A stretch of 38,015 bases of DNA, taken from NCBI GenBank assembly GCA_016790425.1, contig JAEUPF010000168.1, positions 1-38,015 of the forward strand. Direction: 5' to 3'. Shown here piece after piece: positions 1-38,015 of the stretch. Positions within the stretch are counted from its first letter, which is position 1; each line of letters starts with the position of its first letter. Both the position numbers and the translations under genes were made by a program. Source of the DNA: Rubrivivax sp. (lineage in GTDB: Bacteria > Pseudomonadota > Gammaproteobacteria > Burkholderiales > Burkholderiaceae_C). The notes beneath the pieces are model-generated. The model searched no databases. It saw only the letters and a program-made list of their open reading frames with translations, and was not told the DNA's origin.

Positions 1-592
1 CCACCACCCCCAGGAACGACAGCGCCAGCATCTTGCTCGTCGGGTGCGCCGAGACGACGCGGCCGATCGGCGAGGCGAACGCCATCATCCGCGCGACGCT
101 GGCGACGACGGCGGCGATCATCACGCGCACGTCGTCGACCATGCCCACCGCGGTGATGATCGAGTCGAGCGAGAAGACGAGGTCGATGATCATGATCTGC
201 ACGATCACCGCGGCGAAGGTGGCCTTGACGGCCCTGCCTTCGGCGCCGCCTTCCTCGCCCTCGAGCGAGCCGTGGATCTCGGTGGTGCTCTTCCACACCA
301 GGAACAGGCCGCCGGCGATGAGGATGAGGTCGCGCCCCGAGATGGCCTGCCCGAGCACCGTGAACAACGGCTGCACCAGGCCGACGATCCACGCCAGCAC
401 CAGCAGCAGGCCGATGCGCATGAACATCGCCATGAACAGGCCCAGCCGCCGGGCGACCTCCTGGCGCGCACGCGGCAGCTTGTCCACCAGGATCGAGATG
501 AAGATGATGTTGTCGATGCCGAGCACCAGCTCCAGCGCGGTGAGCGTGGCGAAGGCGATCCAGGCCTCGGGGCTGGCGAGGAGTTCGAGCAT
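1..592 (-). CDS. TerC/YgdQ-family integral membrane protein (partial, cut by window edge)
   Basis: The frame opens with ATG at 592 and runs off the left edge, giving 197 complete codons. The visible protein begins MLELLASPEAWIAF and contains LELVLGIDNIIFIS near residue 20, the acidic membrane signature of the TerC/UPF0053 family. A second copy-like motif, DLVFSLDSIITAVG, follows near residue 140. Several hydrophobic helices are visible, with a charged loop (GSLEGEEGGAEG) between them. The family is proposed to move or bind metal ions, including Mn in related proteins, and E. coli YgdQ is the closest type I recognise. The C-terminal end is outside the window, so presence of extra CBS/CorC domains cannot be judged. 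It is divergent from the aldolase gene at 801. Family assignment is firm; substrate is unknown. Confidence 0.85.
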   Translation of the reverse strand, partial: MLELLASPEAWIAFATLTALELVLGIDNIIFISILVDKLPRARQEVARRLGLFMAMFMRIGLLLVLAWIVGLVQPLFTVLGQAISGRDLILIAGGLFLVWKSTTEIHGSLEGEEGGAEGRAVKATFAAVIVQIMIIDLVFSLDSIITAVGMVDDVRVMIAAVVASVARMMAFASPIGRVVSAHPTSKMLALSFLGVV

Positions 593-668
593 GGCGGTCA
601 GCGGCGTGGGGGGGCGCGAAGGCTAGCGCGGGTCGCATCGGCCCCGCGGTTCGTGCGGTTCCTGCGGC

Positions 669-698
669 CCCGGGCGGGCCGGCGGGCCGGCGCCCGGG
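669..698. other. GC hairpin in the divergent terC/aldolase intergenic region
   Basis: An 8-bp perfect inverted repeat (cccgggcg / cgcccggg) encloses a GGCC-rich core that can itself pair. It lies between two divergent starts (592 minus, 801 plus), so a terminator role for either gene is unlikely. It could be an operator or just GC-rich filler. No clear -35/-10 pair was seen in 593-800. Confidence 0.35.
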
Positions 699-800
699 AA
701 TGCGCCCTTGGCCCTGCGACTGCGTGGTGCCATGATCCCTTCATTGGCAGCCGCCGGCTGCCGGATCCTTCGCCGCACCCGCCGGCCACCGAGGTCCCGC

Positions 801-1643
801 ATGAACCCCTTCAGCCTGCTGCTGCGCGCCCGCGGCGCCAAGACGCCCGTGGGCACCTGGATCGTCTCCGCCAGCCCGATCGTCGCCGAGGCCGTGGGGC
901 ATGCCGGCTTCGACTGGGGCGTTCTCGACATGGAGCACGCGCCGCTGGACATGATGACGCTGGTGCATCTGCTGCAGGCGGTGGGCAACACGAAGATGGT
1001 GCCGGTGGTGCGCGTGCCGTCCAACGACGCGGTGATGGTCAGCCGCGTGCTCGACGCCGGCGCGCACACGCTGCTGTTCCCCGGCATCCAGGACGCCGCC
1101 GAGGCGGCGCGCGCCGTGGCCGCCACGCGCTACCCGCCCGAGGGCGTGCGCGGGCTGTCGGCAATGGGTCGCGCGTCGCGCTTCGGCACGATGCCCGACT
1201 ACTTCCGCTCGGCCAACAAGGCCGCCGGGGTGGTGGTGCAGATGGAGACGCCGCACGCCATCGCGCAGCTGGAGGAGATTGCCGCCGTGCCCGGGGTCGA
1301 CGCGCTCTTCGTCGGGCCGGCGGGCGTCTCCGGCGCGCTCGGGCACCCGGGCGAGTTCACGCACCCGGCGGTGATGGCGATGATGGGCGGCGCGGCGCAG
1401 CGCGCACGCGCCCTCGGCGTGCCCATCGGCACCGTGGGCGTCACCCCCGACGTGGTGACGCGCTACCGCGCCGCGGGCTTCGACTTCGTCGCGGTGTGCA
1501 GCGACCTCGGCCTGCTGATGCGCGGCGCGCTGGCGGCGGTGCAGGCGCTGCGCCAGGGCGACAGCGGCGCGCACGTGCACACGCTGGCCGAGGGCACGCG
1601 CACCGGCGAGGGGATGGCCGAGGCCGCCGGCGCGCGGCGCTGA
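801..1643 (+). CDS. HpcH/HpaI-type aldolase family protein with a changed metal-ligand residue
   Basis: A 280-residue protein. The ATG at 801 is chosen because GAGG lies 6 nt upstream and the family sequence starts there; an upstream in-frame extension to 708 has no family match. It aligns by eye along its length with class II 2-keto-3-deoxy acid aldolases: GFDWGVLDMEHAPLD (D43, H46), VVRVPSND (R71), TRYPPEGVRG, and QMETPHA (metal ligand E149). The second metal ligand of E. coli HpaI, Asp175 in GPADLS, is Gly175 here (GPAGVSGALG). HpaI cleaves 4-hydroxy-2-oxoheptanedioate to pyruvate and succinate semialdehyde. The convergent neighbour is a succinate-semialdehyde dehydrogenase, which would fit as the next step. 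Because of the changed residue, activity and substrate are uncertain; citrate lyase beta-like or garL-like roles are alternatives. Confidence 0.85.
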   Translation: MNPFSLLLRARGAKTPVGTWIVSASPIVAEAVGHAGFDWGVLDMEHAPLDMMTLVHLLQAVGNTKMVPVVRVPSNDAVMVSRVLDAGAHTLLFPGIQDAAEAARAVAATRYPPEGVRGLSAMGRASRFGTMPDYFRSANKAAGVVVQMETPHAIAQLEEIAAVPGVDALFVGPAGVSGALGHPGEFTHPAVMAMMGGAAQRARALGVPIGTVGVTPDVVTRYRAAGFDFVAVCSDLGLLMRGALAAVQALRQGDSGAHVHTLAEGTRTGEGMAEAAGARR

Positions 1644-1660
1644 AGCCTGCCGTCGCGGTG

Positions 1661-1676
1661 CGGCGCCCAGGCGCCG
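1661..1676. terminator. Hairpin between convergent aldolase and gabD stop codons
   Basis: Perfect 7-bp inverted repeat cggcgcc/ggcgccg with a 2-nt centre, in the 48-bp gap between two converging genes. It could end transcription from both sides. There is no T-tract, so intrinsic termination is not certain. Confidence 0.4.
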
Positions 1677-1691
1677 GAAACCCGCGGGCGG

Positions 1692-3179
1692 CTACTTGTT
1701 CAGGTCGCCCAGGCAGAGGTACTTCACCTCGACGTACTCCTCGATGCCCTGGCGCGCGCCCTCGCGCCCGAGGCCGCTTTGCTTGACGCCGCCGAAGGGC
1801 ACCTCGGCGGTGCTGATGAGCCCGGTGTTGATGCCCACCATGCCGTACTCCAGCGCCTCGGCAACGCGGAAGATGCGCCCGACGTCGCGGCTGTAGAAGT
1901 AGCTGGCCAGCCCGAACTCGGTGGCGTTGGCCAGCGCCAACGCCTCTTCCTCGGTCTTAAAGCGGAACACCGGCGCCACCGGGCCGAAGGTTTCCTCGCG
2001 CGCACACAGCATCTGGCTCGTCACGTCGGCGAGCACGGTGGGCGTGTAGAAGCGCGCGCCCAGCTCGCCGGCCTTGCCGCCGCCGACGACGACGCGGGCC
2101 CCCTTGGCCAGCGCATCGGCCACATGCCGCTCGACCTTGGCGATGGCGGCGTCGTCGATCAGCGGTCCCTGCGTCACGCCGGGCTCGAAGCCGGCGCCCA
2201 GCTTCAGCGAACGCGTCTTCTCGGCCAGCCTGGCGACGAACGCGTCGTAGATGCCGTCCTGCGCGTACAGGCGGTTGGCGCAGACGCAGGTCTGGCCGGC
2301 GTTGCGGTACTTGCTGGCCATCGCGCCTTCGACGGCGCTGTCGAGGTCGGCGTCGTCGAAGACGATGAACGGTGCGTTGCCGCCGAGCTCGAGGCTGAGC
2401 TTCTTGATCGTCGGCGCACACTGCGCCGCCAGGATGCGGCCGACCTCGGTGCTGCCGGTGAAGCTGAGGTGGCGCACGACGTCGCTGGCGCACAGCACCT
2501 TGCCGATGGCGATGCTGTTGGCCGCGTCGGCGGGCAGCACGTTGAGCACGCCGGCCGGCATCCCCGCGCGCTGCGCCAGCTCGGCCACGGCCAGCGCCGA
2601 CAGCGGCGTCTGCTCGGCCGGCTTGATGACCACCGGGCAGCCGGCGGCCAGCGCCGGCGCCACCTTGCGCGTGATCATGGCAATGGGAAAGTTCCACGGC
2701 GTGATCGCCGCGCACACGCCCACCGGCTGCTTGATGGCGAGGTAGCGCTTGCTGTTGTCGGTGCTGGGGATCGTCTCGCCGTAGACGCGCCGGCCTTCCT
2801 CGGCGAACCACTCGACGAAGCTGGCGCCGTAGGCCACCTCGCCCTTCGCTTCCGCGAGCGGCTTGCCCTGCTCGGCGGTCATGATGCGCGCCAGGTCGTC
2901 GGCATGCTGGTGCAGGAGCTGGAACCACTTCATCATCACCGCGGCGCGTTCCTTGGCGGTGCGGCGGCGCCACGCCGGCCAGGCGCGCTCGGCGGCGCGC
3001 ACGGCGGCCTCGGCATCGACGGTGCCGAGATTGGCCACCTGCGCCAGCGTGCTTCCGGTGGCCGGGTCGTGCACGTCGAAGCGGCCGTGGCCGGCCAGCC
3101 ATTCGCCGCTGACCAGGCCCTCGGTCTTCAGCAGGCCGGGGTCGGCCAGGGAGGCAAGCGGTGAAGTCTTGGTGTCCAT
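1692..3179 (-). CDS. gabD: NAD(P)+-dependent succinate-semialdehyde dehydrogenase
   Basis: A 495-residue aldehyde dehydrogenase; start ATG at 3179. It would oxidise succinate semialdehyde to succinate in the cytoplasm, feeding the TCA cycle from GABA or from hydroxyphenylacetate-type degradation. Visible motifs are the oxyanion-hole Asn in TPWNFPIAM (N163), the cofactor-binding GSTEVGR, the general base in LSLELGG (E264), and the catalytic Cys in AGQTCVCAN (C298). A second Cys two residues later (C300) matches the redox-sensitive pair described for GabD-type enzymes. Length fits GabD (about 482 in E. coli). It converges with the HpaI-type gene and is divergent from alaS across 128 bp. Related semialdehyde dehydrogenases (glutarate or methylmalonate) are less likely given the overall GabD-like sequence. 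Confidence 0.9.
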   Translation of the reverse strand: MDTKTSPLASLADPGLLKTEGLVSGEWLAGHGRFDVHDPATGSTLAQVANLGTVDAEAAVRAAERAWPAWRRRTAKERAAVMMKWFQLLHQHADDLARIMTAEQGKPLAEAKGEVAYGASFVEWFAEEGRRVYGETIPSTDNSKRYLAIKQPVGVCAAITPWNFPIAMITRKVAPALAAGCPVVIKPAEQTPLSALAVAELAQRAGMPAGVLNVLPADAANSIAIGKVLCASDVVRHLSFTGSTEVGRILAAQCAPTIKKLSLELGGNAPFIVFDDADLDSAVEGAMASKYRNAGQTCVCANRLYAQDGIYDAFVARLAEKTRSLKLGAGFEPGVTQGPLIDDAAIAKVERHVADALAKGARVVVGGGKAGELGARFYTPTVLADVTSQMLCAREETFGPVAPVFRFKTEEEALALANATEFGLASYFYSRDVGRIFRVAEALEYGMVGINTGLISTAEVPFGGVKQSGLGREGARQGIEEYVEVKYLCLGDLNK

Positions 3180-3269
3180 CGGCGGGCGCTCCGGGTCGGC
3201 GGGGGGAGCGACGATAGCAAGTGGCGCCGGGCCAGTGCCCCGCCGGGCGGCCGCAGGAGGGGCGGCAGC

Positions 3270-3275
3270 GATAAT
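3270..3275 (+). promoter_or_regulatory. Possible -10 element for alaS
   Basis: GATAAT matches the sigma-70 -10 consensus at 5 of 6 positions and lies 32 bp before the alaS ATG, in the 128-bp gap shared with divergent gabD. No convincing -35 hexamer is found 16-18 bp upstream, so this is a weak call. Confidence 0.3.
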
Positions 3276-3307
3276 CCGACGCTCACTGCGCCGCTCGAGC
3301 CTGCCCG

Positions 3308-5962
<2,655 letters not shown>

Positions 5963-5963
5963 C

Positions 5964-6015
5964 GCGCCCGCCGCTGCTGCGGCTGTGCGCAGCCGTTGCA
6001 GCAGCGGGCGGGCGC
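5964..6015. terminator. Large stem-loop directly after alaS
   Basis: It starts one base after the alaS stop. The 17-nt left arm (5964-5980) pairs with 5998-6015 with one unpaired G. Inside lies a second hairpin, ggctg/cagcc (5981-5994), so the whole 52 nt can fold almost completely. It is also downstream of the minus-strand patatin gene, so it may terminate both. No T-tract is present. Confidence 0.55.
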
Positions 6016-6040
6016 GCCTGAGGCAGCGCGGCTCGCCGCG

Positions 6041-6080
6041 GCTCACCGGGCCGCACCGGGCCGCACCGGGCCGCACCGGC
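6041..6080. repeat. 10-bp tandem repeat, about four copies
   Basis: Units of ccgcaccggg at 6051, 6061 and 6071 (last base changed) are preceded by a degenerate copy (gctcaccggg) at 6041. They lie between alaS and the end of the patatin gene, six bases past the latter's stop. Confidence 0.8.
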
Positions 6081-6085
6081 CAGCA

Positions 6086-8137
6086 TCACAACGGCGCGCG
6101 CAACCGCATCTCCGGGTCGGGCACGGGCCTGAAGTCCTGCGCCACGGCCTGCGCGAAGACCTGCTCCAGGCGTTCGAGTTCGCGCAGCAGCTCCTGCAGC
6201 GACCGCTGCTGCGCCGTGTCGAGGCGGCGGCCGTCGCCGTGGTCGCGCAGCGGCCCGCGCTCGCTGGCCGCTGCGATGGCGCGCTGCATCGGTGTGCTGC
6301 GTGGCGCCGATGCAGCGGCGCCGGCCAGGCCGGTGAGACGCTCGCGCAGGCCGCCGATCAGCAGGTGCAGGCGCACCCAGCGCTGCTCGCGCCAGGCGTC
6401 GCTCTCGCGCCCGTCGCGGTCGGCAAAGTGGGCCACGAACGCCTTGCCCGCCTGCGTGCCGTAGCGGTGCGCCATGCCGAGGATCTGCTCGCGCGGCATG
6501 GCGATGTTCAGCCCGCCTTCGCCCCGTTGCAGCAGCAACCGGGCGACGCGGTTGCGAACGTGCGGCAGCCGGAAGCTCGTGCGGTCACGCCAGTCCAGCG
6601 CACTCGTCGCGAGCGCGCCCGCGAAGCCCAGCAGCACCGCGGCCACCTTGCCGGCGCTCGGGCGGGGCTTGCCGGCATGGGCGGGGTTCGCTGCGTCCAG
6701 GGGGTCCGCAGCGTCGGGCTCGGCGGCGCTCGCCGCGGCCGCGGGGTCGAACCGGTTCCAGTTGTCGCCCCAGCCCTGGTCGTGGAACTCGGGCAGCCAG
6801 ATGTCCTGGCCTTCCCGGTAGGGGTCGCGGCGGTCCAGCCACAGGCCGAAGGTCGGCCAGCGCGGCAGCGCGGCGTCGAAGAGGTGGATCGGGAAGTTCG
6901 ACGACACGCCGCCGTCGCTGAACCAGCAGCGCTTGAGCGTTCTGTGCGCCTTCGGCGCTTCGTAGTCGATGGCGTACAGCGGCACGGCCGCGAACAGCAG
7001 CGGGAAGCTCAGGCTCAGCCGCGCCGCGACGGCCAGCGGCAGGTCGGCGCCGGGCAACTGCAGGAAGCCCTCGGTCTGCGGGCCCGGCGGCGGGTCGGAG
7101 TTCGAACGCACGGCATAGCGCGGCGCTGCGTCGACGAGTGCGGCCAGCACGCGCGGCGGCAGGTAGTCCACCAGATCCTCGGGCCGGAAGAAGAGCCGGC
7201 TGGTCTCGTGGTTCAGCGGCAGGCGGTAAGGGCGGCCATGCGTGACGTTGCTCGTGAGCATCTGCAGGTTGATCGAACGGCGCGGCGGAGGGTCGTCTTC
7301 GCTGCACTGCCCCGGCTCGGCGCCGGGGTGCGCCGGCGCGTTCCACAGGTCGCGGAAAGTCAGCGGGCGGTCGTTCACGTCCAGGCCCGCGCTGCGCTGG
7401 ATCGCTTCGTGCAGCCACTGCGAGATGCCCGGGCGCGGGTCGTCCTCGCTTTGCGGCACGAGGGTGCCGCCTTTGCACAAGCCCAGGCCGTTGCCGATGA
7501 CGCCTTCGCGGATGTCGCGCCACAGCGCCAGCGTCAGGCCGGCGAGCGCGCCGAGCGGCACCGTCAGCAGCGCGAGCAGGCAGGCGCCTTTCCAGGCGTC
7601 GCCTGCGGCCACGGCGGCGACGAGCGCCACCACGAGCGCAGCGAGCGCGAGGCCCAGCGCCGCCCCGGCGACACAGGGCCCCGCGTAGACCTGCCCCACC
7701 TTGCGCAGGCCGTGCACGAAACCCTGCTTCGCGCCGGCCTCGACGCTGCCGCGGCCGAACCAGGCCCAAAGCGCGATGAGGCGCTTGCCGCGCGGCGCCG
7801 TCTGGAACAGCGACAGCATCCGCGTGCCCCCGCCGCGCAGCGGTTCGGCCAGCGCTGCCGGAGCGCGGCGCAGCGCCTCGAACGGCCTTTCGATCCCGGT
7901 GCGGCGGCCGTACTCGGCCGCGGCGGCCAGCGCCGCGGCCATCGCGCCCACCGAGGTGCCGCCGATGTTGCGGAAGCGATAGTGGCGCGCCAGCTCGACG
8001 ATGGCCCACGGGTAGACGACGCCGCTGGCGACGCCGCCGGTGAGCACCAGGTCGCAGAAGCGGTCGGCCGGCGGACCAGCGGGCTCCAGCGGCGGCGGCA
8101 CCGGCGCCACGTCGTCGCCGGGCGCGACCTCCTTCAC
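6086..8137 (-). CDS. Patatin-like phospholipase/acylhydrolase with central membrane segments
   Basis: A 683-residue protein starting at GTG 8137, which overlaps the stop of the DyP gene by 4 bp (translational coupling). The patatin fold is shown by the oxyanion stretch LVLTGGVASGVVYP (residues 31-43), the nucleophile elbow GGTSVG (Ser62) and the catalytic Asp in FSDGGVSSNFP (Asp408), the Ser-Asp dyad of this family. Patatins cleave acyl chains from membrane lipids. Two hydrophobic stretches at about 154-178 and 183-205 sit between the nucleophile and the Asp, so a membrane-bound insertion is likely. The C-terminal region (residues 480-683) is charged and unassigned. There is no signal peptide. 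As the last gene of the P450-DyP-patatin operon it may supply or release the lipid acted on by the two haem proteins; that role is inference. Confidence 0.85.
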   Translation of the reverse strand: MKEVAPGDDVAPVPPPLEPAGPPADRFCDLVLTGGVASGVVYPWAIVELARHYRFRNIGGTSVGAMAAALAAAAEYGRRTGIERPFEALRRAPAALAEPLRGGGTRMLSLFQTAPRGKRLIALWAWFGRGSVEAGAKQGFVHGLRKVGQVYAGPCVAGAALGLALAALVVALVAAVAAGDAWKGACLLALLTVPLGALAGLTLALWRDIREGVIGNGLGLCKGGTLVPQSEDDPRPGISQWLHEAIQRSAGLDVNDRPLTFRDLWNAPAHPGAEPGQCSEDDPPPRRSINLQMLTSNVTHGRPYRLPLNHETSRLFFRPEDLVDYLPPRVLAALVDAAPRYAVRSNSDPPPGPQTEGFLQLPGADLPLAVAARLSLSFPLLFAAVPLYAIDYEAPKAHRTLKRCWFSDGGVSSNFPIHLFDAALPRWPTFGLWLDRRDPYREGQDIWLPEFHDQGWGDNWNRFDPAAAASAAEPDAADPLDAANPAHAGKPRPSAGKVAAVLLGFAGALATSALDWRDRTSFRLPHVRNRVARLLLQRGEGGLNIAMPREQILGMAHRYGTQAGKAFVAHFADRDGRESDAWREQRWVRLHLLIGGLRERLTGLAGAAASAPRSTPMQRAIAAASERGPLRDHGDGRRLDTAQQRSLQELLRELERLEQVFAQAVAQDFRPVPDPEMRLRAPL

Positions 8138-9549
8138 TCGGGGTCCTCGCGCAGGTCGGCGAAGGCGCGGTTGTCGGCCATCTGCACGAGCGCCGTCAGG
8201 CTCGGGTAGAAGAGGTAGGCGATGCCGCGCGTCCGCGTGAAGGGGGCCAGGCCGCGCAGCATCAGCGGCTGCCCGGGCGCGGGCCGCGGGATCTCGAAGC
8301 CGCCGTCGCCCGCTTCATGGGCGCCGATGAGCGGGTCGCGGGCGCCGCCGCCGTCGCGGCTGCCCATCGGCACGCGGTCGCCCCATTGCGCGAGCAGGTG
8401 CTCGTACTGGTCCTCGATCGAAGCGCAGAAGAATTGGCCGATCAGGCCGCGGTCGCCTTCGGGCCGCTCGCGGCTCCACGGCTGCCCGTAGGCCATGCCC
8501 CGGCGCAACAGCGGCCGCGAACGCGCATGCGCGATCACGTCGCCGCGCGGATTCATGCGCCGCACGTGGCTGCCGAACGGGCAGCGGTGGCCTTCGGGAT
8601 CGGCGCTGTAGTCGAAGTCGGCGAGCGGCCGCGCGCCGTCGCCCGCGGCCAGCGGGCGGCCGTTGGGGGCGCGCCCGCACAGCTTGCCCTTGACCCAGTC
8701 GGCGCTCTCGCCGGCCGCCGCGGCGGCGCGCGCGACGAAATCCTCGAACCCGGTCACGTCCTGCTCGATGTGCTGCAGCACGCCGAAGCTGCCGTTGTGG
8801 AAGAAGGCGCGCAGCTCGGCCGGCCAGACGCGATCGGCGGGGCCGCTGAGCCACGGGTTGGCGCCGCTGTCCTGCGCGTGGCCGAGCACGAACTCGCCGG
8901 CCGCGTGCTTCGAGGTCGGCTTCAACGCGGCCATCGTCTTCGCGTCGGTCAGGCCCTCGATGCCGATGCGCGCCAGCCCGTCGCGGTAGCCGAAGTGAAC
9001 GCGCTGTCCGGGCAGGCTCTTCGCTTCGATCTCGGCGCCCACCTGCACGCCGTGGCGGCCGGCGAGGGCGCGCACGGCCTGCGCGGGCGCGGCCAGGGCG
9101 TCGTCGTGAAGCGCGTGCAGGCTCAGCACGGCATCCAGGCGCATGAACGCAAAGCCGGCGTCCCAGTGCGCCGGCGCATCGCGGCCGCTGGCCGCGGCGT
9201 GGCTGGCAGCGCGCTGCGGCGCGCCGGCGAAGAACGCTGGCGCCTTGGCCGCGAAGCACGACAGCACGTGCGGCAGCACGCGCGAACGCTCGAGCCCGCG
9301 GCGGGTGAAGCCCAGGCTCGCCTGGTGCGGCGGCGCGGCGGGCGCGTCGCAGCGGCTGGGCCGCAGGCGCTCGTCGCGCAGCAACGCGTGCAGGAAGCGC
9401 AAGGCATCGGCTCGATCGCCGAAGCCCAGGCACAAGTGCCGCGCCGCTCGCCAGCGCGTGCCGCACAGCACGAGGCGCTGCACGTCGCCGAAGGCTGCCC
9501 CCGCGGGCTGCGGCACGGCCCGCGGCAGCGCCGTCAGGGTCAGCGTCAT
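8134..9549 (-). CDS. DyP-type (dye-decolourising) haem peroxidase
   Basis: A 471-residue protein; ATG at 9549 lies inside the end of the P450 gene (4-bp ATGA overlap) and has AAGGGG upstream. The family signature GXXDG is present as FGYRDGLA with the catalytic Asp190. The proximal haem ligand is expected at His328 in GSHVRRMNPR, a motif shared by long DyP peroxidases. The C-terminal part (RGLIGQFFCASIEDQYEHL, then LRGLAPFTRTRGIAYLFYPS) also fits long-form DyPs. There is no Tat or Sec signal, so the protein is cytoplasmic unless carried by a partner. DyPs use peroxide to oxidise bulky substrates; a few act as oxygenases or hydrolases. Coupling to a P450-like gene and a patatin gene suggests lipid or lipophilic substrates, by inference. 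Confidence 0.85.
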   Translation of the reverse strand: MTLTLTALPRAVPQPAGAAFGDVQRLVLCGTRWRAARHLCLGFGDRADALRFLHALLRDERLRPSRCDAPAAPPHQASLGFTRRGLERSRVLPHVLSCFAAKAPAFFAGAPQRAASHAAASGRDAPAHWDAGFAFMRLDAVLSLHALHDDALAAPAQAVRALAGRHGVQVGAEIEAKSLPGQRVHFGYRDGLARIGIEGLTDAKTMAALKPTSKHAAGEFVLGHAQDSGANPWLSGPADRVWPAELRAFFHNGSFGVLQHIEQDVTGFEDFVARAAAAAGESADWVKGKLCGRAPNGRPLAAGDGARPLADFDYSADPEGHRCPFGSHVRRMNPRGDVIAHARSRPLLRRGMAYGQPWSRERPEGDRGLIGQFFCASIEDQYEHLLAQWGDRVPMGSRDGGGARDPLIGAHEAGDGGFEIPRPAPGQPLMLRGLAPFTRTRGIAYLFYPSLTALVQMADNRAFADLREDPE

Positions 9550-11408
9550 GCCGGCCCCTTCTCGTCGTCGCGGCGGATGCGCGAAGCCTCCTCGCGCATG
9601 ATCTGCGCCGCCTCGCTCTTCGGGTAGGCGCTGAAGAAGTAGCCCATCGCCGGGGCGCGGTTGTAGCGGCGGATCAAGGCGACGAAATCGTCGGGGAACT
9701 TCGCCACCGGCTTCGGCGGCGCGTCCTCGATCGACTCGAACAGGAGGTCGAAGAGGTCACCCACCTTGAGCGCGAAGTGCTGCACGTAGGCCGAGAAGTC
9801 GCCGTCGTAGACGGTGTGCAGCACGAGCACGGTGTCGCGCTCGATGAACTCGAACCACGCAAAGTGCACGTGGCGCGCCTCGCGCAGCGCCTCGTCGATG
9901 CGCGGCGCGCCGGCGCGGATCACCTCGCGCAGCCGGGCCGCGTGCTCCTTGACCGGCGGCTTGATGCGCATCGCCACGTTCAGCGACGACTGCGCCACGC
10001 GCTTCTCGCGGCGGTGCGTCAGCGGGTAGCTCTCGCAGATGAAGCCCCAGCGCTTGTTCAACCCGATGACGCTGGCGTCGACGGCATCCAGCCGTTCCGC
10101 CAGCCCCGGCAGGCCGATGACGAAGCGCACCGTCTCCACCAGCAGCGGCCAGGCCAGCACGCGCCCGATGCAGCCATGGCGGCCGCCCTCGTCCAGCAGG
10201 CCCCAGACGAGCGGGTCCTCGACCTCGGGCGTCGGCGAGCCGGCGGTGCCGCCGCCCAGCGCCAGCAGCAGCTGGCCCCATTGCGGCACGCGGCCCTCGA
10301 ACGCCGGCTGCACCGCCACGCGCGGCAGGAAAGGAATCGGCGGGTTGCGGTTCAGCGCGGCGGCCAGCAGGCGCTGCCATTCGGCGCGCTTGTTGGTCGG
10401 CCGCGCGCGCGGCTCGGAAAGCGCGAGCTCCCTGGCCCGCCTGAAGGCGTCTTCGCGGTCGGCGAAGAGCGCGCGCACGGCGATGCAGACGGCGGCCTGC
10501 ACGTTGCCCACGGTGCCGGCAACCGCGCCCATCGCCACCACGGCGCGCTGCTCGCCGTTGAGCGCGGCGTCGAACGCGGCGAGCCTGGCCAGCACCGGCA
10601 CCAGGCCGGACAGCGCCAGCGCGCCCGGGGCTTCCGTGCCGACGAGCGCGTCTTCGTCGTTGGCCGCGTAGGCGTCGATCAAGGCCGCGGTTCTCGCCAG
10701 CAGCGGCCCCATCGCTGCCTTCGCCGCCGGCAGCGCCAGCGGGTCGGTCACGAAGTGGCGGCCGAACACCTGGTAGACGAGGGCGTGGTAGGAGGCGCGC
10801 AGCGCCCGCTCCAGCAGCGGGAAGTCGGCGCGCGCATAGCCGAACAGGTACTGGCACAAGCGCAGCGCGGTCTGCTCGGCGAACGCAGCGAGGTCGAAGT
10901 TCGCCGCGCGCAGCGACAGCGACGCCGCTGCGCCGCAGGCGTGGTGGCTGACCGCGCAGAGCGTGTCGAGGTCGCGCGGGAAGGCGTGTTGCAGCGCCTT
11001 CACCTGCGCTGCGTGCGCGGCCGCGCCGGTGGTCGCCGGGTCGAGCGCGAGCATGAAGTTGCCGCCGCCCAGCTCGCCATAGGTGCGGTTGGAGAACGCC
11101 TTGCCGCCGTCGAGCAGCGCCTCGGCGACGAGCGCGCGCCGGGTGACGAGCCAGGCCGGCTTGTGGCCGGTGGGCGGCGGCGCGCGCGGGTGCTCGTCGT
11201 CGGGGCAGCACGGTTGCGCCTGGGCGGCGTCGCGGCTGGGGAATTCGAGCACGCCGCCGCGCTCGCCGCTGATGCGCTCGAACAGCGCCGCGCGCTGCCC
11301 GTCGTCACCGAGCCACGCGAAGAGCAGGCGGTTGCGGGCGTCGTCGTTGGGCGCCCCGTCGAAGTCGCCGAGGTCGACGCGGGGGCTGTCCGCGGGGTTC
11401 TTGGCCAA
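9546..11408 (-). CDS. Cytochrome P450-like protein with a C-terminal ferredoxin-fold-type domain
   Basis: A 620-residue protein. The start is TTG at 11408, supported by AAGGAGGG 4 nt upstream; no ATG or GTG is available nearby. The first 450 residues resemble a P450: an I-helix-like AVAGTVGN near residue 299, NPPIPFLPR near 355-363, and the haem-Cys loop GGRHGCIGRVLAWPLL with Cys413. The K-helix ExxR motif is not intact: the aligned residues before NPP read AALN, so both Glu and Arg appear replaced. A second domain (about 475-610) has strands and motifs such as VHFAWFEFI and VYDGDFSAYVQHF, a ferredoxin-like pattern I associate with peroxidase-linked proteins. No reductase domain is present. 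It is the first of three coupled genes, 51 bp after the large regulator. Peroxide-driven or isomerase-type P450 chemistry is possible; this is inference. Confidence 0.7.
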   Translation of the reverse strand: MAKNPADSPRVDLGDFDGAPNDDARNRLLFAWLGDDGQRAALFERISGERGGVLEFPSRDAAQAQPCCPDDEHPRAPPPTGHKPAWLVTRRALVAEALLDGGKAFSNRTYGELGGGNFMLALDPATTGAAAHAAQVKALQHAFPRDLDTLCAVSHHACGAAASLSLRAANFDLAAFAEQTALRLCQYLFGYARADFPLLERALRASYHALVYQVFGRHFVTDPLALPAAKAAMGPLLARTAALIDAYAANDEDALVGTEAPGALALSGLVPVLARLAAFDAALNGEQRAVVAMGAVAGTVGNVQAAVCIAVRALFADREDAFRRARELALSEPRARPTNKRAEWQRLLAAALNRNPPIPFLPRVAVQPAFEGRVPQWGQLLLALGGGTAGSPTPEVEDPLVWGLLDEGGRHGCIGRVLAWPLLVETVRFVIGLPGLAERLDAVDASVIGLNKRWGFICESYPLTHRREKRVAQSSLNVAMRIKPPVKEHAARLREVIRAGAPRIDEALREARHVHFAWFEFIERDTVLVLHTVYDGDFSAYVQHFALKVGDLFDLLFESIEDAPPKPVAKFPDDFVALIRRYNRAPAMGYFFSAYPKSEAAQIMREEASRIRRDDEKGPA

Positions 11409-11412
11409 GTGT

Positions 11413-11420
11413 CCCTCCTT
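11413..11420 (-). promoter_or_regulatory. Strong Shine-Dalgarno that sets the TTG start of the P450-like gene
   Basis: On the minus strand AAGGAGGG ends 4 nt before TTG at 11408. This near-perfect site is the reason for accepting a TTG start and indicates independent translation initiation after the upstream regulator gene. Confidence 0.75.
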
Positions 11421-11459
11421 GTTCTTGTTCCGGGCGCCCGGGTCGCAGGCCTGGAGCCT

Positions 11460-14400
11460 TCAGGCCAGCGAATCGGCGAGCGCCTGCGCCCGCTGCACGT
11501 CGCGCGTGGAGCGGCCTTCGTGCCAGCGGGCCAGCAGCGGCAGCAGCAGTTTGCGCGCCCGCGCCTGCCGGCCGTCGCCGGCCATCAGCTTGGCGAATGA
11601 CGTCGCGGCCCGCAGCGCGAAGCCGAGCCGGCGCTGCCGCAGCGCCACGACGCAGGCCTGGCGCAACGACGACTCGGCCGCCGCGGCGTCGCCGCGCGCC
11701 AGCGCCAGCTCGCCGGCCAGCCGCCGCAGCTCGGACTCGAGCTGGCGCTCGCCGGTGCGCTCGACCACGGCGAGGCCCTCGTCGACGCAGGCCTGGGCGC
11801 CGTCGAGGTGGCCGGCGAGGATCGAGCCTTCGGCCTGCAGCGACAGGTACAGCGGCCGCGACACCATCGACCCCGTCGACAGCCATTGCTGGTAGCCGGC
11901 CTTCATCTCCGAAAGGCCCGGCCCGAAGTCGCCCTGTTCGCACAGCAGCCGGCCGCGCATGCAGCGGGTGATCGCCAGCCACACCGGGAAGCCCGCGTCT
12001 TCGCAGACGCGGATGCACTGGTCGGCGCGCGCCAGCGCCGCTTCGGTCTCGCCGCGCAGCAGCAGGATGCTGACGCCGTAGGCCAGTGCCACGGCCTGGC
12101 TGAACTTGTGCTCGAACTCGGCGGCCATCGCGATGGCGTGGTCGATGCGCGCCTTCGCGGCGTCGGGCCGGCCGAGTTCCCACAGCCCCCATGACGAATA
12201 CGCCATGCACATCACGCCCGGGTCCTGCACGCCGAACAGGCGGTGCAGCGCCGGCGTGTACAGCGCCAGGCCGGCATCCATCTCGCGCATCGTCGCGCGC
12301 AGCGCGCCCTGGTGGAACAGCGTGCACGCCAGGCCCCAATGGGCGTGCAGCCGCTGCCGCACGTCGCCCGAACGGGCGGCGATCGCCGCCGCCTTGCGCG
12401 CGTGCTCCAGCGCCAGCGCGAAGTCGGCGCGCATGAAGCGGTAGGCCTCCAGCCCCATCTCGACCTTGAAGCGCGAGGCTTCGTCGCCGATGTCTTCGCA
12501 AAGCCGCGCCGCTTCGCGGTACGCCTGCAGCACCGATTCGGCCCCGTAGCCTTCGGTGGCGATGAGGCGCGCGGCCAGCAGCAACTGCAGCCGCAGCGCC
12601 GTGCGGTCGCGCTCGACGCCCGGCTCCAGGTGTGCCAGCACCGCCAGCGCGTGCCGCAGGTGGCTGATCGCTTCCAGTTCGGCCGAGCGCGCGGTGGCAT
12701 TGCGCGCCGCCAGCTCCCATTGCGCCAGCGCGTCGCGGTACTGGCCGGCCTCGGTCTGGTGCAGCGCCAGCAGCTCGGGGCGCCGCTCGGCCAGTTCGGG
12801 CCAGCTCTCGCGCAGCAGCGCCACCACGCGCGCGTGCAGCGCCTGGCGGTCGCGCGCCCACAGCGACGCATAAGCCGTGTCGCGGATCAGCGCGTGGCGG
12901 AAGGCGTACAGGCCGTTGCCTTCGGCGCGCACCAGCCCCGAGTCCTCCAGCACCTTGAGCTGCTCGGCCAGCGTCGTGGCGTCGAGCGCGAAGCGGCCCG
13001 ACTTCAGCAAAGCCGCCAGCAGTTCGAGCGGGAAATCGCGCCCGAGCACCGCCGCCACCTGCGCCACCGGCTTGGCGAAGCCCAGGCTGTCCAGGCGCGC
13101 CATCAACAGGTCCTGCAGCGAAGCGGGCACCGTCTCCAGCGCCACCACGCCGGCTTCGGGCCGGTCGACGCCGAGCTCCAGCGCCAGGCGCGCGGCTTCC
13201 TCGAGGAACAGCGGCACGCCGTCGCCGCGCGTGGCGAGCCGGTGCACGAGCCCCGCCGGCAGCAACGCGTTGGCGCAGACCAGGCTCACCAGTTCGCGCG
13301 CCGCTTCGGGGTCGAGGCCGGCCAGTTCGATGCGCTCGATGCGCTCGATCCATTCGGGGTGCGCGAAGCGTGCCGGCACGCCCGGCGCCTCGGTACGCGC
13401 GGTGAGCACCACCAGCAGCCCCGGCCCGCCCTTGCGCCCGGCCAGGTGCTCAACGAACTCGCGCATCGAGGGGTCGACCCAGTGCCAGTCTTCGACGACC
13501 AGGCAGCACGGCTCGTCCTGCGCGATGGCGGTGAACCAGTCGACGAGCAGGTTGCGCAACCGCAGCGCGGCCTGCCCGGGCGGCCCGGCCGGCCCTGCGG
13601 GGGGCAACTGCGGCGCAAGGCCCAGCAGCGCCGTCAGCAGGGCCAGCGGCTCGCCGCTGCGGGCGGGCTCGGGAAGCGCGGCGGCAAGCTTGCCGATGGC
13701 TGCGGCGCCGGTTTCGTCGGCGCCGATGCCCAGCCAGCGCTTCAACGCCTCGGCCAGCGTGAGGAAGGCGCTGGCGCTGGCATCGGCGCGGCAGCGGCAC
13801 TCGAGGATGCGCACGCCGGCGCCCGCCAGCCGATGCCTGAACTCGCGCACCAGGCGCGACTTGCCCATGCCGGCTTCGGCCTGCACCACCACCAGCCGGC
13901 ACAGGCCCTCGCGGGTTTCGCTCCAGGCGGCGTCGAGCCGCGCCAGCTCGGCCTGGCGGCCGACCAGCGGCGTCAGCCACGGCAGCCTTTCGAGGCGGTC
14001 GCTTCCGGCGCCGGCGCTTGGCCCGAGAACCCGATAGAGCGGCTCGGTGGCCTCGATGCCCTTGAGTTCGGGCCGCGTCGCCAGCGGCTCGAGTTCGAAG
14101 GCGTGCGCGACGAGCCGGCGCGTGGCCGCGGCGATGAGCACCGTGCCCGGCGCCGCCGCCTGCTGCAGCCGCGCCGCCAGGTGGATCGACAAGCCCACCG
14201 GCTGGTCGTCGCGCACCGCCACCGCCCCGGTGGCGATGCCCACGCGCACCGAGACGTGCAGCTCCGACACGGTGCGCGCGATCGCCAGGCCGGCCTCGAC
14301 CGCGTGCACGGCCGCATCTTCCACCGCCGCCGGATGGCCGAAGTAGCACATCACGCCGTCGTCGCCTTGCGGGTCGTCGGGCTTGCCGCCGTGGCGGCGC

Positions 14401-15455
14401 ACGACGGCCGTGCAGCGCGCATGCAGGCTGGCCAGCATCTCGGCATAGGCCTCGTCGCCGAGCTCGCGCAGCGCCGTGGTCGAGCCGACGAGGTCGAACG
14501 ACAGGCTCGTCACCTGCCGGCGCGAGGTGGGCGAGGGCGCACGCACGAAGCGCAGCGCCGGATCGCCATACAGCCGGGCGTCGCCGCGCGCTGCCGCTTC
14601 GCCCGAGGGCGGTTCGTGCGGCCGGTGCGGCCCCTGCGGCCCGTGCGGGCCGTGCGACCGCTGCAGCCGGCGCACCGCTTCGCCGACGCTGGCGCCGGCG
14701 GCCAGGTGGCGCAGCAGTTCGCGCCGGGCCGGCTCGACCTCCTCGCCGGCCGCATCCAGCGCGACGACGGCCGCGCCGTGGTCGACGGCTGGCGCCAGGC
14801 GCGCGGCCGCCTCGGGCCGGTCGAGCACGATGAGCCGCGCCCGCCGCGGCGGCGGCAGCGCCTCGAGCGCTCGGGCGACGGGGTCGATGCCGAGTCCCGC
14901 CAGCACGAGCACATGGGCCGCCTGCACGGCCTCGCGGCTGCGCGGGTCGTCCAGCAACGGCGCGGCCACGGCTCGCACGGCGGCCGGGGCCTCGGCCAGG
15001 GCCTGAACCAGCGACTGGACGAGCGCTTGAACCGGCGCATCGGCTGCCGCCAACGCCTTGCCGCCGTGCACGAGCAACACCGCCAGCGCGTCGGCCGGTG
15101 GCGCCTCCACGACGGCGTCCGGTTCGCTCTCGGAGACGATCTGGCGGGCGACGATGAAGCGATCGGCCAGGCGCTCCTCGCCGAGGCCGAGGGCTTCCCA
15201 GGCCACCCCGTCCAGCGCCTCGTCGACCTGGATGTTGAGCGTGCGCGGCGCGCTGCCGGCCAGGTGCCGGGCCAGTTCGCTGCCGAGCAGCCGCTCGGCA
15301 GCGATGGGGGTGCACGCTTCCCGGGCGGCCTGGACAAGCGCGGCCGGCCGCCGTGCCCGCCAGGCCAGCCGGCGCCCGTCACCGAGGAAGAACTCGACGA
15401 CGTCGGCGTCGAGTTGCGCGCTCAGTGTCCATGTCGGCAGGGCCGAAGTCTCCAC
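11460..15455 (-). CDS. CHAT-like / class III nucleotide cyclase-like / AAA ATPase / TPR signalling protein
   Basis: A 1331-residue cytoplasmic protein, GTG start at 15455 (an ATG four bases upstream is in another frame). Domains in order: residues 1-305 resemble a CHAT caspase-like domain (LNIQVDEALDGVAWEAL at 73-89; HVLVLAGLG at 181-189, where a catalytic His is usual but Leu188 is present). Residues 315-475 form a class III cyclase domain: first metal Asp321 in SFDLVGSTT, second at 365/366 in QGDDGVMCYFG, Arg429 in HLAARLQ, but His425 replaces the usual Asn. A Walker A motif AEAGMGKS (Lys532) and Walker B CLVVEDWHW (Asp656) define a STAND-type ATPase, and the C-terminal third is TPR-like helical repeats. 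Such proteins act as signal-responsive switches or regulators. It lies 51 bp before the P450-like gene on the same strand and is divergent from a protein kinase gene. Confidence 0.85.
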   Translation of the reverse strand: METSALPTWTLSAQLDADVVEFFLGDGRRLAWRARRPAALVQAAREACTPIAAERLLGSELARHLAGSAPRTLNIQVDEALDGVAWEALGLGEERLADRFIVARQIVSESEPDAVVEAPPADALAVLLVHGGKALAAADAPVQALVQSLVQALAEAPAAVRAVAAPLLDDPRSREAVQAAHVLVLAGLGIDPVARALEALPPPRRARLIVLDRPEAAARLAPAVDHGAAVVALDAAGEEVEPARRELLRHLAAGASVGEAVRRLQRSHGPHGPQGPHRPHEPPSGEAAARGDARLYGDPALRFVRAPSPTSRRQVTSLSFDLVGSTTALRELGDEAYAEMLASLHARCTAVVRRHGGKPDDPQGDDGVMCYFGHPAAVEDAAVHAVEAGLAIARTVSELHVSVRVGIATGAVAVRDDQPVGLSIHLAARLQQAAAPGTVLIAAATRRLVAHAFELEPLATRPELKGIEATEPLYRVLGPSAGAGSDRLERLPWLTPLVGRQAELARLDAAWSETREGLCRLVVVQAEAGMGKSRLVREFRHRLAGAGVRILECRCRADASASAFLTLAEALKRWLGIGADETGAAAIGKLAAALPEPARSGEPLALLTALLGLAPQLPPAGPAGPPGQAALRLRNLLVDWFTAIAQDEPCCLVVEDWHWVDPSMREFVEHLAGRKGGPGLLVVLTARTEAPGVPARFAHPEWIERIERIELAGLDPEAARELVSLVCANALLPAGLVHRLATRGDGVPLFLEEAARLALELGVDRPEAGVVALETVPASLQDLLMARLDSLGFAKPVAQVAAVLGRDFPLELLAALLKSGRFALDATTLAEQLKVLEDSGLVRAEGNGLYAFRHALIRDTAYASLWARDRQALHARVVALLRESWPELAERRPELLALHQTEAGQYRDALAQWELAARNATARSAELEAISHLRHALAVLAHLEPGVERDRTALRLQLLLAARLIATEGYGAESVLQAYREAARLCEDIGDEASRFKVEMGLEAYRFMRADFALALEHARKAAAIAARSGDVRQRLHAHWGLACTLFHQGALRATMREMDAGLALYTPALHRLFGVQDPGVMCMAYSSWGLWELGRPDAAKARIDHAIAMAAEFEHKFSQAVALAYGVSILLLRGETEAALARADQCIRVCEDAGFPVWLAITRCMRGRLLCEQGDFGPGLSEMKAGYQQWLSTGSMVSRPLYLSLQAEGSILAGHLDGAQACVDEGLAVVERTGERQLESELRRLAGELALARGDAAAAESSLRQACVVALRQRRLGFALRAATSFAKLMAGDGRQARARKLLLPLLARWHEGRSTRDVQRAQALADSLA
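14610..14654. repeat. 9-bp coding tandem repeat inside the regulator gene
   Basis: Five degenerate units of cggcccgtg encode His-Gly-Pro-type tripeptides (HGPHGPQGPHRPH, residues 268-280). This forms a flexible linker just before the cyclase-like domain. Confidence 0.75.
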
Positions 15456-15777
15456 GCATCCCCCGGGCGGCGGTCCTAGCGGATGCGCCGCACTTCGCTA
15501 CTCGCTGTTCGCTGCCTGCTCGGGTGCTTGCCCTTGGCTCTCGTTGCTTGCTCTTGCTGTGCTGCTTGCGCTTGCTCTCGTGCTCGCCCCGGCTCTTCGC
15601 CCCCGCCCCCGCCGGGCGACAGTATCCGAAACACCGCCGTTCGCCTATGCGTGACAGCGCGCTGGTCGGCCACGAGGCGCCCGCCCCGTGCACAGGGGTT
15701 GACAACGCCGCCGCAGCGCCGAACCATCGCGCCGCCGCACACCCTCCCATTCACCCGTGCGGTGAACGGCAGGGACC
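15456..15777. other. Divergent intergenic region with a 118-bp A-free tract
   Basis: This 322-bp gap separates the GTG of the minus-strand regulator from the ATG of the plus-strand kinase, so it should hold both promoters. From 15501 to 15618 the plus strand has no A at all and is built from variants of cttgct and ttcgct. If transcribed toward the regulator, the leader RNA would contain a 118-nt stretch without U. The right part (15619-15777) has normal composition and a possible promoter for the kinase. I see no coding sequence here. Confidence 0.7.
15699..15727 (+). promoter_or_regulatory. Possible sigma-70 promoter of the kinase gene
   Basis: A perfect -35 hexamer TTGACA (15699-15704) is followed after 17 bp by AACCAT (15722-15727), which keeps the conserved second A and last T of the -10 but matches only 3 of 6. 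The ATG of the kinase is 50 bp further on. Confidence 0.35.
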
Positions 15778-16731
15778 ATGACGCTGGGCAAGCGCATCGG
15801 GCGGTACCCCGTCATTCGCGAGATCGGCCAGGGCGCGGTGGGCACGGTCTACGAGGGGTTCGACCCGGCCACGGGAAGCAAGGTCGCCATCAAGGTGCTG
15901 CGCGCCGAGCACCTGCCCGACCACCGTGCCGACTCGGCCGCCTCGCGCTTCGAGCGCGAAGCGCAGGCGACGCGCCGGCTGCAGCACCCCAACATCGTCG
16001 CCGTGCACGAGTACGGCGAGCAGGGCCGCATCAAGTTCATCGCCATGGAGTACCTGCACGGGCGCGAGCTGCGCACGCTGATGCGCGAGCGCGGCCGCTT
16101 CGCGCTCGACGACGCGGTCACGGTGACGCTGCAGATTCTCGATGCGCTCGGCCACTCGCACCGGCACGGCGTGGTGCACCGCGACATCAAGCCCTCCAAC
16201 GTGATGGTGCTCGAAGGCCTGCAGATCAAGGTGATGGACTTCGGCATCGCGCGCATCGAGAGCGCCGCCTTCACGCAGATGGGCACGCTGCTCGGGACGC
16301 CGGCGTACATGTCGCCCGAGCAGTTGCGCGGGTTGCCCGCCGACGGCCGCGCCGACCTGTGGGCGGCCGGCGTCATGCTCAGCGAGATGCTGGTCGGCCG
16401 CAATCCGTTTGCCGGCGCCACGGCGCTGGAGGTGACGCGCAACGCGCTCACCGTCGAGCCGCCGCCGGTTTCGGCGCTGGTGCCGGGACTGCCGCCGTCG
16501 CTGGACGCCGTGCTGGCGCGCTCGCTGGCCAAGGACCGCGACCTGCGCTTCCACGAGGCGGCCGACTTCGCCGCCGAACTGGTGCGCGCGGTGGCCGCGG
16601 CAGCCGACGCGGTGGACCTGGAACTGGCCGCCGACGCCGGGCCCGCCGCGGTCGACCTCGACCTGGCGGCGCCGCCCGCCGGTGCGGCGGCGGCCGCAGC
16701 GACGCTGCCGCTACCAGCTCGCGGCGAATGA
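15778..16731 (+). CDS. Hanks-type serine/threonine protein kinase
   Basis: A 317-residue protein with a complete kinase domain at residues 10-275. The Gly-rich loop is IGQGAVGTVYEG, the ATP-anchoring Lys is K39 in VAIKV, the catalytic loop is HRDIKPSN (D136), and the metal-binding Asp is D154 in MDFG. The activation segment ends GTPAYMSPEQ. The last 45 residues are Ala-rich (AVAAAADAVDLELAADAG) and include no membrane helix or sensor domain, unlike many bacterial PknB-type kinases, so the kinase is probably soluble. It is divergent from the CHAT/cyclase/ATPase regulator, suggesting that the regulator or the oxidative enzymes are its targets (inference). Its 3' end overlaps the convergent lipoprotein gene by 21 bp. 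Confidence 0.93.
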   Translation: MTLGKRIGRYPVIREIGQGAVGTVYEGFDPATGSKVAIKVLRAEHLPDHRADSAASRFEREAQATRRLQHPNIVAVHEYGEQGRIKFIAMEYLHGRELRTLMRERGRFALDDAVTVTLQILDALGHSHRHGVVHRDIKPSNVMVLEGLQIKVMDFGIARIESAAFTQMGTLLGTPAYMSPEQLRGLPADGRADLWAAGVMLSEMLVGRNPFAGATALEVTRNALTVEPPPVSALVPGLPPSLDAVLARSLAKDRDLRFHEAADFAAELVRAVAAAADAVDLELAADAGPAAVDLDLAAPPAGAAAAAATLPLPARGE

Positions 16732-17955
16732 GTTCGGGTCGAAGCGCGCGTCGCGCGTGATCGCGCCGAGGTCGACGAACTCGAAGTCGCTCATGCGCAG
16801 GCTTTGCACCTGCGTGACGGTGGCACCGCTCCAGGCCGCGCTCGGGTCGCCCTGAACGTAGAGGTCGCTGCCGATGTCGGCCACGTACAGGCCATGGCGC
16901 TGCATCGCGGTGGCGAGCGCCCTGGCCTGCGTCGTCCAGCTGGCCGGAATCGCGAAGCCGGCCTTCAGCCGCAGGAGCGCGCCGAACGGGATGCCGCCGC
17001 TGCTGTTGCCGGCGCGGTGCCGCGCCGGCCAGGTGTAGGCGTTGGCGATCACCGCGTCACGGAAGGTCACCCGCAGCGCGTGCGCGATCTCGCCGGCCGC
17101 GGCCTCGCCGGCGCGCGCCAGCAGCGGCGCGATCGGCAGCCCGGCGGCGTCGCCCGAAGTCCAGCCGTCGGGGCGCATGGCGTTGCTGTTCAGGTCCCAC
17201 GCGGCGGTGGCGTACGCGGTCCACGAGCCGCCGGCGGTCTTGTAGGTGAAGTAGCTCTCCCACAGCCGGCAGGCGCCCTGCTCGACGACGAGCACGTGCC
17301 GGTCGCCGCACGTCGACGGGTCGTTGCAGGTGCCGCCTTCGGCCTTCAGCACCGCTTCGCGCGGGATCGGGAAGCGCAGCGCTGCCGGGCTCTGCGCCTG
17401 GCAGTTGCGGGCGATGGCAAAGCCGTTGGCGGCGCCCGCGGCGGCGACGGCGCAGTCGCTCTCGTCGGGCGCGCCGCCGGCGGTGAAGGCCAGCGCCGGC
17501 CAGTCGGTTTGCGGGCTGGCCGCCGCCAGCAGATTCATCGGGATGCCGTAGTAGTCGGCCGCCGCCGCGTTTTCGTTCGTGCCCCAGTCGGCGTGCAGTG
17601 CGCGCGTGGCGCCGATGGCGGCGATCCAGGCCGCACTCGAAGCGTGCGCCGGGAAGCGCGACGTGTCGTCGATGCGGGTGTTGAACACGGCGCTGGCCGG
17701 GAACGACGGGCAGGCGCCCAGCATCGCCGCGCCGGCCGGCGCCGGGGCCGGGGCCGGCGTCGGCGACGGGGAAGGCGAGGGCGACGGTGTCGGAGAAGGG
17801 GCGGGACCGGGACCGGGAGCGGGGCCGGGAGCAGGGGCCGGCGCTCCACTGCCTTCGCTGCCGCCGCCCGAGCCACCGCATCCGGCCACCGCAACGGCGG
17901 CGGCCAAGGTCAGCAGGGCGAGCGAGGCGCGGCGCCGGATCGAGGCTGAATGCAT
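16711..17955 (-). CDS. Secreted lipoprotein of unknown function with a Pro-rich linker
   Basis: A 414-residue protein. ATG at 17955 is chosen because it gives a standard lipoprotein signal (basic MHSASIRRR, hydrophobic core, lipobox AVAGC with Cys26); the open frame continues upstream to 18048 but overlaps the end of the chemotaxis gene. Residues 27-75 are a Gly/Ser stretch and a long Pro-Ala/Pro-Ser/Pro-Thr linker. The remainder is a conserved-looking globular domain containing VFNTRIDDTSRFPAHASS, GDRHVLVVEQGACRLWESY, LRPDGWTSGDAAGLPI-type and GEIAHALRVTF segments. I recall similar secreted proteins in soil bacteria but know no function. Its last 21 bp overlap the convergent kinase gene. Gene call is firm, function unknown. 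Confidence 0.8.
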   Translation of the reverse strand: MHSASIRRRASLALLTLAAAVAVAGCGGSGGGSEGSGAPAPAPGPAPGPGPAPSPTPSPSPSPSPTPAPAPAPAGAAMLGACPSFPASAVFNTRIDDTSRFPAHASSAAWIAAIGATRALHADWGTNENAAAADYYGIPMNLLAAASPQTDWPALAFTAGGAPDESDCAVAAAGAANGFAIARNCQAQSPAALRFPIPREAVLKAEGGTCNDPSTCGDRHVLVVEQGACRLWESYFTYKTAGGSWTAYATAAWDLNSNAMRPDGWTSGDAAGLPIAPLLARAGEAAAGEIAHALRVTFRDAVIANAYTWPARHRAGNSSGGIPFGALLRLKAGFAIPASWTTQARALATAMQRHGLYVADIGSDLYVQGDPSAAWSGATVTQVQSLRMSDFEFVDLGAITRDARFDPNSFAASW

Positions 17956-18025
17956 GCTGCGCCGAGCATGCACCGGCCGCGGCCCGCGCCGCCGGCCCAA
18001 GCTGTGTCCAATGGTTCGCGGCGGG

Positions 18026-19591
18026 TCAGGCGGCCGCTGCCGCCGCACCGGCGCTGAAGGCGTCGATCGCCGACTTCAGCCGCTCGGCCTGGTCGCGCAG
18101 GCTCTGCGCCGCGGCGGCCGACTGCTCCACCAGCGCCGCGTTCTGCTGCGTCATCTGGTCGAGCTGGCTGACGGCGGCGTTGACTTCGGTGAGGCCCTCG
18201 GACTGCTGTGCCGCCGAGGTGGTGACGTCGCCGATGCGGTCGGAAACCTCGTGCACCGCGGCGCTGATGCGCTCCATCACCGCGCCGGCACCGGCCACCA
18301 GGCGCGCACCCGATTCGACGCGCTCGACCGAGCTGCCGATCAGCACCTTGATCTCGCGCGCCGCCTCGGCGCTGCGCCCCGCGAGGTTGCGCACCTCGCC
18401 GGCCACCACCGCGAAGCCGCGCCCCTGCTCGCCGGCCCGCGCCGCCTCGACGGCGGCGTTCAACGCCAGGATGTTGGTCTGGAAGGCGATGCCGTCGATG
18501 ACGCCGATGATCGAGGCGATCTTCTTGGAGCTCTGGTCGATGTCGTGCATCGTCGAGCGCACCTGCGTCACGACGTTGCGGCCTTCGGCGGCCACCTGTG
18601 CGGCCGACAGCGCCAGCGTGCTGGCATGGCGGGCGGCGCTGGCACTGGCGCCGACGGTGCCGGTGAGCTGCTCCATCGAGCTGGCGGTCTGCTGCAGATG
18701 GCTGGCAGCCTGTTCGGTGCGCGCCGAGAGGTCGTCGTTGCCGGCGGCCACTTCGCCCGAGGCCAGGCGCACGCTCTCGACGGTTTCGCGCACCGTGCCC
18801 ACCAGCTGCGACAGGCGCTGCTGCATCGTGGCGAGCGCCACGATCATGCTGCCCAGTTCGTCGCGCCGCGGTGCCGGCAGCGCGGCAGCGAGGTCGCCGG
18901 CGGCGATGCCGCGCATCGAGCGTTCGACCTCGCGCAACGGCCGCAGCAGCGAACGCAGCATCAGCGCGCTGGCCAGGCCGATGCCCAGCAGGCACGCGAG
19001 GCTGGCGGCGACTCCGGCGCCCAGCAGCGTGCGGCTGGTGGCCGCGGCTGCGTGGTAGCTGGCCGCCGAGCGCGCCTGCGTCAACGGGATCAGCGCCTGC
19101 AGCGGCTTGACGGCGCCCTTGTGCAGCACGGCCCAGTCGTCTTCGAGCACTTCGGTGAGGACGGCCTTGTCCTTGGCCTCGTAGCCGCGCTCGAGCTTGG
19201 CGAGCGTGGTGTCGACGAGCTTCCACTGCCCGCGCAGCTGGCCGTAGGCCGCCAGCGCCTCGCCTTCGCCGAAGGTGACGGCGGCGTGGCGTGCCAGCGC
19301 CGACCATTGCTCGGCGAGCGCCTTGCGCGTCTCGCGCAGGTGATTCAGCGAGCCGGGGACCGGCAACTGCTCCAGCAGCACCGCGGCGGCGCGGAAGCGC
19401 ACCTCGAGCAGGCCGTTCTCGATGCGCTGCATGCGCGTCAGCGCGTCGATGTCGCGTTCGTAGAGCCCCTCCAGCGCGCGCTGGTTGACCTGGTTCGACC
19501 CCGCGGCCAGCGCGGCGAGCACGCCGATGCCCACCAGCGCGAGAGCGGTCAGCGCCATCAGGCGGGCGCGGATCGAGAGCGAGAACTTCAT
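18026..19591 (-). CDS. Methyl-accepting chemotaxis protein (4HB-type sensor)
   Basis: A 521-residue transmembrane chemoreceptor; start ATG at 19591. A membrane helix (about 11-31) is followed by an all-helical periplasmic domain of about 155 residues that looks like a four-helix bundle, a second helix (about 189-212), a HAMP domain (about 213-265), and the cytoplasmic signalling hairpin. The hairpin tip [20 protein letters not shown] with [17 protein letters not shown] is the CheA/CheW contact region and is fully conserved. The C-terminus ends in an Ala run with no NWETF-like tether for CheR. The ligand cannot be read from sequence. Neighbouring genes are not chemotaxis genes, so this is a stand-alone receptor. 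Confidence 0.95.
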
Positions 19592-19655
19592 GGGCGGCGG
19601 CCTGCTGCGTGCCTGGGGATGCCGTGTTCGTGCCCGCTGTTGCGGGCGCGCGTCG

Positions 19656-20108
19656 TCACTGCGTGGGCAGGCCCTTGCTCGACCACTCCGGGAAGCCGCC
19701 GCGGAACCACTGCACCTTGCTGTAGCCGGCCTTCACCGCCACCGCCGAGGCCTTGTAGCTCTTCCAGCACTCGCCGGCGTTGCAGAAGAAGACCACCGGC
19801 GCGCCCTTGTCGGCGGGCAGCTTGGACAGGTCGAAGGCGTCCTGCGTCGCGTCGAAGTCGGCTGCCTTGGCGCTCTTCTCCTTGTACGGGACGCTCCGGG
19901 CGCCCTTGATCGTCTTCTCGGCGTATTCGGCGGCGACGCGGGTGTCGATCACCGGCACGCCGGCATCGAGGAGCTTCTTCACCTCCTCGGCGCCGACCAC
20001 CTTCACGCCGGCCAGGGTGGCCGGCGTCTCGGCGGCGGTGGCGGGCAATGCCGTGCCGAGGGCGAAGGCCGCCGCGGCGGCGAGCTGGATCCAGGTGCGC
20101 TTGTTCAT
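19656..20108 (-). CDS. Periplasmic rhodanese-like protein
   Basis: A 150-residue protein. ATG at 20108 is preferred over upstream codons because AAGGAAG lies about 6 nt before it and it begins a clear signal peptide ([18 protein letters not shown], cleavage likely after ATAA, residue 26). A single rhodanese domain follows: [20 protein letters not shown], then the active loop [14 protein letters not shown] with Cys109 as the likely sulfur-carrying residue and a second Cys at 114, and WFRGGFPEW near the end. Rhodaneses move sulfane sulfur; a periplasmic single-domain form could act in thiosulfate or sulfide handling or redox repair. It sits between the Rieske operon and the chemoreceptor gene on the same strand, with 189-bp and 64-bp gaps, so it is probably transcribed alone. 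Confidence 0.88.
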
Positions 20109-20297
20109 GGGCAACTTCCTTGCTGCGAGTCCGGTTGCGGGCGGGCCGCGTCGGCTGCGCCCAGGGGTGCCCGCAACTTCGGCCTGGAGCGGGCCAGACT
20201 TGAGTGCTGCTGCGGCCGCCGGGCCGCCGCTGATTCGCGGCTGGCGCGCCGATGCGGCGCCGGTCACGCGCCGATCAGGCGCCGATCGCCCGCGGCC

Positions 20298-21482
20298 TCA
20301 CTCGCGGAAGTTGCCGCAATTGGCCAGGCGCACCTGCGCGCGCGCCGGGTCGCGCTCGACGCCCACCGGGTCGCCGCCGGCGGCCACCACCTCGAGCTGG
20401 CGCCTGAGCAGCCGGCGCAGGAGCGCGATGCCGCGGTCGCTGGTGCGCAGGTGCTCGGCCGAATGCGCGGCGATGGCACCCTGGCTCACCTGCGCTTCGT
20501 AGTCGCCGGGGAAGCGCCGGTGCTCCTCGTCGCTCAGCTCCCACCAGAACTTGCCGTTCATCTTCGAGCGCATGCGGCCGATCTCGCCGGCTTCGCGCAC
20601 GCGGCCGGCAACGTAGATGCGAAAGTGCGTGTCGTCGATCGGCAGCACCCAGCCGATCGACTCCACCGGGCCGAAGCGGTGCAGGCGCGGGCTGGGCACG
20701 ACGCGCAGCGTCGGCAGCACGGCCTCGGTGACGCGACGCAACGGCGCGCCGTCCTCGAGCGCGCGCCACGACAGCGCCTGCACGCCGCGGCCGACGTCGC
20801 TCCACTGCACCTTGGGCATCTGCGCCATCGCCGGCACGAACTGCGTGCCCGAGAAGGTGCCGTGCAGGATCGGCACGTGGTAGCTGTCGACGACGTTCTC
20901 GTAGTGCTGCAGCCAGTTGCAGGGAATGATGGGCGGGCCGCCGCCGCCCAGGCTGGTGTCGTCGGCCTCGATGAACTCGCCGGCGCCCGGCTCGTCGAGC
21001 ACGTCGTAGGCGGGCAGCAGCGGCTTGCGCGCCGGCGGGCCGAGGTAGGCGAAGACGAGGCCGTAGCGTTCCTCGAGCGGATACCACGGCTGGCGCACGT
21101 TGTGGCGCAGCGCCGCGCCGCCTTCGGGCTCGCACGGCTGCTCGAGGCAGCGCCCTTGCGCGTCGAAGAGCCAGCCGTGGTAGCAGCAGCGCAGACCCTC
21201 GGGCTCGACGCGGCCGTAGTACAGCGAGGCGCCGCGGTGCGCGCAGCGCGGATGCAGCAGGCCCGGCCGGCCGTGGCCGTCGCGGAACAGGATCAGATCT
21301 TCGCCGAGCACGCGCACCGGCTTCGGTTCGCTGCCGGCGTCGCGCGCCAGGCCCACCGGGTGCCAGTAGCGGCGCAGCAGTTCGCCCATCGGCGTGCCGG
21401 CGCCGACCTCCGTCAGGCTCTTGTCGTGCACCGCCGGCGCGAGGCCGTAGGCGGTGCCCTGGTCGATTTCAGGCGCGGACAA
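20298..21482 (-). CDS. Rieske [2Fe-2S] ring-hydroxylating oxygenase, large subunit
   Basis: A 394-residue protein starting at TTG 21482 with a strong SD (AAGGAAGGG) 7 nt upstream that overlaps the stop of the preceding gene. The Rieske cluster ligands are C80 and H82 (HPRCAHRGA) and C99 and H102 (CCYHGW). The mononuclear iron site motif is NWLQHYENVVDSYHVPILHG with H202 and H207. The architecture matches phthalate 4,5-dioxygenase/vanillate demethylase-type single-subunit oxygenases, which hydroxylate or demethylate aromatic acids using electrons from a reductase. It is the last gene of the operon with a ferredoxin, an FAD protein and a Bug-type binding protein. No classical FNR-type reductase is present, so the adjoining ferredoxin may deliver electrons (inference). 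The substrate is unknown. Confidence 0.92.
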   Translation of the reverse strand: MSAPEIDQGTAYGLAPAVHDKSLTEVGAGTPMGELLRRYWHPVGLARDAGSEPKPVRVLGEDLILFRDGHGRPGLLHPRCAHRGASLYYGRVEPEGLRCCYHGWLFDAQGRCLEQPCEPEGGAALRHNVRQPWYPLEERYGLVFAYLGPPARKPLLPAYDVLDEPGAGEFIEADDTSLGGGGPPIIPCNWLQHYENVVDSYHVPILHGTFSGTQFVPAMAQMPKVQWSDVGRGVQALSWRALEDGAPLRRVTEAVLPTLRVVPSPRLHRFGPVESIGWVLPIDDTHFRIYVAGRVREAGEIGRMRSKMNGKFWWELSDEEHRRFPGDYEAQVSQGAIAAHSAEHLRTSDRGIALLRRLLRRQLEVVAAGGDPVGVERDPARAQVRLANCGNFRE

Positions 21483-21489
21483 GGCGGGA

Positions 21490-21498
21490 CCCTTCCTT
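21490..21498 (-). promoter_or_regulatory. Shine-Dalgarno supporting the TTG start of the Rieske gene
   Basis: AAGGAAGGG on the minus strand, 7 nt before TTG at 21482. Its first base is the last base of the upstream stop codon, so the two genes are probably translationally coupled. Confidence 0.7.
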
Positions 21499-22535
21499 CA
21501 CTGCGGCTGCGCGCCCGAAGCGCGGATCAGGCTGATCCAGCGCGGCGCCGAGCGCGCGAACTCGGCGGCGAACTCCTCCGGCGTGCTGCCGAGCGGCGTC
21601 TGCCCCTGCTCGACGAGCCGGGGCAGCACGTCGGGCAGGCGGATGACGGCGGCGATCTCGCGCTGCAGCCGCTCGACGATCTCCTTGGGCGTGCCGGCCG
21701 GCGCGTAGGCGGCCACCCAGACCGGCAGGTCCATGCCCTTGAAGCCCTGCTCCTCGAACGTGGGCACGTCGGGCATCGCCGCCGAACGCTGCGGGCCGGC
21801 CATCGCCAGCGCCTTCAGCTTGCCGGCGGCCACCTGCGGCTTGGCGCCCACGGGGCTGGCGAAGGTGACGTCGAGCGTGCCGCCGATGACGTCGGTGATG
21901 GCCGGGATCTCGCCCTTGTACGGCACGTGGTTGAGCGCGATGCCGTGGTCGCGAACGAGGATGCCGCCGTAGATGTGCCCCGACGAGCCGATGCCCCAGC
22001 TGCCGTACGAGACCGGGCGGCCGAGCTGCTTCACCCAGGCGACGAAGCCCTTGAGGTCGTTGTACGGTGCGTTCCCCGGCGCCGTGAGCAGCACGCTGCC
22101 CAGCGACACCTGCGTGATCGGCGTGAAGTCGCGCACCGGGTCGAACGGCATCTTCGGGAACAGCACGGTGTTGTTCACGTGCGTGGACATCGTCGTGATC
22201 ATGAAGGTGTAGCCGTCGCCCGGCGCGCGCGCCACCGCCTCGGCGCCCTTGATCGTGTTGGCGCCGGGGATCGCGTCGACGTTGACCTGCTGCCCCAGGC
22301 GCGCCGCGAGCTTCTCGGCGATGACGCGGTTGAGCACGTCGATGGCGCCGCCGGGGTTGAACGGCGACACCAGGCGGATGGGCTTCGCCGGCCAGGCCAC
22401 GCCGGTGCCTTGCGCGCGGCTCGCGGTGGCCGGCAGCAGTGCAGCGGCCGCCAGCGAAGCCAGCGAGGCAACGGCGCCGCGGCGCCCGCGGCAGGGCGCG
22501 GCGGGGTGGCTGGGCGAGAAAGGCTTCGGCTTCAT
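21498..22535 (-). CDS. Bug/TctC-family tripartite tricarboxylate transporter binding protein
   Basis: A 345-residue periplasmic binding protein; ATG at 22535 with AGGAG about 8 nt upstream. An N-terminal export signal (basic CRGRRGAVAS, hydrophobic LASLAAAALLP, cleavage near TASRAQG) precedes WPAKPIRLVSPFNPGGAIDV, the typical start of mature Bug proteins. Other family marks are IPGANTIKGAEAVARA, HVPYKGEIPAITDVIGG, DVTFASPVGAKPQ, and the end LVEQGQTPLGSTPEEF. Bug proteins bind carboxylates or aromatic acids for TctAB-type uptake or for sensing. No TctA/TctB membrane genes are nearby, which is common in Burkholderiales. Lying 15 bp before the Rieske gene, it probably captures the substrate of this pathway (inference). 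Confidence 0.93.
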   Translation of the reverse strand: MKPKPFSPSHPAAPCRGRRGAVASLASLAAAALLPATASRAQGTGVAWPAKPIRLVSPFNPGGAIDVLNRVIAEKLAARLGQQVNVDAIPGANTIKGAEAVARAPGDGYTFMITTMSTHVNNTVLFPKMPFDPVRDFTPITQVSLGSVLLTAPGNAPYNDLKGFVAWVKQLGRPVSYGSWGIGSSGHIYGGILVRDHGIALNHVPYKGEIPAITDVIGGTLDVTFASPVGAKPQVAAGKLKALAMAGPQRSAAMPDVPTFEEQGFKGMDLPVWVAAYAPAGTPKEIVERLQREIAAVIRLPDVLPRLVEQGQTPLGSTPEEFAAEFARSAPRWISLIRASGAQPQ

Positions 22536-22619
22536 CGTGCGTCTCCTGCCATCGTGCATCGTGGGCGTCGGGCGCAGGATATCGGCGGCGCCCCCGCCGG
22601 CACGCGCGTGCTTACCCGG

Positions 22620-22635
22620 CCGCCGCTCGCGGCGG
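22620..22635. other. Hairpin just after the flavoprotein stop
   Basis: Perfect 7-bp arms ccgccgc/gcggcgg with a 2-nt centre, directly after the flavoprotein stop codon (22637-22639) and 85 nt before the Bug gene. It could lower read-through or stabilise the upstream mRNA. There is no T-tract. Confidence 0.35.
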
Positions 22636-22636
22636 T

Positions 22637-24778
22637 TCAGGCCGCCGCCGCGCTGGGCGCGCCGATCGAACCCATCGCCGCGATGTTCTCGGCATGGCGC
22701 GGGCGGTAGTTCGATTCGAAGTCGCCCCAGAAGGCGATCGGCCGGTCGCTCACCGCCACGTCGCCGCGACGGCCGGCGTCGCGGCTGCCGTTGCCGACGG
22801 GGCCGTTGCCGCGCGCGATGACCAGCCACTTGTGCCACTCGGGCGGGTCCATCGCCGGGAAGTCCAAACGCTCGAAGTGCAGGTAGGCGCTGGAGGCGCG
22901 GCGCGCTTCGCAGGCGCTGACGATCATCTGCGCGCAGGTGAGGATGTCTTGCACTTCCAGCACGCGCATCAGCTCGTGCGGGTTGCCGGCGGGCACGCGC
23001 GGCGCCTCGTTCGCTTCGAGGTCGGCCAGCCAGCTGCGCGCCAGCGCCAGCAGCGGGGCGTTCTTCGGCTCGCTGCAGTAGTTCTGCATCACGCGCGCGG
23101 TGGCGGCGTTGAGCTCCTTCCAGTCGGGCCCCGTCGCCGCCTGGGCCAGCGGCGCATGGACGCGCGCCTTCTCGCGTTCGACCTGCGCCGCATCGGGCGG
23201 CGGCGCCGAGGCCAGCGCGCGCGCCGCCAGCGCCGCGCGCGCGCCGGCATAGCGGCCGCTGCACGCCGCGTGCGCGTGGTCCTGGCCGCCGAAGAGGCCG
23301 TCGCCGGCACCGAACAGGCCGGGCAGGTTCGACTGCAGGTCCCAGTCGACCAGCAGGCCGCCGCACACGCCCTGGTCGCCGAAGGTCCGTTCCTGCGGCA
23401 GCACCGGCTCGCGCATGCCGTGGCCGCGCAGGAAGTCGTAGCTTTGCAGCATGTCGCGCTCGGGGTCGAAACCGGCGGCTTCGTAGGTGCGCTTGACCGG
23501 GATGCGCGTCTTGCCCTCGTTGCCCACCATCACGCCCCAGATCGCGCGCCGCTCCATCTCGGGCATGCCGGCGAGGTCGGCATAGAACGGCGGCGTGAAC
23601 TCGCCGGCACGCATGCGCGCTTCGAGGTCGGGGATGGGGCGCGGACCGAGGTACTCCTTGCGGCCCGGGTGCGGCTGCGAGCTCGACCCGCCGCCCATGA
23701 TGAAGAACTTCTGCCCGGCCACCGGGCGGCAGCGCTCGGCCACGGTGGCCAGCGGCCGGCCCCAGGCGTCGACCCACGGCACCTCCTTGCCGTTGGCGTC
23801 GACGATCGTGCACGGGTACCAGGTGTTGATGGCGTTGCCGCTGCCGTAGGGCGGGTACGAGTAGCCGCTGCCGAACGGCGAGCGCATCGACTTCTCCATC
23901 ATCGTGAACTCGGCCCCGGCGCGCCAGGCGATGGCGTAACCCGAGCCCGAGCACGAAGGCGGGCGGAAGGTGGACAGCCCGCGCAGCTCGGAGGAGAAGG
24001 TCCAGATGCGCTGCGGCCGGTTCGCCGCCAGCACCACCGCCTTGGCACGCGCGACGACGAAGGCACCGCTGCGCACATGCACGCCGGTGGCGCCGACGAC
24101 GCGCGCGCCGGTGCGGCCGCCTTCGGTGAGCAGCGAAGTCACCGCCACGCGGTCGAAGACGCGCACGCCCAGGCGCCGGCACGCTTCGCGCAGCAGCGGC
24201 TTGTAGTCGTGCCCCCACACGCGCAGCACGGTGCGGTTGGCGTAGTCGTAGGCGAAGAGCAGGCGGCTCGCCGGGTCGCGGAAGTCGGCGCCGGCGAACT
24301 CGCCTTCGTCGTCGCGCACCTTGCCGCCCATGCGCTCCATCTCGAGCAGTGTCTCGTAGGCCGAGGCGCACTGGATGTACGTGGAGATGCCGCTGCGCCA
24401 GCCGCCCTGGTTGTCGACCAGCGCCTGCGCGAACTCGGCGGGCGCAACGGCCGAGGCGGGGTTGTCGGCCGCCCATTGCCAGTGGTCGACGCCGGCGCCG
24501 CCGGCGCCACTGCGCTCGGTGGCCGCCTTCTCGAGGATGACGACGCGGGCACCGCAGCGCGCCGCGGCGATGGCCGCCCAGACGCCGGCGATGCCGCCGC
24601 CGAGCACGAGCACGTCGCAGTCGATGTTGCGCTGCTGCCCGTAGGCGATGGCGTAGGGCCAGGGGAGCAGCCGGCCGTTGGCGGCGGCGTTCGTGCCGTT
24701 CGTGCCGTTGATGCCGTTCGTGCCGTTCGCGCCGTTCTTGCCGTTCGTGCCCGGGTTCATGCGCGGTGCGTCAGACAC
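22637..24778 (-). CDS. FAD-binding protein of the fumarate reductase / APS-reductase alpha type
   Basis: A 713-residue flavoprotein. GTG at 24778 is chosen because GGGGAG lies 7 nt upstream; it overlaps the ferredoxin stop by 8 bp. An ATG six codons later is the alternative. Residues 10-30 are an Asn-Gly-X repeat. The FAD dinucleotide fold is VLVLGGGIAGVWAAIAAARC (G60-G65) followed by VVILEKAATERSGAGGAG, and LPGLFGAGDGLFGGQDHAHA closes the FAD site. The length and C-terminal helical domain resemble AprA-like or succinate dehydrogenase flavoproteins more than simple oxidases. Fused context with a 2x[4Fe-4S] ferredoxin gene mirrors the AprBA pair. With Bug and Rieske genes downstream, it may be a desaturase/reductase or electron-transfer step in degradation of an organic acid. 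The exact reaction is not identifiable. Confidence 0.85.
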   Translation of the reverse strand: MSDAPRMNPGTNGKNGANGTNGINGTNGTNAAANGRLLPWPYAIAYGQQRNIDCDVLVLGGGIAGVWAAIAAARCGARVVILEKAATERSGAGGAGVDHWQWAADNPASAVAPAEFAQALVDNQGGWRSGISTYIQCASAYETLLEMERMGGKVRDDEGEFAGADFRDPASRLLFAYDYANRTVLRVWGHDYKPLLREACRRLGVRVFDRVAVTSLLTEGGRTGARVVGATGVHVRSGAFVVARAKAVVLAANRPQRIWTFSSELRGLSTFRPPSCSGSGYAIAWRAGAEFTMMEKSMRSPFGSGYSYPPYGSGNAINTWYPCTIVDANGKEVPWVDAWGRPLATVAERCRPVAGQKFFIMGGGSSSQPHPGRKEYLGPRPIPDLEARMRAGEFTPPFYADLAGMPEMERRAIWGVMVGNEGKTRIPVKRTYEAAGFDPERDMLQSYDFLRGHGMREPVLPQERTFGDQGVCGGLLVDWDLQSNLPGLFGAGDGLFGGQDHAHAACSGRYAGARAALAARALASAPPPDAAQVEREKARVHAPLAQAATGPDWKELNAATARVMQNYCSEPKNAPLLALARSWLADLEANEAPRVPAGNPHELMRVLEVQDILTCAQMIVSACEARRASSAYLHFERLDFPAMDPPEWHKWLVIARGNGPVGNGSRDAGRRGDVAVSDRPIAFWGDFESNYRPRHAENIAAMGSIGAPSAAAA
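24692..24745. repeat. 9-bp coding tandem repeat (six units) in the flavoprotein gene
   Basis: Units of cgtgccgtt in the plus strand, with small changes, encode Asn-Gly-Thr/Lys/Ala/Ile tripeptides at the N-terminus of the FAD protein. The unit length of nine keeps the frame, so copy-number change would only alter tail length. Confidence 0.8.
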
Positions 24779-25064
24779 GGAAGTGCTCCCCGGTGGCCTT
24801 GCGCTTGAAGCGCACGCGCTGCTGCAGCGGGTGGTTCAGGCGGATCGCGCCCGGCCGCGGGCAGTCGTCGACGCAGGGGCCGCAGTACCAGCACTCGTCG
24901 GGATGCAGGATCAGCGGCGGCTTGCCCTTCTCGGGGTTCGGGATGAACACGTCCTCCAGGCACACCGTCAGGCAACGGTTGCAGCCGTCGCAGACGGCCT
25001 CGTCGAACAGCACCGGGTTGCCTGGGGTGATGCGGTTGGGTCGGGCGTAGACGGGCTCGTCCAT
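24771..25064 (-). CDS. Ferredoxin with two [4Fe-4S] clusters
   Basis: A 97-residue protein. ATG at 25064 is preferred, with GAGG about 9 nt upstream; an ATG at 25115 would add a basic 17-residue tail without family support. The first cluster motif is CDGCNRCLTVC (C25, C28, C31, C35), and the second is CWYCGPCVDDCP (C58, C61, C64, C68). The cysteines cross-pair in the usual ferredoxin manner. The C-terminus (RLNHPLQQRVRFKRKATG) is basic. It overlaps the flavoprotein gene by 8 bp, so the two are made together and are likely subunits of one complex, as in AprB/AprA-type pairs. First gene of the operon after the regulator and the palindrome. Confidence 0.92.
   Translation of the reverse strand: MDEPVYARPNRITPGNPVLFDEAVCDGCNRCLTVCLEDVFIPNPEKGKPPLILHPDECWYCGPCVDDCPRPGAIRLNHPLQQRVRFKRKATGEHFRV
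24786..24791 (-). promoter_or_regulatory. Shine-Dalgarno deciding the GTG start of the flavoprotein
   Basis: GGGGAG on the minus strand, 7 nt before GTG 24778 and inside the ferredoxin gene. It favours GTG over the ATG at 24760. Confidence 0.6.
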
Positions 25065-25137
25065 GAAGGCTGGCCTCGCGGCGGGTGGTCGAGCGAAGCG
25101 CTCGCGCTGAAGCATCGCCCGAAGGCGCGCCCGTTGT

Positions 25138-25159
25138 CTGTCCTCAGCGCTGAGGACAG
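25138..25159. promoter_or_regulatory. Perfect 22-bp palindrome, candidate operator of the ferredoxin operon
   Basis: Positions 25138-25148 (ctgtcctcagc) are exactly mirrored by 25149-25159 with no spacer. It lies 16 bp after the LuxR-type regulator's stop codon and 73 bp before the ferredoxin ATG on the same strand. Zero spacing and moderate GC fit a dimeric regulator's site better than a terminator stem, though a terminator for the regulator gene is the alternative. Confidence 0.55.
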
Positions 25160-25175
25160 CGGCGGCGCCGCGGCG

Positions 25176-25976
25176 TCATAGGCACAGCGCGAACAGCTCG
25201 GCCTGGCTCGTCACGCCCACGCGCGCGTAGCCGCGGCGGCGGTAGGTGAGCACGCTCGTGAGGCCGATGGCCAGGTCGAGCGCGATGCCCTCCGAGGTCA
25301 TGCCCACCAGCACGCGCGCCAGCACGTCGCGCTCGCGCCGCGTCAGCGCCGCGCCGAGCGCCGCCAGCCGCGCCGCCGCCGCTTCGATGCGATCGCCGCG
25401 CTCGCGCGAGCGCAGCCGCATGCCCACCATCGCCACGTGCTTCAGCGCCAGCGCCGCCAGCAGCGGCGCCAGCGCTTCGATGGCTGCGAGTTCGGCCGCG
25501 GCAAACGGGCCGCCCGCTTCCAGCCGGTACAGGTTCAACGCCACGAGCTGGCCGCCTTCGCTGCTGGCGGCCACCGTCAGCCGCTCGAGCAGGCCGAAGC
25601 GGCCGTAGCAGGCTTCGCGGTAGGCGCCTTCGCCGATGGCGGCGCGGCGCTGCAGCCGCACGGCCACGCGGCCACGCTCCAGCGCCAGCGCGAGGTTCGG
25701 GTCGTGCCGGTACAGGCCTGCCAGGTACGCCTGCTGCACCTCGGCCACATGCTCGCCGCCGCGCCAGCTCGCCGATTCGAGCACCGGCGGCCGTGTGTTG
25801 CCGGCAAAGCGCATCAGGCACGCGTGGTCCACGGCCACGCCGCGGTTGAGCGCTGCCAGCAACTCGGCCGCGAAGGTAGTGCCGCCCAGCGCCGCCACGA
25901 CCGGCGCCAGGGCTGGCGACTCCAGGCACGGCGCCAGGGCCGCGCCGGGGGCTTCGGTGCTGCTGCTGCTGCTCAT
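25176..25976 (-). CDS. LuxR-type transcriptional regulator
   Basis: A 266-residue protein. ATG at 25976 is chosen; the open frame reaches upstream to 26249 but that part is basic, low-complexity and overlaps the fabA promoter region. The N-terminal 190 residues form an unassigned sensor domain ([20 protein letters not shown], then [20 protein letters not shown]), possibly GAF-like. The C-terminal 60 residues are a LuxR/GerE helix-turn-helix: [40 protein letters not shown], then [16 protein letters not shown]. It is upstream of, and in the same direction as, the ferredoxin-flavoprotein-Bug-Rieske operon, so it is the likely regulator. It has no response-regulator receiver domain, so a directly sensed ligand is expected (inference). 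Confidence 0.88.
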
Positions 25977-26247
25977 CGGCGAATGGTGCGGCGCCCGCGA
26001 GCGTATCCGGCCTCGCCGGCCGCAGGGGCACATCGGGTGCGCGCCGCCGCTGCCGCGGCCCACGGGGCTTTCCCGCATGGCGCTGGTGCGGTTGAGCCAG
26101 CGCAACCCGCGCTGTGGCCCGGTCGCTGGCCGTGCGGGCACAATGGCGCCCACGCCCGCTGGCCCGCCAGAACGGCCAGCGGCGACGCCGGCGCCCAGGC
26201 CGCACCGAAGCGCCACGCGCCGCCCGCCCCCGAACGCAAAGCCGACC

Positions 26248-26796
26248 ATGTCGCCAACGTCGCCGCGCGCCAGCCAGCGCGAGCTCGGCCGCCACTCCTA
26301 CGGCCGCGAGGATCTGCTGGCCTGCGGCCATGGCGAACTCTTCGGCCCCGGCAACGCGCGCCTGCCGCTGCCGGACATGCTGATGTTCGACCGCATCGTC
26401 CACATCGACGACAGCGGCGGCGCGCACGGCAAGGGGCAGCTCGAAGCGCAGCTGGACATCCGGCCCGACCTGTGGTTCTTCGCCTGCCACTTCGAGACCG
26501 ACCCGGTGATGCCCGGCTGCCTGGGGCTCGACGCGCTGTGGCAGCTGGTGGGCTTCTGGCTCGGCTGGCGCGGCAACCCCGGGCGCGGCCGCGCCCTCGG
26601 TGCCGGCGAGATCAAGTTCTTCGGCCAGGTGCTGCCCACGGTGAAGCAGGTGACCTACCGGCTCGAACTGAAGCGCGTGATCGAGCGCAAGCTGGTGATG
26701 GGCATCGCCGACGGCCGCGTGCTCGCCGACGGGCGCGAGATCTACGCCGCCACCGACCTCAAGGTCGGCTTGTTCACCTCCACCGAGGACTTCTGA
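26248..26796 (+). CDS. fabA: 3-hydroxydecanoyl-ACP dehydratase/isomerase
   Basis: A 182-residue protein, ATG at 26248. FabA dehydrates 3-hydroxyacyl-ACP and isomerises trans-2-decenoyl-ACP to cis-3, the branch point for unsaturated fatty acids. The hot-dog fold active site is present: His81 in [14 protein letters not shown] and Asp95 in [12 protein letters not shown], matching the E. coli His70/Asp84 pair. Other family parts are [10 protein letters not shown] and [15 protein letters not shown]. An N-terminal extension of about 10 residues relative to E. coli is seen. fabB follows after 2 bp. The 271-bp divergent gap to the LuxR-type gene holds the promoter; no clear hexamers were recognised. 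Confidence 0.95.
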
Positions 26797-26798
26797 AC

Positions 26799-28019
26799 AT
26801 GCTGCGGCGCGTGGTCGTCACCGGAGCGGGCATCGTCGCGAGCCTCGGCAACAACGCTGCCGAGGTGACCGCCAGCCTGCGCGAAGGGCGCTCGGGCATC
26901 CGCTTCAGCCCGGTGTACGCCGAGCGCGGCCTGCGCTGCCAGGTGAGCGGCCGCCCCGACATCGAACTCGACCAGGCGATCGACCGCCGCACGCTGCGCT
27001 TCATGGGCGACGCCGCGGCGTACGCGTGGCTGTCGATGCAGCAGGCGCTCACGCAATCGGGCTTGTCGCCCGAGCAGGTCTCGCACCCCCGCACCGGGCT
27101 CGTTGCCGGCTCCGGCGGCGCCTCCAGCTTCAACCAGGTGTGGGCGGCGGACACGCTGCGCGCCAAGGGCATCAAGCGCGTCGGGCCGTTCATGGTCACG
27201 CGCACGATGGGCAGCACCGTCTCGGCGTGCCTGGCGACGAGCTTCGCGATCAAGGGCGTCAACTACTCCATCAGCTCGGCCTGCGCCACCAGCGCGCATT
27301 GCATCGGCCACGCCGCGCAGCTGATCGCCTGGGACCAGCAGGACGTGGTCTTCGCCGGCGGCGGCGAGGAGGAGAGCTGGGAGCTCTCGCTGCTGTTCGA
27401 CGCGATGGGCGCGATGTCCAGCGGCTTCAACGACCGCCCGCAGCAGGCCTCGCGCGCCTTCGACGCCGCGCGCGACGGCTTCGTCATCGCCGGCGGCGGC
27501 GGCATGCTGGTGCTCGAGGCGCTGGAGCACGCGCAGGCGCGCGGCGCGCCGATCCTGGCCGAGCTCGTCGGCTACGGCGCCACCTCCGACGGCCACGACA
27601 TGGTGGCGCCCTCGGGCGAAGGCGCGGTGCGCTGCATGCGCCAGGCGCTGGCCACGGTGCGCCAGCCGGTGGACTACATCAACGCCCACGGCACTTCCAC
27701 GCCGGTGGGCGACGCGGCCGAGCTGAACGCGGTGCGGGTGGTGTTCGGCGACTCCACCGTGCCGGCGATCAGCTCGACGAAGTCGCTGTCGGGCCACTCG
27801 CTGGGCGCCGCGGGCGTGCAGGAGGCGATCTATTCGCTGCTGATGATGCAGCACGGCTTTGCCGCCGCTTCGGCCAACATCGACAACCTCGACCCCGCCG
27901 CCGAGGGCCTGCCGGTGCTGCGCGAACGCCGCGACGCGCCGCTGGCGACGGTGATGTCCAACAGCTTCGGCTTCGGCGGCACCAACGCTTCGCTGGTGTT
28001 TGCGCGTTTCCCGGGTTGA
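26799..28019 (+). CDS. fabB: Beta-ketoacyl-ACP synthase I
   Basis: A 406-residue condensing enzyme; ATG at 26799, two bases after the fabA stop. It elongates cis-3-decenoyl-ACP and other acyl-ACPs with malonyl-ACP. The catalytic triad is in place: Cys162 in [12 protein letters not shown], His297 in [12 protein letters not shown], and His333 in [11 protein letters not shown], almost the same numbering as E. coli FabB (163/298/333). The ending [15 protein letters not shown] is the family's usual Gly-rich C-terminus. The tight fabA-fabB pair marks the anaerobic-type unsaturated fatty acid pathway. A GC hairpin follows. Confidence 0.96.
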
Positions 28020-28026
28020 GGCGCCC

Positions 28027-28045
28027 GCCGGCGCGCCGCGCCGGC
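28027..28045 (+). terminator. GC hairpin downstream of fabB
   Basis: An 8-bp stem with a 3-nt loop (gccggcgc / gcgccggc) starting 8 bp after the fabB stop. No T-tract; plausible terminator by position only. The rest of 28020-28292 shows no gene. Confidence 0.4.
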
Positions 28046-28292
28046 CGGCCCCGCCACGACGGCGCGCCCGAGGTGATCAGGGCCGTACGTCCACCGCCAG
28101 CAAGACCGTGCGCTCGACGCGCAGGTCGCCGGCCGGCGCGGTGAGCGATGGCGCTGCCGCTGCGGCGCTCGCTCGCGTGCGCGCGGGGCCGGGCGGTGCG
28201 TCCCCCCGCGTCGAGGGCCCATCGGGTGCAACCCGCCTTGGATCGCGCCGGGCCTTCTGGTACACCGCGCGCTCAACCAAGAAGGGGACACC

Positions 28293-29381
28293 ATGGCCTT
28301 GCGTTTGCCGACCGTGTGGCGGGCGTTGCTGCCGCTTCTCGCCGGGTTGCTCGTCGGCGCGCAGGCGTCGGCCAACACGCTGACGCAGAACGTCTCCTGG
28401 ACCATCGACCGCGCCGGCACTGCCACCAAGTACCGCATCGTCGCCTACGGCGACTCGATCTACGCCGGCTACAACGGCTCGATCCTCAACGCCGCGAAGT
28501 ACTCGGCGCCCACGGTCGACGCCGAATACCTCTCGGCGCTGTGGAATGCCGACATCGAGAGCGTTCGCCGCGCCAAGAGCGGTGCCGTGGCCTCGGACAT
28601 CTACAACAACAAGATCGTCGCCGAGCGCTCGTACATGCAGGCCGCCAGCACGCGCGTGGTCAGCTTCGAGCTGTGCGGCAACGACGGGCTGCAGGCGCGC
28701 TCGGCGTTCAAGGGCCAGAGCGGCACCTGCAGCTACGCCGGCCTGGACAGCGCGGTGGCCAGCTGCAAGACCTACGTCGCCGCGGCGATGGACTACATCA
28801 ACGCCAACGCCTACGCCGGCACGAAGCTGAAGATCATCGCCAACCTCTACTACCCGGGCTATGCCGCCGACAACGTGCCAAGCGCCTGCCGCGACGCGGG
28901 CACCGGCGCGACGGTGAACGTGCAGAACACGCTGCTGCCGCGCATCGCGCAGATGAATTACTGGATGTGCGAGTACGCGCGCCAGAAGGGCTTCCAGTGC
29001 GCCGACAACTTCGCGCAGTACATGGGCGCCGACCACGACAGCAACGGCGACGGCCAGGTCGACTCCGACGCGCTGCGCTACGTCGCCGGCGAGAGCGAAG
29101 CCAGCTACGTCGCGCGCATCACCGGCACGCTGCGCTCGACGATCCGCGACGCCAACACGCACTTCGTGTCCGCCAGCAGCAGCTACGACTACATCCAGAG
29201 CGACGACACGCACCCCACCTACACCGGCGGCACCGTGTCGGCCGGTCTCTTCGGTGGCACCACCGGAACGGGCGCGGCGCGCTACACCTCCTTCACCGGC
29301 GGCAAGAGCCCGATCTGGAACCAGCTCGGGCACGAGCGCATGGGCTACGCGTTGTCGGTGGCCAACCCGCCGGCGCCGTAG
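28293..29381 (+). CDS. Secreted SGNH/GDSL-type hydrolase
   Basis: A 362-residue exported protein, ATG at 28293 with AGAAGGGG 5 nt upstream. A signal peptide (RLPTVWRALLPLLAGLLVG, cleavage near AQASA, residue 27) is followed by an SGNH hydrolase fold. Block I is AYGDSIYAGYNG with nucleophile Ser55, block II Gly97 in RAKSG, block III FELCGND with Asn130, and block V DDTHP with Asp304 and His307. Six or more Cys residues suggest disulfides. An EF-hand-like loop DSNGDGQVDSDAL (249-261) points to calcium binding, although position 12 is Ala. The enzyme likely cleaves esters outside the cell or in the periplasm; the substrate is unknown. The two downstream genes on the same strand may belong to the same unit. 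Confidence 0.88.
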   Translation: MALRLPTVWRALLPLLAGLLVGAQASANTLTQNVSWTIDRAGTATKYRIVAYGDSIYAGYNGSILNAAKYSAPTVDAEYLSALWNADIESVRRAKSGAVASDIYNNKIVAERSYMQAASTRVVSFELCGNDGLQARSAFKGQSGTCSYAGLDSAVASCKTYVAAAMDYINANAYAGTKLKIIANLYYPGYAADNVPSACRDAGTGATVNVQNTLLPRIAQMNYWMCEYARQKGFQCADNFAQYMGADHDSNGDGQVDSDALRYVAGESEASYVARITGTLRSTIRDANTHFVSASSSYDYIQSDDTHPTYTGGTVSAGLFGGTTGTGAARYTSFTGGKSPIWNQLGHERMGYALSVANPPAP

Positions 29382-29418
29382 CGTTGCGGCGGGCTGAAGC
29401 CTCGAGCAAGCAGGGGTG

Positions 29419-30159
29419 ATGGTGAGCGACTCGCGCGGCAAGCCCAGGCCCTGGACCCTCTCGTGGGTCCACCTGGTGCTTGCGCTCGCGGTCGGAGCGG
29501 GCTTGCCGGTGGCCTGGATGTGGTTCGCGGCGCCGGCCGAGGCGGTGGTGGTCGCCGACGCAGGTGCCGCCGCGACCGGTGCCGAAGGCGCACCCGCGCC
29601 CGCCGCGCCCACCGCGGGCACTGCAGGCACTGCCGCCGCCCTCGCCGAGCCGGCGGCCGTCGCAACGCCGGCGCGCACCGCGCAGTTGCCGCCGTCGCCG
29701 CCGATGCCGCCGGTGCCGCCGAGGCCGCAGATCCCCCGCGTGCGCGACCCGAACGGCGACCAGACGCCCGACGTCACCGACTTCATCAACGCGGGCGAGG
29801 TGCCGACGATGGCCGAAGTGATCAGCCGGCTGCAAGCGGCCGGCGTGCGCAGTGGCCTGGCGGCCTTCAACGCGCCGGGCACGCGGCCGCCGCTGGTCGG
29901 CGTGGCCGTCGCCGACGACGTCGAGCTGCCGCCGGGTTTCGTGCGCCACCACCAGTTCACCGACGACGGCCGGCGCATCGAGCCGATCCTGATGTTCTCG
30001 CCCGAGCATCCGCTGGTGGCGGCGATGGGGCTCGACGCGACGCGGCCGCAAGACCGCGTGGTGCCGGCGGCCCTGGTGCCGCCGGGCATGCCGGTGCGGC
30101 AGATCGTCGTGCCGCCGGCGTCATCGGGCAGCGAGCCCGCGAACGAACCTCGGAAATAG
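29419..30159 (+). CDS. Membrane-anchored protein with Pro-rich stalk and calcium-type loop, unknown function
   Basis: A 246-residue protein; ATG at 29419 is taken, with GTG at 29416 or 29422 as alternatives, and AGGGG just upstream. Basic N-terminus, one membrane helix (about 16-37), an Ala/Pro-rich stalk to about residue 105, then a small domain. At 111-122 it has a DxNxDxTxDxxD pattern that fits an EF-hand or dockerin-type calcium loop. Downstream lie FINAGEVPTMAEVISRLQAA and VRHHQFTDDGRRIEPILMF. I do not recognise the family. It follows the SGNH hydrolase by 37 bp, which also has a calcium-like loop, and precedes the Lnt-like gene by 5 bp, so it may work at the cell envelope with them. Confidence 0.7.
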   Translation: MVSDSRGKPRPWTLSWVHLVLALAVGAGLPVAWMWFAAPAEAVVVADAGAAATGAEGAPAPAAPTAGTAGTAAALAEPAAVATPARTAQLPPSPPMPPVPPRPQIPRVRDPNGDQTPDVTDFINAGEVPTMAEVISRLQAAGVRSGLAAFNAPGTRPPLVGVAVADDVELPPGFVRHHQFTDDGRRIEPILMFSPEHPLVAAMGLDATRPQDRVVPAALVPPGMPVRQIVVPPASSGSEPANEPRK

Positions 30160-30164
30160 GGCCT

Positions 30165-32690
30165 CTGGAACCTCGCCACGCACGCCGGCGCAGCCCCCGC
30201 GCCGGCGTCTTCACGTCCGGGGCCGGCATTGTTGCCAGCGCCCTCCTGCTGCACTTCTATGCGCGCGGCGGCGCCGCGGCGTGGGCGCTCGGCTTCGTGG
30301 CCCTGGTTCCATGGCTGCGCACGCTCGATGCGTGCAGCAGCGCGGCCCGCACGTTGCTCGACGCCTGGCTGATGTCGGTGGCGCTGACGGCGGCGATGTT
30401 CGCGTGGTTCGGGCTCTCGATGGGCCGCTACGCGCAGGTGCACGAGGCGTGGGGCCTGGCGGTGCTGCTGCTGCTGGCGCCGCTGTTCCAGCCGCAGGTG
30501 TGGGTGTTCGCCTGGGTGCGCCACTTCGCGCGGCGCCGCTTCGGTGTCGTCACCGGCGCCTTCGCGGGCGCTGCGGCCTGGGTCGCCACCGAGTGGGCCG
30601 CGCCGAAGCTGCTGGGCGACACGCTCGGGCACGGCCTCTATCCCTCGGCGTTGCTGCGCCAGGCGGCCGACCTCGGGGGCGCGGCGGGGCTGACGCTCTT
30701 GCTGCTGGGGGCCAACGAGGCGGTGGCGCTGGCATGGGCGCGGCGCGGCGAGGGCGTGCGTGCCGCGGCGCGGCCGCTGGCCGTGGCGGCGCTGGCGCCG
30801 CTGCTGCTGGCGATCTACGGCGTTGCCGTTCCTGCCGCGCCTGCGCCTTCTGCCGCGCCTGCGGGCGAGCGCCTGCGCATGGGCCTCGTGCAATCCAACA
30901 TCGTCGACTACGAGCGAGCGCGGCGCGAGAAGGGCGCCGGCGCCGTGGTGCGCGAGGTGCTCGACACGCACTACGCGATGAGCTACGAAGCGGTCGAGCG
31001 GCAGAAGGCGCAGGCGTTGCTGTGGTCCGAGACCGTCTACCCCACGACCTTCGGCCACCCGAAGAGCGAAGCCGGCGCCGAGCTCGATCGCGAGATCCAG
31101 GGCATCGTCGATGCCGCTGGCGTGCCGCTGGTCTTCGGCACCTATGACCGCGACGGGGCCGGCGAGTACAACGCCGCGGCGTTCACCGCGCCGGGCACCG
31201 GGCTGGTCGGCTTCTACCGCAAGACGCGGCTGTTCCCGTTCACCGAGGCGCTGCCGGCGTGGCTCGACGAGCCGTGGCTGGCGCCGCTCGTGCGCAGCGC
31301 GTTGCCGTGGGCGGGCAGCTGGCGCGCGGGCGACGGCGCGCGCGTGCTGCCGCTGCGCCTGGCCGACGGCCGCGAGGTTCCGGTGCTGCCGCTGATCTGC
31401 CTGGACGATGTCGATGCGAGCCTCGCCATCGACGGCGCGCGCCTGGGCGCGAGGCTGATCCTCACGATGTCCAACGACTCGTGGTTCAGCGAGCACCCGC
31501 AGGGCGCGCAGCTGCACCTGGCGGTGGCCGCGTTCCGCAGCATCGAGACGCGGCTGCCGCAGTTCCGCGTCACGAGCAATGGTTTCAGCGCCGTGATCGA
31601 CGCCCGCGGCGAGGTGCTGGCCGGCACGCGCATGGGCGAACGCACGCTGGTCGTCGGTGACCTGCCGGTGCCCGAGCCGCCGCGCACGCTGATGGTGGCC
31701 TGGGGCGACTGGGTCGGCCGCGCCGCGGCGCTGCTGCTGCTGGCGCTGGCGGTGCTGGCCGGCTGGTCCGCATGGCGTTCGCGTGCAGGCACCGCGGCCG
31801 CTGCGGGCGCTGCCGGCTCGCCCGGCGAAGGCGAGCCGGCCGCGGCCCTGCCGGCCGAAGTGGTGGTGCTCACCCCGGCCGTGCGCTGGACCGCTGCCGC
31901 GCTGCGCACCTTCGCCCATGGCAGCCTGCTGTGGCTGGCGGCCACCCTCGTTGCCGGCGAGGGCGCGCTGGCTTCCAACACGCTGGCCCAGGTGCGCGCT
32001 TTCGTCGCGCTGGTGCTGGCGCCCGAAGCGGCGGCGCTCGGCCTGCTGTGGGCCGGCCGCGCGAGGCTCGCGGTGCAAGGCGGCGTGCTGTCGCTGACGC
32101 GCGGCGCACGGCGCATCGAACTGGCCGCCAGTGAAGTGACCGCCGTGCGCGCCTGGCGCTTGCCGCTTCCGGCGCCGGGCGTCGCGCTGCAGCTCGCAGC
32201 GCGCTCGCGCTGGGGCTACACGCTGGCCCGGGTCGATGCGGTGGCGTTGCAGGCCGCGCTGGCAACGCGAACACCGCGTGCCACGCAGCCCACGTGGGCT
32301 GCCCGCTACGGCCAGGCCTGCCTGGCGCCACGCGGCAACCGTTTCCTGCAACACCCGGCGGCCAAGTTCGTCGCGCTGCCGTTCGTGCTGGCGATCCCGG
32401 CGTTCCGGCTGCACCAGCACATCGCCTTCGGCGGGGGCTTCGGCGAGGCGCAGCTGTTCGGCCTGGTGGCCTACGCCAAGGGTTTCGCGCTGTGGTGGGC
32501 GGCGTGGGCCATCGGCGTGGTCATCGTCGCCGCGGTGCTGCGGGCGGCGATCGAAGCCGGCACGCTGGGCGTGGTGCTGTGGCGCCCAGAGCGCGCGCTG
32601 GCGGTGCGGCGAGCGCTGGAGCGAGCGGGGCTGGCGGCGTTGTACGGCGGCCTGCCGGCCTGGCTGGCGTGGCGGTTCTTCAGCGGGTGA
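30165..32690 (+). CDS. Apolipoprotein N-acyltransferase-like (Lnt) protein with an extra C-terminal membrane domain
   Basis: About 841 residues if begun at CTG 30165; the start is uncertain because no ATG, GTG or TTG lies in frame between the upstream stop and the first membrane helix (ATT 30228 is another option). Several N-terminal helices and a nitrilase-fold domain match Lnt, which adds the third acyl chain to lipoproteins. The triad is E289 (WSETVYP), K353 (YRKTRLFPFTE) and C412 (LICLDD), and E361 matches E. coli E343. Lnt's Tyr388 and Glu389 after the Cys are Leu and Asp here. After about residue 550 comes a further 290-residue region: two helices, a beta-rich stretch (GGVLSLTRGARRIELA) resembling a bacterial PH-like domain, and more helices. 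Usual Lnt is about 510 residues. It may be a divergent acyltransferase for a special substrate. Confidence 0.75.
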   Translation: MEPRHARRRSPRAGVFTSGAGIVASALLLHFYARGGAAAWALGFVALVPWLRTLDACSSAARTLLDAWLMSVALTAAMFAWFGLSMGRYAQVHEAWGLAVLLLLAPLFQPQVWVFAWVRHFARRRFGVVTGAFAGAAAWVATEWAAPKLLGDTLGHGLYPSALLRQAADLGGAAGLTLLLLGANEAVALAWARRGEGVRAAARPLAVAALAPLLLAIYGVAVPAAPAPSAAPAGERLRMGLVQSNIVDYERARREKGAGAVVREVLDTHYAMSYEAVERQKAQALLWSETVYPTTFGHPKSEAGAELDREIQGIVDAAGVPLVFGTYDRDGAGEYNAAAFTAPGTGLVGFYRKTRLFPFTEALPAWLDEPWLAPLVRSALPWAGSWRAGDGARVLPLRLADGREVPVLPLICLDDVDASLAIDGARLGARLILTMSNDSWFSEHPQGAQLHLAVAAFRSIETRLPQFRVTSNGFSAVIDARGEVLAGTRMGERTLVVGDLPVPEPPRTLMVAWGDWVGRAAALLLLALAVLAGWSAWRSRAGTAAAAGAAGSPGEGEPAAALPAEVVVLTPAVRWTAAALRTFAHGSLLWLAATLVAGEGALASNTLAQVRAFVALVLAPEAAALGLLWAGRARLAVQGGVLSLTRGARRIELAASEVTAVRAWRLPLPAPGVALQLAARSRWGYTLARVDAVALQAALATRTPRATQPTWAARYGQACLAPRGNRFLQHPAAKFVALPFVLAIPAFRLHQHIAFGGGFGEAQLFGLVAYAKGFALWWAAWAIGVVIVAAVLRAAIEAGTLGVVLWRPERALAVRRALERAGLAALYGGLPAWLAWRFFSG

Positions 32691-32720
32691 AACGCGGCGG
32701 GCCGGACGCGCAGCGCGCGG

Positions 32721-32816
32721 GCACGCGGGCATGCGGGCATCCGGGCACCGGGGCACGCCGGCACGCCGGCACGGGGGCACGGGGGCACGCCGGCACGCCG
32801 GCACATGGGCACGCGG
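32721..32816. repeat. 8-bp tandem repeat, twelve units
   Basis: Twelve consecutive units of the type gcacgcgg / gcacgccg / gcacgggg fill most of the 162-bp gap between the Lnt-like gene and yaeQ. The core gca is kept in every unit. The array ends 36 bp before the yaeQ ATG, so its length could affect the yaeQ promoter. Confidence 0.85.
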
Positions 32817-32852
32817 GGCGGCGGTGACGCCGGCCGCGTAGAGTGCCGCCGC

Positions 32853-33413
32853 ATGGCACTCAAGAGCACGATCTTCAAGGCCACGCTGCAGCTGGCCGAC
32901 ATCGACCACAACCACTATGCCGACCACGCACTGACGCTGGCGCGGCACCCGAGCGAGACCGACGAGCGGATGATGGTGCGCCTGGTGGCGCTGGCGCTCA
33001 ACGCACACGAACTGGCCGACCTGTGCGGCGGCGACGGCACGCTGGCCTTCGGCGCCGGCCTTTCCGACCCCGACGACCCGGACCTCTCGCTCACCGACTT
33101 CACCGGCGCCAGGCGGCTGTGGGTGGAGGTGGGGCAACCCGAGGAGAAGCCGCTGGCGCGCGCCTGCTCCAAGGCCGAGATCGTGCGCGTCTACGCCTTC
33201 GGCGCCGCGGCCGAGGTCTGGTGGCGCGGCATCGAAACCAAGGTCAGCCGGCTGCCCAGGCTCGCCGTATGGCGGCTGCCCTCCGAGGCCACGCGCGAAC
33301 TGGCCGGCTGGGCCGAGCGGACGATGCAGCTCCAGGCCACGGTGCAGGACGGCACGCTGACGCTGCACGGCGAGCGCGGCAGCGTGAGCATCGAGCCGCA
33401 GCGCTGGAAGTGA
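32853..33413 (+). CDS. yaeQ: YaeQ family protein
   Basis: A 186-residue protein; ATG at 32853 begins the family sequence MALKSTIFKATLQLADIDHN. YaeQ proteins have a PD-(D/E)XK nuclease-like fold. Features seen are HALTLARHPSETDERMMVRL, the acidic LSDPDDPDLSLTDFTG, WVEVGQPEEKPLARACSKA (candidate fold core) and VYAFGAAAEVWW. E. coli YaeQ was once proposed to compensate for RfaH loss, but its biochemical function is not settled. The last three codons and the stop are the first copy of an 18-bp repeat that continues downstream. Gene and family are clear. Confidence 0.95.
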   Translation: MALKSTIFKATLQLADIDHNHYADHALTLARHPSETDERMMVRLVALALNAHELADLCGGDGTLAFGAGLSDPDDPDLSLTDFTGARRLWVEVGQPEEKPLARACSKAEIVRVYAFGAAAEVWWRGIETKVSRLPRLAVWRLPSEATRELAGWAERTMQLQATVQDGTLTLHGERGSVSIEPQRWK

Positions 33414-33490
33414 GGCGGGCGCTGGAAGTGAAGCGCGCGCTGGAAGTGAGGCGCGCGCTGGAAGTGAGGCGCGCGCTGGAAGTGAGGCCC
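33401..33490. repeat. 18-bp tandem repeat, five copies, starting in the yaeQ stop region
   Basis: Units start at 33401, 33419, 33437, 33455 and 33473 with consensus gcgctggaagtgaggcgc. The first copy covers the yaeQ C-terminus (RWK and TGA). Since 18 is a multiple of three, each copy carries the same Arg-Trp-Lys-stop in frame. This leads toward the end of the convergent plsC-type gene. Confidence 0.9.
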
Positions 33491-33533
33491 GCGCGGGGCC
33501 GGTGCCGCCCCGGCCGGCGCCGGGCCGGCCGCT

Positions 33534-34475
33534 TCACGCCGCGCGCGTCTCGCGCGGCTTCGGCTCGGCGCCCGCAACGGGTGCGGCCCGGCCGCCGGCG
33601 CCGTGCGCCGGCTCCTCGCCCAGCAGCTCGCCGATCAGCCGGTCCTTGTCTTTCCAGAGCTGCTCGACCCAGCGGCCGAGCTTGACGACATGCGCGCGCT
33701 CGGCGGCGTGCTCGACGCCGACCAGGTCCGCCGGGATGGCGCGCGGCTGCACGCGCACGATCACCGCTTCGAGCCGGCCGCTGAGCAGGTCCCAGAAGGT
33801 CGGGGTGCCGCCCGGGTAGACGATCGTCACGTCCAGCAGCGCCTGGAACTGCTCACCCATCGTCGCCAGCGCCACCGACAGGCCGCCGATCTTCGGCCGC
33901 AGCAGGTGCCGGTAGGGGCTCTTGTCGCGCTCGCGCTTCTCGGGCGTGGCGCGCGTGCCTTCGACGAAGTTCATCACCGAGGTGGGGATCTGCTTGAACT
34001 TCTCGCAGGCGCGGCGCGTCGTCTCGAGGTCCTTCTTCAGCGCGCCTTTGCTCTTGCCGCGGCTCATGAACGGGAAGTCGAGCGCCCACCAGGCCAGGCC
34101 GATCACCGGCACCCAGATCAGCTCGCGCTTCAGGAAGAACTTGAGGAACGGGATGCGGCCGTGGAACACCCGCTGCAGCACGAGGATGTCGACCCACGTC
34201 TGGTGGTTGCTGGCGACGAGGTACCAGCCGCGCGCGTCGAGGCTCTCGGTGCCCTGCACGTCCCAGCGCGCACCGGGCCGCACGGCGGCGATCCAGGCGT
34301 TGTTCGTCGCCACCCAGCCCGAGGCCAGTGCGGTCAGCGCCCGGTCGGCGGCGCGCTTCACCGGCGCCAGCGGCACCAGCAGCTTGACGAGCGCCGGCAC
34401 GATGAGGCTCAGCGACATCACGAGCGTGTTGAGTCCGAGGACGAGGCCGGCGAGGGCGCCGCGCAGGGCTTGCAT
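33534..34475 (-). CDS. PlsC-type acyltransferase (YihG-like)
   Basis: A 313-residue membrane-associated protein, ATG at 34475. PlsC enzymes acylate lysophosphatidic acid at the inner membrane. The catalytic HX4D motif is SNHQTWVDILVL (His91, Asp96), and the glycerol-phosphate-binding motif is NFVEGTRATPEK (E172-R175). Block III-like FMSRGKSKGALKKDLE lies between. An N-terminal helix (about 5-38) anchors it. Sequence style (RPKIGGLSVALATMGEQF, YPGGTPTFWDLLSG) matches the YihG/YihG-like subgroup more than PlsC itself, so it may be a second acyltransferase with its own chain preference. The C-terminal 30 residues are Ala/Pro/Glu-rich and variable. It converges with yaeQ. Confidence 0.9.
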   Translation of the reverse strand: MQALRGALAGLVLGLNTLVMSLSLIVPALVKLLVPLAPVKRAADRALTALASGWVATNNAWIAAVRPGARWDVQGTESLDARGWYLVASNHQTWVDILVLQRVFHGRIPFLKFFLKRELIWVPVIGLAWWALDFPFMSRGKSKGALKKDLETTRRACEKFKQIPTSVMNFVEGTRATPEKRERDKSPYRHLLRPKIGGLSVALATMGEQFQALLDVTIVYPGGTPTFWDLLSGRLEAVIVRVQPRAIPADLVGVEHAAERAHVVKLGRWVEQLWKDKDRLIGELLGEEPAHGAGGRAAPVAGAEPKPRETRAA

Positions 34476-34694
34476 GGGTGCGATTTTGCGCCAGCGCGCC
34501 GGGGGCCGATGCGGCGCGGGCGGTCGAAGGCAGGCGGTTCATCGGCCGGCGCCGGACGGGGGCGGGGTGCGCTGTTGACCGATGCGCGGGCCGCTTCGCT
34601 CAGCGGGGCGCGCGGCTCGCGCGAACGTTCTCCGGCCCACGCTCGCGGGGACACGCCGGTTGTGCTCCGAGGCCGTGCCGTCATCACCGTCGCC

Positions 34695-34865
34695 CCGCCG
34701 ATGCAGCCGGGCGACCGCGAGTGGGGCCTGCGCCCGTTCGCGCAAGCCGCACGCCCACTCACCACCGAGGCGTTCACGCAATCGCGTCCAAAGAGCGGTG
34801 CTGCAGGGTGGCGGTGGCGACTGCGGGCGCAGGCCGCATTCGCGGTCGCCCGGGTGCATCGGTGG
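34695..34865. repeat. 171-bp element bounded by 42-bp inverted repeats
   Basis: The left arm 34695-34736 and the right arm 34824-34865 are reverse complements with four mismatches by eye. The 87-bp centre is not palindromic. No transposase is encoded. The shape fits a MITE or a REP-like intergenic element. No flanking target duplication was recognised. Confidence 0.7.
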
Positions 34866-34871
34866 AACGGT

Positions 34872-34897
34872 GCGCGCCGGCCCCGCAGCCGGCGCGC
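34872..34897 (-). terminator. Hairpin downstream of the C25 peptidase gene
   Basis: Perfect 9-bp arms gcgcgccgg/ccggcgcgc with an 8-nt loop, beginning 9 bp after the minus-strand stop codon (34907-34909). No T-tract, but position and strength fit a terminator. Confidence 0.5.
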
Positions 34898-34906
34898 GCT
34901 CGTTCG

Positions 34907-37708
34907 CTACCGCACCGTGATCACCGGCGTGCGGTTGGTGCGCAAGGGCACGCTGACCGCGTTGTCGCGGCTGGCCGAGAGGATCAGCCTGGCCGGATCC
35001 ACCTGCTGCAGCAGCGGCGACACGAACGCCAGCGTCGCCACGCCGCGGCGCACGACGCCGCGGCCCACCGGGACGGCCGAGCCGTCGTCCTGCAGCGCGA
35101 GGGCCGTGATCTCGGCGCCTTCGTGCGGGTAGTCCACGCGCAGCGCGCCGGCCAGCACCGTGAGCACGAAGTCGTCGCTCAGGCGCAGGCGGTGCGGGTT
35201 GCTCGTCCACATCTCGAGCGTCGGGTCGCCGATCACGTGGTACAGGATGATCTCGTCGGTGTAGTCGGTGACGGAGATGTCCCCCGCCGGCTGCGCCACG
35301 CCGATCTGCGTGCCCAGGTACAGCTTGCCGTGGTTGAGGATGTCGCCCAGCCGCCGCTTCGAGGTGCCGTCGCCGAAGCCCGCGGCGAGGTTGGGCCAGG
35401 TGGCGTCGATGAAGCCGCGCAGGAGGGCGCTGTTGGGCCAGGTGGGGCTGTTGCGCACGTCGCCGATGCCGCCGACCATGCCGCCGCCGCTCATCGTCAG
35501 GAGCCGCTCCATCAACGACTCGCTGGAGCCGCCGCCGTCGGTCTCGCTGTCCCAGTAGGCGCTCTTGCAGTTGACGCTGTAGACCACCGGCAGCAGGGCG
35601 CCGTTGGTGAGGCTGCCGAGGTTGGCGGTGGAGAACGCCGGGTCCACCCACTGCGTGGGGCCGCCGTGGTCGCGGTGCGTGATGAGGAAGCGCCCGGCGT
35701 TGAAGGCGTTGACGATGTCGGTGCCGGTGCCGTTCCAGGCGAAGCCGCTGGCCGGGGCCAGGTCCGCCGGCAGCGCGTCGCCGTCGAAGAAGCGCCGCGG
35801 CGTCGTGTCCGAGACCGGCCCGGTGGCGAAGCTGGTGTTGGTGGTGTAGATGCGCTGCACCGTGTAGCCGGCGCCGCGCAGCGTGTTGCGCACCGTCTCC
35901 GAGGTCTCGACGAACGAGCGCATGTCGCGCCCGGCCTGGCTCACGTCGCGCCGGCAGCACTGGAAGTACGAAGCCGTGCTGGCCGTCGTGTAGAACGGCC
36001 CGCCGCCGAAGAAGTTGATGAACGGCGGGTTCGATTCGTACTGCACCACCTTGTTGACCACGGTGTTCGCTTCGGTCAGCGTGTCCGCGGGGATGCGGCC
36101 GACGGCGAAGTACGGGAACAGCGCGTCGAGGTACAGCAGCGCCAGGTGCGGGTAGGTGGCGTAGTTCCAGTCCGAACCGGTCGTGCTGTCGGGCTCGCTC
36201 GAGTTCGGGTAGTCGGTGCGCGAAGGCGGCACGAACTCCGAATCGCCCATCAGGAGCACGTAGGACACCCGCGTCAGGCAGGTGTCGTAGCGCTCGCGGA
36301 TGAGCTGGGTGATCTTGCCGGCGGTGTCGTAGGCCGTGTTGGCGCCGACGTCGATCACGGTCGTCGAGATGCCCTTCGTGCGCTTCCAAGTCGCCAGCGT
36401 GTCCGAGGCGGTGCGGAAGTTCGGGTGGGTGAGGATCAGCAGCTCCTCGCCCAGGCAGCGGAAGAGCTGCGGGTCGATGAACTTGACGTAGCGGCTCACC
36501 GCGTCGCGGTTGAGCACCGACCTCATGCCCACCTGCGACGTCTTCTCGAACGCGGAGAGGCTCTGGCTGGTGGCGAAGACACCTTCGCCGCCGCGGAAGC
36601 GCACGTCGAACTGCACCGAGTCGAACAGGCGCAGCTCGTTGGTCACCGGGTTGTACTGCCCGGCCATGCACTGCACCTGGACGATGTGCAGGTCGCGCAT
36701 CGAGCCCACGAGCCTGGCCGCGCACGGGTCGCCGGGGCCGAACGCATCGACGGCGTAGGCCTTCTCGTCCTTCGTGAACGGCCGGTCCATGAAGGTCTCG
36801 GGCGGGGGCGGCGGCAGCGTGTCGTCTTCGCGCGCCTGGTCCACCGGCTGCGGCTGGAACGGGTAGAGGTTGACCTCCATGCGCTCGCGCACGCGTAGGC
36901 CGCCGCGCGGCAGCACGATCTCCGGCGTCGCGCCGCGCGGCACCGCGATCAGCGTCTGCCACGAAGGCAGCGCCGGCTGGCCGCGCGGGCCGATCCGGCC
37001 TTCGAGGCCGGGCACCGAGAGCTGCGTCCACGTCTCGCCGCCGGCGGCCACGGTGGTGAGCTGCGGCCGGCCGAACGACACCGTGGCGCGCAGGCGCGTG
37101 TTGTCCGAAGCCTCGATCGCCACCCGCGGCTCGCGGCGGGCGTCGCTGTCGAAGCAGTGCGGGCGCGGGCGCAGCGGGTGGTGGAAGAAGTGGTCGAAGA
37201 GGCTTTCGCGCAGGCGGTAGCCGCGGTTGCCCAGGTCCTCGGCGAGCGCACCGCGGTGGCCCTTGCCCTGGCCGTGGCGGTAGCCGCGCGCTTCGTCGAC
37301 GAAGCGGCCGAGGTGCATGTGCGCGCTGCAGATCCAGCCGCCCATGTAATGGCGGCGCGCGTGGTCGAGGTCGGCGAGCAGGTGCTCGCGTTCGCGGCGG
37401 CCGAGCGTGCCCTCGGGCGTGCTCCTCAGCAGCCCGACCAGTTCGTCGAGCGCTGCGACGACGGCGGGGTCGGCCGGTTCGCCGCTGCGGGCCTTGTCGG
37501 CGCGGGTGGCGCCGGCCCCCGCCTGCGCCACGGCATCCACTGTCGCCGCCGGCGCACCGCCTGCGGGCTGCGCCGCGGCCTGCGGTTCGGCGGGCGCGCC
37601 GCCACCACCGCAGGCGGCCACGACGAATGCCGCGAAGCACCCGGCCGCGCCTTGCCGCCAACGCCTCCCATGCAGCCGCTGCTGCAGCCGATCCGAGTCC
37701 CTTTGCAT
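34907..37708 (-). CDS. Gingipain-like (peptidase family C25) cell-surface lipoprotein
   Basis: A 933-residue exported protein; ATG at 37708 with AAGGAGG 6 nt upstream. The lipobox FVVAACGGGG gives acylated Cys33 after a rather long basic N-terminus. Residues 34-200 are an Ala/Gly linker then a His- and Arg-rich region. A C25 caspase-fold protease follows from about residue 420: YVLLMGDSEFVPPSRTDYP, YFAVGRIPADTLTEAN, the catalytic His in ITHRDHGGPTQW (H681) and the catalytic Cys in YSVNCKSAYW (C714). The spacing of 33 residues equals that of gingipain R (H211/C244). The domain closes with HVIGDPTLEMWT and an Ig-like C-terminal part. C25 enzymes are extracellular cysteine proteases. No type IX sorting domain is recognised, and none is expected in this group; lipid anchoring replaces it (inference). 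Confidence 0.88.
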   Translation of the reverse strand: MQRDSDRLQQRLHGRRWRQGAAGCFAAFVVAACGGGGAPAEPQAAAQPAGGAPAATVDAVAQAGAGATRADKARSGEPADPAVVAALDELVGLLRSTPEGTLGRREREHLLADLDHARRHYMGGWICSAHMHLGRFVDEARGYRHGQGKGHRGALAEDLGNRGYRLRESLFDHFFHHPLRPRPHCFDSDARREPRVAIEASDNTRLRATVSFGRPQLTTVAAGGETWTQLSVPGLEGRIGPRGQPALPSWQTLIAVPRGATPEIVLPRGGLRVRERMEVNLYPFQPQPVDQAREDDTLPPPPPETFMDRPFTKDEKAYAVDAFGPGDPCAARLVGSMRDLHIVQVQCMAGQYNPVTNELRLFDSVQFDVRFRGGEGVFATSQSLSAFEKTSQVGMRSVLNRDAVSRYVKFIDPQLFRCLGEELLILTHPNFRTASDTLATWKRTKGISTTVIDVGANTAYDTAGKITQLIRERYDTCLTRVSYVLLMGDSEFVPPSRTDYPNSSEPDSTTGSDWNYATYPHLALLYLDALFPYFAVGRIPADTLTEANTVVNKVVQYESNPPFINFFGGGPFYTTASTASYFQCCRRDVSQAGRDMRSFVETSETVRNTLRGAGYTVQRIYTTNTSFATGPVSDTTPRRFFDGDALPADLAPASGFAWNGTGTDIVNAFNAGRFLITHRDHGGPTQWVDPAFSTANLGSLTNGALLPVVYSVNCKSAYWDSETDGGGSSESLMERLLTMSGGGMVGGIGDVRNSPTWPNSALLRGFIDATWPNLAAGFGDGTSKRRLGDILNHGKLYLGTQIGVAQPAGDISVTDYTDEIILYHVIGDPTLEMWTSNPHRLRLSDDFVLTVLAGALRVDYPHEGAEITALALQDDGSAVPVGRGVVRRGVATLAFVSPLLQQVDPARLILSASRDNAVSVPLRTNRTPVITVR

Positions 37709-37714
37709 GGCCTG

Positions 37715-37721
37715 CCTCCTT
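37715..37721 (-). promoter_or_regulatory. Strong Shine-Dalgarno of the C25 peptidase gene
   Basis: AAGGAGG on the minus strand, 6 nt before ATG 37708. It fixes the start despite the unusually long stretch before the lipoprotein signal core. Confidence 0.75.
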
Positions 37722-37865
37722 GCAGTTCACGCCTGCGCCTTCGCAGGGGAAGCGGATTGGGCGCCTGCTGCGGCGGCGGCGCCACGCGCGGAGGGGGGAT
37801 CCGCTGCTCAGGAGGGAGGATGCGCGAACCCCCTAGTCCACTGCGTCAGGCAAATGGCACCCCCC

Positions 37866-37967
37866 GTGAGCACCTGCAAGGGGCGCAATCTAGGCGCGAA
37901 GCCGCCGATGTGGTGGGTCCCCCATCAAGGCTTCGCAACGACGAGTGCGCCCCTTGCAGGTGCTCAC
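37866..37967. repeat. 102-bp nested inverted-repeat element
   Basis: The outer arms 37866-37887 and 37946-37967 are perfect 22-bp reverse complements (gtgagcacctgcaaggggcg and two more bases). An inner pair gcgaagcc (37896-37903) / ggcttcgc (37929-37936) stacks on the same axis, leaving small internal loops of 8 and 9 nt and a 25-nt tip. The whole element can form one long hairpin in DNA or RNA. No open frame lies inside. Confidence 0.85.
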
Positions 37968-38015
37968 CCTGCGGGCCGGGGCCGCCAAGGGCGCAGGCGG
38001 GTGTTGCGCCGCTTG

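Follow-up and report, generated by a model that had tools for sequence, protein, structure and literature searches.

Which function joins a P450-like protein, a DyP peroxidase homologue and a patatin-like phospholipase under a large STAND-type regulator? The question is raised by a block of genes in Rubrivivax sp. (assembly GCA_016790425.1, contig JAEUPF010000168.1). The window analysed is the 38,015-nucleotide stretch at positions 1 to 38,015 of this contig.

Gene layout and conservation

A first-pass annotation of the window described three minus-strand genes that overlap by 4 bp each and are preceded at 51 bp by the regulator gene. The gene coordinates (Table 1) confirm this arrangement, with overlaps at 8134-8137 (patatin/DyP) and 9546-9549 (DyP/P450-like) and a gap of 51 bp between the regulator and P450-like genes. 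A promoter and terminator scan yielded no promoter-like sites and two terminator-like sites compared with 3.5 expected, and is uninformative. The open reading frame at 3128-6076 (minus strand) was discarded as a gene because it is antisense to alaS (3308-5962, plus strand).

Table 1. Features of the block, numbered by position in the window.
Feature	Position	Strand	Basis
Patatin-like phospholipase, 683 aa	6086..8137	(-)	Pfam PF01734 and motifs
D-type DyP peroxidase homologue, 471 aa	8134..9549	(-)	Profile match to solved DyP
P450-like protein, 620 aa: divergent P450 (1-465) and Ct	9546..11408	(-)	Profile, HxCxG
Ct domain, residues 466-620 of P450-like protein, uncharacterised	9549..10013	(-)	
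Regulator, 1331 aa, STAND-type	11460..15455	(-)	AAA_16, TIGR03903 alignment
Hanks-type Ser/Thr kinase, divergent neighbour	15778..16731	(+)	PF00069

The order regulator-P450-DyP is kept in all 21 other loci with a full-length P450-like gene, the regulator being present in each. A chance cluster, which the first-pass annotation would have read from enzymes that are rarely neighbours elsewhere, was therefore discarded; fusions of DyP to P450 and of DyP to patatin also exist. The patatin gene comes next in 13 of these 21 loci, was not found in six, and in two the contig stops before this position, which gives 13 of the 19 loci where the contig allows judgement. For both patatin and kinase, 'not found' denotes that blastp gave no match in the stretch fetched, with a threshold of 1e-4, or of 1e-8 in the case of L155. 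Among 20 loci in which the overlap of the P450-like and DyP genes was measured with script-picked starts, 13 show exactly 4 bp (L043 and L053 were not resolved). The protein distances of the four genes are correlated across 12 loci including the window (r of 0.94-0.96, with 0 of 2000 permutations as high), which fits joint inheritance as well as it fits all genes tracking the species tree. The regulator, P450-like and DyP genes, mostly with the patatin gene, are thus supported as a conserved unit.

The set is patchily spread, occurring in 17 of 398 other genomes of the family and in 3 of 60 in the genus (own genome included); genome searches here scored the best few candidates per genome (3 to 6 in those of the family and of the phylum sample below), such that misses are possible. 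The block is in none of the 13 alaS regions fetched from same-genus genomes (31 genomes searched, own included), and in G684, one of the 13, it sits on another contig. In L072 the distance from alaS to the kinase gene and the 16711 gene is greater and the order of these two is exchanged, which prevents the reading of a clean empty insertion site. In genus g261, flanking genes are common to its four loci (by eye).

The kinase (PF00069, 1.6e-51; kinase models such as PD-T4-6 in PADLOC) had been counted as part of the locus and was discarded as a member. It was matched in no regulator-P450-DyP locus fetched, and in the same-genus genome G679 an 81% identical copy stands with no P450-like match anywhere in the genome.

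Enzymes and regulator

The patatin match is over the cut-off (PF01734, 1.4e-11), and GGxxxG, GxSxG (S62) and DGG (D408) are invariant in all 12 aligned rows (L049 and L155 left out). Hydrophobic stretches are located at approximately residues 150-206.

The matches of the DyP protein to TIGR01413 (2.1e-17, 63.4 of 100.5 bits) and Pfam Dyp_perox_C (16.3 of 20 bits) are below cut-off; the family profile matches a solved DyP over its full length at 6.4e-57. In an alignment of 18 rows (L004, L049, L053 and L155 left out), H328, D190 of HFGxxD and R349/R350 are invariant, and the last Gly of GxxDG varies. We take H328 to be the proximal haem His, D190 the Asp of GxxDG and R349/R350 the distal Arg.

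The P450-like protein alone has no Pfam match. A 21-row profile matches solved P450s (best 4.8e-8, CYP51), and Foldseek was run with a low-confidence model (pLDDT 52, too poor to place N302), for which the best match was 3.5e-5 and P450 or CYP was named in 47 of 50 listed titles. The other three were DoxA, which is a P450 by profile match, and a fatty acid decarboxylase and a 2-hydroxyisoflavanone synthase, both presumably P450s. Judged by profile and model, the protein is a divergent P450 carrying an extra C-terminal Ct domain. In its HxCxG ligand loop H411, C413 and G415 are invariant in 21 of 21 rows. The K-helix ExxR is kept in 12 rows and lost in nine, including the window (AALN). The I-helix N302 is also invariant in 21 of 21 rows, with no acidic residue ahead of it; MAFFT places N302 over the canonical Thr and G301 over Glu, and the HMMER alignment with CYP51 is shifted by one. 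The I-helix appears to have no acid-alcohol pair, and the block holds no redox partner gene. According to passages of PMC13049297, Asn321 in plant allene oxide synthase (AOS) and the Asn of 'TQGN287M' in prostacyclin synthase lie near the iron of the haem; HxC is noted there for fungal linoleate diol synthases. The window counterpart reads 'TVGN302V', again with HxC, and these motif residues appear to fit hydroperoxide chemistry.

The Ct domain matched no family searched, and PDB and Pfam searches gave nothing convincing. An origin of Ct by duplication of the N-terminal domain of DyP was considered and discarded, as hhalign found nothing. Many D-type DyPs have a Ct with them, either as a separate protein or within a fusion.

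The regulator combines a degenerate CHAT-like N-terminus (residues ~1-300), a class III cyclase-like domain (~308-470; 6.9e-4, below cut-off), AAA_16 (496-683; 5e-22, over cut-off) and a C-terminus that aligns with TIGR03903 and that we take to be TPR-like. The CHAT assignment of the first-pass annotation stands in part: CHAT was matched in the N-termini of both relatives scanned (2.8e-6 and 1.3e-5), but not in the window regulator itself, and in the alignment the residues that we take to be the catalytic His/Cys look lost by eye. A search of the N-terminus against the PDB gave no matches. In the cyclase domain, which has a weak PADLOC match to PycC (8e-5), D321 and R429 are conserved in 90% or more of the rows, and 20 of 21 rows have His at the position that we take for the transition-state Asn; the roles of the metal Asp pair and the Arg are assumed likewise. 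The match to TIGR03903 (1.3e-120; model positions 281-1264 aligned) reaches 404.2 of 705.75 bits and is below cut-off. Membership of the TOMM kinase/cyclase family was discarded on this ground, together with the separate kinase not being conserved and no YcaO gene being found in the genome of the window (82% complete).

Related DyP sets

In 239 sampled genomes of the phylum there are 15 other DyP loci, and in 11 of them DyP is fused to or neighboured by another haem enzyme, a P450 in six and a catalase-related protein in five. In the remaining four (L136, L146, L147 and L134, the last close to the end of its contig) none was found. Genomes of the same family with only Ct matches all pair DyP with a P450 (six of seven) or a catalase-related protein (one of seven). 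The p45g profile was built from six partner P450s, five of which (L055 and L058-L061) are also counted and match by construction; Pfam p450 independently supports L055, L058, L059 and L060. L056 lies outside the profile and matches it at 3e-44, with no Pfam p450 match, and the P450 call for L061 is made on a weak 'core' match (5.5e-5). The cat profile was built from eight proteins, from plasmid loci and L057; the 12 plasmid DyP loci were our own choice from 40 listed of 74 records.

Fusions occur in the orders Ct-DyP-P450 (L056 and L058-L061) and P450-Ct-DyP (L106 and L140-L143, the latter being four genomes of one genus), and DyP is fused to patatin in L049. A cyclase-TPR gene lies upstream of the fusions in L140-L143 and L106. 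Of 16 aligned partner P450s that come from beyond the family, none carries Asn in the N302 column, and five (L114 and L140-L143) carry it in the next column. The partners in L103 and L105 keep AGHETT; in L103 a ferredoxin and an FAD oxidoreductase adjoin the P450, and this set looks like ordinary monooxygenation. Among 14 catalase-related partners aligned with the register set by eye, none has Thr before the distal His position, and two (L144 and L145) are without the distal His.

The patatin profile of the window found no match in the 15 DyP loci of the phylum sample or in 16 plasmid loci; the patatin therefore belongs to the local version and not to DyP sets generally. The lipid role suggested at first pass may hold to this extent: it is consistent with the patatin of the judgeable loci and with lipid genes at two related sets, but does not extend through the patatin to the wider sets. 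One of the two (L113) has a 4HBT-type thioesterase (3.7e-14) and a patatin different from that of the window; the other (L137) has an oleate hydratase family match (4.5e-196), found in this locus only.

Proposed function and comparison with known systems

We tentatively read the set, from its sequences, as a signal-controlled cassette for fatty-acid oxidation of the oxylipin type, a reading that we place somewhat short of probable. By analogy, the set may make oxidised fatty acids resembling the hormone-like oxylipins of plants and fungi. The STAND-type regulator would sense a cytoplasmic signal and turn the system on; the patatin, with its presumed hydrophobic hairpin, would release acyl chains from membrane lipid; DyP with Ct would convert a released unsaturated chain to a hydroperoxide; and the P450, by means of Asn302, would rearrange this hydroperoxide and so yield a diol, an epoxy-alcohol, a ketol or an aldehyde. 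The product could serve as a signal, antimicrobial or membrane modifier. We know of no DyP that has been shown to dioxygenate fatty acids. Fatty-acid hydroperoxides can be rearranged by members of the P450 fold (in passages of PMC13049297) and by catalase-related members (in passages of PMC5617202), so either partner suits the proposal.

The same genes and chemistry would also serve the clean-up of lipid peroxides, with the patatin cutting out damaged chains and the haem enzymes (DyP with its P450 or catalase-related partner) reducing or degrading the hydroperoxides set free, in protection rather than signalling. Consumption of peroxides is within the capacity of both DyP and catalase-related proteins, and in L138 a GST-like (glutathione S-transferase) gene adjoins the DyP-P450 pair. 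We nevertheless consider clean-up rather unlikely: the constant presence of the large regulator and the patchy spread are more in keeping with an optional role than with repair as a housekeeping task, and efflux genes adjoin some related sets (L102, L113 and L116). Unlikely, too, is the tailoring of some other specialised metabolite (aromatic, terpenoid or RiPP), for which the patatin would act as an esterase or acyltransferase. The resemblance of the regulator to TIGR03903, a DyP-Ct pair near TOMM genes in Gloeothece (L107) and a Methylorubrum set with a classical P450, ferredoxin and FAD oxidoreductase are in its favour, but YcaO was not found in the 82% complete genome, the block contains no scaffold-building enzyme, and acyl chains are indicated by the patatin here and, in two of the related sets, by the thioesterase and the oleate hydratase. 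A response to phage, also raised in the first-pass annotation, is improbable: STAND and CHAT-like domains and patatins do occur in defence systems, and the weak PycC match and patchy spread would suit abortive infection in which such a sensor and the cyclase-like domain control a membrane-damaging patatin effector, with haem enzymes boosting the lipid damage, but PADLOC matches the regulator weakly and the patatin, DyP and P450 not at all, so positive evidence is scant. The presumed transition-state Asn is replaced as described above, and the shared flanks of the four g261 loci are atypical of shifting defence islands (weak evidence, from one genus).

Returning to the oxylipin reading, a wider and more doubtful possibility is that D-type DyP, Ct and a second haem enzyme form an undescribed, widespread class of bacterial oxylipin synthase. 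The set in the window would then be the version that draws on membrane lipid under STAND-type regulation, comparable in bacteria to the cyclooxygenase/linoleate-diol-synthase cascade but with a different first enzyme. No DyP-P450-patatin or DyP-catalase-related oxylipin set is described in the portion of the open-access literature covered by our search. If DyP-Ct-P450 or -catalase sets do make oxylipins, a group of 'peroxidases' usually filed under dye or lignin oxidation would gain a biological substrate, the new domain Ct would acquire a function, and a link would be made between lipid signalling and STAND/cyclase regulators. The proposal also opens to direct testing the question of which substrate D-type DyPs use in nature.

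Several known systems resemble parts of this arrangement. The TOMM kinase/cyclase fusion protein (TIGR03903) aligns with the regulator over the cyclase-AAA-TPR part, but has a kinase where the regulator has its CHAT-like N-terminus. The DyP protein is like D-type DyP peroxidases in its full-length match to solved DyPs and in keeping the haem His and catalytic Asp and Arg, and unlike them in its association with Ct and a further haem enzyme and in its TIGR01413 score below cut-off. The coral fusion of a catalase-related allene oxide synthase or hydroperoxide lyase to lipoxygenase shares with the catalase-Ct-DyP sets a catalase-related haem protein and an oxygenase; in the latter DyP replaces the lipoxygenase, and the coral AOS-type Thr before the distal His is absent in the 14 proteins. 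Bacterial oxylipins are, to our knowledge, known from few enzyme systems. The oleate diol synthase of Pseudomonas aeruginosa (10S-DOX/7,10-DS) also makes them via two haem enzymes, which are unrelated to DyP or P450; each bears a pair of CXXCH haem motifs, and they are classed among the di-haem cytochrome c peroxidases (PMC4496055). The fungal linoleate dioxygenase-P450 fusions (LDS, PpoA type) differ in that their first enzyme has a cyclooxygenase-like fold rather than that of DyP, whereas the present sets are bacterial, carry the extra Ct and have a predicted activity. Both nevertheless combine a haem oxygenase or peroxidase with a P450 bearing HxC and an I-helix Asn, and one-protein fusions occur in both.

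Layout of the locus and its surroundings

The window is the entire contig (C18, 38 kb), which comes from a genome bin that is 82% complete. The layout described in the first-pass annotation, with four closely spaced minus-strand genes and a divergent kinase, was recovered with the same overlaps and gap. A chemotaxis receptor gene is also present on the kinase-side flank. The Rieske, TctC-type receptor and FAD-binding genes probably form a catabolic cluster apart from the four-gene set. The 92-base ARAGORN call of tRNA-Ala (ggc) is placed inside an apolipoprotein N-acyltransferase-like frame, between its LNT_N and CN_hydrolase parts, and is likely to be false.

Coordinates of features in the window
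Feature	Position	Strand	Remark
Aldehyde dehydrogenase	1692-3179	-	same flank as alaS
alaS	3308-5962	+	flank, patatin side
Four-gene block	6086-15455	-	two 4 bp overlaps, one 51 bp gap
Patatin	6086-8137	-	block
DyP	8134-9549	-	block
P450-like	9546-11408	-	block
Regulator	11460-15455	-	block
Ser/Thr kinase	15778-16731	+	divergent from block
Uncharacterised gene	16711-18048	-	flank beyond kinase
Rieske protein, TctC-type receptor, FAD-binding (fumarate-reductase-like) protein	20298-24778	-	
tRNA-Ala (ggc) call	30756-30847	+	

The kinase, previously counted as a member, is outside the gene set. No kinase was found by blastp in any regulator-P450-DyP locus fetched (some contigs being short), and an 81% identical kinase is encoded in the same-genus genome that was nearest by AlaRS among those searched, where the P450-like protein was unmatched.

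Conservation of the gene set

A search with the P450-like query (P0003) gave five named loci. Of the 399 genomes searched in the GTDB family of the source genome, 25 match this protein: 18 carry a full-length gene (17 besides the source genome, across 12 other genera) and seven match at the C-terminus only. Three of 60 genomes of the genus, the source included, have the full-length gene. At order (399 genomes) and phylum (398) level no further full-length match passed an E value of 1e-10; the matches were P450-core stretches or the C-terminal domain (Ct, residues 466-620) alone.

After merging duplicates (L002=L040, L005=L051, L001=L154), 21 other loci were compared. The proposed clustering is real and broader than supposed, with regulator, P450 and DyP in the same order in 21/21. 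The claimed enzyme trio held in part: P450 and DyP are constant, and patatin follows DyP in 13 (L001, L002, L003, L005, L038, L042, L044, L048, L049, L050, L052, L054 and L155, with DyP and patatin in a single reading frame in L049), was not found in the stretches fetched for six (L039, L041, L043, L045, L046 and L047), and in two (L004 and L053) the contig stops short of its expected position. Four genomes of genus g261 (L039, L041, L043 and L045) have a LigB-type dioxygenase-like gene (by eye) at the expected patatin place, about 100 bases downstream of DyP. Across 12 loci, the pairwise protein distances of the four genes show correlations of 0.94-0.96 without species-tree control, values reached in 0 of 2000 permutations, as joint inheritance would predict.

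Ct and second haem enzymes at other DyP loci

Ct gave nothing convincing in Pfam or the PDB and no similarity to DyP; its secondary structure is weakly predicted as beta-alpha-beta-beta-alpha. On plasmids it is a stand-alone protein of roughly 150-250 residues adjoining DyP. DyP and a catalase-family protein accompany Ct in 4/4 loci fetched (five found). Among 12 plasmid DyP loci picked by us from 40 rows listed, nine have Ct and six a second haem enzyme (a P450 or catalase-related protein fused to or near DyP). In a tool-drawn phylum sample of 239 genomes, 14 carry other DyP loci, 15 in all; 11/15 have Ct, 11/15 a second haem enzyme and 13/15 at least one of these, with both missing at L136 and L146. 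All seven family genomes with Ct only pair DyP with a P450 (six) or a catalase-related protein (one).

Fusions occur in the orders Ct-DyP-P450 (L056, L058, L059, L060 and L061) and P450-Ct-DyP (L106 and L140-L143); no Ct passed the threshold in L114 (P450 then DyP) and L148 (DyP then P450). L061, with a patatin, the fusion and a cyclase-AAA-TPR regulator arranged differently from the window, is a separate assembly from the same parts. A cyclase-TPR gene is upstream of the P450-Ct-DyP fusions, the genes of the other loci being 54-94% identical to that of L140. The fusions L058:4600-7200 and L059:12106-14652 adjoin a Trans_reg_C-AAA/STAND-TPR regulator, which is not of the window's type and has a similar ATPase core. 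In a Gloeothece plasmid a Ct-DyP pair (L107:3801-5849) is near TOMM biosynthesis genes; as the window regulator resembles a TOMM kinase/cyclase model, an evolutionary link is possible.

Protein features and the lipid-oxidation reading

The regulator has a CHAT-like N-terminus (CHAT being detected in relatives), then cyclase-like and AAA_16 domains and a C-terminus tracking TIGR03903. In its alignment, read by eye, neither the catalytic residues of CHAT nor the Asn of the cyclase is kept; this loss would make a sensor and switch more likely than a protease or normal cyclase. DyP diverges from curated models, and its family profile matches solved DyPs over the full length (6.4e-57), with the haem His and catalytic Asp/Arg unvaried in 18/18 aligned rows. 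The P450-like protein had no Pfam match as a single query; its 21-row profile retrieved solved P450s (best 4.8e-8). A weak structure model (pLDDT 52.3, pTM 0.41, six sequences) gave P450 titles for 47 of 50 Foldseek matches listed; the other three are also P450s, one of them (DoxA) by the profile search. The patatin has its catalytic motifs in alignment and hydrophobic stretches at about residues 150-206.

Lipid oxidation is the best available explanation for the set, ahead of clean-up instead of product formation, other specialised metabolism and defence. It draws on the patatin itself and on two other loci. In L113, catalase-Ct-DyP is followed by a 4HBT-type thioesterase (acyl-ACP thioesterase matches weak), another patatin and efflux genes. 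In L137:3059-9092, alone among the loci scanned, an oleate hydratase family gene is divergent from a catalase-related-Ct-DyP set. The TetR-type regulator of L137 is related to those of L102 and L113. Counting against lipid oxidation, the window patatin profile matched at 0/15 sampled DyP loci and 0/16 plasmid loci.

The argument for hydroperoxide REARRANGEMENT is that N302 of the P450-like protein is invariant (21/21 rows); Q304 is kept in 17/21, and no acidic residue precedes N302. The ExxR motif, usually near-universal in P450s, is missing in 9/21 rows, the window protein among them. N302 has two registers: MAFFT with partner P450s placed it on the canonical Thr column (G301 on the Glu column), and HMMER against CYP51 one residue later. 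Several observations argue against the hydroperoxide reading: Asn is at the N302 column in 0/16 outside partner P450s aligned (five carry it at the next column), the partner P450s of L103 and L105 retain the classical AGHETT motif, the catalase-related partners have no Thr ahead of the distal His position, and two of them (L144:5847-7118 and L145:8833-10029, register by eye) have Asn in place of that His. PMC13049297 puts two Asn residues by the haem iron, Asn321 in the allene oxide synthase of plants and Asn287 in prostacyclin synthase; the latter lies in TQGNM, compared with TVGNV in the window protein, where the register of N302 differs by one between alignments.
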